A DNA stretch of 64,000 bases from positions 62,001 to 126,000 of the forward strand of contig VWND01000038.1 in assembly GCA_009599575.1 (NCBI GenBank), read 5' to 3'. Origin of the DNA: Blumeriella jaapii. Lineage: Eukaryota > Ascomycota > Leotiomycetes > Helotiales > Drepanopezizaceae. Shown here one piece after another: positions 1 to 64,000 of the stretch. Made by a program: the position numbers and the translations under genes. Under the pieces are notes generated by a model that did not search any database, was not told where the DNA came from, and saw only the letters and a program-made list of their open reading frames with translations. Every line of letters begins with the position of its first letter. The first letter of the stretch is position 1.

Positions 1-895
1 TTTCGCTTATAAAAAATAAAAAAGTTCGATTTTTAACCGTAATTGCGTTTAAACTTTTATAATCGACGTATAATCGTAAATTTCCGTTTTTTTTCGGTAT
101 AAATATTACCGGTGCGCCGGCAAAGCTAATAGATTTTTTTATTTAATTTTTTTTTAAATTCGAATCGAAATATTCGCGTAATTCGATAAATTCAGATTTC
201 GATAAAAAATAAATTAATTTTTAAAAAAAGTTTTTTTTTTTCGCGAAGTTTATTCGATGCTTTATAAAATAATAAAAAGCTAGAATAACCGCGGCGGTAT
301 CGTCGAATACGTCGGCGTAATCGTCGTATTTAAAAAATAATTAATGTTGTTTTTTAATAGCTTTTTTCAAAACGATACAAAACGCTTGCTTTTTTTTGAA
401 TTTTTTTTTAAAACGTTTAATTATAACGAAATTAAATTATAAGCGTTCGATTGAATATCGCTACGATTTAGCTCGAAAGCTTATAACGGGATCGATATTT
501 CGCAATTAAAAAAATCCTAAAATAAATAAAACTTTTAGAATATTTATATCGTAAATTACGAAATCGTTTTGTATTTTTTTAATTGTTTTATAATTATTAA
601 TAACGCGAATAAATTACGTATGCGTGCCGTAAATAATTACTTTTTTTTTTTAATCGTAAATAAATTAATACGTTTTTGAATTAGTTTTTATTTATATTTA
701 ATTAATAACTTTTGGATTACGCAGTTTTTTTTCGCGCCGCAGTCGATAAAAGCTCGTTTCGTACGAATTTCGCTTTTATTGTTTTTTTAATTTCGACTGA
801 AATTATTATTTTTTGTTTTTTTTTTTCGTTCGATTTTATTAATAACGACGAAATTAAAATCGAGCGAAAGCTTTTTCCGAATTTTTAAATTTGTT
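1..895 (-). pseudogene. pol: G1 pol: protease and N-terminal reverse transcriptase
   Basis: On the minus strand the frame near 719-757 reads A-F-I-D-C-G-A-K-K-N, an aspartic protease active site of the D-[ST/C]-G-A type with the catalytic Asp codon near 743. Positions 1-210 carry the start of a Ty3/gypsy RT: a proline/alanine-rich F-A-G-A-P-V-type stretch, then F-(V/I)-P-K-K and L-R-L-Y-V-D-Y with N-A-I-T, matching the classic SPAGAPVxFVxKKDGxLRxCVDYRxLN block. The catalytic YxDD block is beyond the left edge but is preserved in G2. Stops and runs of Lys come from G-to-A change. Pseudogene; the domain identity is firm. Confidence 0.85.
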
Positions 896-899
896 AGCT

Positions 900-2480
900 T
901 CGGAGCAATTTAAAATTATATATTTTTTTTTATTATATTTATAATATTCGATTTTTAAATAATTAATTATACGATATCTTTTTTTTTAGCAGCGACTGTA
1001 TTTCGAAAAATAAAAAAAATCGTTAAAAGTTCTAAGATTTTAAAAGATTTTATTAAAATTGTCGTTTTTTCGCTTTCGTTTTTCTTTTTATAATATGTTT
1101 TCGAATCGAAGACGGTATATATTTATTTTAGTTTTTAAGTTTTAATTGTAAATATAATTTTTTTTTTTTTTTTTTTTTTTTTTGCGTTCGTTTCGTCGTT
1201 TATTATTTTTCGTTTCGTCGCTAATAATTTTATTAGCATTTTCGATACGACGAGCGATTAATATTAATTTTTCGTACGAGCTTATAGCTGCAGTATTGCT
1301 TCGTTTGATAATTTCTTTTCGAAAAGTAAGTCGGAGTTTTGCGAAAAGCATTTTCTTTTTAATCGCATCGTTTATTATTTGCAACTGCTGTTCGAAATTA
1401 TTTAAATAAGCAACGAAATCGTTAATTAATTTATATTTTTGCTTTGTTTTATTATATAAATTCGAAGCCGCGATTTTTCGATTTTTCGTATTTATTAAAA
1501 AGTTTAATATTTATTTTTTAAAATCGTTTTATATGGTTCGAATATTCGTAAAACGTCGTTTGTATCCGGTTTATTTTTTTTTTTTTTATCGTCGAAAGCT
1601 AAAACACAAACGTTAATTTTTTTTTAATTAATATAAAATATTATTTTTTTATTTTAACGGAAACTTCGTTTTGTACGCCGAATAAAAAATTGAATTTTTT
1701 TAGTATTTTTTTTTCGATATATTAAAAAGTTTTTTATTTTTAATACTTTTCGGCTCGAATTCGCTATGTTTTTTATAAAAAATATAATATATTTAAAAAA
1801 AATGCTAAATCGTTTTTAATAAATATTATTATCGTAATACTTCGAGGATATTTTATAATAATCGCCGGCTTAAATTATTTTCTGTTTTTTCTTAATTAAA
1901 GCGGTATTAAAAAATATAAAAATATTTTTTTCGATATTTTCGAAAGCGTTAAATTTTTATTGAAATTGTTTAATTTTTTTTCGGAATTCGTTTCGGCGTT
2001 TTTTAGCTTTTTCGAATTTTTTAATTATTTCGTAAATCTTTTTTTTAGTTTTTTTCTGTTTTATTTTAATTCGTATTTTTTTTATTTTTTTACGTTTATC
2101 GTTTTTTTTTTATTCGGCGCGGATTCGTTTATTAGCTAAATAAATTAAAATTTCGGTGAAAAGTTTTTTCGAATCGTTTTAAGCGTGGCTTTTTTTAATA
2201 ATTTTTTAAATAAAAAAAATTGAAAAGTCGTCGCGCTTTAATAATAAAATATTTTCGACTTTTAATAAAACTGATAACGTTAAAAAAAACGATAGTACGG
2301 GGTTTTCTTAAGCAGCCGAAAATGCTAAATTTTTTTAAATAGCTGGAAATGCTTATTCGCTGCGAATGCGAAAAGTTATAATATCGATAATAACGATATA
2401 AATATAATAATATAATAGAAAGTTGTTTTAATAATATCGAACTGCCGTTCCGGTAAATAAAAAAATTAAAATAAAAAAAT
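900..2480 (-). pseudogene. gag: G1 gag (capsid and two zinc knuckles)
   Basis: The minus-strand frame at 1142-1420 contains D-F-V-A-Y-L-N-N-F-E-Q-Q-L, then L-F-A-K-L-R and a Y-E-K-L-I-x-I-A-R-R-I-E helix. These are typical of the capsid part of fungal Ty3/gypsy Gag (FAYLxxLExQL ... LFAKLRPDLR). A Lys run at 1142-1184, visible as a long T tract on the plus strand, is a mutated basic stretch. Downstream, near 900-1010, are remains of two CCHC knuckles that are clearer in G2. The N-terminal half (about 1500-2480) is full of stops and is assigned by collinearity only. The start codon is not determinable. Confidence 0.75.
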
Positions 2481-2499
2481 TAAAAAGCAGAAAAACATT

Positions 2500-2884
2500 A
2501 ATTCAGATAATAAAATTTAAATAAAATTAAATTAATAATCAAATTGATTTTTATTTTTTATATTTTTAATAAAAGGCGTGTATAAATACAAAAGAAAAAA
2601 TAGAGCTTTCGAAAAAAGTATTTTTTAGAAAACCAAGCGAATTCCATTTAGTATGTTTTTCCAGCCCTTATTCCGACCTTTTTTTATTTTTTTTAATATA
2701 ATTTTAATAACTGGTTTTTTAGCAATTATTCTTATAAAATGTTTTATTTAAATGTCATTTCCAGCCTTTATAATACTATCCGGCCTCTACGGCCTATCCG
2801 CAGAAAATACTATTCGAGGGTTGGTAGAAGGCAGAGGGTTTTGGCGGATCACCTGACTTATACACGTGATGTTGGTTCCTGACA
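2500..2884 (-). repeat. 5' LTR of G1
   Basis: The outer end at 2884 is sharp: it begins TGTCAGGAACC on the minus strand, and the same sequence ends G2 at 63208. The inner boundary near 2500 is approximate because I cannot fix the primer-binding site. The LTR holds a TCACGTG E-box-like hexamer close to its outer end and a GGCC...GGCC pair near 2780-2800. Its U3 part retains many CpA/TpG dinucleotides, unlike the internal region. Confidence 0.7.
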
Positions 2885-5270
2885 GCTGGCCGAAAAGCTA
2901 TTATTAATTCGGCCGAAACTTTTAATATATTGCGCCGCCTGTCGTATTTTGCTTACGCGTTTTCTAACGTATCGTTTAAAAATAAATTTTCGATCGAATT
3001 AAACTTTTAATTAACGCAGCGCGGATTGCTCGCTTTTTTTCGCCGTAATAATACAAAAAATCGTAATTTTATCGTCGATTATAATCGGAAAAGCGTAATT
3101 ATTATTTTACGTAATAATATATATTATTTCGATTTTTTTCGGCGCGAAAACGATTTTGTATTCGTTTTTTTATTCGAAAATATCGCGAACGTTTTTCGCA
3201 AATAATTCGATATTATCGTTTAAATTGTATAAAATACGGTAAATTAATCTATCGTTTGCGTATTTAAAACGAAAAATAAAATTTTAATTAAGCAATTTTA
3301 CTAAATATAATATATACAAAACCGAGGAAAATAACGACTTTTAGAAAATACCGTAATAAACGTAATTAAAATCGGTAGTTTTTTTTTCGAATCGTATTTG
3401 CATTCGTCGTTTTGTAAAAAACGATTTGATTAATAAAAAAAATAAAAAAAGCCATTTTTAATCGGTTATTTTTTTAAACAAACGTCGGATCAGAACGGCG
3501 TCGAACGCGTTTTATACGTTTAAAATAATAATCGTAATATATTTTTTTGCGACGAGCGTAATTTCGATATCGGCCGTAAAATACGCTATTAAATCGAAAA
3601 CAAAACGTTTCGGAAAAGCGCTTTTATATTATAAATTAAACAAACCGGTCGTAAACGCTGTTTACGCGATTTTGCTAACGATAATTTTTTCGAAGTTTTT
3701 AAATATACAAAAAAAAAAAAAGCGATCGGACGCTACGAGCGTAAAAAAAATTTGTTTCGTTTATTAATTTTAATTATTATAGCTATTTCGGCCAGCTTTT
3801 TAAAAAATCGGAAAATAATTTATTACGAAGCAGCGATTAAACAAATCGTATATAACGGTTCGGATTTTTTCTTAGCAAGCTTTTAAAAGTTTTATCGTAA
3901 TCCGATTAATATCCGGAAAAATGCTAATAATTTCGATGTAATATTTTTTTATTTTTTCGAACAATACGAAGTCTGTTTAAAAAAAATAGCCCGATTCTGT
4001 TTATTCGGTAAAAAAAATCGTAATCGAAATCATCGATAGCTAAAAAGCGTTTAAAATACTTCTTTTTTTAAAATATTAGCTTTATTTTTAATATTTTTAA
4101 TTATCGTACCGTTTATTATTAATAAAAAGATTTTAAAATTCGTAGTTATTCGATGTTAATTTATTATTTTATACAACTTTTCGTTATTATCGATTTCGTT
4201 AATAAGCTTTCGCTAATAATCTTTTTTCGCTTTGCGTATTATAACGAAAAACTGCTTGGTTTTTTCGAAAATTTTTACCGTCGTATATTATTCGGCGTAT
4301 TCGCAAATATTTGTTTTTAGCTTTTTAGCATTCGTTAATTTATTATAAAATAATTTGTAAACCTTTTTAAAAAAGCTTTCCGGCAATTGTAATGCTTTTT
4401 TAAAAAAAACCCGGGCTAATGCGGCCGCGTATTCGTTTAATTTTTTTAACGTGGATAATATAGCGAAATCCGTAAATCGGCTGATTTTTACGCGTATTAA
4501 GCCTGCGAATTTGCCGAGTTTTTAAATCGGATATTTTATAATATATTTAAATTACGGATATTTTTTCTTTGCTAAAAAAAATCGTTATTTAAATTTCGTA
4601 ATTTAAGCCGTTATATATATCGTATCGTATCGTAATAATCGAATTAAATACGTTCGAAAAAGTAAAATCCAAAACGTATTTTTTATTATAAATAAATTCG
4701 CTAGCGGCGCCGATAAAATTTATATTCGAAATAGCAGCCCAATTCGCGAAATATTTTTTATTTTTTGCTATATCCGACCCCCGGCTTAAAAATATCGTAT
4801 CGGATATTAAAATCGCCGCCTATTATGCAATTAAAAAATAATTCGAAATATATCACGTAATTTAATATTTATTAAATATAATTTTATTTATATACGTTTA
4901 AAAATAAAATATATATTTACGTTTAGCCAAAGCATATTTTTGTTATTAATTAATCGTCGTTGTTATAAATTAAATCCTGCGCTTTTTCGGATATAAATCA
5001 GCATTTTAAAACGTATTCGTTCGAAAATTTCTTTTTCGGTTTCGTTTTATAAATCGATCGGTATATACAAATCGTATAACGAATGGTTTTATATTTTAAT
5101 TTCCGAAGCGTTCTAAGATTTTTGCACGCAAATTACGTTTATACGCTTTATATCGTATAAATGCAAAAGCGTAATATATTTCGATTATTTTTTTTAAACG
5201 TTTGCTTAGCAAATATTAAAATTTGTTTTAAGTTTTCGATTGCGAAATTTTTCGCGTTATTTATAAAAAT
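2885..5270 (-). pseudogene. LINE-2 ORF2 fragment: APE endonuclease and reverse transcriptase
   Basis: Minus-strand equivalent of LINE-1 ORF2, from its start (about 5270) through the AP-type endonuclease (about 4430-5220) into RT and its thumb (about 2885-3960). The Tad1-type ORF2 order is endonuclease, RT, RNase H, C-terminal Cys/His finger. The last two are cut away here by G1. Frames are broken by RIP stops at positions where LINE-1 often has the coding codon, and the reverse is also seen. Inactive. Confidence 0.8.
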
Positions 5271-5299
5271 ATTTTATTATTAAAAAATAAAAATATTAA

Positions 5300-6567
5300 T
5301 ATTAATATTTATTTTTTTTGATTCGTTTGCGAAAACTTAAAATTTATTTCGTAGCTAATTCGATAAAAACGGATAAATTGCTTTTAACGAAATAAAAAAA
5401 AACGTGCTTTGCGAAAAAATTACGAAAGCCGTATCGTCGAAAATCGAATATATTTTTCGGCCAAAATGCTAAATATTTAGCGATTATTTTAAAATTAAAT
5501 TTCGGATTAAGCGGCTCGAAAAGGTTACGTTTAGCATTGCCGCCGCGGTAAAAATAATAATTAAAAACGCGGTGATTTTTTGCTCGTATGCCGTTACGGC
5601 GTTTCCGCGTTTTTTTTTTCGGCCCGCGTTATTAATAACCGGGTTATTATTATTATTTAAAAAAATAAAAACTTTAATAATAAAAGTAATCGCGACCGAA
5701 TAAGCCGCTTTTCCTAATCGCCGGATAGCTTTCAGTTTTTTTTTAATTAATCGTATTATTTTATTATTTACGCGGCGAAAAGCCGTAAAACAACGTAAAT
5801 AATCCGCAGCGTATAATTTATAGCAATTCGCGCATTATAAAGCTGTTTTGCAATTAAAACCAATCGGGCTATCGTAGTTTTATATTCGATTATTATAATA
5901 ATTGCAGCGAGCGTATCGAATGCAAATTAATAAATTGCAAAAGCTTTAGCATTTAAAATCGTAGCGTAATATAGCCGGTTTTTTATCGATAAGCTTAGCT
6001 TAAGCGCTAACGCCGAAAAAAGTAAAGCTTTTAATTAGCTGTAAAAAAAAATAATCCAGGTTTGCTTGCTTATAGCTGAATTCGCTTCGTATTAAAAAAA
6101 GCGCGTATTAATCGGCTTAATTTTAATTTAAATAAAAACTTCGTTTTTTATATATTTTAAATAATAAAAAAACGTCGCCGAATAGCTTCGGAACCGTAGC
6201 TAAAACGTTTTGTACCGCGTAATTATATTATTTTTCCGAAATGCGTACGGCGATAGCTTCGAATACTTTGCGAAAAACTTCGACGCTTTTTTAAATAATA
6301 AAAAAGTTTTTGATTTTTAAATCGATTAAATAAAAAGCTTAATTTATTTTCGTAAGCGTCAGATTTTTAATCGCGTTTTTCGTTAGGCCCGATATAAACT
6401 TAGCGATTTTTTATTTAAAAACGAAAATATTAAATTTGTTTAGCAAAATGCTTTTCGCCGACGTAATTAAAAAGCGATAATTTTGTCGAACTTTTGCTAA
6501 TTAATTTTCGATAAACGAATTTAAAAAAACGCGTAAAATTTCGCTAATAAACGGACGCGTTTATTAT
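5300..6567 (-). pseudogene. LINE-2 ORF1 (Gag-like), C-terminal part
   Basis: The minus strand carries the Gag-like ORF1 with a zinc-knuckle remnant. The codons complementary to 5823-5834 read C-A-N-C, the start of the CANCxGxHAANxxxC knuckle known from LINE ORF1 proteins. The first Cys, lost by RIP in LINE-1 (TAC), is still TGC here, so the two copies complement each other as evidence. The rest is too mutated to read domains. The N-terminal part is at 58105..58930, beyond copy A. Confidence 0.6.
6564..6567. repeat. Left TSD of copy A (TTAT)
   Basis: Matches TTAT at 58105..58108. Because the flank reads TTATTAT on both sides, the exact phase of the duplication is slightly ambiguous. Confidence 0.75.
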
Positions 6568-6832
6568 TGTAAAACGGTGATACCTTGTATTGATGGGAGT
6601 TGGTAGTTTTAGCTATGGTCGAGGCATAGACCCTTCCGAAACCCCCTGCCACTAACTACCTTTAACAGGTATAAGAGCAAAGCATTCTTTTAAATAGTAT
6701 CATAAGCACGCATTTCAATTTATATCTTTACTTTTTTTTTTTTTTTTTTTTAGTTTTTTTTAAGGATTTTCTAAATTATTTTACTTACCGATATATGGCC
6801 GTATTAGTTTGGTTTTTTTATTTATTTTTATA
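6568..6832 (+). repeat. 5' LTR of copy A
   Basis: The LTR starts TGTAAAACGGTGATACC and ends TTTTATA, where other copies have TTTTACA, giving TG...CA termini. A TATA-like GTATAAGAG lies about 110 bp in and is the candidate promoter. This LTR keeps clearly more CpA/TpG sites than the 3' LTR of the same element (13 against 7 in the first 120 bp by hand count). Confidence 0.93.
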
Positions 6833-6834
6833 TT

Positions 6835-6850
6835 TAATAATTTACGCAGA
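6835..6850 (+). promoter_or_regulatory. Primer-binding site of copy A (mutated)
   Basis: Two bases after the LTR comes TAATAATTTACGCAG, matching TGGTAATTTACGCAGG in copy C with G-to-A changes. A PBS beginning TGG is complementary to a tRNA 3'-CCA end. The tRNA is not identified. Confidence 0.6.
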
Positions 6851-6958
6851 AATTTAAACTTCGGTGTTTCGTTTTTATATATTCGCCGATGCATTTTTTA
6901 AATTTATAATTAAAATCGATTTCGATATTTCGCTATTACGGCTTAAAAAACTTTTTAT

Positions 6959-7363
6959 ATGGTGTTGTTCGCAGCTGCATTATGTAAAAGACTTTTAATA
7001 GCTTTTTTTATTTTACGTATAGTTATTGAATTATAAAAATACAATATATTTTAAAAACGTTTGAAATTACGGTCAGGCAATTTTAAATCGTACGAAATTT
7101 AAAACTCGAAAATCGCTTTTTTATTTAAAAATAACAAATCGAATATTGGTTCGTACGCTTCGACCGCTGCGCTCGGCCTTTTTGAATTAGATTTTTTTTA
7201 ATTAAACGCTTGGCGAAAATTCAATTTTTTAATTTTGCGTTTTATAATTATAGCAATTATAATTTGCGGCTTTTTATTAAAAGTAGTAAAAAAATGGTTA
7301 TACGTGTATTAGCCTGAGCCACGGAATATCGAAACCGTGGATTATATAGCAATATTATATTAA
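6959..7363 (+). pseudogene. Copy A leader ORF, 134 codons, unknown function
   Basis: An ATG at 6959 and a TAA at 7361 bound 405 nt, the same length as in copies B, C and D. Internal stops are RIP-type: for example the TAG at 7310-7312 aligns with TGG in copies B and D. The C-terminal half is the best kept. It carries a hydrophobic stretch (about residues 90-112), then a basic R/K-R-W-L-Y-V segment and P-E-P-R-N-I-E-T-V-D-Y. I do not recognise the protein. It lies between the PBS and gag, 213 nt before the gag ATG and in a different frame. It could be a leader protein, or an RNA leader that happens to be open. Confidence 0.5.
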
Positions 7364-7576
7364 TTTAATTAATTTATTAAAAAACAAGTTTTTTAATATA
7401 TTATTTAAATATTTGAACGCAATTTTATTTTATTTAATTTTTTTAAAAAATATAAAAACTTTTTTAATAATTCTTTTATTAAAAACGATTTTTTTTATAT
7501 TAAAAACTTATAATTTGCAATTTTAAAAAACATTTATTTATTTAATTTAAACCCAACTAATATTTTCGCTAATATT

Positions 7577-9020
7577 ATGGACAACGACGCTTTTCGTTTT
7601 TTTATGCGAGGCCGCATGCTTTTTCCTGGCTTTTTTAATACATTTTTATTTAATAGCGCCAACGTTACAGATTTTATCGAAAAATATAAAAAAACTTGTA
7701 AGAATTTCGGAGTTTTTGAAATTAAAATGTTCGATAAACTTTCTCGCTATTATAACCCAATTACTAAAAATATTATTAAATCGATAAATAAATAGAAAGT
7801 TATTAGGGCTCGAAACTGGCGTAAATTAATTAAAGTTTTGAAATCGGAATTTCGAAACTACGATCGCTAGCAAATTCGCGATATTATCGCTTTTTTTAAA
7901 TAGTTTGTTATAACAATTCGCTAAGCCAAAAAACTTAAGACTTATTATCGTATTTATACGAAAGTTTTTAACGTTTTCGTTAACAAAAAGGTTTTAAGCG
8001 AAATTAAGCAAAGAAGATTGTTTTTATTTACCTTTTTAATTAGCATTCGCAATAAAATTATTAAGCATTTTAAGATTAATAAACAAGATTTTAAAACTTT
8101 CGATTAGTATTTTAAATTTATAAAATTCGTTTTTAAACAAAACTAAAACGAACGTATTATTAAAACTATAAACCAAAAGAAATCTTTTTTTTTTATTTAT
8201 AAAAAAAACGTGGAAGCTTTAATATAAAAATATACCCAGCCATTAAAAATTACCGAAATCGCTAAAAAACAACTAGTTATTATATTATTTAATTGTTTTG
8301 CAGAATTTATTAGCTTGGAAAAGCTTAACAAAAATATCGAAACTCTCGTATTAAAATTTACCGATATTAAAATTCAAAGATTTTAAAACAAAATCGAAAG
8401 TTTTATGTAATAGCAAAAAAAACTTTTTTACGTTAGCTCGGATAATAAAAACGATTAAAATAGCTTTTATAATAATTACTTTTTTTAAAATGCGCGAAGC
8501 GATCAGCTTCGCTAAATTATCGTAAAAATAATAGTTGCCTAATGGCAACTTTCTTATGCTAACGATCAAGATTAGCGAAATATTAATTATAATAACGATT
8601 ATCAAAGGAAAAAAGAAAACTAACGCGGAAATCAAAATCGCGGTTATTAAAATAATAAAAACAATTATTAAAACAGATTCCGTAGCCTTAAATATAAATT
8701 TTATAATAACAAAGAAATTTACTGCGAAAAACTTTATATTCGCTCAAAATACAAAACATTTAATTTCTATATAAACAATAATATTTGTTATATTAATAAA
8801 TACGGAGCGATTTGCTTCGGACCGACGAAAGCAGATAAGCTTTTTTAATAAATCTGAGAATTAAAACTAATTAAATATTATTCGCTTGAAAATAAAAGGT
8901 ACGAAATAAAACGATTGTTTAAAAAACAGAAAAAATGCAAAAACGATTTTTATTAATAAAAAAGAAAATATTTCAAAAAGCGTATTAATCAAAAGAAAAA
9001 CTTTTATTTTAAGCGTAAAT
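7577..9020 (+). pseudogene. gag: Copy A gag
   Basis: Starts M-D-N-D-A-F-R-F-F at 7577, an ATG shared with copy B. The N-terminal block (about residues 25-75) has the fungal Ty3/gypsy Gag pattern N-V-T-D-F-I-E-K-Y followed by a helical L-S-R-Y-Y and a W-R-K-L-x-K-V-L-K-S-E-F-R-N-Y-D block. A Asn/Gln/Tyr/Gly-rich linker follows near 8550-8660, then a Cys-rich segment near 8690-8820 that is best preserved in copy D. Many TAA/TAG codons align with CAA/CAG/TGG in other copies. Gag would form the virus-like particle. Inactive here. Confidence 0.8.
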
Positions 9021-9425
9021 AAAATTTAAATATATAAATAAAAAACAAATATATATATTGCTAATGCAAATATCGTATTTGCAAATATTATAACTACATA
9101 ATTAAGCCAGCGAATTATAAAAAAGCAAAATGTTTCTGTTTTATTCGCCAAACCAACTAATATAAAAAAAAACGTTAGAATCGAAAGGAAAAAAGATTTT
9201 GAAATTCGAAAAAAAACCGATAAAATCATCAGAAAATCGCTTATAATAAAAAAAATTAACGACGATATAAAAAATATCGATACCGATACTCCGGTTTAAA
9301 TTATTTAAAAAGTACCAGCTTTTAAACGCTTATTATTAATACGAAGCGAAAAATAAATCGACAAATATATTAGCTCCGAAGCTGTCGACGAAGCTATTAA
9401 AAGAATTATAAAATAAAAAATTAAA

Positions 9426-12400
9426 TTGAAATTTAACGATTTATTTAATATAAAAAAAAAATTCGACAAAGTTATTAATAAACAAATCCCTGTATTAAAA
9501 AAAAACGAAAAAATTAAGATTATCCGAAAAAAAAACGATTTTAAATTAAAAAAAAATCAGAAAGAAATTTATAACACCGTTGTTAATTTAGCCGATAAAA
9601 AGAAATCTTCGGAAAAAATCAGCCTTTTGGTCTTCGCTATAAAAACTCAAAAGTCAAAACGACGAAACTGTTTTTATACGGCTATAAAAGCGCTAAAAAT
9701 AAAAATAATATTTGAAAAAAATACGACCGCTTTCGCTTTATTCGATAATAGAGCCGAAATTAATTGCATAAATCAGAAAACGGCCGAAGCCAATAATATT
9801 TCGATTATTATCGATAAACGAATAATTTATACGATCGTTAATAAAAATATTATTAAATTTGATGGAATTGTACGAAATATAAAAATCGACGTTAAAAATA
9901 TTATTATTTATAAAAACTTTTTGATAATAAAAAAATGCTTTTATTTTATTATTTTTAAAATGCTTTGAATTCTGAAAAGTTTCGTTAATTTTAAATACAT
10001 CGAAAACGGCCAAATAAAAGTTTTTTTCTGAAATTGGAACCGATTTTTTTAAGGCCAAATTACCGTCGCCGGCGATAAGGTTTTTTTAATCGACGTTTTA
10101 TCGGAAAACGAATAGCCGGCTTTGGTTTTAAAACAAACGCTGGGTTATAACAAAACCTGGAAAATATTTAATTAAAAGCATTTACGTTATTAATCGAAAT
10201 AGCACCGCGAATGAAATTAGCTAATATTAATATTTTTAGCTATTAATTCGAAAATAAAAGTTTCGAAGATTTCGTTTTCGTATTAAATAAATTCGATTTA
10301 TATATTTTACTTTTTTATATTAATATTAGTATTTTTTACAAACGCAAAGCTAATAAAATACGATTCGTAAATCTTAGCGAATCCGGTGGGAATATTTCCG
10401 GAAAAATAAACGATTGATTCGAAAAAAATAAAATAATAAGATTATTTTAATTAATTACTGGCGAATTCGAAAGATTTATTATCGGCCGATTTTCCAGCTT
10501 ATTATTTGGCAGCCGATTTATAAAAAAACGATTTGATAATTTAGCAATCGGAACCTAATTTTTGCTAAAAAAAAAAAAAGTTTTATACGAAGTTTTACGC
10601 AACCGCGAAAAAGCTATAGCTTTCGATTTTACCGAAATAGGCCAATTTAGCTTTAACGTTACGTTTTATATCGATATTAAAACCGTATTTTACAAAGTTT
10701 GGCAAAAAAAAACTTTTTTAATTTTTAAAATTTTCCAGAATAAAATAGTCGAAATATTAAAAAAACGAATCAAATAAAAAATCCTCGAATTTTGCTACGG
10801 CTTATATAAAAACAAATGGTTTATCGTTACGAAAAAAAAAAAGCATTTATAAATTTATTACCGCAATCGTCGAAATAAACAAAATAACGATACGAAACGT
10901 TAACGTGCTATTTAACGTCGATTAATTGTCGAACAAATTCGCAAAGTTAACAATCGTTTTTTTTTTCGATTTGTTTTTCGGCTACGATTATTTAATATTT
11001 GATTTACGATTTCGAAATATAACGGCAATTCAGATTCCGATCGGTTTATTACGTATAACGAAAATATTTATAAAAGTTATTAATTTAATCGCTTAATTCG
11101 TAAAAGTCGTATATAAGATTTTTATAATTTGCATTTCTGATATTGCTTTTTTTTACGTTAACGACGTCGGAATAAAAAGCTTTAAATTATATTATAATAA
11201 TAAAAAGATTTTTTCTGAAATTCGACGTTATATAATAAAATATATTTAAAATATCGATAAAATTATAATTTGCTTCGAAAAAACCAAAGCTATTATTAGC
11301 CTTCGATTAAAATTTTGCATATCCGAAATAAATATCGTTGATTATATAATTAATAACGCTGGCCGTTATTTTTAACGAAAAAAAATTAAAAAAATTTGCG
11401 AATAAAAAAGATATAAAAATATTACCGAAGCTAAAGTTTTTATTAGCGTTGTAATTTATTATCGTAATTGAATTAAAAACTTTTTTTAAAAAGCTGTATT
11501 TATTTACGTTATAATAAAAAAAAAAGTCGATTTCGTTTAAGAAAAAAAGCAGAATAAAGCTATAGAAATTTTTAAAAACGATTTTTTATCGGCTTTATCG
11601 TTTATGCGAATCGATTACAGCCCAAACGCAAAAAAAATTATTTTAATTATCGACGCTAATATTTTCGGTTAAAAAGCTGTATTATAATAAATCGATAAAA
11701 ACAAAACGGCATTTCTTACGATTTAAAAGCGGCTTATAGTTTTTCGCTGAAACACGCTACGATATTATTAAACGAAAATATCGAAGCGTTTTTAAAGCAA
11801 TAAAAAAAATAAAAAACGAATTATACGGCGTATATTTTATTTTAAAAACAAACGCAAAAGTTTTTATCGATTAATTAAATAAAAAAACTAATAATTTATT
11901 AAAAACGTTCGTTATTAATTAAATAGCTTAAATGCGATTTATAAACTTCGAAATTAAATATATTAAAAAAATAATTAATACAACGGCAAACGGCCTTTTT
12001 AAACGAAAACGCTTTTATTTATTTAATTTCGCTAAATAAAGCGAATAAAATATCGACGAATAAATCGCTAACGAAATCGGCTGCTTTGTTATTTGCGCTT
12101 TGGGTTTTACAAAGCCGAAATTATTCGCGTTGCTATTTCGGTTGGCACCGCAAATAAAAAACATTAATTTTCGGGCCGAAAAAACATTCGCGTTATTATT
12201 TCGGCTAGCACCGCGAATAAATTTAATCGAAAACGATCGGAATAAGCCGATTAACGATAAAAATAAATTTTTAATCGATAATTACGAAACCGAAGATTTT
12301 TATTTAATCGCATATTATTTAATTATTTTATTTAAATTATTTAGCGTATTAAATTATCAGTTTAAATTATTTAAAAATCAAGCTTTCGATTATATTTTAA

Positions 12401-13664
12401 CCGATAGAAAGCTGTACAAAATAAAAAACAATATATATTAAAAACGCTTAGTAGTAAATAATAAAGCCGATAAGTTTCAAATTATAAAAAAAACTTACGA
12501 AAAAATGTTTTATAAAAAAGCTAAAGTTATTTATTACCGAATTAAAAACGATTTTTAATAAAAAAAATATTTCGAAAATTGTAAAGCTTTCGTTAAAAGC
12601 TGTATTTTTTATTAAAAACGAAAGCTTGGCCGAAAAAGAAATTTATTATATCCGATATAGTTTTTTAAAATCTGAAAAAAAGTTAATTTCGACGTTATAC
12701 GCGTATCGATTACCGACCGCGAATATACGTATTTTGTATTCGCTATCGACGATCTGTTTGGATAACTTAAAAAGCGATTTTTTCGAAACGCTATTTTCGA
12801 AATTATAACGATTTTTTTTTGAAAAAACGTTATATATCGATACGGTTTGTTTAGCAAATTAAACGTCGATAATAAATTCGAAAACAAAAGCGTTATCGAG
12901 ACTTTTATAAAAAAATACGACATTTAGCGTATTTAAATTTTAATTTATAATTCGAAAAACAACGGATTCGTCGAACGAAGCTACAGAAATATTTTTAACG
13001 GCTTTTTAAAAGCTATTCGAAAAAATTATAAGCGTTAATTACGGAAATTCTCGGAAATGCTTTTTGCTATGCGCATATATATACACGCTTTTATTAAAAT
13101 AATTCTGTTTTTTATTTAATACGACAAAAACGTCCGATTATTTTTGAAAACAAAATAATTTATATAAAAGTTTTATAACGTGGTTAAAATAAAAACGAAA
13201 GCTAATTTATTAATAATAAAATTTAAATAATTAAATTACCGCGATATAAATATAAAAAAAATAATTTAAAAAAAAAAAAATATAAGAAAGCAGCTGAAAA
13301 AGTTTAAAATAAAACTAAAGTTTTAAAAAAAACGCTAATTAAAAAAAAAGATTTAATTTTAATTTACGACGTTTAGCGCGTTATCGACAAATCGGCCGAT
13401 ATTAAACTTGATTATAAATGGCTCGGACTTTACGAAGTATGCGAGGCCGAATTGAATAAAAGCTATTATAAGCTTACGAAATTCGATAAAACAAAACTAA
13501 AAAAAACGTTCGCCGCTAACCGGTTAAAACGATTTTATAAAAAAAACCAGCAAATTTATTCCGTAGATTTTAATTTAAATAGCGATTCCGATTTTAGCGA
13601 ATCCGACGACGATTCCGACCAAAGCGATTATATTTTTAAAAAAGAATTTTTTGGAAAAGTTTAA
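9426..13664 (+). pseudogene. pol: Copy A pol: protease, RT, RNase H, integrase
   Basis: Protease: F-D-N-R-A-E-I-N-C-I with the Asp codon at 9744, ancestral D-S-G-A-E-x-N. RT (about 10380-11520): Y-K-N-K-W-F-I-V and D-L-F-F-G-Y-D blocks and a catalytic F-Y-V-N-D-V near 11150, in which the first Asp of FxDDV has become Asn (GAC to AAC). RNase H (about 11590-12030): I-D-A-N-I-F-G. Integrase (about 12300-13470): an H2C2 finger ending near 12610 and N-G-x-V-E-R-S-Y-R-N near 12960. The C-terminal D-K-S-A-D-x-K-L-D-Y-K-W-L-G block is followed by an acidic tail rich in D and S (13560-13640). The domain order proves Ty3/gypsy rather than copia. Confidence 0.9.
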
Positions 13665-13689
13665 AAATAACCGAACGATGATTCCGCTA

Positions 13690-14230
13690 TTAAAAACATA
13701 GTTTAAATCGTAATTTTATTTATAATCGAAAAAAAAAAGAATACATACAAAATTGTTTATTAATTGTTTTACTGTTTATTATTTATTATTTTTTTTTTTA
13801 TTATATATTATTTTATTATTTTTGTTTTGCTTTGCTTATATACAATTTAATTATTTTGTTTATTTTTAAAATCTTTTTTTATATTATTTAAAACATTTAT
13901 TATATTTTTTTTTGTTTAACTGTATTTTTGTTTATTAAAACAAAAGCTTTGTATATGTTTAAGCCGTATATTTGATATATTTATATTACTCGTATATTTT
14001 ACGAAAATTATTTTTTATATATTTTATTATTTGCTATTTTTTGTATTATTTACTTTTTTTCGTTGTTTTGAACGAGTATTTATTTAAACAGTTATAATTT
14101 ATTAAAAAAATAATATACGGATTTTCGTAGCTTTTAAATACAAATATTTTATAATTTCCGTATTTTTTTTAATTACTTTTTAATAAATATAATATACTTT
14201 TTTAATTAACAAATCTATCGATAATATATC
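13690..14230 (+). other. T-rich spacer between pol and ORF3 in copy A
   Basis: About 540 bp of very T-rich sequence with no convincing frame. It is present at the same place in all four copies. It could hold a splice site or regulatory sequence; none is recognisable after RIP. Confidence 0.6.
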
Positions 14231-14237
14231 GTTTTTT

Positions 14238-15102
14238 AAGCAAAGCGTTGCTAAATTTAATAAATTTATTTTTAATTTACTTTAAAACGAAATTATTATA
14301 CGCAATTTTTCCGAATTTAAGCAAGTATATAATATCGCTATTTTAAATTAACAAGTAGCTTTCGTAAAAATATTTATAAAATAATTCGATATAATAATTA
14401 AAAACGTTAACGAATTTTTATTCGATTACAAAGATTTCGTTAAAGCTAAATTCGTTCGCAAAAGTTTTAATTACGATAAGTTTTTGCTGAATTACGATAA
14501 CGTTTTAAAAATTTTCGCCGAAGCAAAAAAAGTCCGAAATAATAAAAAGAAAATAACAGACCGGGTTTTGCGCTTTTTGCTAAATTAATAAAAAAAAAAT
14601 ATTTAAAAATACGTTTTTAACAAAATCACCGGTGTTATTTTATTTCGGCATTTCGCTCGCTTTTTCGAAACTATTATTTTTACGAAAAAAAAAGTCTGGG
14701 TATTAAACGCTTATATTTTTAAAACGCAAGTTTTAAAAGCTAATAACCCAAAAGCTCGCAAATTTATAAGCTTTTTTACAGCTGTTTGCAAATTGGTCGA
14801 CGACGTTATATAATCGCTAAAAAAAATTTTAGTCGGCTGCGAAATTTTAAATTTGATTTTTTTTTAAAGCAAAAAACTAAGCGTCGCTAAATACGGCATT
14901 TTTATACCGAACGAAAAAAACGACGCTATTCCGATATTTTAAATTTACAACGACGAAAAAAACGAAAAAGCTAATATTATTTTCGTTTAATTCGAAAAAA
15001 TATACGCGGTAGCAATTAATATTTTTAAAACAGCTAAAATAATTCGACGATTTTTATTTTTAATTATCGAAAACGAATTCGAAAACGAAATTAAAAGCGT
15101 AA
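14238..15102 (+). pseudogene. Copy A ORF3, segment 1
   Basis: N-terminal part of the unknown ORF3, reading F-I-F-N-L-F-W-N-G-type sequence in the best copies, then V-N-E-F-L-F-D-Y-K and R-F-L-L-N. It is interrupted after GTAA at 15102 by copy B. The frame continues at 26379 on the far side of copy B, and the two join perfectly by comparison with copy B's own ORF3. Full description under copy B. Confidence 0.6.
15099..15102. repeat. Left TSD of copy B (GTAA)
   Basis: Repeated at 26379..26382. Uninterrupted copies read GTGA or GTAA here. Confidence 0.85.
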
Positions 15103-15369
15103 TATAAAACGGTGATACTTTGTATTAATAGGAGTTGGTAGTTTTAGCTATGGTTGAGGCATGGACCCTTCCGAGACCCCCTGCTATTGACTATTTTCAA
15201 CAGGTATAAGAGCAAGGTATTTTTTTAGATAGTATTATAAGCACGCAGTTCAATTTATATTTTTATTTATTTTTCTTTTTTTTTTTTTAGTTTTTTCTAG
15301 GGATTTCCTAGATTATTTTACTTATCGATATATGGCTGTATTAGTCTGGTTTTCCTATCTACTTTTATA
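15103..15369 (+). repeat. 5' LTR of copy B
   Basis: Starts TATAAAACGG (TGTAAAACGG with one G-to-A) and ends CTACTTTTATA. Contains the TATA-like GTATAAGAG near 15207. Confidence 0.93.
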
Positions 15370-15371
15370 TT

Positions 15372-15392
15372 TGATAATTTACGCAGGGATTC
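15372..15392 (+). promoter_or_regulatory. Primer-binding site of copy B
   Basis: Two bases after the LTR: TGATAATTTACGCAGGGATT (TGG start mutated to TGA). The CAGGGATTCAAA that follows resembles the complement of a tRNA T-arm and T-loop, so pairing could extend beyond the acceptor stem. Confidence 0.6.
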
Positions 15393-15496
15393 AAATTTCG
15401 GTGTTTCGTTTTTATATATTCGCCGATGCATTTTTTAAAATTCATAATTAAAATCGATTTCGATATTTCGCTATTACGGCTTGAAAAACCTTTCAT

Positions 15497-15901
15497 ATGG
15501 TGTTGTTCGCAGCTGCATTATGTAAAAGACTTTTAATAGCTTCCCCTATTTTGCGTATAGTTATTGGATTATAAAAATGCAATACATTTCAGAAACGTTT
15601 GAAATTACGGTTAGGCGATTCTGAACCGTGCGAAATTTAAAGCTCGAAAATCGCTTTTTTGTTTAAAAATAATAAATCGAATATTGGTTTATACGCTTCG
15701 ACCGCTGCGCTCGGCTTTTTTAAATTAGATCTCTTTTGGTTAAACGCTTGGCGAGAATTTAATCTTCTGATTTTACGCTTTGTAATTATGGCAATTACAA
15801 TTTGCGGCTTTTTATTAAAAATAGTAAGAAGATGGCTATACGTGCATTGGCCTGAGCCACGGAATATCGAGACCGTGGATTATATAGCAATATTATATTA
15901 A
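15497..15901 (+). pseudogene. Copy B leader ORF, 134 codons, unknown
   Basis: ATG at 15497, TAA at 15899. Two internal stops are RIP products: TAA at 15572 aligns with CAA in copy D (45923), and TAA at 15638 aligns with CAA in copy C (34701). After the second stop 86 codons are open to the end, including the hydrophobic stretch L-I-L-R-F-V-I-M-A-I-T-I-C-G-F-L-L and the ending W-P-E-P-R-N-I-E-T-V-D-Y. An in-frame stop just upstream of the ATG (TGA here, TAA in others) supports this start. The function is unknown. A single membrane helix is possible, but RIP raises hydrophobic codons, so this is weak. Confidence 0.5.
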
Positions 15902-16115
15902 TTTAATTAATTTACTAAAAAATAAGTTTTTTAATATATTACTTAAATATTTAAACGCAATTTTTATTTTATTTAATTCTTTTAAAAAACATAAAGACTT
16001 TTTTGATAGCTTTTTTATTAAAAACGATTTTTCTCACATTAAAAACCTATAACCCGCAATTCCAAAAAACACTTATTCGTTTAATTTAAACCCTACCAAT
16101 ATTTTCGCTAATATT

Positions 16116-17590
16116 ATGGACAACGACGCCCTTCGTTTTTTTATACGAGGCCGCATGTCTTTTTCTGGCTCCTTTGGTGTATTTTTATTTATTAGCGCTA
16201 ATATTACCGATTTTATCGAGAAATATAAAAAAATCTGTAAGGATTTCGGAGTTTTTAAAATTAAAATGTTCGATAAACTTTTTCGCTATTATAATTTAAT
16301 TATTAAAGATATTATTAAATCGATAAATAAATAAAAGGCTATTAAGGCTCGAGATTAGCGTAAATTAGTTAAAGTTTTGAAATCGGAATTCCGAAACTAC
16401 GATCGTTAGCAAATTCGCGATATTATCGCTTTTTTTAAACAATTTGTTATAATAATCCGCCAAGCCAAAAAACTTAAGGCCTATTATCGTATTTATACGA
16501 AAGTTTTTGACGTTTTCGTTAATAAAAAGATTTTAAGCGAAATTAAGCAGAAAAGATTGTTTTTACTTGGCTTTTTAATTAATATTCGCAATAAGATTAT
16601 TAAGCATTTTAAAGTTAATAAATAAAATTCTGAAACTTTCGATTAATATTTCAAATTTATAAAGTTTGTTTTCAAATAAAATCAAAGCGAATATATTATC
16701 GAAGCTATAAATTAAAAGAAATCTCCCTTTTTTATTTACAAGAAAAACGTAGAAACTTTAATACAAAAATATGCCTAGCTATTAAAAGTTACCGAAATCG
16801 CCAAAAAATAATTAATTATTATATTATTTAATTATTTCGCAAAACTTATAAATTTGGAAAAGCTTAATAAAAATATCGAAATTCTTATATTAAAATTTAC
16901 CGATATTAAAATTCAAAAACTTTAGAGCAAAGTCGAAGGTTTTATACAGCAGTAGAAAAAGTTTTTTTACGTTAATTCGGATAATAAAAACGATTAAAAT
17001 AGCTTTTATAACAATTATTTTTTTTAAAATGCGCGAAGCGATTAATTTCGCTAAGCTATCGTAAAAGTAATAGCTGCCCAATGGTAATTTTTCCGTGCTA
17101 GCGATCAGAATCAGCGAAATATTAATTATAATAACGATTATTAAAAAAAAAAAAAAAAACCAACGCGGGAATTAAAATCGCGGCTATTAAAATAATAAAA
17201 GTAATTATTAAAACAGACTTCGTAGTTTTAAATATAAATTTTATAATAACAAAGAAATTTACTGCGAAAAACCTTATATTCGCTTAAAATGCAAAGCATT
17301 TAATTTTTGTATAAATAATAGTATTTGCTATATTAATAAGTACGAAGCTATTTGCTTCGGACCGACGGAAGCAGGAATGGGCCTTTTTAATAAAGCTAAA
17401 AATCAGAATTGATTGAATATTATTCGCTTAAAAGTGAGAGGTACGGAATAAAACGATTGTTTGGAAAACAGGAAAAATGTAAAAACGATTTTTATTAATA
17501 AAAAAAAAAACATTTCAAAAAGGATATTAATTAAAAAAAAAACTTTTATTTTAAGTATAAATAAAATTCAAGTATATAAATAAAAAACAA
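16116..17590 (+). pseudogene. gag: Copy B gag
   Basis: Begins M-D-N-D-A-L-R-F-F at 16116 with T-D-F-I-E-K-Y-K-K-I-C-K at residues 29-40, the Ty3/gypsy capsid start. It reads through RIP stops to about 17430. A poly-A run at 17145-17158 has shifted the frame by an indel. The Cys-rich end near 17250-17370 reads Y-C-E-K-P-Y-I-R-L-K-C and then C-I-N-N-S-I-C-Y; the Tyr in place of His is a CAT/CAC to TAT/TAC change. The spacing differs from the standard CCHC knuckle. Confidence 0.8.
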
Positions 17591-17965
17591 ATATATATAT
17601 TGCTAATATAATTATCGCATTTGCAAATATTATAACTATATAATTAAGCTAGCGAATTACAAGAAAGCAAAATGCTTCTGTTATTCGCTAAACCAGCTGG
17701 TATAAAAAAAAACGTTAGAATCGAAAAGAAAAAAGATTTTGAAATTCGAAAAAAATCCGATAAAACTATTAAAAAAACGCTTATAATAGAAAAAATTAAC
17801 GACGATATAAAAAATGTCGACACCGATATTCCGATTTAAATTATTTAAAAAGTACCAGCTTTTAAGCGCTTATTATTAATGCGAAGCGAGAAATAAATCG
17901 ATAAATATATCAGCCCCGAAGCAGTCGACGAAATTATTAAAAAAATTATAAAACAAAAGATTGAA

Positions 17966-20900
17966 TTGAAATTCAGCGATTTATTTAGCACAAAAGAAAA
18001 ATTCGATAAAATTATTAATAAACAAATTTTTGTATTAAAAAAAAACGAAAAAATTAAGATTATCCGAAGAAAAAACGATTTTAAACTGGAAAAAAACCAA
18101 GAAAAAATTTATAATATTGCAATTAATTTAGCCGATAAAAAAGAAATTTTCGGAAAAAATTAACTTTTTGGCTCTCGCTATAAAAACCCAAAAATCAAAA
18201 CGACGAAACTGCCCTTATACGGCTATAAAAGCATTAAAAATAAAAATAATGCTTAAAAAAAGCACGACCGCCTTTGTTTTATTCGATAATAAAGCCGAAG
18301 TTAATTGCATAAATCAGGAAACGGCCGAAGCTAATAGTGTTTCGATTATTACCGATAAGCGAATAATTTATATTATCGTTAATAAAAATACGATTGAGTT
18401 TGATAGAATTATACGAAATGTAAAAATCGACGTTAAAAATATTATTATTTATAAAAACCTTTTAATAATAAAAAAATGCTTTTATTTTATTATTTTTAAA
18501 ATGCTCTGGATTTTAAAAAGTTTCGTCAGCTTTAAATACACCGAAAACGGCCAGATAAAAGCTTTCTTCTGAAACTGGAACCGATTTTTCCAAAGCCAAA
18601 TTATCGTCGCCGGCGATAAGGTTTTTTTAATCGACGTTTTATCGGAAAACGAATAATCGGTTTTAGTTTCAGAACAGACGCTGGATTGTAATAAAACTTG
18701 GAAAATACTTAGCTAAAAGCATTCGCGTTACTAATCGAAATAGTATCGCGAATAAAATTAATTAATATTAATATTTTTGATTATTAATTCGGAAATAAAA
18801 GTTTCGAAGATTTCGTTTTCGTATTAAATAAATCCGATTTATATATTTTATTTTTTTATATTAATATTAGCATTTTTTATAAGCGTAAAGCTGATAAAAT
18901 ACGATTCGTAAATCTTGGCGAATCCGATGGAAATATTTCCGAAAAAATAAACGATTGGTTCGAAAAAAACGAAGCAATAAAACCATTTCAATCAATTACT
19001 AGCGAATTCGAAGGATTTATTATCGGCCGATTTTTCAGTTTATTATTTAGCAGCCGATTTATAAAAAAACGATTTAATAATTTAGCAATCGGAATTTAAT
19101 TTTTATTAAAAAAAAAAAAAGTTTTATACGAAGTTTTACGCAACCGAAAAAAGGCTATAGCTTTCGATTTTACCGAAATAAGCTAATTCAGCTTTGACGT
19201 TACGTTTTATATCGATATTAAAACCGTGTTTTACGAAGCTTGGCAAAAAAAGACTTTTTTAGTTTTCAGAGCTTTTTAGGATAAAATAGTCGAAATGCTA
19301 AAAAAACGAATTAAGCAAAAGATTTTCGAATTTTGCCACGGCTTATATAAAAACAAATAGTTTATCGTTGCAAAAAAAAAAAAACATTTACAGATTTATT
19401 ATCGCAGTCGTCGAAATAAATAAAATAACGATACAAAACGCTAACGTGCTACCGAACGTCGATTAATTTTCGAACGAGTTCGCAAAACTAACGATCGCTT
19501 TTTTTTTCGATTTGTTTTCAGGCTACGACTATTTAATATTTGACCTACGATTTCGAAATATAATAATAATTTAAATTCCAATCGGTTTGCTGCGTATAAC
19601 GAGAATACTTATGAAAGTTATTAATTCAGTCGTTTAATTCGTAAAAGTCGTATATAAGGTTTTTATAATTTGCATTTCTGATATTGCTTTATTTTACGTT
19701 AACGACGTTGAAATAAAAGGCCCTAAATCATATTATAATAATAAAAAGATTTTTTTTGAAATTCGACGCTATATAATAAAATATATTTAAAATATCGATA
19801 AAATTATAATTTGTTTCGAAAAAGCCAAAACTATTATTAACCTTCGATTAAAATTTTATATATCCGAAATAAATATCGTTAGTTATATAACTGATAGCGC
19901 TGGCCGTTATTTTTAACGAAAAAAAATTAAAAAGATTTGCGAATAAAAAAAATATAAAAATATTATCGAAACCAAAGCTTTTATTAGCGTTATGATTTAT
20001 TATCGCAATTAAATTAAGAATTTTTTTTAAAAAGCTGCATTTATTTACGCTACGATAAAAAAAAGAATCGATTTCGTTTGGAAAAAAAAGCAGAGCAAAG
20101 CTATAAAAATTTTTAAAAACGATTTTTTATCAGTTTTATTATTTGTGCGGATCGATTATAATCCAAACGTAAAAAAAATCATTTTGATTATCGATGCTAA
20201 TATTTTCGATTGGAAAGTTGTATTATAATAAGTCGATAAAAATAAAAAACGGCATTTTTTACGATTCGAAAGCGGCTTATGGTTTTTCGCGAAAGCATGC
20301 TACGACGCAATTAAACGAAAATGTCGAAGCGTTTTTAAAATAATAAAAAAAATAAAAAGCGAATTGTACAGCGTATATTTTATTTTAAAAACAGACGCAA
20401 AAGTTTTTGTCGATTAATTAAACGAAAAAGCTAATAATTTATTAAAAGCGCTCGTTATTAATTAAATAACTTAGATGCGATTTATAAATTTCGAAATCAA
20501 GCATATTAAAAAAATAATTAATATAACGGTAAACGGCCTTTTCAAACGAAAACGTTTTTATTTATTTGATTTCGCTAAATAAAACGAATAAGATATTAAC
20601 GAATAAATTGCTAACGAAATCGGCTGTTTCGTTATTTACGCTTTGGATTTTACAGAGCCAAAACCATTCGCGTTATTATTCGGCTGGCATCGCGAGTAAA
20701 AAATATTAAATTTCGAATCGAAAAAGCATTCGCGTTATTATTTCGGCTGGCACCGCGAATAAATTTAACCGAAAACGATCGGAATAAACCGATTAACGAC
20801 GAAAATAAGCTTTTGATCGACAACTACGAAACCGAGAATTTTTATTTAATCGTATATTATTTAATTATTTTGTTTAAATTATTTAACGTATTAAATTATT

Positions 20901-22249
20901 AATTTAAATTATTTAAAAACCAAACTTTCGATTATATTTTAGCCGATAAAAAGCTGTATAAAATAAAAAATAATATATATTAAAAACGCTTAATAATAAA
21001 TAATAAAACTGATAAGTTTTAAATTATAAAAAAAGCTTACGAAAAAGTGTTTTATAAAAAAGCAGAAATTATTTATTACCGAATCAAAAACGATTTCTAA
21101 TAAAAAAAATGCTTCGAAAATTGCAAAACCTTCGTTAAAAGCTGTATTTTTTGCTAAAAACGAAAGCTTAGCCGAAAAAAAAACTTATTATATCCGACGT
21201 AGTTTTTTAAAATTTAAAAAAAAATTAATTTCGACGTTATACGCGTATTAATCACCGACCGCGGATATACGTGCTTCGTATTCGTTATCGACGATCTGTT
21301 TGAATAATCTGAAAAGCGATTTTTCCGAAACGCTATTTTCGAAATTATAACAATTTTTTTTTGAAAAAACGTTATATATCGATACGATTTGTTTAACAAA
21401 TTAAACGTCGATAATAAATCCGAAAATAAAAGCGTTATCGAAACTTTTATAAAAAAATACGGTATTTAGCGTATTTAAATTTTAGCCTATAATTCGAAAA
21501 ACAACGAATTCGTTAAACGAAGTTATAGAAATATTTTCGACGGCTTTTTAAAAATTATTCGAAAAAGTTATAAGCGTTAATCGCGGAAATTTTCGAAAAT
21601 GCTTTTTGTTATACGCATATATATATACGCTTTTATTAAAGTAATTTTATTTTTTATTTAATACGACAGAAACGCTCGACTGTTTTTAAAAATAAAATAA
21701 TTTGTATAAAAGTTTTATAACGTGGTTAAAATAAAAACGAAAACAAATTTGTTAGCAATAAGATTTAAACAGCTAAATTACCGCGATATAAATATAAAAA
21801 AAATAATTAAAAAAAAAAAAATATAAAAAGGCAGCTAAAAAAGTCTGAAATAAAACCAAGGTTTTAAAAAAAACGCTAATTAAAAAAGGAAATTTGGTTT
21901 TAGTTTACGACGTTTAGCGCGTTATTGATAAATTAGCCGATATTAAGCTTAATTATAAATGGCTCGGATTTTACGAAATATGCGAGGCCGAATTAAATAA
22001 AAGCTATTATAAATTTACGGAATTCGATAAAATAAAATTAAAAGGAACGTTCGCCGTTAACCGATTAAAGCGATTTTACAAAAGAAATTAGCAAATTTAT
22101 TTTTTGGATTTTGAATCAAAAAGCGATTCCGATTTTAGCGATTCCGACGACGATTCCGATTAAAACGATTATATTTTTAAAAAAAAGAAATTTTCTGAAA
22201 AGGTTTGGAAACAGCCGAATAACGATTTCGCTGCTGAAAGCACAATTTA
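17966..22249 (+). pseudogene. pol: Copy B pol: protease, RT, RNase H, integrase
   Basis: Protease at 17966-18590, split into two open pieces by a TAA at 18160. Its active site reads F-D-N-K-A-E-V-N-C-I near 18282 (ancestral D-S-G-A-E-V-N). RT about 18900-20040, with D-L-F-S-G-Y-type sequence and F-x-V-N-D-V near 19695. RNase H about 20140-20590. The RH-integrase linker (about 20650-20770) has two FALLFRLAPR-like repeats. The integrase finger ends in S-C-I-F-C, with both Cys kept here (near 21150), followed by the catalytic core. The tail has S-D-S-D-F-S-D-S-D-D-D-S-D (about 22110-22160). Standard Ty3/gypsy order with no chromodomain visible. Confidence 0.9.
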
Positions 22250-22259
22250 AGTCGTGATT

Positions 22260-22765
22260 TTATTTATGATCGAAAAGGAAAAAAGTGCATATAAAATTGT
22301 TTATTAATTGTTTTATTGTTTTTGTTGCCTATTATTTTTTTTTTTATTATATGCTGTTCTATTATTTTTGTTTTGATATATATTATTTATTTTTGAGATT
22401 TTTTTTTATATTGTTTAGAATATCTATTATACTTTTTTTTGTTTAACTGTACTTTTTGTTTATTAGAATAAAAGCTTTATATATGGTTGAGCCGCATATT
22501 TAATATATTTATATTGCTTATATATTTTACGAAAAACTATTTTTTATATATTTTATTATTTGCTACTTTTTGTACTGTTTATTTTTTTCGTTATTTTGAA
22601 CGGATGTCTGCTTAAATAATTATAATTTATTAGAAAAACAGCATGCGGACTTTCGTAACTTTTAAATACAAATATTTTATAATTTTCGTATTTTTTTTTA
22701 TTTATTTTTTAACAAATATAATACATTTTTTTAATTAATAAACCTATTAATATTATATTGTTTCC
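22260..22765 (+). other. T-rich spacer of copy B
   Basis: T-rich, no domain recognisable. An ATG at 22643 opens M-R-T-F-V-T-F-K-Y-K-Y-F, a short frame shared with copy D (ATG 53024). It could be an upstream exon or the real start of ORF3, but it is not in the same frame as ORF3 downstream. Confidence 0.45.
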
Positions 22766-22768
22766 TAA

Positions 22769-25700
22769 GCAAAGCGTTGTTAAATCTGGCAAATTTATTT
22801 TTAATTTATTTTGGAACGGAATTATTATACGTAACTTTTCCGAATTTAAGCAAATATATAATACCGCTATTTTAAATTAATAAGCAGCTTTCGTAAAAAT
22901 ATTTATAAAACAATTCGATATAATAATTGAAAACGTTAACGAATTTTTATTCGATTACAAAGGTTTTGTTAAAACTGAATTCGTTTATAAAAGTTTTAAT
23001 TACGATAAGTTTCTGCTAAATTACGATAACGTTTTAAAAGCTTTCGTCGGAACAAAAAAAGCTCGAAATAATAAAAAAGAAATAATAAACCGAGTTTTGC
23101 GCTTTTTGCTAAATCAACGAAGAAAAAATATTTAAAAATACGTTTTTAGTAAAATCACCGGTATTATTTTATTTCGGCATTTCGCTCGCTTTTTCGAAAT
23201 TATTACTTTTACAAAAAAAAAAAATTTGAATATTAAACGCTTATATTTTTAAAACGCAAGCTTTAAAAGCTAATAATTCAAAAGTCCGCAAGTTTATAAG
23301 CCTTTTTACTGCTGTTTGCAAACTGGTCGACGACGCTATGCAATCGCCAAAAAAAGTTTTAATTGGCTGCGAAATTTTAAATTTGATTTTTTTTTAAAAC
23401 AAAAAATTAAGCGTCGCTAAATGCGATATTTTTATACCGAAAGAAAAAAACGACGCTATTTCGATATTTTAAATTTACGACGACGAAAAAAACGAAAAAG
23501 CTAATATTATTTTCGTTTAGTTCGAAAAAATATACGCAGTAATAATTAATATTTTTAAAACGGCTAAAACAACTCGGCGATTTTTATTTTTAATTATCGA
23601 AAACGAATCCGAAAACGAAATTAAAAGCGTGATAGCAAACAATCGCTTATTCGAATATAAAAAATTTATTATATTTATAAAAACGATTCCGGAAAAAATA
23701 AAAATAAAAAACGTGGAAAAGCGCGCCGATATTTCCGAAACCTTTTTTGTTCGAAGGAAAAAACTATTCGCGTCGCTAATAAAAAAAGCACCGCGAGTAA
23801 AAACAGCCGGAAATCGACGCCGAATTATAGACTTTACGCCAGCCAACAGAAAACGCGACGATTTTACAAATTCAGATTTAAAAGATTTTAATATTTCGAA
23901 AAGGAAAAATCTAAACGATTTTAAATCTGATTTTTCGAAATTAAATACGCAAATATTAAAAACGCCCGCTGCGTTTAAAAACGTCGTACCACCACCGCTA
24001 ATACTTTAGATTCTGATAAAAATATTTAAAATCTCGACTATTGCACGCCTCGACCGAAAAGATTTAAAAGGAAATATCGAAGTTATTGCGGAAAAAATTA
24101 TATAAAAAGTATAAGATTAAATTATTTTATTTAAAACTTTCGCTTTCGACGACGAAACGATTTAAAAGTTTTATTTCGACACTTTTATATAAAAATCAAA
24201 TAAACCCGTCAGCTTTTTTTTTTTTGTTTCGAACGAAAATTAAATTAAGTTTTTTTCGGAAAATTGCAAATATAATACGCTAAAGCAAATAAAAAAGATT
24301 TTTAAAAACGGTGATCCGTTTTTATTCGAGTTTTTTTTCGTTAAGAAATTTCGATTTTTTAATTTCGTTTTTACGAATAACGTTAACGCTAAAAAAAACG
24401 GCAAGTTTTGTTATTTTTATATACGCTGTTACGCGGCGTATTGCGATTTAATTATAAAAAAAGTTAACGTTATCGATTTCGCTAATCGATTCGCTGTTAT
24501 TAAAAATTCGGATTACGATGTATTCGAAATTAATTTTAATAATTAATTTATATTCCGACGAAAAACTGCGAAAATTATTTAAGCGTATGCTAAGATTTAT
24601 TTGGGCTACGCAAATTTTAAAGCAGATTTTAAGATTTTTAGCGCGATTATAAAACTCGATTAAAACGTAGAAAAATGGAAGCAACGAATATTTCCAAAAG
24701 CCGATTTTTTTAGCTTTTCGACCGAAAGTATGCTTCGAAGTTTATTTAAATTAAATTGCGAATTCGTTAATTACGTAAGGTTTTATAACGGAGAAAATAA
24801 GCTATTGCTGCATTTTATAAAAAAAAAGATAATTATATATAAGTATTATTTCCGATTAATTAAAACTTAAAAAGCGCTTACAGCTTTTTTCGCTAATATA
24901 TTTTATAATTTTATTTAATAAGTTTTTAAAATGTATTCCGGCCTTTATTTCGCTGTTTTAATTATTCGAAATTTTGGAAACTGCCGCTTCGTGGCATATT
25001 TTAACGTTTCGATCGCTTTAGGTTTCGCTAGTTCCGATCGTATTACAATTATAAAATTCGATATCGCCGATTTTTAAAAAAAAAAAAAAATCGAAGATTT
25101 TACCGACGCTATTTTCGATTATTATATTTTGCTTATATTCGTATATAATTCGGAAATAATCGAAGCTTATTTGCAATTATACCACGACGCCAAGCTGATT
25201 AAAACTATTTAAAAAGGTTTAGTTTTTTCGTATTTTAGCGCGTTTAAAACAATGGCCTCGATTATTTTATCGGATTACGAAACCGAAAGCTACGGAATAA
25301 AAAATAAAATAATTTTCGTCAGTTTTTCGATTAAGCAAAAGGTTTTCGTCAGATTCAAAACCTAAAAAACCGACGGCGCAATACTAATTTGTTCGAATAA
25401 TTACACGGCGCAGAAATATAAAAATTATTTCGAAAACGACAATCCGATAAATAATCTGATATTGTTTATACTGCGGCGAAAGTAATTATAATATTTTCGG
25501 TGATTTCGGTTGCAAACGATTATTTCCGAACTATTTCGTAAAATAGTTTTTTTTACAGGTTTCGAAGCTTTTTCAAAAGCATTCGTCGGCAAACAACCGT
25601 AATCCGATTTATTAGTTTTACGCGAAGCAAAAGCGTTAATCGGTTTTAATTACGACGAATTAATCGATTATTTTCACGATTTTAATATAAGATTTTTCAG

Positions 25701-26010
25701 CGCTTTTTGCAAAGCGTAGAACCACGTTCAGAAATTGAAATTTATTATTTACGAAGAAAAATCGTGGAAAATATTCGTCGCCGCGACGCTTAATAATATT
25801 ATCGACGAAAAGGCTATTAAAACGTTCGTAAGTTTAAACGATATTTCGATTAATATTTTATCGAGCTATTTTTCAAAGGAGCAAAATAAATAAAAAAAAT
25901 TAAACGATAAGCGAGATATTATTTTTTCGCAGAAGCTAATAGCAAAAAGGCCAAAAACGGGTTAAAAAACCGAAGAAGTATGAAATTAAAAAGTTCGGTT
26001 TTTGATTAAT
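22769..26010 (+). pseudogene. Copy B ORF3: about 1,080-codon frame downstream of integrase, unknown
   Basis: A plus-strand frame running from about 22769 to about 26010, almost to the 3' LTR, in the place where some Ty3/gypsy elements carry an env-like gene. Blocks that recur in all copies: F-I-F-N-L-F-W-N-G, V-N-E-F-L-F-D-Y-K, F-R-H-F-A-R-F-F, Y-G-I-F-I-P, a basic K-T-A-G-N-R-R-R, N-V-N-A-K-K-N-G-K-F-C-Y-F-Y, R-C-Y-A-A-Y-C-D-L, F-D-I-A-D-F, I-L-S-D-Y-E-T-E-S-Y-G, and L-V-L-R-E-A-K-A-L-I-G-F-N-Y-D-E-L. Longest open pieces here are 23629-24009 and 24086-24283. Stops align with CAA/CAG/TGG in other copies (for example TAA at 24544 against CAG at 54916 in D). I see no signal peptide, membrane anchor or known domain, so env is not supported. 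Confidence 0.6.
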
Positions 26011-26111
26011 TAGTTTTTAAATTATATAAAATAAATTAGATTGCATTTATTAAAATTATGTTTTTTTTTGGTCGTAGTTAAAAACGATTACGTATATTGT
26101 TTGAGACAGGA

Positions 26112-26378
26112 TGTAAAACGGTGATATTTTATATTAATAAAAATTGGTAGTTTTAGCTATAGTTAAGGCATGGACTTTTTCGAAACCCTTTGCCACTGAC
26201 TATTTTCAACAGATATAAAAGCAAAGCATTTTTTTAAATAGTATTATAGGTACGCAGTTTAATTTATATTTTTATTTATTTTTTTTTTCCTTTCTTCAGT
26301 TTTTTCTAGGGATTCCCTAGACTATTTTACCCACCGATATATGGCTGTATCAGTCTGGTTTTCCTACCTATTTTTACA
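26112..26378 (+). repeat. 3' LTR of copy B
   Basis: Keeps TG...CA ends (TGTAAAACGG ... TATTTTTACA). Immediately followed by the TSD GTAA and the continuation of copy A. Confidence 0.94.
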
Positions 26379-27669
26379 GTAATAGCAAATAACCGTTTAT
26401 TCGAATACAAAAAACTTATTATATTTATAAAAACGATTTCGGAAAAAATAAAAATAAAAAACGTAAAAAAACGCGCCGATATTTTCGAAACTTTTTTTAT
26501 TCGAAAAAGAAAATTATTCACGTCGTTAACAAAAAAGGCACCGCGAATAAAAACAGCCGGAAATCGACGCCGAATTATAGCTTTTAAATTAATTAATAAA
26601 AAACGCGACGATTTTACGAAATCAGATTTAAAAAACGCCGGTATTACGAAAAAAAAAAATTCAAACGATTTTAAATCTGATTTTTCGAAATTAAATACGC
26701 AAATATCAGAAACGCTTATTGCGTTTAAAAACGTCGTATTATTACTGCTAATATTTTAAATTTTAATAAAAGCATTTAAAATCTCGATTATTATACGTTT
26801 CGACCGAAAAAGCTTAGAAAAAAATATCGAAATTATCGCGGAAAAAATTATATAAAAAATACAAAATCAAATTATTTTGCTTAAAACTTTCGTTTTCGAC
26901 GACGAAACGATTTAAAAGTTTTATTTCGATATTTTTATATAAAAATTAAATAAATCCGTCAGCTTTTTTTTTTTTTTTGTTTCGAACGAAAAAAACTAAA
27001 CTAAGCTTTTTTTCGAAAAATTGCAAATGTAATACGCTAAAGCAAATAAAAAAAACCTTTGAAAACGGTAATCCGTTTTTATTCGAGCTTTTTTTTGCTG
27101 AAAAACTTCGATTTTTTAATTTCGTTTTTACGAATAACGTTAACGCTAAAAAAAACGGTAAATTCTGCTATTTTTACGTACGCTGTTACGCGGCGTATTA
27201 CGATTTGATTATAAAAAGAATTAATATTATCGGCTTCGCTAATCGATTCGCTATTATTAAAAATTCGGATTACGACGTGTTCGAAATTAATTTTAATAAT
27301 TAATTTATATTTCGACGAAAATTTGCGAAAACTATTTAAATACGTATTAAAATTTATTTAGGTTACGTAAATTTCAAAGCAAATTTTAAAGCTTTTAGCG
27401 CGATTATAAAACTCGATTAAAACGTAAAAAAATAGAAGCAACGAATATTTCCAAAAGCCGATTTTTTTGATTTTTCGACCGAAAGTGTATTTTAAAATCT
27501 ATTTGAATTAAATTACGAATTCGTTAATTACGTAAGGTTTTATAACGGAAAAAACAAATTATTATTGTATTTTATAAAAAAAAAATAGTTATATATAAGT
27601 ATTATTTCCGATTAATTAAAACCCAAAAAGCGCTTACAGTTTTTTTCGCTAATATATTTTACAGTTTTA
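26379..27669 (+). pseudogene. Copy A ORF3, segment 2
   Basis: Resumes copy A's ORF3 right after copy B. The longest open piece, 26977-27303, includes the N-V-N-A-K-K-N-G-K-F-C-Y-F-Y and R-C-Y-A-A-Y-Y-D-L blocks. The TAA at 27301 is CAG in copy D (54916). It is interrupted by LINE-1 after TATTTTACAGTTTTA at 27655..27669. Confidence 0.6.
27655..27669. repeat. Left TSD of LINE-1, 15 bp
   Basis: TATTTTACAGTTTTA, repeated exactly at 34023..34037. Long duplications of variable length are typical of target-primed reverse transcription. Confidence 0.92.
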
Positions 27670-27699
27670 CATCCTTTATAATATACACGAATTCTACTT

Positions 27700-29250
27700 T
27701 TTGTTCGCAATAATTAATAAATTCATTGCATTCGATTCGGAAAACTCGTTTTTTTTCGAATCTCGAGAAATCAGCTCGAAAGCTCGTCGCGTTCGTCGTA
27801 CAGCTCGCGAAATAATTCTTTTTATTTTTTTTCGGTCGTCCGACGACCACGATCACGACCACGACCACGACGAATTATATATTCGTTTTATAAACGCAAT
27901 CTTACCGTTTTAATTAAACCTGCATTTTAAAAAAAAAAAGCAGGCGAATGTTTTTAGCATTCGCTTTTTTTCTTTCGTTTTAAAATACGAAGCGCGAATA
28001 TTTATTATTACAACGTCGGCTATTATTAATCAGCTCGACGAAGCAGACCGATAATCCTAAATACGCCGCAAAATATAAGCATAATTCGCGACCGCTGCCG
28101 ACAACGTCGTAAACTAGCAAAAAAAGCCCGAAGCGCGATAATACGCCGAAAAACTTGCAAAAAGCTTTATTTTTTTTTTGCAAATCCGCGCTTTTATCAC
28201 TTTTTTCGCCGCTTCGTCAAATAGCATCGATCTTTTTTTTTTTTTTGCTAAATTAATTATTTAAATAAACCGAATTTTACGAAAAATCTTAAAAACTTTA
28301 ATAAATTTCGAGAAATTAAAATCGATTATTATTAAAAAATTATAATAACAAACGCGTTCGTTTATCAGCGAAACTTTACGCGTTTTTTTAAATTCGTTCA
28401 CCGAAAACCAATTAGCAAAAGTTCGATAAGATTATCGTTTATTAATTACGTCGGCGAAAAGCATTTTGCTAAATAAATTTAATACTTTTGTTTTTAAATA
28501 AAAAATCGCGAAATTTATACCGGGCCTAACGAAAAAAACGCGATTAAAAACCTGACGCTTATAAAAACAAATTGAGCTTTTTATTTAATCGATTTAAAAA
28601 TTAAAGATTTTTTTATTATTTAAAAAAGCGTCGAAATCTTTTGCAAAATATTCGAAGCCACCGCCGTACGCATTTCGGAGAAATAATACAATTACGCGGT
28701 ACAAAACGTTCCAGCCACGGTTTCGAAATTATTCGGCGACGTTTTCTACTGCTTAAAATATATAAAAAACGAAGTTTTTATTTAAATTAAAATTAAACCG
28801 ATTAATACGCGCTTTTTTCGATACGAAACGAATTTAATTATAAGCAAATAAATCTGAATTTTTTTTTTTTTTTATAATTAATTAAAAGTTTTACTTTTTT
28901 CGGCGTTAGCGCTTAGGCCAAACTTATTAATAAAAAAACCGGCCATACTTCGCCACGATTTTAAATGCTAAAGCTTTTGCAATTTATTAATTTGCATCCG
29001 ACACGTTCGTTGCAATTATTATAATAACCGAATATAAAATTACGATAATCCGACTGGTTTTAATTGCAAAACAGCTTTATAATACGCGAATTGCTATAAA
29101 TTATACGCTGCGAATTATTTATACTGCTTTGCGGCTTTTCGCCGCGTAAATAATAAAATAATACGACCAATTAAAAAGAAATTAAAAACTGTTCGGCGAT
29201 TAAAAAAAGCGGCTTATTCGGTCGCGGTCATTTTTTTTTATTATTAAAAC
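27700..29250 (+). pseudogene. LINE-1 ORF1 (Gag-like RNA-binding protein)
   Basis: The first piece, 27701-27913, is open for 70 codons with a basic K-A-R-R-V-R-R-T-A-R-E segment and a D-H-D-H-D-H-D-H-D-E repeat from a GACCAC-type microsatellite (about 27841-27872). Near 29083-29128 the frame reads Y-A-N-C-Y-K-L-Y-A-A-N-Y-L-Y-C, the RIP form of the CANCxGxHAANxxxC knuckle (Y for C or H by G-to-A and C-to-T). The middle is broken by stops and frame-ambiguous. The role by family is RNA binding in the retrotransposition particle. The N-terminus is lost by 5' truncation. Confidence 0.65.
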
Positions 29251-29639
29251 TTTTATTTTTTTAAATAATAATAATCCGGTTTTTAATAACGCGGGCCGAA
29301 AAAAAAAAAACGCGGAAACGCTATAACGATATATAAATAAAAAACTATCGCGTTTTTAATTATTATTTCCGCCGCGGCTATAACGTCGAACGTGATTTTT
29401 TCGGGCCGTTTAATCCGAAATTCAGTTTTAAAACAATCGTTAAATATTTAATATTTTGGCCGAAAAATATATTCGATTTTCGACGATACGGCTTTCGTAG
29501 CTTTTTCGCAAAATATATTTTTTTTTATTCCGTTAAAAGCAATTTATTCGTTTTTATCGAATCAGCTACGAAATAAATCCTAAATTTTCGCAAACAAATT
29601 AAAAAAAATAAATATTAATATTAATATTTTTACTTTTTA

Positions 29640-32600
29640 ATAATAAAACATTTATATAAGCAACGCGAAAAATTTCGCACTCGAAAGCCTAAAACAAATT
29701 TTAATATTTGTTAAATAAACGTTTAAAAAAAATAATCGAAGCATATTACGCTTTTGCATTTATACGATATAAAACGTATAAACGTAATTTGCGTATAAAA
29801 ACTCTGAAATGCTTCGGAAATCAAAATACAAAACCATTCGTTATACGATTTGTATATACCGATCGATTTATAAAACGAAACCGAAAAGGAAATCTTCGAG
29901 CGAATACGTTTTAAAATGCTGATTTATATCCGAAAAAACGCAAAACTTAATTTATAATAACGACGATTAATTAATAGTAAAAATCTGCTTTGGCTAAACG
30001 TAAATATATATTTTATTTTCAACGTATATAAACAAAACTATATTTAACAAATATTAAACTACGTAATATATTTCGAACCATTTTTTAATTGCATAATAAA
30101 CGGCGATTTCAATGCCCGATACGATATTTTCGAGCCCGGATCGGACACGGCAAAAAATGGAAAATATTTCGCGGATTAAATTATTATTTCGGATATAGAT
30201 TTTATCGGCGCCGCTAGCGAATCCATTTATAACAAAAAATACGTTTTAAATTTTATTTTTTCAAACGTATTTAATTCGATTATTACGATATAATACGATA
30301 TATACAACGGCTTAAATTACGAAATTTAAATAACGATTTTTTTTAGTAAAAAAAAAATATTCGTGATTCAAATATATTACAAAATATCCGATTTAAAATT
30401 CGGCAAATTTGCAAATTTAATACGCGCAGAAATCAGCCGATTTACGAATTTCGTTATATTATTAACGCTAAAAAAGCTGAACGAATACGCGGCTGCGCTG
30501 GCTCGGGTTTTTTAAAAAAGTATTACAGCTGCCGAAAAGTCTTTTTAAAAAAATTTACAAACTATTCTATAATAAATTAACGAATATTAAAAAGCTAAAA
30601 ACAAATATTTGCGAATACGTAAAATAATATACGACGGTAAAATCTTCGAAAAAACCAGGCAGTTTTTCGTTATAATACGCAAAGCGAAAAAAAATTATTA
30701 GCGAAAGCTTATTAACGAAATCGATAATAACGAAAAGCTGTATAAAATAATAAATTAGCATTAAATAATTACGAATTTTAAAGCTTTTTTATTAATAATA
30801 AACGGCGTTATAATTAAAAATATTAAAAACAAAGCTAATGTTTTAAAAAACGAAATATTTGGCCGCTTTTTAATTACCGACGATTTCGATTAAAATTTTC
30901 TTATCGAATAAATAAAATCGGACCATTTTTTTTAAATAGATTTCGTATCGTTCGAAAAAAAAAAAAATATTATATCGGAATTATTAATATTTTTTCGGGT
31001 ATTAACCGGATTACGATAAAACTTTTAAAAATTTGCTAAAAAAAAATCAAAACCGTTATATATAATTTGTTTAAAAAACCGCTGTTTCGCAACGAATTAT
31101 TTTTCGATTTTTTAAAAGCTGGCCGAAATAATTATAATAATTAAAACCGGCAAACGAAATAAATCTTTTTTACGTTCGTAGCGTCCGATCGCTTTTTTTT
31201 TTTTTTTGCATATTTAAAAGCTTCGAAAAAATTATCGTTAGCAAAATCGCGTAAATAACGCTTATAATCGGTTTGTTTAATTTATAATATAAAAGCGCTT
31301 TTCCGAAACGTTTTATTTTCGATTTAATAGCGTATTTTACGGCCGATATCGAAATTACGCTCGTCGCAAAAAAATATATTACGATTATTATTTTAAACGT
31401 ATAAAACGCGTTCGACGCCGTTTTGATTCGACGCTTGCTTAAAAAAATAACCGAGCAAAAATGATTTTTTTTATTTTTTTTATTAATTAAATCGTTTTTT
31501 ACGAAACGACGAATGCAAATACGATTCGAAAAAAAAACTATCGATTTCAGCTACGTTTATTACGGCATTTTTTAAAAATCGTTATTTTTTTCGGTTTTGT
31601 ATATATTATATTTAGCAAAATTGCTTAATTAAAATTTTACTTTTCGTTTTAAATACGCAAACGATATATTAATTTATCGTATTTTATATAATTTAAACGA
31701 TAATATCGAATTATTTGCGAAAAACGTTCGCGATATTTTCGAATAAAAAAACGAATACAAAATCGCTTTCGCGCCGGAAAAAATCGAAATAATATATATT
31801 ATTACGCAAAACAATAATTACGTTTTTTCGATTATAATCGACGACAAAATTACGATTTTTTGTATTATTATTACGGCGAAAAAAAACGAGCAATCCGCGC
31901 TGCGTTAGCTAAAGATTTAATTCGATCGAAAACTTATTTTTAAACGATACGTTAAAAAACGCGTAAATAAAATACGATAGACGGCGTAATATATTAAAAA
32001 TTTCGGCCGAATTAATAATAGCTTTTCGGCTAGCGCGCTGCGAAAAACAATAATTATTTATATTTTTTTTTCGATATTATTTAAAACCGAAATTTAATAC
32101 GCAGGCCGTACGAAACTTAAACGCCGAACCGGACGAAATAGCCAAATTAATATTCGTTTCGGCGGTTATATCGATTTAATACAGAAAATTATTATTTTGG
32201 CCGTATAAAAAATACTTTTTGTATAGCGTATTATTTTTTTTTTTTATTATAATAATACGAAACGCAGGCTTTTTTTTCGCAAGCGCGGCTTTAAAAAAAA
32301 GCTAAAGCACGCTTTACGATAAAATTGCAAATCGTAAACAAAGCGTATTTTTTAGTTTAACGTATTTTTATTTTAATAATTTTTTAAAAGCAAATACGCG
32401 GGGCATATATATATAATCGCTAAAACGAAAATTCAGCGCTTCGACGATATTTTTTTATAAATTTTACGATTTAAACTGATTTTTTCGTATTTTTCGCCCG
32501 GCAGCCGCACCGATTTTATTATAAGCGTTAAAAAAAAAAAAAGCCGCGAAAGATTTTAAAAAATAATAAACAGAATTATTTTTCGGAAACGTTACGATTT

Positions 32601-33487
32601 TTTCGGACGGCTGCGAAAAGTATAAAAACGGCGCTTATTTCGTAGGTTACGAATACGTTATATATTAAAACCGCAGGCAAATAGCGTTTGAATACGGCTC
32701 GATAAACGATTATTTTTACGTTTTCGACGCAAAAGCGATAGAAATATAAAAAAGCTTGCAAAAGGCTGCGAATATGCTAGCCGAAATGCGTACGCAAAAG
32801 CTATAAATATATATCGATAATATTTTAATAATTTGGAAAATACGCGGAATATTTTTTTTTTTTTTTTAATAAGCTTTTTTGGCCTGTTAAAAAATAATAG
32901 AAACATACGACGTAAAAGTTAAATAAGCCTCGGATTATACGGATATCGAAAGCAACGAGGCCGCCGATAAACTAGCAAATGCGAATGTAAAAAAAACTTT
33001 TTAAAATAAAGGTTTTGCGTCCGAACCGATTGTAAATAAAATACGCTTCGATTTTAAAAAAATACGAAATTCGCACCGAAGCCGAGTTTTTAATAAAAAA
33101 CAGCCAGCAGAAAGCTTTTACGAAATTATAAGCGGTGAAATCCGATATACGTAATTAAATTTTTACCGAAGCTCGATATGCCGAAACGATTGCTTTATTA
33201 TTATTTAGCGATTAAAATTATTTATAAAAACTACGAATAATATTATATTAAATATAATTATACCGACGTTAAACTGCGTTGCAAATGCAAAAAGCTTAAA
33301 ATCTTATTGTATTTAATATTATGCCGCCGCGCGATCAAACGTTTTTTTAATTAGTTTAAAAAAACTCGACTAAACGCTTTTTTTCGAACCGAGCGAAAAA
33401 CCGTAATATTTTTTAAAAACTTGCTTCGCGAGCCAAAGGATTTTGTAACGTTTTTACGCGTTATTATTATAGTTTTTCAGATATAAT
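29640..33487 (+). pseudogene. LINE-1 ORF2: APE endonuclease, RT, RNase H, zinc finger
   Basis: Endonuclease: G-D-F-N-A-R at 30102, then F-I-G-A-A-S-E and N-V-F-type sequence, the apurinic-endonuclease fold core. RT (about 30950-32350): N-A-F-D-A-V-L-I-R-R-L-L-K near 31410, the catalytic Y-A-N-D-I-L at 31654 (ancestral Y-A-D-D, GAC to AAC), then I-A-F-A-P-E-K-I-E and F-D-R-K-L-I-F-K-R. RNase H: F-S-D-G near 32597, D-A-K-A-I-E and I-Y-I-D-N downstream. C-terminal finger near 33275-33325: C-K-C-K-K-L-K with a later C-R-R. This is the full Tad1-type ORF2 order. The lost Asp and many stops make it inactive. Confidence 0.88.
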
Positions 33488-33489
33488 CA

Positions 33490-34022
33490 GTTTTGTTATA
33501 CGTATATTGCTTATTTTGATCGAATGCAGTTCGAATAAAATAAATTGCGTACGGCCGCGCGAAGCGACGTTACAGCGGAGCGAATATTATTATATACATT
33601 TATATAACGAATGTTTTTTTATTTTGATAGGCGCAAATCTGTTTTTAGCTTTTGATTTTGAATTCGAATATTTGAATACTGCTTTTTTTTTTTTTTTTTT
33701 TTTTTTTTTTCGGCTTATTGGCCATACTATTATGCGTTTTTACGCAACCGACAGATTATATTTTAATCGGTGCCGTATATATATTTCTTAAGCTTTTTTC
33801 TGAGCTTTACGCTTATATTTTTTATTAACGAATCATCGCAAAAAGCGGCGAAAAGCGTAGTCGACAGCAGCTTTAGCTGTATTAATACGAACTGCTTTCG
33901 GAATCGTATTTTGTATTTAATTCCTTAGCTTAGCACGTTTTCGTACCTTTTGGAAGGTTCTAGAAGGGCAGCCTCTCGGCTGCATTCCGCTAGACGTTAA
34001 TCAATACTACTACTACTACTAC
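33490..34022 (+). other. LINE-1 3' UTR with T tract and TAC-repeat tail
   Basis: No coding signal is convincing, though 33507-33791 is open. It contains a T tract of about 26 at 33685-33710 and a GC-richer, less mutated stretch at 33930-34005. It ends in tandem TAC units (about 34003-34022) directly against the target duplication, which makes that repeat the likely priming tail. Confidence 0.75.
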
Positions 34023-34037
34023 TATTTTACAGTTTTA
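34023..34037. repeat. Right TSD of LINE-1, 15 bp
   Basis: TATTTTACAGTTTTA, identical to 27655..27669; copy A resumes here. Confidence 0.92.
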
Positions 34038-34167
34038 TTTAATAAACGCTTAGAATATATTCCGGTTTTTATTTCGCTGCTTTAATTATTCGGAATCTTA
34101 GAAACTGCCGCTTCGTAGCATATTTTAACGTTCCGATCGCTTTAAGTTTCGCTGGCTCCGATCGTAT
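34038..34167 (+). pseudogene. Copy A ORF3, segment 3
   Basis: A short stretch of ORF3 between LINE-1 and copy C, equal to copy B about 24914-25050 (F-G-N-C-R-F-V-A-Y-F-N-V-type block). It is cut at the GTAT duplication by copy C. Confidence 0.65.
34164..34167. repeat. Left TSD of copy C (GTAT)
   Basis: Repeated at 56766..56769, after which copy A continues in register. Confidence 0.88.
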
Positions 34168-34433
34168 TGTAAAACGGTGATACCTTGTATTAATAGGAGT
34201 TGGTAGTTTTAGCTATAGTCGAGGCATGGACCCCTCCGAAACCCCCTGCCACTGACTACTTTTAACAGATATAAGAGCAAAGTATCCTTTTAAATAGTAT
34301 TATAAATACGCAGTTTAATTTATACCTTTATTTATTTTTTTTTTCTTTTTTCAGTTTTTTCTAGGGATTTCCTAGACCATTTTATTTACCGATATATGGC
34401 CGTATTAATTTGGTTTTTTTATTTATTTTTACA
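34168..34433 (+). repeat. 5' LTR of copy C
   Basis: Keeps TG...CA ends. It is among the least mutated LTRs of the window, whereas copy C's 3' LTR is heavily altered. Confidence 0.93.
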
Positions 34434-34435
34434 TT

Positions 34436-34451
34436 TGGTAATTTACGCAGG
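34436..34451 (+). promoter_or_regulatory. Primer-binding site of copy C (best preserved)
   Basis: TGGTAATTTACGCAGG, two bases after the LTR. The TGG start fits pairing with a tRNA CCA end. The primer tRNA cannot be named without the host tRNA set. Confidence 0.65.
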
Positions 34452-34559
34452 AATTTAAATTTCGATATTTCGTTTTTATATACTCGCCGATGTATTTTTT
34501 AAATTTATAATCAAAATCGATTTCGATATTTCGCTATTACGGCTTAAAATTTTTTTTAT

Positions 34560-34964
34560 ATGGTATTATTCGCAGCTGTATTATATAAAAGATTTCTAAT
34601 AGCTTTTTTTATTTTGCGTATAATTATTAAACTATAAAAATGCAATATATTTCAGAAACGTCTGAAATTACGGTCAGGCAATTCTGAACCGTGCGAAATT
34701 CAAAACTCGAAAATCGTTTTTTTATTTAAAAATAACAAATCGAATATTGGTTTATACGTTTCGACCGCTGCGCTCGGCTTTTCCGAATTAAATTTCTTTT
34801 GGTTAAACGCTTGGCGAAAACTTAACCTCCTGATTTTACGCTTTATGATTATGGCAATTACAATTTGCGGCTTTTTATTAAAAATAGTAAAAAAATGGCT
34901 GTACGTGCATTAGTTTAAGCTACGGAATATCGAAATCGTAAATTATATAGCAATATTATATTAA
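34560..34964 (+). pseudogene. Copy C leader ORF, 134 codons
   Basis: ATG at 34560 and TAA at 34962, again exactly 405 nt. It keeps CAA at 34701 where copy B has TAA. The W-P-E-P block is damaged here (TAG for TGG, TAA for GAG-type codons by G-to-A). Confidence 0.48.
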
Positions 34965-35177
34965 TTTAATTAATTTACTAAAAAACAAGTTTTTTAATAT
35001 ATTATTTAAATATCTGAACGCAATTTTATTTTATTTAATTTCTTTAAAAAACACAAAAACTTTTTTAATAGCTCTTTTATTAAAAACGATTTTTTTTACA
35101 TTAAAAACTTTTAATTTGCAATTCCAAAAAACATTTATTTATTTAATTCAAATCTTACCAACATTTTCGCTAATATT

Positions 35178-36680
35178 ATAAACAACGACGCTTTTCGTTT
35201 TTTTATGCGAGGCCGCATATCCTTTTCTAGCTCTTTTAATACACTTTTATTTAATAGCGCCAATATTACCGATTTTATCGAGGAATATAAAAAAATCTGT
35301 AAAAATTTCGAAATTTTTAAAACTGAAATATTCGATAAACTCTTTCGTTATTATAACCCAATTATTAAAAATATTATTAAATCGATAAATAAATAAAAAG
35401 TTATTAAGGCTCGAAACTAGCGTAAGCTAATTAAAGCTTTAAAATCGAAATTCCGAAACTACGATCGCTAGCAAATTCGCGATACCATCGCTTTTTTAAA
35501 CAATTTGTTATAATAATTCGCTAAATCAAAAAACTTAAGGCCTATTATCGTATTTATACGAAAGTTTTTAATATTTTCGTTAACAAAAAGATTTTAAACG
35601 AAATCGAATAAAAAAAATTGTTTTTATTTAGCTTTCCAATTAATATTCGCAATAAAACTATTAAGCATTTTAAAATTAATAAATAAAATCTTGAAACTTT
35701 CGATTAATATTTTAAATTTGTGAAATTCGTTTTTAAATAAAACCAGAGCGAACGTATTATTAAAGTTATAAATCAAAAGAAATCTTTTTTTTCCATTTAT
35801 AAAAAAAACGTGAAAACTTTAATATAAAAATATGCCCAGCTACTAAAAATTACCGAAATCGCCAAAAAACAATCAGTTATTATATTATTTAATCGTTCTG
35901 CAAAATTTATTGATTTGAAAAAGCTTAATAAGAATATCGAAATTTTCGTATTAAAATTTACCGATATTAAAATTCAAAGATTTCAAAGCAAAATCGAAAA
36001 TCTTATGCAATAGCAAAAAAAATTTTTTTTACGTTAACTCGGATAATAAAAACGATTAAAATGGCTTTTATAACAATTACTTTTTTTAAAATGCGCGAAG
36101 CGATTAATTTCGCTAAGCTATCGTAGAAATAATGGCTGTCTAATAGCAATTTATCCGTGCTAGCGATTAAAATCAGCGAAATATTAATTATAATAACGAT
36201 TATTAAAGGAAAAAAGGAAATTAACGCGGAAATTAAAATCGCGGCTATTAAAATAATAAAAGTAATTATTAAAACAGACTTCGTGGCCCTAAATATGGAT
36301 TTTGTAATAATAAAGAAATTTATTACGAAAAATCTTATATTCGTTTAAAATGTAAAGCATTTAATTTTTGTATAAATAATAAAATCTGTTATATTAATAA
36401 ATACGGAGCGATTTGCTTCGAACCGACGGAAGCAGAAATAAATCTTTTTAATAAAGTTAAAAATCAAAACTGGTTAAACACTATTCGCTTAAAAGTGAAA
36501 GGTACGGAATAGAACGATTGTTTAGAAAACAAAAAGAATGCGAAAACGATTTTTATTAATAAAAAAAAAAATATTTCAGAAGGCGTACTAATTAAAAAAA
36601 AAACTTTTATCCTAAATGTAAATAAAATCCAAATGTATAAATAAAAAACAAATACATATATTACTAATATAATTATCGTA
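35178..36680 (+). pseudogene. gag: Copy C gag
   Basis: The start codon is ATA at 35178 (ATG in copies A and B). Open from 35205 for 63 codons (M-R-G-R-I-S-F-S then I-T-D-F-I-E-E-Y). The linker and Cys-rich region at about 36150-36420 follow the other copies. Broken by RIP stops throughout. Confidence 0.75.
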
Positions 36681-37029
36681 TTTGCAAATATTATAGCTGT
36701 ATAATCAAACCAGCGAATTATAAAAAAATAAAATGCTTCTGTTTTATTCGCCAAACCAATTGATATGAAAAAAAACGTCAGAATCGAAAAAGAAAAAAAT
36801 TTTGAAATTCGAAAAAAAACTAATAAAACTATTAAAAAAACGCTTATAATAGAAAAGATTAACGACGATATAAAAAATATCGATACCGATATTCCGGTTC
36901 AAATTATTTAGAAAATACCAGCTTTTAAACGATTATTATTAATACAAAGCGAAAAATAAATCGACAAATATATCAGCTTCGAAGCCGTCGACGAAGCTAT
37001 TAAAAGAATTATAGAACAAAAAATTAAAT

Positions 37030-40000
37030 TGAAATTCAGCGATTTATTTAATATAAAAAAAAGATTCGACAAAATTATTAATAAATAAATTCTTGTATTA
37101 AAAATAAACGAAAAAATTAAAATTATCCGAAAAAAAAACGATTTTGAATTGAAAAAAAATCAGAAAGAAATTTATAATATCGCAATTAATTTAGCCGATG
37201 GAAAAAAATCTTCGGAAAAAATCAGCCTTTTGGCCTTCGTTATAAAAATTTAAAAATCAAAACGACGAAACTGTTTTTATACGATTATAAAAGCATTAAA
37301 AATAAAAATAATACTTAAGAAAAGTACGACAGCCCTCGCTTTATTCGATAATAGAGCCGAAATTAATTGCATAAACCAGGAAATAGCCGAAGCTAATAAT
37401 ATTTCGATTATTATCGATAAACGAATAATTTATATTACCGTTAATAAAAATATTATTAAATTTAATAAAATTGTACGAAATGTAAAAATCGATATTAAAA
37501 GTATTATTATTTATAAAAACTTTTTAATAATAAAAAAATACTTTTATTTTATTATTTTTAAAATGCCCTGGATTTTGAAAAGTTTCGTTAATTTCAAATA
37601 TACCGAAAACGGCCAGATGAAAACTTTTTTCTGGAATTAAAACCGGTTTTTTTAAAATTAAATCACCGTCGCCGGCGATAAAGTTTTTCTAATCGACGTT
37701 TTATCGAAAAACAAATAGCCGGCTTTGGTTTTAAAACAAACGCTAAGTTATAATAAAACCTGGAAAATATTTAACTAAAAGCATTTACGTTATTAATCGA
37801 AATAGCACCGCGAATAAAATTAGCTAATATTAATATTTTTAGTTATTAATTCGGAAATAAAAGTTTTAAAAATTTCGTTTTTGTATTAAACAAATCCGAT
37901 TTATATATTTTATTTTTTTGTATTAATATCAGCATTTTTTATAAACGCAAAACTAATAAAATACGATTCGTAAATTTTAATAAATCCGGTGGAAATATTT
38001 CCGAAAAAATAAACGATTGATTTGAAAAAAATAAAATAATAAAACCATTTTAACCAGTTATTAGCGAATTCGAAAAACTTATCACCGGCCGATTTTCTAG
38101 CTTATTATTTAACAGCCGATTTACAAAAAAACGATTTAATAATTTAACAATCGAAATTTAATTTTTGCTAAAAAAGAAAAAGATTTTATACGAAGTTTTA
38201 CGCAATCGAAAAGAAATTATAATTTTCGATTTTACCGAAATAAATTAATTCAATTTTAACGTTACGTTTTATATCGATATTAAAACCGTGTTTTACGAAG
38301 CCTGGTAAAAAAAGACTTTTTCAGTTTTTAAAGCTTTCCAGAATAAAATAGTCGAAATACTAAAAGAACGAATTAAATAAAAAATTTTCGAATTCTGCTA
38401 CGATTTATATAAAAACAAATGGTTTATCGTTGCGAAAAAAAAAAAGCATTTATAAATTTATTACCGCAATCGTCGAAATAAATAAAATAACGATACGAAA
38501 CGCTAACGTATTACTTAACGTCGATTAATTTTCAAATAAATTCGCAAAATTAACAATTGCTTTTTTTCTCGATTTGTTTTCCGGCTATAATTATTTGATA
38601 TTTAATCTACGATTTCGAAATATAACGGCAATTCAAATTTCAATCGGTTTATTACATATAATCAGAATATTTATAAAAGCTATTAATTTAATCGCTTAAT
38701 TCGTAAAAGTCGTATACAAAATTCTTATAATTTGCATTTCCGATATTGCTTTTTTTTACGTTGACGACGTTGAAATAAAAGGCCCCAAATTATATTATAA
38801 TAATAAAAAGATTTTTTTTAAAATTCAACGTTATATAATAAAATATATTTAAAATATCGATAAAATTATAATTTGCTTCGAAAAAGCCAAAGCTATTATT
38901 AGCTTTCGATTAAAATTTTGTATATCCGAAAAAAATATCGTCGGTTATATAACTAATAATGCTGGCCGCTATTTTTAACGAAAGAAAATTAAAAAGATTT
39001 GCGAATAAAAAAAATATAAAAATATTACCGAAGCCAAAGCTTTTATTAGCGTTGTAATTTATTATCGTAATTAAATTAAAAACTTTTCGCAAAAAGCTGT
39101 ATTTATTTACGCTACGATAAAAAAAAAATCGATTTCGTTTAGAAAAAAAAGCAAAACAAAGCTATAAAAATTCTTAAAAGCGATTTTTTATCGGCTTTAT
39201 CGTTTATGCGAATCGATTATAGCCCAGACGCAAAAAAAATTATTTTAATTATCGACGCTAATATTTTCGGTTAAGAAACTGTATTATAATAAATCGATAA
39301 AAATAAAAAACGGCATTTTTTACGATTCGAAAGCGGCTTATAATTTTCCGCGAAAGCACGCTACGATATTATTAAACGAAAATATCGAAGCGTTTTTAAA
39401 ACAATAAAAAAAATAAAAAGCGAATTATACGACGTATATTTTATTTTAAAAACAAACGCAAAAGTTTTTATCGATTAATTAAATAAAAAAGCTAGTAATT
39501 TATTAAAAGCGTTCGTTATTAATTAAATAGCTTAAATGCGATTTATAAATTTCGAAATCAAATATATTAAAAAAACAATTAATATAACGGCAAACGGCTT
39601 TTCCAAACAAAAACGTTTTTATTTATTTAATTTCGCTAAATAAAGCGAATAAAATATCGACGAATAAATTGCTGACGAAATCGGCTATTTTGTTATTTGC
39701 GCTTTGGGTTTTATAAAACCGAAACTATTCGCGTTGCTATTTCGGCTGGCACCGCGAATAAAAACATTAATTTTCGGGCCGAAAAAGCATTCGCGTTATT
39801 ATTTCGGCTGGCACCGCGAATAAATTTAATCGAAAACGATCGAAATAAGCCGATTAACGACGAAAATAAACTTTTGATCGATAATTACGAAACCGAAGAT
39901 TTTTATTTAATCGTATATTATTTAATTATTTTGTTTAAATTATTTAGCGTATTAAATTATTAATTTAAATTATTTAAAAATCAAGTTTTCGATTATATTT

Positions 40001-41310
40001 TAGCCGATAGAAAGCTGTATAAAATAGAAAATAATATATATTAAAAACGCTTAGTAATAAATAACAAAGCTGATAAGTTTTAAATTATAAAAAAAGCTTA
40101 CGAAAAAGTGTTTTATAAAAAAGCTAAAATTATTTATCACCGAATTAAAAACGATTTTTAATAGAAAAAATACTTCGAAAATTGCAAAGCTTTCGTTAAA
40201 AGTTGCATTTTTTATTAAAAACGAAAATCCGGCCGAAAAAAAAACTTATTATATTCGACGTGGTTTTTTGGAATTTAAAAAAAAAATTAATTTCGATATT
40301 ATACGCGTACCGATTACCGACCGCGGATATACGTATTTTATATTCGCTATCGACGATTTGTTTAAATAATTTAAAAAAAAACTTTTCCGAAACGCTATTT
40401 TCGAAGCTATAACGATTTTTTTTTAAAAAAACGTTGTATATCGATACGGTTTGTTTAGCAAATTAAACGTCGATAATAAATCCGAAAACAAAAGCGTTAT
40501 CGAAACTTTTATAAAAAAATACGGGATTTAACGTATTTAAATTTTAGTTTATAATTCGAAAAGCAACGGATCCGTAGAACGAGGCTATAAAAATATTTTT
40601 AACGGTTTTTTAAAAGCTATTCGAAAGGATTATAAACGTTGGTCGCGGAAATTCTCGGAAATGCTTTTTGCTATACGTATATGTATATACGCTTTTACTG
40701 GAATAATTTTATTTTTTATTTAATACGGCAGAAATGCTCGATTACTTTTAAAAACAAAATGGCTTGTGTAAAGGCTTTATAACGTAATTAAAATAAAAAC
40801 GAAAGCAGATTTATTAGCGATAAAATCTAAACAGCTAAATTACCGCGATACAAATATAAAAAAAATGATTTTAAAAAAAAAAAAGTATAAAAAAGTAATT
40901 AAAAAAATTTGGGATAGAATTAAAATTCTAAAAAAAACGTTAATCAAAAAAAGAAATCTGGTCCTAATTTACGACGTTTAGCGCGCTATTAACAAATCGG
41001 CCGATACTAAACTTAATTATAAATAGCTCGGACTTTACGAAATATACGAAGCCGAATTGAATAAAAGTTATTACAAGCTTACGGAATTCGATAAAACAAA
41101 ACTAAAAGGAACGTTCGCCGCTAACCGGTTAAAGCGATTTTACAAAAAAAACTAGCAAATTTTTTTTTTAAACTTTGATTTAAACAGCGATTTAAATTTC
41201 AGCGAATTCGACGACGATTCCGATTTAAACGATTATATTTTAAAAAAAAAAACCTTTTAAAAAGGTTTGAAAACAACCGAACGATAACTCCGCTGCTAAA
41301 AGCATAATTT
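37030..41310 (+). pseudogene. pol: Copy C pol
   Basis: Protease motif F-D-N-R-A-E-I-N-C-I near 37342. RT about 37980-39110, with the catalytic segment near 38755 reading F-Y-V-D-D-V (TAC GTT GAC GAC GTT): both Asp codons survive here although stops elsewhere kill the frame. RNase H about 39200-39650. Linker repeats at 39728-39825. Integrase about 39890-41120, with V-E-R-G-Y near 40578 and W-S-R-K-F-S-E-M-L-F-A near 40640. The acidic tail near 41190-41230 is partly eroded. Confidence 0.87.
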
Positions 41311-41319
41311 AAATCGTGA

Positions 41320-41850
41320 TTCCATTTATGACCGAAAAAAAAAAAGATGCATATAAAATTATTTACTAACTGTTTTATTATTTTTATTATTTATTATTTT
41401 CTTTTTTATTATATACTGTTTTACTGTTTTTATTTTGCTTTGCTTGTATACAATTTAATTATTCTGTTTTATATATATTATTTATTTTTGAAACTTTTTT
41501 CTATATTATTTAAAATATTTATTATACTTTTTTTTGTTTGACTGTACTTTTGTTTATTAAAACAAAAGCTTTGTATATATTTAAGCCGTATATTTGATAT
41601 ATTTATATTATTCGCATATTTTACGAAAATTATTTTTTATATATTTTATTATTTATTATTTTTTGTATTATTTACTTTTTTCGTTGTTTTGAACAGATGC
41701 TTGCCTAAACAGTTATAATTTATTAAAAGAATAATATGCGGATTTTCGTAATTTTTAAATATAAATATCTTATAATTTCCGTATTTTTTTTTTTTTTTTT
41801 TTTAACAAATATAATATATTTTTTTAATTAATAAACTTATCGATATTATA
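41320..41850 (+). other. T-rich spacer of copy C
   Basis: The piece at 41347-41541 is open but is only Phe/Ile/Leu/Tyr from T-rich sequence. I do not regard it as a gene. A T tract lies at 41785-41803. Confidence 0.6.
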
Positions 41851-41857
41851 TCGTTTT

Positions 41858-44800
41858 TTAAGCAAGGCGTCGCCAAATCCGGCAAACTTATTTTTAATTT
41901 ATTTTAGAACGAAACTATTATACGCAATTTTTTCGAATTTAAATAAGCATATAATACCGCTATTTCAGATTAACAAACAGCTTTCGTAAAAACATTTATA
42001 AAGCAATTCGATATAATAATTAAAAACGTTAACGAATTTTTATTCGATTATAAAAATTTCGTTAAAATTAAATTCGTTCGCAAAAATTTTAATTACGATA
42101 AGTTTTTGCTAAATTACGATAACGTTTTAAAAGCTTTCGCCGAAGCAAAAAAAGTTCGAAATAATAAAAAAAAAATAACAGACCGGGTTTTGCGCTTTTT
42201 ATTAAATCAACGAAAAAAAAATATTTAAAAATACGTTTTTAGCAAAATCACCGGTATTATTTTATTTCGGTATTTCGTTCGTTTTTTCGAAATTATTATT
42301 TTTATTAAAAAAAAAATCTAAGTATTAAACGTTTATATTTTTAAAACGCAAGCTCTGAAAGTTAATAATTCAAAAGTCCGCAAATTTATAAGCTTTTTTA
42401 CAATTGTTTGCAAATTAATCGACGACGTTATGCAATTGTTAAAAAAAGTTTTAATCGGCTGCGAAATCTTAAATTTAATTTTTTTTTAAAATAAAAAATT
42501 AAGCGTCGTTAAATACGGCATTTTTATACCGAAGAAAAAAAACGACGCTATTCCGATATTTTAAATTTACGACGACGAAAAAAACAAAAAAGCTAATATT
42601 ATTTTCGTTTAATTCGAAAAAATATACGCGGTAGCAATTAATATTTTTAAAATAGCTAAAATATTTTAGCGATTTTTATTTTTAATTATCGAAAACGAAT
42701 CCGAAAACGAAATTAAAAGCGTAATAATAAATAACCGCTTATTCGAATATAAAAAATTTATTATATTTGTAAAAACGATTCCGGAAAAAATAAAAGCAAA
42801 AAACGAAAAAAAGCGCGCCGATATTTTTAAAACTTTTTTTATTCGGAAAAGAAAATTATTTACGTCGTTAATAAAAAAAGCATCGCGAATAAAAACAGCC
42901 GGAAATCGACGCCGAGCTATAGCTTTTAAATTAATTAATAAAAAACGCGACGATTTTACGAAATCAGATTTAAAAAACGCCGGCATCGCGAAAAAAAAGA
43001 ATTTAAACGATTTTAAATTTGATTTTTCGAAATTAAATACGCAAATATTAAAAACGCTTGCTGCGTTTAAAAACGTCGTATTATTACCGCTAATATTTCA
43101 GATTTTAATAAAAGCATTTAAAATTTCGATTATTATACGTTTCGACCGAAAAGATTTAAAAAAAAATATCGAAATTATCGCGAAAGAAATTATATAAAAA
43201 ATATAAAATTAAATTATTTTATTTAAAACTTTCGCTTTCGATAACGAAACGATTTAGAAATTTTATTTCGATATTTTTATATAAAAATTAAATAAATCCG
43301 TTAATTTTTTTTTTTTTATTTCGAATAAAAATTAAATTAAGCTTTTTTCGGAAAATTGCAAATGTAATACGCTAAAGCAAATAAAAAAAACTTTTGAAAA
43401 CGATGACCCGTTTTTATTCGAGTTTTTTTTCGTTGAAAAACTCCGATTTTTTAATTTCGTTTTTACGAATAACGTTAACGCTAAAAAAAACGGCAAATTC
43501 TGTTATTTTTACGTACGCTGTTACGCGGCGTATTGCGATTTAATTATAAAAAAAATTAACGTTATCGATTTCGCTAATCGATTCGCTGTTATTAAAAATT
43601 CGGATTACGACGTATTCGAAATTAATTTTAATAATTAATTTAAATTCCGGCGAAAAACTGCGAAAACTATTTAAGCGCGTGCTAAAGCTTATTTAAGCTA
43701 CGCAAATTTTAAAGCAAACCTTAAAGCTTTTAGCGCGATTATAAAACTCGATTAAAACGTAAAAAAATAAAAATAATAAGTATTTTTTAAAACCGATTTT
43801 TTTGGCTTTTCGACCGAAAGTATATTTTAAAATTTATTTAAATTAAATTGCGAATTCGTTAATTACGTAAAGTTTTATAACGGAGAAAACAAGCTATTGC
43901 TGCATTTTATAAAAAAAAAAATAGCTATATATAAGTATTATTTCCGATTGGTTAAAACCCAAAAAGCGTTTACAGCTTTTTTCGTTAATATATTTTACAA
44001 TTTTATTTAATAAGTTTTTAAAATATATTCCGGCTTTTATTTCGCTGTTTTAATTATCCGAAATTTTGGAAACTGCCGCTTCGTAGCATATTTTAACGTT
44101 CCGATCGCTTTAGATTTCGCTGGTCCCGACCGTATTACGGTTATAAAATTCGATATCGCCGATTTTTAAAAAAAAAAAAAATCGAAGATTTTATCGACGT
44201 TATTTTCGATTATTACGTTTTGCTTATATTTATATACAATTCGAAAATAATCGAAATTTATCTGCAATTATACTACGACGCTAAGCTAATTAAAACCATT
44301 TAAAAAAGCCCAGCTTTTTCGTATTTCAGCGCGTTTAAAATAATAGCCTCGGCTATTTTATCGGACTACGAAACCGAAAGCTACGAAATAAAAAATAAAA
44401 TAATTTTTATTAGCTTTTCGACTAAGCAAAAGGTTTTCGATTTAGAATCTAAAAAACCGACGGCGCGATATTAATTTATTCGAATAATTATACGGCGTAA
44501 AAATACAAAAACTATTTCGAAAACGACGCTCCGATAGGCCATCTGATATTATTTATATTGCGACGAAAGTAATTATAATATTTTCGGTAGTTTCGATTGC
44601 AAACAATTATTTTCGAACTATTTCGTAAAATAGTTTTTTTTATAAGCTTCGGAGCTTTTTTAAAAGCATTCGTCGGTAAACAATCGTAATCCGATCTATT
44701 AGTTTTACGCGAAGCAAAAACGTTAATCGGTTTTAATTACGACGAACTAATCGATTATTTTTACGATTTTAATATAAAACTTTTCAGCGCTTTTTACAAA

Positions 44801-45095
44801 GCGTAAAACCACGTACAAAAACTAAAATCTATTATTTACGAAAAAAAGTCGTAGAAAGCATTTGTCGCGGCGATATCTGATAATATTATCGACGAAAAAG
44901 CTATTAAAACGTTCGTAGATTTAAACGATACTTCGATTAACATTTTATTAAGCTATTTTTTAAAAAAGTAAAATAAACAAAATAATTCAAACGATAAGCG
45001 AAACGCTATTTTTTCGCAGAAGCCAATAGCAAAAAGGCTAAAAACGGGTTAAAAAACCGAAAAAGTATAAGGTTAAAAAGTTTGATTTATAATTA
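41858..45095 (+). pseudogene. Copy C ORF3
   Basis: Same frame and blocks as copy B's ORF3, uninterrupted by insertions. It keeps some codons lost elsewhere (for example TTT CAG ATT near 41965) and has stops at positions that are Gln or Trp in other copies. Length about 1,080 codons, ending just before the 3' LTR. Confidence 0.58.
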
Positions 45096-45198
45096 ATTAG
45101 TTTTTAAATTATATAAAATAGACTAGATTGTATTTATTAAAATTATGTTTTTTTTTGGTCGTAATCAAAAACGATTACGTATATTATTTAAAACAAAA

Positions 45199-45454
45199 TA
45201 TAAAACGGTAATATTTTGTATTAATAAAAGTTAATAGTTTTAGCTATAGTCGAAGCATGGATCCTTCCGAAACTTTTTGCCATTAACTACCTTTAACAGG
45301 TATAAAAGCAAAGTATCCTTTTAAATAATATTATAAGCACGCAGTTCAATTTATACTTTTATTTATTTTTTTTTTTTTTTTTTCAATCTTTTCTAAGGAT
45401 TTTCTAGACCATTTTACCTACCGACATATGGCCGTATCAGTTTGGTTTTCCTAC
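45199..45454 (+). repeat. 3' LTR of copy C, left part
   Basis: Starts TATAAAACGGTAATATT and stops at TTTTCCTAC, where copy D begins. The last 11 bp (CTACTTTTACA) are at 56755..56765. Confidence 0.93.
45451..45454. repeat. Left TSD of copy D (CTAC)
   Basis: Repeated as CTAT at 56751..56754, one C-to-T different, followed by CTACTTTTACA, the rest of copy C's LTR. Confidence 0.88.
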
Positions 45455-45721
45455 TGTAAAACGGTGATACCTTGTATTGATAGGAGTTGGTAGTTTTAGC
45501 TATGGTCGAGGCATAGACCTCTCCGAGACCCCCTGCCACTGACTATCTTCAACAGGTATAAAAGCAAAGCATTCCTTTAAATAATATTATAAGCACGCAG
45601 TCCAATTTATACCTTTATTTATTTTTCTTTTTCTTTTTTCAGTTTTTTTTAAGAATTCTCTAGATTATTTTATTTACCGATATATGGCCGTATCAATCTG
45701 GTTTTCCTATTTATTTTTACA
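45455..45721 (+). repeat. 5' LTR of copy D
   Basis: Well preserved, TG...CA ends intact, TATA-like GTATAAAAG near 45557. Confidence 0.93.
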
Positions 45722-45723
45722 TT

Positions 45724-45740
45724 TAATGATTTACGCAAGG
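45724..45740 (+). promoter_or_regulatory. Primer-binding site of copy D (mutated)
   Basis: TAATGATTTACGCAAGG, the TGG start changed to TAA by G-to-A. Confidence 0.58.
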
Positions 45741-45847
45741 ATTTAAATTTTAGTGTTTCGTTTTTATATATTCGCCGATATATTTCTTAAATTTTTAATT
45801 AAAATCGATTTCGATATTTCGCTATTACGGTTTAAAAGACTTTTTAT

Positions 45848-46252
45848 ATAGTATTGTTCGCAGCTGTATTATATGAAAGATTTTTAATAGCTTTTTTTAT
45901 TTTGCGTATAATTATTAAATTACAAAAATGCAATATATTTCGGAAACGTTTGAAATTACGGTCAGGCAATTTTGAACCGTGCGAAATTTAAAATTCGAAA
46001 GTCGCTTTTTTGTTTAAAAATAATAAATCGAATATTGGTTTATACGCTTCGATCGCTGCGTTCGGCTTTTCTGAATTAGATTTCTTTTGGTCAAACGTTT
46101 GGCGAAAACTTAACTTTTTGATTTTACGCTTTATGATTATGGCAATTATAATTTGCGGCTTTTTATTAAAAGTAGTAAAAAGATGGCTGTACGTATATTG
46201 GCCTAAGCCACGGAATATCGAAACCGTGGATTATATAGCAATATTATATTAA
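45848..46252 (+). pseudogene. Copy D leader ORF, 134 codons
   Basis: The start codon is ATA (ATG in A, B and C), stop TAA at 46250, length again 405 nt. Open from 46010 to the end. It keeps CAA at 45923 where copy B has TAA, and TGG in the W-P-K-P-R-N-I-E block. Confidence 0.5.
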
Positions 46253-46465
46253 TTTAGTTAATTTATTAAAAAACAAGTTTTTTAATATATTATTTAAATG
46301 TTTGGACGCAATTTTATTTTATTTAATTTTTTTAGAAAACACAAAGACTTTTTTAATAGCTCCTTTATTAAAAACGATTTTTCTTATATTAAAAATTCTT
46401 AACCTGCAATTTTAAAAAACATTTATTTATTTAATTTAAATTCTACTAACATTTTCGCTAATATT

Positions 46466-47940
46466 ATAAACAACGACGCTTTTCGTTTTCTTATGCGAAG
46501 CCGCATGCCCCTTTTAGCTCCTCTGGTGCACTTTTATTTAGTAGCGCCAATATTACCGATTTTATCGAGAAATATAAAAAAACTTGTAAGAATTTCGAAG
46601 TTTTTAAAATTAAAATATTCGATAAACTTTCTCGTTATTATAATTTAATTATTAAGGATATTATTAAGTTAATAAATAAATAAAAGGCTATTAGGGCTCG
46701 AGATTAATATAAATTGGTTAAAGTTTTGAAATCGGAATTTCGAAACTACGATCGCTAGCAGATTCGCGATATTATCGCTTTTTTTAAACAGTTTATTATA
46801 ATAACTCGCTAGGCCAAAAAATTCAAGGCTTATTATCGTATTTATACGAAAGTTTCTAACGTTTTCGTTAATAAAAAGGTTTTAAGCGAAATTAAGCAAA
46901 GAAAATTGTTTTTATTTGGCCTTTTAATTAGCATTCGCAATAAAACTATTAAGCATTTTAAAATTAATAAATAAAATTCTGAAATCTTCGATTAATATTT
47001 CAAATTTGTGAAGTTTGTTTTTAAACAAAATCAAAGCGAACGTACTATTAAAGCTATAAATTAAAAGAAATCTCTTTTTTTTATTTATAAAAAAAACGTA
47101 AAAGCTTTAATGCAGAAATATGCCCAGCTATTAAAAATTACCGAGATCGCCAAGAAACAACCAGTTATTATATTATTTAATCGTTTTGCAGAATTTATAA
47201 GCTTGGAAAAGCTTAATAAAAATATCGAAACTTTCGTATTAAAATTTACCGATATTAAAATTCAAAGATTTCAAAGCAAAGTCGAAGGTTTTATATAACA
47301 GCAGAAAAAACTTTTTTACGTTAATTCGAATAATAAAAACGATTAAAATAATTTTTATAATAATTACTTTTTTTAAAATGCGCGAAGCGATCAGCTTCGC
47401 TAAGCTACCGTAGGAGTAATAGCTGCCTAGTGGCAATTTTCTTATGCTGGCGATCAGAATCAGCGAAATATTAATTATAATAACGATTATCAGGGGAAAG
47501 GAAACTAACGCGAAAATCAGAATCGCGGCTATCAAAATAATAAAAATAATTATTAAAACAGATTTCGTAGTTTTAAATATGGATTTTGTGATAATAAAGA
47601 AATTTACTGCGAAAAATCTTATATTCGCTTTGAATGCAAAGCGTTTAATTTTTGTATAAATAATAGTATTTGTTATATTAACAAATACGGAGCGATTTGC
47701 CTCGGACCAACGGAAGCAGGAATAGGCCCTTTTAATAAAGCTGAAAATCAAAGCTGATTAAATACTATTCGCTTAAAAGTGAGAAGTACGGAATGGAACG
47801 ACTGCTTGGAAAACAAAAAGAATGCAAAAACGATTTTTATTAGTAAAAGAGAAAATATTCCAAAAAGCGTATTAATCAAAAAGAAATTTTTTATTCTAAG
47901 CGTAAATGGAATTTAAATATATAAATAAAAAATAAATATA
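46466..47940 (+). pseudogene. gag: Copy D gag
   Basis: Start ATA at 46466. An open piece at 47110-47298 covers the end of the capsid region (Y-A-Q-L-L-K-I-T-E-I-A-K-K-Q ... F-T-D-I-K-I-Q-R-F-Q-S-K). The nucleic-acid-binding end near 47575-47700 is the clearest of all copies: C-D-N-K-E-I-Y-C-E-K-S-Y-I-R-F-E-C, then C-I-N-N-S-I-C-Y and G-A-I-C-L-G-P. The first three Cys and the Tyr (ancestral His) form C-x6-C-x3-H-x4-C, wider than the usual C-x2-C-x4-H-x4-C. Confidence 0.78.
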
Positions 47941-48311
47941 TATATTGCTAATATAAGTATCGCATTTGCAGATATTATGGCTGTATAATTAAGCCAGCGA
48001 TTTATAAAAAAGCAAAATGCTTTTATTTTATTCGCTAAACCAACTGGTATAAAAAAAACGTTAAAATCGAAAAAAAGAAAAATTTTGAAATTCGAAAAAA
48101 AACCGATAAAATTATTAAAAAAACGCTTATAATAAAAAAAATTAACGACGATATAAAAAATATCGACACCGATATTCCGATTTAAATTATTCAAAAAGTA
48201 TTAGCTTTTAAACGCTTATTATTAATACGAAGCGAAAAATAAATCGACAAATATATCAGCTCCGAAGCCGTCGACGAAGCTATCGAAAGAATTATAAAAT
48301 AAAAAATTAAA

Positions 48312-51300
48312 TTGAAATTCAGCGATTTATTTAATATAAAAAAAAGATTCGATAAAATTATTAATAAACAAATCCTTGTATTAAAAAAAAACGAAAAGAT
48401 TGAAATTATTCGAAAAGAAAATGATTTTGAATTAGAAAAAGATTAGAAAAAAATTTATAATACCGCAGTTAATTTAGCCGATGGAAAGGAATGCTCGGAA
48501 AAAGTTAGTTTTTTGGCCTTCGCTATAGAAACTCAAAAATCAAAACGACGAAACTGCTTTTATACGGCTATAAAAGCATTAAAAATAAAAATAATGCTTA
48601 AAAAAAGTACGACCGCCCTCGTTTTATTCGATAATAAAGCCGAAGTCAATTGCATAAACCAGAAAACAGCCGAAGCTAGTAGTGTTTCGATTATTACCGA
48701 TAAACGAATAATTTATACGATCGTTAATAAAAATATTATTAAATTTAATAAAATTGTACGAAATATAAAAATGGACGTTGAAAGTATTATTATTTATAGA
48801 AACTTTTTAATAATAAAAAAATGCTTTTATTTTATTATTTTTGAAATGCTTTGGATTTTGGAAAGCTTCGTTAGCTTTAAATATACCGAGAACGGCCAGA
48901 TGAAAGCTTTTTTCTGAAATTGGAACCGATTTTTTTAAAATTAAATTATCGTCGCCGGCGATAAGATCTTTCTAGTCGACGTTTTATCGGGAAACGAATA
49001 GCCGGCTTTGGTTTTAAAACAGACGCTAGGCTATAACAAAACCTGGAAAATACTTAGCTAAAAGCATTTACGTTATTAATCGAAATGGCATCGCGAATAA
49101 AATTAGCTAATATTAATATTTCTGGCTATTAATTCGAAAATAAAAGTTCCGAAAATTTCGTTTTCGTATTAAATAAATCCGATTTATATATTTTACTTTT
49201 TTATATTAATATTAGCATTTTTTACAAACGCAAAGCTAATAAAATACGATTCGTGAATTTTGGCGAATCTGATGGGAATATTTCCGAAGAAATAAACGAT
49301 TAATTTGAAAAAAATAAAATAATAAAATTATTATAATTAATTATTAGCGAGTTCGAAAGATTTATTACCGGCCGATTTTCTAGCTTATTATCTGGCAGCC
49401 GATTTACAAAAAAACGATTTGATAATTTAGCAATCGGAATCTAATTTTTGCTAAAAAAAAAAAAAGTTTTGTACGAAGTTTTACGCAACCGAAAAAAGGT
49501 TATAGCTTTCGATTTTACCGAAATAGGCCAATTCAGTTTTGACGTTATATTTTATATCGATATTAAAATTATATCGTACGAAGCCTGGCAAAAAAAGACC
49601 TTTTTAATTCCCAGAGTCTTCTAGAATAAAATAATCGAAATATTAAAAAAACGAATTAAACAAAAGATTTTCGAATTTTGCTACGGCCTATACAAAAACA
49701 AATAGTTTATCGTTGCGAAAAAAAAAAAAGCATTTATAAATTTATTATCGCAATCGTCGAAATAAACAAAATAACGATACGAAACGCTAACGTGCTATTT
49801 AATATCGATTAATTTTCAAACGAATTCGCAAAATTAACGATCGTTTTTTTTTTCGATTTGTTTTCCGGCTACGATTATTTAATATTTGATTTACGATTTC
49901 GAAATATAACGGCAATTTAAATTCTAATCGGTTTATTGCGCATAACGAAAGTATTTATAGAAGCTATTAATTTAATCGTTTAATTTATGAAAATCGTATA
50001 TAAGGTTTTTATAATTTGCATTTCTGATATTGCTTTTTTATATTAACGACGTTGAAATAAAAAGCTTTAAATTATATTATAATAATAAAAAAATCTTTTC
50101 TAGAATTCGACGCTATATAATAAAATATATCCAGAATATCGATAAAATTATGGTTTGCTTCGAAAAAGCCAAAGCTATTATTAGTTTTCGATTAAAGTTT
50201 TGTATATCCGAAATAAATATTGTCGGTTATATAACTGATAGCGCTGGCCGTTATTTTTAACGAAAGAAAATTAAAAAGATTTGCGAATAAAAAAAATGTA
50301 AAAATATTACCGAAGCTAAAGCTTTTATTAGCGTTGTGATTTATTACCGCAATTGAATTAAAAACTTTTTTTAAAAAGCCGTATTTATTTACGTTACGAT
50401 AAAAAAAAAAGTCGATTTCGTTTAGGGAAAAAAACAAAATAAAATTATAAAAGTTTTTAAAAACGATTTTTTATCGGCTTTATCGCTTATGCGGATCGAT
50501 TATAATTCAGACGCAAAAGAAATTATTCTGACTGTCGACGCTAGTATTTTCGGTTAAGGAGCTGTATTGCAATAAATCGATGAAAATAAAAAACGATATT
50601 TTTTACAATTCGAAAGCGGCTTATAGTTTTTCGCGAAAGCACGCTACGATGCTATTAAACGAAAATATCGAAGCGTTTTTAAAATAATAAAAAAAATAAA
50701 AAGCGAATTATACGGCGTATATTTTATTTTGGAAACAGACGCAAAAGTTTTTGTCGACTAACTGAATAAAAAAGCTAGTAATTTATTAAAAGCGTTCGTT
50801 ATTAATTAAATAGCTTAAATGCGATTTATAAATTTCGAAATTAAATATATTAAGAAAACAATTAATATAATAGCAAACGGCTTTTTCAAACGAAAACGCT
50901 TTTATCCGTCTGATTTCGCTGAATAAAACGAATAAAATATCGACGAGTAAATCGCTGACGAAATCGGCTGTTTCGCTATGTGCGCCTTTGGTTTTATAAA
51001 GCCAAAATCATTCGCGTTGCTATTTCGGCTAGCACCGCGAATGAAAAATATTAATTTTCGGACCGAAAAAGCATTCGCGTTATTATTTCGACTGGCACCG
51101 CGAATGAATTTAACCGAAAACGATCGAAATAAATCGATTAACGACGAAAATAAACTTTTGATCGTTAATTACGAAATCGAAAATTTTTATTTAATCGTAT
51201 ATTATTTAATTATTTTATTTAAATTATTTAGCGTGCTAAACTATTAGTTTAAATTATTTAAAAACCAGGTTTTCGATTATATTTTGGCCGACAAAAAGCT

Positions 51301-52600
51301 ATATAAAATAAAAAATAATATATATTAAAAACGCTTAATAGTAAATAATAAAACCGATAAGTTTTAAATTATAAAAAAAGCCTACGAAAAAATGTTTTAT
51401 AAAAAAGCTAAAGCCATTTATTACCGAATTAAAAACGACTTTTAATAGAAAAAATGCTTCGAAGATTGTAAAGCTTTCGTTAAAAGCTGTATTTTTTATT
51501 AAAAACGAAAGCTTGGCCGAAAAAAAAATTTATTATATTCGACGTAGTTTTTTAAAATCTAAGAAAAAATTAATTTCGACGTTATACGCGTACCGATTAT
51601 CGATCGCGGTTATATATATTTCGTATTCGTTATTAACGATTTATTTAAATGGTTTAAAAAGCGATTTTTCCGAAACGCTATTTCCGAAGCTATAACGATT
51701 TTTTTTTAAAAAAACGTTGTATATCGATATAATTTGTTTAGCAAATTAAATATTAATAATAAACCCGAAAATAAAAGCGTTATCGAAACTTTTATAAAAA
51801 AATACGGTAATTAACGCATTTAAATCTTAGTTTATAATTCGAAAAATAATAAATCCGTTGAACGAAGTTATAAAAATATTTTTAACGGCTTTTTAAAAGT
51901 TATTCGAAAAGGCTATAAGCGTTGGTCGCGGAAATTCTCGGAAATGCTTTTTATTATGCGTATATGCATATACGCTTTTATTAAAATAATTTTATTTTTT
52001 ATTTAATACGGCAAAAACGCTCGATTATTTTTAAAAATAAAATGGCTTATATAAAAATTTTATAACGTAATTAAAATAAAAACGAAAGCTAATTTATTAG
52101 CAATAAAATTTAAATAGCTCGATTACCGCGATATAAATATAAAAAAATAATTTTAAAAAAAAAAAAATATAAAAAAGCAATTAAAAAAGTTTAAAATAAA
52201 ACCAAGGTTTTAAAAAAAACGCTAATCAGAAAAAAAAATCTGGTTTTAGTTTACGACGTTTAGCGCGCTATCGATAAATCGGCCGATATTAAGCTTAATT
52301 ATAAATGGCTCGGATCTTACGAAATATGCGAGGCCGAATTAAATAAAATTATTATAAGTTTACGAAATTCGATAAAACAAAACTGAAGGAAACGTTCGCC
52401 GCCAACCGGTTAAAGCGATTTTATAAAAAAAATTAGCAAGTTTATTTCTTAGATTTTAAATTAAAAAGCGATTCCGATTCCAGCGAATCCGACGACGATT
52501 CCGACCAAAGCGATTATATTTCTGAAAAAAAAAAAATTTATCTTTTTGAAAAAGTTTGAAAACAACCGGACGATAATTCCGTTGCTAAAAACATAATTTA
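48312..52600 (+). pseudogene. pol: Copy D pol
   Basis: Protease in the open piece 48513-48917 with F-D-N-K-A-E-V-N-C-I near 48628. RT about 49250-50400, with F-Y-I-N-D-V near 50036 and, downstream, F-C-I-S-E-I-N-I-V-G-Y and A-G-R-Y-F, the conserved end of the RT palm in this fungal group. RNase H: D-A-S-I-F-G near 50540 and E-T-D-A-K-V-F-V-D near 50740. Linker with two FALLFRLAPR copies at 51012-51105. Integrase finger about 51400-51500 and core about 51840-51960. Acidic D/S tail near 52470-52520. Confidence 0.89.
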
Positions 52601-52604
52601 AATC

Positions 52605-53140
52605 GTAATTTTATTTATAACCGAAAAAAAGAAAAATGCATATAAAATTGTTTATTAACTGTTTTACTGTTTTTATTATTTATTGTTTTTTTTTTTATTA
52701 TATATTATTTTATTGTTTTTGTTTTGTTTAATTGTATATAATTTAATTATTTTGTTTTATATATACCGTTTATTTTTGAAATCTTTTTTTATATTATTTA
52801 GGATATTTACTGTATTTTTTTTTGTTTGACTGTATTTTTGTTTATTAAAACAAAAGTTTTGTATATATTTAAGCCGCATATTTAATACATTTATATTATT
52901 CGTATATTTTACGAAAATTATTTTTTATACATTTTATTATTTGCTATTTACTGTATTATTTATTTTTTTCGCTGTTTTAAACGGATGCTTATTTAAACAA
53001 TTATAATTTATTGGAAAAACAGTATGCGAATTTTCGTAACTTTTGAATACAAATATTTTATAATTCTTATATTTTTTTTTATTTACTTTTTAACAAATAT
53101 AACATATTTTTTTAATTAATAAATCTATCGATATTATATC
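52605..53140 (+). other. T-rich spacer of copy D
   Basis: Same T-rich character as in the other copies. A short frame from ATG 53024 (M-R-I-F-V-T-F-E-Y-K-Y-F) is shared with copy B. Confidence 0.5.
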
Positions 53141-53146
53141 GTTTTT

Positions 53147-56100
53147 TAAACAAAGCGTTGTTAAACCTAGCAAGTTTATTTTTAATTTATTTTGGAACGG
53201 AATTATTATACGCAATTTCTTCGAATTTAAGCAAGCATATAATGCCGTTATTTCAAATTAATAAGCAGCTTTCGTAAAAACATTTATAAAACAATTCGAT
53301 ATAATAACTGAAAACGTTAACGAATTTCTATTCGACTATAAAAACTTTGTTAAAATTAAATTCGTTCGCAAAAGCTTTGATTACGATAAATTTCTGCTGA
53401 ATTACGATAACGTTTTAAAAGCTTTCGCCGAAGCAAAGAAAACTCGAAATAATAAAAAGGAAATAATAAACCGAATATTACGCTTTCTATTAAATCAACG
53501 AAAAAAAGATATTTAAAAATACGTTTTTAATAAAATTACCGGTGTTATTTTATTTCGGCATTTCGCTCGCTTTTTCGAAACTATTATATTTATTAAAAAA
53601 AAAGTCTGGGTATTAAACGCTTATATTTTTAAAACGTAAGTTTTAAAAGCTAATAATTTAAAAATCCGCAGATTTACAAGCTTTTTTATAGCTATTTACA
53701 AACTGATCGACGACGCTATACAATTGTTAAAAAAAATTTTAATCGGCTGCGAAACCTTAAATCTGACTTTTTTTTAAAGCAAAAAACTAAGCGTCGCTAA
53801 ATACGGCATTTTTATACCGAACGAAAAAAACGACGTTATTCCGATATTTCAGATTTACGACGACGAAAAAAACGAAAAAACTAATATTATTTTCGTTTAA
53901 TTCGAAAAGATATACGTTATAATAATTAATATTTTTAAAGCGGCTAAAACAGCTCGGCGATTTTTATTTTTAATTATCGAAAACGAATCCGAAAACGAAA
54001 TCAAAAGCGTGATAGCAAATAACCGCTTATTCGAATACAAAGAATTTATTATATTTATAAAAACAATTCCGAAAAAAATAAAAACAAAAAACGTAAAAGC
54101 GCGCCGATATTTTCGAAACTTTTTTTGTTCGAAAAAAAAAATTATTTACGTCGCTAACAGAAAAAGCATCGCGAATAAAAACAGCCGGAAATCGACGCCG
54201 AATTATAAGTTTTAAGTTAATTAATAAAAAACGCGACGATTTTATAAAATCGGATTTAAAAAACGTCGGCATTTCGAAAAAAAAAGATTTAAACGATTTT
54301 GAATTTGATTTTTCGAAATTAAATACGCAAATATCAAAAACGCTTACTGCGTTTAAAAACGTCGTATCGCTAATATTTTAGATTTTAATAAAAGTATTTA
54401 AAATTTCGATTATTATACGATTCGATCGAAAAAGCTTGAAAAAAAATATCGAAGTTATCGCGGGAAAAATTATATAAAAAGCATAAAATTAAATTAAATT
54501 GTTTAAAACTTTCGTTTTCGACGACGAAACGATTTAAAAATTTTATTTCGATACTTTTATATAAAAATCAAATAAATCCGTTAATTTTTTTCTTTTTGCT
54601 TCGAACGAAAACTAAATCAAGCTTTTTTCGGAAAATTGCAAATATAACACGCCGGAATAAATAAAAAAGATTTTTAAAAACGATAATCCGTTTTTATTCG
54701 AGTTTTTTTTCGCTAAGAAATTTCGATTTTTTAATTTCGTTTTTACAAATAACGTTAACGTTAAAAAAAACGGCAAATTCTGTTATTTTTACGTACGCTG
54801 TTACGCGGCGTATTACGATTTAATTACAAAAAAAATCGACGTTGTCGGCTTCGCTAATCGATTCGCTGTTATTAAAAATTCGGATTACGACGTGTTCGAA
54901 ATTGATTTTAATAATCAGTTTATATTTCGACGAAAAACTGCGAAAACTATTTAAGCGCGTGCTAAAGCTTATTTGGGCTACGCAAATTTTAAAACAGACT
55001 TTAAGATATTTAACGCGATTATAAAATTCGATTAAAACGTAAAAAAATAAAAGCAACGAGTATTTCCAAAAGCCGACTTTTTTAGCTTTTCGACCGAAAT
55101 ATATTTTAAAATTTATTTAAATTAAATTGCGAATTCGTTAATTACGTAAAATTTCATAACGGAAAAAATAAGCTATTGCTGTATTTTATAAAAAAAAACA
55201 TAGTTATATATAAGTATTATTTCCGATTAATTAAAATCTAAAAAGCGCCTATAGTTTTTTTCGCTAATATATTTTATAATTTTATTTAATAAGCTTTTAA
55301 AATACATCCCGGCCTTTATTTCGCTGTTTTAATTATTCGAAACTTTGAAAACTGCCGTTTCGTAGCATATTTTAACGTTTCGATCGCTTTAGGTTTCGTT
55401 AGTTCCGATCGTATTACGATTATAAAATTCGATATCGCCGATTTTTAAAAAAAAAAAAAAATCGAAGATTTTACCGACGTTATTTTTGATTATTACGTTT
55501 TATTTGCATTTGTATATAATTCGAGAATAATCGAAGCTTATTTACAATTATATTACGACGCCAAGCTGATTAAAATCATTTAGAAAAGCCCAGCTTTTTC
55601 GTATTTTAGCGCGTTTAAAATAATAGCCTCGGCTATTTTATCGGACTACGAAACCGAAGGCTACGGAATAGAAAATAAAATGATTTTTGTTAGCTTTTCG
55701 ATTAAGCAAAAGGTTTTCGTCAGATTCAGGACTTAAAAAACCGACGGCGTAATATTAGTTTATTCGAACAATTATACGGCGCAAAAGTATAAAAACTATT
55801 TCGAAAATAATAATCCGATAAGCAATTTAATATTATTTGTATTGCGGCGAAAGCAATTATAATATTTTCGGTGGTTTCGATTGCAAACGATTATTTCCGA
55901 ATTATTTCGTGAAATAATTTTTTTTACAGGCTTCGGAGCTTTTTTAAAAGCATTCGTCGGTAAATAACCGTAGTCCGATTTATTAGTTTTACGCGAAGCA
56001 AAAGCGTTAATCGGTTTTAATTACGACGAATTAATCGATTATTTTTACGATTTTAATACAAGACTTTTCAGCGCTTTTTACAAAGCGTAAAACTACGTTT

Positions 56101-56370
56101 AAAAGCTGGAATTTATTATTTACGGAGAAAAATCGTAAAAAGCATCCGTTTCGGCGGCGTTTGATAATATTATCGACGAAAAAGCTATTAAAACGTTCGT
56201 AAATTTAAACGATATTTCGACTGACATTTTATCGAGCCACTTTTTAAAAAAGCAAAATAAACAAAATGATTCAAACGATAAGCGAAACGCTATTTTTTCG
56301 CAGAAGCCAACGGCAAAAAGGCTAAAAACGAATTAAAAAAATCGAAAAAATATAAAGCTAAAGAATTCGG
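53147..56370 (+). pseudogene. Copy D ORF3
   Basis: Best copy for reading ORF3: CAG at 54916 confirms Gln where A and B have TAA. Blocks are as in copy B, including F-D-Y-D-K-F-L-L-N-Y-D-N-V-L near 53385 and, near 55980-56045, L-V-L-R-E-A-K-A-L-I-G-F-N-Y-D-E-L. It is collinear over its whole length with copies B and C apart from small indels. The function is unrecognised. An antisense frame (54820-55056) is also open in B and E, but the sense frame is the one whose stops RIP explains. Confidence 0.6.
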
Positions 56371-56483
56371 TTTTTGATTAATTGGTTTTTAAATTATATA
56401 AAATAAACTAGATTGCATTTATTAGAATTATGTTTTTTTTTAGTCGTAATTAAAAACGATTACGTATATTATTTAAAACAGGA

Positions 56484-56750
56484 TATAAAACGGTAATATT
56501 TTGTATTAATAGGAATTGGTAATTTTAGCTATAATCGAAGCATGAACCTTTTCGAAACCCTTTGCTATTGACTATTTTTAACAGGTATAAAAGCAAAACA
56601 TCCTTTTAAATAGTATTATAGGCACGCAGTTTAATTTATACCTTCACTTATTTTTTTTTTCTTTTTTTCAGTTTTTTTTAGGAATTTCCTAGATTATTTT
56701 ACCTACCGATATGTGGCCGTATCAGTCTGGTTTTCCTACCTACTTTTATA
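56484..56750 (+). repeat. 3' LTR of copy D
   Basis: Starts TATAAAACGGTAATATT. More strongly altered than the 5' LTR of the same copy. Confidence 0.93.
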
Positions 56751-56754
56751 CTAT

Positions 56755-56765
56755 CTACTTTTACA
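56755..56765 (+). repeat. 3' LTR of copy C, last 11 bp
   Basis: CTACTTTTACA completes the LTR interrupted at 45454. The TSD of copy C (GTAT, 56766..56769) follows. Confidence 0.88.
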
Positions 56766-56769
56766 GTAT

Positions 56770-57735
56770 TATAATTATAAAATTCGATATCGCCGATTTT
56801 TAAAAAAAAAAAAATTCGAAGATTTTACCGACGCTATTTTCGATTATTACGTTTTGCTTGCATTCGTATATAACTCGGGAATAATCGAAACTTATTTGCA
56901 ATTATATTACGACGCCAAATTAATTAAAATTATTTAAAAAAGCTTAGCTTTTTTGTATTTTAGCGCGTTTAAAATAATAACTTCGGCTATTTTATCGAAT
57001 TACGAAACCGAAAGCTACGGAATAAAAAATAAAATAACTTTTATCAGCTTTTCGATTAAACAAAAGGTTTTCGTTAAATTTAAAATTTAAAAAATCGACG
57101 GCGCGATGCTAATTTATTCGAATAATTATACGGCGCAAAAATACAAAAATCATTTCGAAAACGATAATCCGATAAGCAATTTAATATTATTTGTATTACG
57201 ACGAAAGCAATTATAATATTTTCGATAATTTCGATTACAAACGATTATTTTAAAATTATTTCGTAAAATAATTTTTTTTACAAACTTCGGAGCCTTTTCA
57301 AAAGCATTCGTCGGCAAATAACCGTAGTCGACCTATTAGTTTTACGCGAAGCAAAAGCGTTAATCGGTTTTAATTACGACGAATTAATCGATTATTTCCA
57401 CGATTTTAATATAAGATTTTTTAGCGCTTTTTATAAAGCGTAAAATTACGTTTAAAAGCTGAAATTTATTATTTACGCAGAAAAGTCGTGGAAAATATTC
57501 GTCGCGGCGATATTTAATAATATTATCGACGAAAAAATTATCAGAACGTTCGTAAATTTAAACGATATTTCGACTGATATTTTATCGAGCTATTTTTTAA
57601 AAAAGCAGAATAAACAAAATAATTCGAACGATAAGCGAAACGCTATTTCTTCGCAAAAGCTAATAGCAAAAAGGCCAAAAATAGGTTAGAAAACCAAAAA
57701 AATATAAAGTTAAGAAATTCGGTTTTTTAATTAAT
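56770..57735 (+). pseudogene. Copy A ORF3, segment 4 (C-terminal part)
   Basis: Final third of copy A's ORF3. The piece before 56937 is open with F-T-D-A-I-F-D-Y-Y-V-L-L-A-F-V-Y-N-S-G. The L-V-L-R-E-A-K-A-L-I-G-F-N-Y-D-E-L block is at about 57335-57390. It ends about 100 bp before the 3' LTR. Confidence 0.6.
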
Positions 57736-57836
57736 TAGTTTTTAAATTATATAAAATAAACTAAATTATATTTATTAAAATTATGTTTTTTTTTGGTCGT
57801 AATTAAAAACGATTACGTATATTATTTAAAACAAAA

Positions 57837-58104
57837 TATAAAACGGTAATATTTTATATTAATAAAAGTTGGTAGTTTTAGTTATAGTCGAAGCATAGAT
57901 TTTTTCGAAACCTTTTGCTATTGATTATTTTTAACAAATATAAAAGCAAAGCACTTTTTTAAATAATATTATAAGCACGCATTTTAATTTATACCTTTAT
58001 TTATTTATTTTTTTTCTTTTTTCAGTCTTTTTTAGGGATTTCCTAGATTATTTTACCCACCGACATGTGGCCGTATCAGTCTGGTTTTCCTACCTACTTT
58101 TATA
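57837..58104 (+). repeat. 3' LTR of copy A
   Basis: The most mutated of the eight family-1 LTRs belonging to copies A-D. Followed by TSD TTAT (58105..58108) and the rest of LINE-2. Confidence 0.92.
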
Positions 58105-58930
58105 TTATTATAGCTTTTTAGCGGTGGTCGATTTTAATTTTTCGAAATTTATTAAAATTTTTAAAATTTTTCGTAAAATTCGGTCTGCTTAAATAACTGA
58201 TTTAGCAAAAAAAAAAAAAAAAGTCGATGCTGCCTGGCGAAGCGGCGAAAAAAATAATAAAAGCGCGGATTTGCAAAAAAAAAATAAAGCTTTTTGTAAG
58301 CTTTTCGGCGTATTAACGCGCTTCGGACTTTTTCTGCTAATTCACGACGCTGTCGGCAGCGATCGCGAATTATACTTATATTTTGCGGCGTATTTAAAAC
58401 TGTCGGTCTGTTTCGTCGAGCTGATTAATAATAGCCGACGTTGCAATAATAAATGTTCGCGCTTCGTATTTTAAAACGAAAAAAAAAAAAAAAAAACGAA
58501 TACTAAAAATATTCACCTGCTTTTTTCTTTTAAAATGCAAATTCAGTTAAAACGGTAAAATTGCGTTTATAAAACAAATATATAATTCGTCGTGGTCGTA
58601 GTCGTGGTCGTCGAACGACCGAAAAAAAATAAAAAAAATCATTTCGCGAGCTGCACGGCGAACGCGACGAGCTTTCGAATTAATTCCTCGAAATTCGAAA
58701 AAAAACGAATCTCCCGAATCGAATGCAATAAATTTAATGATTGTTGCGAACAAAAAGTAGAATCCGTATATATTATGAAGGATGCGAATTTGTCGTATAT
58801 TAATACCGAAAGTCGAGTTAATCTGGCTTGATAGTCGGCCAAGGTAGAAACAGGAGTAAAAGGGGTGGCAGGAGCCTTATGTCGACTAGTAATAGCTTTA
58901 ATTAAATTCCGCGTACACGTATCGAGGCTG
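58105..58930 (-). mobile_element. LINE-2, part 2 (5' part of ORF1)
   Basis: Reverse complement of LINE-1 27670 to about 28350, as far as about 58784. It then extends beyond LINE-1's truncated 5' end. On the minus strand the frame at 58639-58842 stays open and continues upstream through a Pro/Thr/Ala-rich stretch (A-P-A-T-P-F-T-P-V-S-T-L-A-D-Y-Q) to about 58925. The acidic D-H-D-Y-D-H-D-E repeat is at 58585-58615. From about 58815 outwards the sequence is hardly mutated. No ATG is visible at the upstream end of this frame, so the ORF1 start is unresolved. Confidence 0.75.
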
Positions 58931-59550
58931 CGCGTATACTGGTGTCGCGTTTATGAGGTTTTGCAGCCAAAAGGCTAGTCGAATAACGGCAGGCTCCATC
59001 AGAACAGTTGTATCGAAAGAAAACGTCGAATTACCGAAAGGGAAGGCACGTCGGTTATTCGAAGAAATCGGTCGGATAGCTGATTCGGTCGGAACGCTTA
59101 ATGAAAAGGTCCGAATTTGCCGGTTTGTGAACAGTATTTCGGTGTTTAGCGGAAGTGGTGTAGGGGGGGGGTAAATCGCCGGAAAAATCGTCGGCTTTCT
59201 CGCGGAGTTTTTACCGCAGCGTGTTCGGGCGAGGAAAATTAGCTGAATTGATAGGCTCGAAAAAGTTTTGATCGATAAAAGCTTTAAAAATGATGTAACG
59301 TTTGCTGCAAAAGCTGGCTACAGCGAAAAGCGGTATGGCGGCGTCGCAGTAGAAAAGTTACAAACGCCGAAGTAGTCTGAAAAATGAAAATGTAGCTTCG
59401 AGGCTGAAAAAAAGGTGTTTAACCTTGATATAATATAACGACACGTATGCTAGAAAACAGGTAGGCGAAGGGCTTAGAATATCAAGGTGCAGAATCTGGA
59501 AGAGGTTCTGCTGAAAGAAGCTATATACATATGGGTTTAAGGTTCGGCAA

Positions 59551-59588
59551 GGGCCGGAAGGCCGAAGGGCCGAAGGGCCGAACGGGCC
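59551..59588. repeat. Short GC-rich tandem repeat (GGGCCGAA-type units)
   Basis: About four imperfect 8-9 bp units of GGGCCGAA/GGCCGAAG. It stands out as the most GC-rich spot in the window. Confidence 0.75.
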
Positions 59589-59773
59589 ACGTCGTCACAA
59601 AAAGCTTTCAACAAGTCTTTTAGCGTATGTATTGCAAAAAAAAGCTTATTAATTAGCTCCGGAGCTTATAACTGTCGTGCATAGCCGAATAATCGGTAGA
59701 AACTTTTACCGGAGGCTGGAACGGATAAATTGTATGCAATAAATTGTTATTTGTATTATTTTAAATCTGATTA

Positions 59774-59810
59774 GCGAGCTTTCCGCAAAAAACGGAAGAT
59801 TCGGGCTCGC
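59774..59810. other. Inverted repeat / potential hairpin
   Basis: Outer arms GCGAGC and GCTCGC, inner arms TTCCG and CGGAA around CAAAAAA, with an unpaired stretch on the right side. Confidence 0.6.
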
Positions 59811-59842
59811 TTAATTATTCGTTCGGAAAAACTAATCTCCGA

Positions 59843-59874
59843 AAAGGCTCGTTATCACGTGACTACGAGCCTTT
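59843..59874. other. Inverted repeat / potential hairpin with CACGTG loop
   Basis: Perfect 10-bp arms AAAGGCTCGT and ACGAGCCTTT around TATCACGTGACT. The loop contains the palindrome TCACGTGA, a typical bHLH/E-box site. The family-2 LTR also carries TCACGTG. Confidence 0.65.
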
Positions 59875-59969
59875 CCGAGCTCCAGGAACATTTAACTACT
59901 GAAAGCGTACAGAAAGAATGAATCTGGAACAAAAGAAATAAAAGGAAATAAAAGAATGTAAATATAGCG

Positions 59970-61215
59970 CAACAGTATCGAAAGCATATTTTTTCAGATT
60001 TTCGTAAAATTTGTTAATACGAAGTTTTTCGAAAATTTCTTTTATCGCGTTTGTATAATCGTCGGGGTTTTCGAAAAATATTAAAATATCGTCGAGGTAA
60101 ATTATATACGTAATATTTATTAAATCGATTAAAGCTTAATTAATATACGCTTGGAAAATTGCTAATGCGTTCGAAAGGCCGAAAAGTAATACGCAATATT
60201 CGAAATGTTCGTAACGAGTGCGAAACGCAGTTTTTTTTTTTTTTTTTTTTTTTTTTATTCGAAAGCGGTAGTACGTTTAAATAAGATTTAGCTTAGTAAA
60301 TATTTTAGCTTTTTTTAAACGATTTAAAGTTTCGTTTATAAAAAGTAAAAAAGTTCGATTTTTAATCGTAATTGCGTTTAAATTTTTATAATCGACGTAT
60401 AATCGTAAACTTTCGTTTTTTTTCGGTATAAATATTACCGGTGCGCCGGCAAAGCTAGTAAATCTTTTTATTCGGTTTTTTTTTAAGTTCGAATCGAAAT
60501 ATTCGCGTAATTCGGTAAGTTTAGATTCCGATAAAAAATAAATTAGTTTTTAAAAAAAAAAAAATTTTCCGCGAAATTTATTCGATGTTTTATAAAATAA
60601 TAAAAAGCTAGGATAACCGCGGCGGTATCGTTAAATACGTCGGCGTAATCGTCGTATTTAAAAAGTAATTAATATTGTTTTTTAATAGCTTTTTTTAAAA
60701 CGATATAAAACGCTTGCTTTTTTTTGGATTTTTTTTTAAAACGTTTAATTATAACGAAATTAAATTATAAGCGTTCGATTAAATATCGCCACGATTTAGT
60801 TCGAAAGTTTATAGCGGAATCGATATTTCGCAATTAAAAAAACTTTAAAATAAATAAAATCTTTAAAATATTTATATCGCAAGCTACGAAATCGTTTTGT
60901 ATTTTTTTAATTGTTTTATAATTATTAATAGCGCGAATAAATTGCGTATACGTGTCGTAAATAAATTTTTTTTTTTTATCGTAAATAAATTAATACGTTT
61001 TTAAATTGGTTTTTATTTATATTTAATTAATAACTTTTAAATTACGCAGTTTTTTTTCGCGCCGCAGTCGATAAAAGCTCGTTTCGTACGAGTTTTACTT
61101 TTGGCTTTTTTAATTTCGATTGAAATTATTATTATTTTTTTTTTTTTTCGTTCGATTTTGTTAACAGCGACGAAATTAAAATCGAGCGGAAGCTTTTCTC
61201 GAATTTTTAAATTTG
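59970..61215 (-). pseudogene. pol: G2 pol: protease and RT up to the palm
   Basis: Minus strand. Protease A-F-I-D-C-G-A near 61060-61080. [13 protein letters not shown] and L-R-L-Y-V-D-Y at about 60380-60470, [10 protein letters not shown] near 60190-60220, F-G-L-S-N-A near 60160, and the intact catalytic Y-L-D-D-I-L-I-F at 60076-60099. It ends soon after L-R-I-N-K-F-Y, at the K-C-E-F-equivalent position. The T tract at 60229-60256 is a purine-rich RT codon run turned into Lys codons by G-to-A. Clear Ty3/gypsy RT, truncated. Confidence 0.9.
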
Positions 61216-61219
61216 TTAG

Positions 61220-62800
61220 CTTCGGGGCAATTTAAGGCTATATATTTTTTTTTGTTGCATTTATAGCATTCGATTTTTAAATAATTAACTATGCGATATT
61301 TTGTTTTTTGGCAGCGATTGCATTTCGAAAAATAAAAAAAATCGTTAGGAATTTTAAAATTTTAAAGGATTTTATTAAAATTATCGTTTTTTCGCTTTCG
61401 TTTTTCTTTTTATAACGTATTTTCGAATCGAAAACGAGATATATTTGTTTTAGCTTTTAAGTTTTAATCGTAAATATAAGTTTTTTTTTTTTTTTTTTTT
61501 TTTTTGCGTTCGTTTCGTTATTTATTATTTTTCGTTTCGTCGTTAATAATTTTATTAGCATTTTCGATACGACGAACGATTAATATTATTTTTTCGTACG
61601 AGCTTATAATTGTAATATTATTTCGTTTAATAATTTTTTTTCGAAAAGTAAATCGGAGTTTTGCGAAAAGCATTTTTTTTTAATCGCATCGTTTATTATT
61701 TGCAACTGCTATTCGAGATTATTTAAATAAATAACGAAATCGTTAATTAATTTATATTTTTTTTGCTTCGTTTTATCGTATAAATTCGAAGCCGCGATTC
61801 CTCGATTTTCCGTATTTATTAAAAAGTTTAATATTTATTTTTTAAAATCGTTTTATATAATTCGAATATTCGTAAAACGTCGTTCGTATCCGATTTATTT
61901 TTTTTTTTTTTTATCGTCGAAAGTTAAAATATAAGCGTTAATTTTTTTTTAATTAATATAAAATATTATTTTTTATTTTGGCGAAAGCTTCATTTTGTAC
62001 GCCGAATAAAAAATTAAGCTTTTTTAATATTTTTTCTTCGATATATTGGAAAGTTTTTTATTTTTAATGCTTTTCGGCTCGAATTCGCTATATTTTTTAC
62101 AAAAAATATAATATGCTTAAAGAAAATGCTAGGTCGTTTTTAATAAGTATTATTATCGTAATGCTCCGAAAATATTTTATAATAATCGCCGGCTTAAATT
62201 ATTTTCTGTTTTTTTTTAATTAAAACGGTGTTAAAAAATATAAAAATCTTTTTTTCGATATTTTCGAAAGCGTTAAGTTTTCGTTGAAATTGTTTAATTT
62301 TCTTTCGGAATTCGTTTCGGCGTTTTTTGATTTTTTCGAATTTTTTAATTATTTCGTAAACTTTTTTTTCAGTTTTTTTCTGTTTTATTTTAACTTGTAT
62401 TTTTTTTACTTTTTTACGTTTATTGTTTTTTTTTATTCGACTCGGATTCGTTCGTTAGCTAAATAAATCAGAATTTCGGTAAAAGATTTTTTCGAATCGC
62501 TTTAAGCGTGGCTTTTTTTAATAATTTTTTAAATAAAAAAAATTAAAAAAATCGTCGCGCTTTGGTAATAAAGTATTTTCGACTTTTGATAAAGCTGGTG
62601 ACGTTAAAAAAAACGATAATACGAAGTTTTTTTAAACAGCCGAAAGCGCTAAATCTTTTTAAATAATTGAAAATGCTTATTCGTTGCGAATACGAAAAGC
62701 TATAATATCGATAATAACGATATAAATATAATAATATAATAAAAATTGTTTTAATAATATCGAACTGCCGTTTTGATAAATAAAAAAATAAAAAAATAAA
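61220..62800 (-). pseudogene. gag: G2 gag with two CCHC zinc knuckles
   Basis: Capsid part as in G1 (about 61500-61740). Near 61225-61330 the minus strand reads K-C-N-R-C-Q-K-T-K-Y-R-I-V-N-Y and then E-C-Y-K-C-N-K-K-K-Y-I-A-L-N-C-P: two tandem C-x2-C-x4-H-x4-C knuckles with the His (and one Cys) changed to Tyr by RIP. The N-terminal open piece 62543-62821 carries no recognisable domain. Nucleocapsid function by family. Confidence 0.78.
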
Positions 62801-62819
62801 AATTAAAAAACCGAAAAAC

Positions 62820-63208
62820 ATTAATTTAAATAATAAAATTTAAATAAAATTAGATTAATAATTAAACTGATTTTTATTTTTTATATTTCTAATAAAAAGC
62901 GTATATAAGTACAAAAGAAAAAATGGAGCCTTCGAAAAAAGTATTTTCTAAAAAACCAGGCGAATTTTATTTAGTATGCTTTTCCAGCCTTTATTCCGAC
63001 TTTTTTTTAATCTTTTTTAATATAATTCTAATAACTGGTTTTTTAGCAATCATTTTTATAAAATGTTTTATTTAAATATTACTTTCAGCCTTTATAATAT
63101 TATTCGGCTTTTACGGCCTATCCGCAGAAAGTATTATTCGAGGGTTGGTAGGAGGCAGAGGGTTTTGGCGGATCATCTGACTTATATACGTGATGTTGGT
63201 TCCTGACA
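62820..63208 (-). repeat. 5' LTR of G2
   Basis: Aligns with 2500..2884, and the outer end TGTCAGGAACC is identical. The inner boundary is approximate. Confidence 0.72.
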
Positions 63209-63811
63209 GGCGTTTTTTAAGTTTTAACCAGTCGAAAATAATATTTATATATAATTTTTTTTATTTTATAAAATGCAACAGTAATTTATTTTTTCCGTTG
63301 TACGACCTTATGTAATTAACGAATTCGCAGCTTAATTCAAATAAATTTTAAAATATATTTTCGGTCGAAAAGCCAAAAAAGTCGGCTTTTAGGAATATTC
63401 GTTGTTTTTATTTTTTTTTGTTTTAATCGAGCTTTATAATCTCGTTAAAAGCTTTAAAATCTGTTTTAAAATTTACGTAGCCCAAATAAATTTTAATATA
63501 CGTATTAATAGTTTTCGCAATTTTTCGTCGAAATATAAATTAATTATTAAAATCAATTTCGAACACGTCGTAATCCGAATTTCTGATAGCAGCGAATCGA
63601 TTAGCGAAATCGATAACGTCGATTTTTTTTATAATTAAATCGTAATACGCCGCGTAACAGCGTACGTAAAAATAATAGAATTTGCCGTTTTTTTTGGCGT
63701 TAACGTTATTTGTAAAAACGAAATTAAAAAATCGAAGTTTTTCAACGAAAAAAAGCTCGAGCAAAAACGGATTATCGTTTTTAAAAGTTTTTTTTATTTG
63801 CTTTAGCGTAT
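63209..63811 (-). pseudogene. Copy E: fragment of ORF3 from a minus-strand family-1 element
   Basis: Reverse complement of copy B about 24270-24860. The sense piece 63540-63764 reads L-E-L-F-F-V-E-K-L-R-F-F-N-F and N-V-N-A-K-K-N-G-K-F-Y-Y-F-Y. Bounded left by G2 and right by the LTR of element F. This fifth copy of the ORF3 region has the same frame as A-D. Confidence 0.8.
63808..63811. repeat. TSD of element F, one side (GTAT)
   Basis: The 4 bp directly outside the LTR end, in sequence that is contiguous in copy B. The partner is beyond the window. Confidence 0.6.
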
Positions 63812-64000
63812 TATAAAAGTAGGTAGGAAAACCAGACTGATACGGCCATATGTCGGTGGGTAAAATAGTCTAGGGAATCCCTAGAAAAGACTGAAAAAAG
63901 AAAAAGAAAAATAAATGAAAGTATGAATTGGAATGCGTGCTTATGGTACTATTTAAAAGAATGCTTTACTTTTATACCTATTAAAAATAATTAATAGCAA
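63812..64000 (-). mobile_element. Element F: 3' LTR (189 bp) of another minus-strand family-1 element
   Basis: Starts TATAAAAGTAGGTAGGAAAA, the reverse complement of the family-1 LTR end, and runs off the right edge. Well preserved (GTATCAGTCTGG region intact on the minus strand). The element is inserted in copy E in the same orientation. Confidence 0.9.

What the first reader, a model, noticed from the sequence alone, without database searches (positions are those of the whole stretch)
22769..26010. A third open frame of about 1,080 codons (ORF3) downstream of integrase in an 11.3-kb Ty3/gypsy family
Seen: every family-1 copy (A-D, and E in part) carries 3.2 kb of collinear sequence between integrase and the 3' LTR, with one frame whose stops are TAA/TAG at positions that are CAA/CAG/TGG in another copy (for example 54916 CAG against 24544 and 27301 TAA). 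Known: Ty3/gypsy elements normally end after integrase, and extra 3' ORFs, where present, are env-like or captured genes. Inference: this is a real, element-borne protein of unknown type. It has no visible signal peptide or anchor, so env is not supported, and I recognise no domain. It also takes four of the five nested insertions seen.
Basis: partly seen in the sequence, partly recalled or inferred. Interest (0 to 1): 0.8.

Follow-up and report, generated by a model that had tools for sequence, protein, structure and literature searches.

The report
Extra gene in a fungal retrotransposon
A decayed family of jumping genes in a fungus-like genome carries a third, very large protein gene that was once kept intact by natural selection and matches nothing we could search, so these elements probably made an unknown helper protein.

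Summary
ORF3 is real, but its coordinates and frame need correcting. Copies of an ~11.3-kb Ty3-like LTR element carry about 3.2 kb between the integrase-like region and the 3' LTR. Across 37 copies, transversion-variable columns (RIP makes transitions) fall at codon positions 1/2/3 as 25/19/89 in the sense frame (p 1.8e-15). The adjacent spacer shows no bias (19/24/22). Of 60 stop-bearing columns, 55 have in another copy a sense codon that C-to-T or G-to-A would turn into that stop; four are stops in every copy. Fifteen of 37 copies keep one phase at all checkpoints. The constrained frame runs from about 22,755 to 25,965 (~1,065 codons). None of 43 scored genomic copies is open. No relative was found in Pfam, PHROGs, NCBIfam, PDB, 5.8 billion proteins or two contig collections. 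Controls with the equally damaged pol show that several of these searches are blunt here, so the blanks are weak evidence. Best reading: an accessory protein made separately from pol, perhaps acting like CERV of nematode Cer1. That function is inferred, not tested.

The parts
15103..15369 (+). 5' LTR of copy A
   Evidence: 86% identical to 26,111-26,376; ends and flanking repeat read directly
17802..20432 (+). pol region; RT-RNase H match at about 19,284-20,432
   Evidence: Ty3 RT/RNase H chain 4ol8 at E 7e-7 and Ty3 Gag-Pol 7q5b at E 2.4e-6; Pfam RT_RNaseH E 2.1e-6, above its cut-off
21011..22270 (+). integrase-like region (right end set by eye)
   Evidence: weak Pfam matches only: Integrase_H2C2 E 0.024 in copy A, 0.017 in copy C, 8.4e-4 in L043; integrase core (rva_4) E 0.002 in copy B, 0.018 in copy C, 0.009 in L039; all below Pfam's cut-offs but in the right order
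22271..22754 (+). T-rich spacer without coding signal; stops in all three sense frames
   Evidence: transversion columns 19/24/22 by phase in 22,300-22,700, p 0.75; each frame has columns that are stops in at least 80% of copies
22755..25965 (+).
26111..26378 (+). 3' LTR of copy A
41862..45097 (+). ORF3 segment of copy B
   Evidence: 88% to copy A; translation with stops as X
53151..56382 (+). ORF3 segment of copy C
   Evidence: 88% to copy A; translation with stops as X
14240..15102 (+). ORF3 of copy D, first piece
26379..27669 (+). ORF3 of copy D, second piece (after insertion of A)
34023..34168 (+). ORF3 of copy D, third piece (after the 27,670-34,022 insert)
56766..58110 (+).
63210..63815 (-). 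antisense ORF3 fragment of a further copy

Best explanation
[quoted passage not shown] It is separated from the integrase-like region by about 0.5 kb with stops in all three sense frames, so simple read-through from pol is unlikely and it needed an entry of its own: a spliced or subgenomic message, or re-initiation. Most likely (inferred) it is an element-encoded accessory protein that acts on the element's own RNA, cDNA or silencing, as CERV does for Cer1, rather than an envelope or a replication enzyme. Shown: coding, constraint, position, orientation, decay. Inferred: separate message, nuclear accessory role.
For: Transversion-variable columns by codon position 25/19/89 over 22,770-25,960 against 19/24/22 in the adjacent spacer; counting only variants seen in at least two copies, 27/5/11 (third position first) in 23,084-25,963 against 6/13/11 in the spacer. 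Density at positions 1 and 2 is about 21 per kb, against roughly 95-160 per kb in the spacer depending on the alignment (my arithmetic). 55 of 60 stop columns have a RIP-related sense codon in another copy. 15 of 37 copies keep one phase, nine of them exactly 3,189 nt long. The segment sits beside the same flanking element sequence in the copies examined. Stops in all three sense frames of the spacer. No in-frame ATG in any of 36 copies between 22,713 and 23,081, which leaves room for splicing or for a lost start. Basic stretch at residues 301-360 (21 K+R, 2 D+E in L003); RIP inflates lysine, so this is weak. Cer1 shows that a non-Env ORF in this position can be part of a spliced nuclear regulator (abstract and passages of PMC10309623).
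Against: No homologue, domain or fold was found, so function is not tested at all. Four stop columns have no sense copy and one more fits neither class. One block of about 100 codons (501-600) shows no periodicity, 2/2/2. No transcript data. The start codon and any splice sites are undetermined; the acceptor-like TAAG just before 22,770 keeps its G in only 24 of 36 copies. A moderately hydrophobic stretch recurs at residues 405-407 onward in 11 of 14 copies, though no stronger than in damaged RT-RNase H.
Confidence: 0.45

Rival explanations
1. ORF3 is a captured host gene that keeps its host function (for example a nucleic-acid-binding or regulatory protein) and rides in the element.
For: Captured genes are a known source of extra ORFs in such elements (recalled); the size is that of a host protein.
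Against: No host relative found, but the genome search scored only 43 of 1,588 first-look candidates and all 43 are family copies, so a divergent host gene would have been hidden.
Confidence: 0.25
2. ORF3 is an envelope-like gene, as in errantiviruses.
For: Position after pol and an apparent need for its own entry. The most hydrophobic 19-residue window lies at residues 405-407 in 11 of 14 copies, with means up to 2.36.
Against: Damaged RT-RNase H, a soluble enzyme, reaches 1.88-2.03 in 3 of 3 copies, so such values are the background of RIP damage. The best windows carry 2-4 charged or stop residues, and the first 60 residues reach only 0.57-1.05, so no signal-peptide-like start is seen.
Confidence: 0.07
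3. The gene is on the antisense strand, as brtn of Boty-like elements and TRP28 ORFs of plant Retand.
For: Antisense genes in such elements are known (reference title seen; abstract).
Against: The antisense frame whose third positions match the transversion bias has 24 columns that are stops in every copy and 16 more at 90% or above over 22,700-26,010, against 4 in every copy in the composite sense frame over 22,770-25,960.
Confidence: 0.04
4. The segment is noncoding or a second, unrelated element nested in an ancestor.
Against: Strong codon periodicity of transversions, a low rate at codon positions 1 and 2, and one phase kept over about 3.19 kb in 15 of 37 copies.
Confidence: 0.02

Closest known systems
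CERV of Cer1 (C. elegans LTR retrotransposon; PMC10309623, abstract and passages seen; its Ty3/gypsy placement is recalled)
   Same: [quoted passage not shown]
   Different: CERV is 517 residues and includes gag-frame exons by splicing; no sequence comparison was made here; splicing and nuclear location of ORF3 are untested
brtn of Boty-like elements in Botrytis (known here only from a reference title and one methods passage in PMC8365987)
   Same: additional gene in a fungal LTR retrotransposon
   Different: brtn is antisense; ORF3 is sense. No sequence comparison was made
Additional ORFs of plant LTR retrotransposons, including TRP28 of Retand (PMC7264820, one passage; PMC11963269, abstract)
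   Same: [quoted passage not shown] this place, sense or antisense, is called the most frequent in plants
   Different: plants, not fungi; Retand ORFs are antisense; no shared domain found
Ty3 of yeast
   Same: RT-RNase H then integrase order; best PDB matches are Ty3 chains
   Different: [quoted passage not shown] that Ty3 itself ends after integrase is recalled, not taken from a call

Membership tests
Ty3/gypsy LTR retrotransposon | RT-RNase H followed by integrase, closest to Ty3 | tested here: met
   4ol8 and 7q5b matches; RNase H then integrase zinc-binding then core, integrase only weakly and below cut-off
Ty3/gypsy LTR retrotransposon | two LTRs with a short target duplication | tested here: met
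   LTRs of about 266 bases, 86% alike; GTAA on both sides of copy A
LTR element with additional ORF between pol and 3' LTR | a conserved, constrained coding frame there | tested here: met
   transversion periodicity and stop columns
CERV-like regulator | sequence or fold relation to CERV | not tested
   no CERV sequence was fetched
CERV-like regulator | product of a spliced message, nuclear | not testable with these tools
   no RNA data; no in-frame ATG in any of 36 copies between 22,713 and 23,081 is only compatible
env-like / errantivirus | signal peptide and transmembrane anchor | tested here: inconclusive
   best hydropathy windows 1.35-2.36 in 14 copies against 1.88-2.03 in 3 copies of damaged RT-RNase H; first 60 residues at most 1.05
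brtn / TRP28 antisense ORFs | antisense orientation | tested here: not met
   sense frame favoured
any curated protein family | match to Pfam, PHROGs, NCBIfam or PDB | tested here: inconclusive
   none; the same kind of query for pol gave only weak or few matches, and none in NCBIfam

The most novel reading that the evidence does not exclude
ORF3 founds a new family of very large retrotransposon-encoded proteins in fungi that act in the nucleus for the element, for example exporting its genomic RNA as CERV does or counteracting RIP or small-RNA silencing, and that have no cellular relative.
Probability: 0.25. Interest if true: 0.75.

Novelty: new variant of a known kind. Interest (0 to 1): 0.5.

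Why it matters
Additional genes of LTR retrotransposons are among the places where element-borne regulators or anti-silencing factors can be found, and the characterised example in this position that I read about (CERV) revealed an unexpected RNA-export mechanism. A gene of more than 1,000 codons that selection maintained in an element of a heavily mutated genome is a candidate of that kind. The transversion test used here also gives a simple way to show coding in RIP-destroyed repeats without reconstructing them.

Tried and rejected
Homology: Pfam on copies A-C (one frame of A, three of B, two of C) and on 14 copies (only Sid-5 at E 1.5 in 1 of 14, taken as chance); PHROGs on A, B, C; NCBIfam on B and C; PDB with a 14-copy profile; 5.8 billion proteins with copy A and with the 14-copy alignment; viral contigs; genome contigs, bacteria and archaea only. 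All blank for ORF3. Control: the RT-RNase H part of pol, equally damaged, gave only three hits at 20-22% identity in the same protein collection, so say little. NCBIfam was blank for pol too.

Structure: AlphaFold2 of ORF3 (14 copies) gave mean pLDDT 26. The RT-RNase H region of the same family, a known fold, also failed (35.9; only 3 copies in its alignment), so the failure is uninformative and no fold search was run.

Antisense gene, env, a second nested element, and read-through from pol were considered; see rivals. Insertion preference for ORF3: three insertions in one copy, not pursued. Literature: eight answered searches listed no fungal Ty3/gypsy element with a sense ORF of this kind that I could recognise from titles and abstract starts; most listed papers were not opened, and many subscription papers are not held.

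Full report
What was checked. The window lies in an unnamed assembly G000 (47.37 Mb, 91 contigs; C38:62,001-126,000). The host is presumably a RIP-competent fungus. The copies differ from each other almost only by transitions (copies A and B: 356 transitions, 18 transversions in ORF3). TpA/ApT is 1.0 and (CpA+TpG)/(ApC+GpT) 0.59 in ORF3 of copy A, 0.99 and 0.74 in its gag-pol, which I recall as RIP-like values. The 2-kb blocks of the window are 22-32% GC but for one at 39%. The genome has PF00145 DNA methylase matches at three loci; an ORF at one of them matches DNA repair protein Rad8, PDB 7r76, at E 1.1e-24, which I recall, not from a call, as a DNMT5-type enzyme, and an ORF at another matches a cytosine-specific methyltransferase at E 5.2e-5. 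The species could not be named.

The element. Copy A spans about 15,103-26,378 with LTRs of about 266 bases (86% alike). It carries a pol region whose best PDB matches are Ty3 RT/RNase H (4ol8, E 7e-7) and Ty3 Gag-Pol (7q5b, E 2.4e-6); the only other match up to E 1 is an unrelated channel at 0.66. RNase H is supported by Pfam. Integrase is supported only weakly, but in the expected order in several copies. Gag was seen only by eye. The short flanking repeat of copy A is GTAA.

Copies. A DNA search of the genome listed 47 matches, some of them fragments, and a protein search 43; both score only the best candidates, so these are lower bounds. All 43 protein matches contain stops, 21 to 41 each in the matched frame; none is open. 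For comparison I used 37 copies with an alignment of at least 2,500 columns (A, B, C of the window and 34 loci; three of the loci cover the segment only in part). I dropped L001 and L009 (copy A itself), L014 and L018 (same places as L003 and L005), and shorter matches.

Is it coding? RIP makes transitions, so transversions among copies are nearly free of it. In 22,770-23,212 the transversion-variable columns fall at codon positions 1/2/3 as 2/1/14, and in 23,215-25,960 as 23/18/75, in one sense frame. Together that is 25/19/89, chi-square 67.9, p 1.8e-15. The spacer 22,300-22,700 gives 19/24/22, p 0.75. The stretch from 25,963 to 26,400 gives 7/5/7 by phase. With variants seen in at least two copies the third position still leads, 27 against 5 and 11 in 23,084-25,963. 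A smaller control on pol (12 copies, 144 columns) also shows phase bias in several of its 400-base blocks, changing phase along copy A as expected for frameshifted copies, though other blocks are mixed. In ORF3 the third position leads in 10 of 11 blocks of about 100 codons; codons 501-600 are the exception with 2/2/2.

Stops. In the composite sense frame, 22,770-25,960, 60 columns carry a stop in at least one copy. 55 have, in another copy, a sense codon that C-to-T or G-to-A changes turn into that stop; 4 are stops in every copy; 1 fits neither class. Of the four, two show different stop codons among copies, as RIP would leave, and two are TAA throughout. By contrast, in the five other frames over 22,700-26,010, 16-58 columns are stops in every copy; the uncorrected phase-1 frame of copy A has 11.

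Frame and ends. In copy A the coding phase changes near 23.21 kb; 29 of 36 other copies differ from A in length there. Fifteen of 37 copies keep one phase at all checkpoints (one of them, L035, lacks the first checkpoint); nine are exactly 3,189 nt from the 22,770 equivalent to the shared stop, four 3,195, one 3,201. The other 22 change phase at least once. No column from 22,754 to 22,839 varies by transversion, while six or more do just upstream. No copy of 36 has an in-frame ATG between 22,713 and 23,081, so the start is undetermined: it is either lost in all copies or supplied by splicing. The acceptor-like TAAG before 22,770 keeps its last G in 24 of 36 copies. The spacer has, in each of the three sense frames, columns that are stops in at least 80% of copies, so simple read-through from pol is unlikely. 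After the four internal fixed columns, the next stop shared by the copies that cover it is at 25,963, 35 of 35.

What it encodes. No family matched: Pfam, PHROGs, NCBIfam, PDB profile (32), 5.8 billion proteins (18, 33), viral and prokaryote contigs (46, 57). The controls matter. The damaged pol was found in PDB and by Pfam at E 1e-7 to 0.02. In the large protein collection even RT-RNase H gave only 3 hits at 20-22% identity, and NCBIfam was blank for it. So a close relative of a solved structure is unlikely, but a divergent known domain cannot be excluded. AlphaFold2 gave pLDDT 26 for ORF3 and 35.9 for the known RT-RNase H region: uninformative. Within the window the profile found only ORF3 copies, apart from a chance-level match at E 5.3. 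Hydropathy: the best 19-residue window starts at residues 405-407 in 11 of 14 copies and at 129 in 3, means 1.35-2.36; damaged RT-RNase H reaches 1.88-2.03 in 3 of 3, so no anchor can be claimed or excluded. Residues 301-400 look like a variable, basic linker: 21 K+R against 2 D+E in residues 301-360 of L003, more position-1 and -2 transversions (7 and 4), and indels mostly in multiples of three near 23,866-23,990. This suggests two larger domains around it (inference).

How it might work. Cer1 of C. [quoted passage not shown] It is part of CERV, a spliced nuclear product needed to export the element's genomic RNA (abstract and passages of PMC10309623). ORF3 has the same place and the same apparent need for its own entry. 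I take an accessory role of this type, or protection from silencing, as most likely. Nothing here tests it.

Known background. [quoted passage not shown] Plant Retand elements have antisense TRP28 ORFs there (abstract of PMC11963269). Boty-like elements of Botrytis have the antisense gene brtn (reference title and a methods passage; the original paper was not seen). ORF3 differs in being sense, fungal (presumed) and over 1,000 codons. My eight answered literature searches listed nothing I recognised as the same, but most papers were not opened.

Window structure. It is interrupted by A, by a 6.35-kb insert (15-base overlap) and by B (5-base overlap), with C apparently inside B's 3' LTR.

Noticed in passing
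window 58100-60399, - strand: Reverse transcriptase (PF00078 RVT_1, E 2.7e-16) in a stretch of higher GC (0.375) than the rest of the window; possibly a less mutated non-LTR element.
   Followed up: partly
window 27670-34022: 6.35-kb insert in copy D with a 15-base overlap at its ends; its first 0.7 kb matches 58,105-58,784 reversed and its middle matches 2,885-6,572 reversed. No Pfam match in three reverse-strand frames of 28,340-32,034.
   Followed up: partly
window 1-2885 and 60330-63209: 90.5% identical direct repeat; the second copy is followed directly by an antisense ORF3 fragment.
   Followed up: no
   Followed up: yes
G000 C67:526531, C2:488008, C7:1396222: Three loci with PF00145 DNA methylase matches; an ORF at the second matches Rad8 (7r76), one at the third a cytosine-specific methyltransferase (8yf3, E 5.2e-5); fits a genome with RIP-type or maintenance methylases.
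   Followed up: partly
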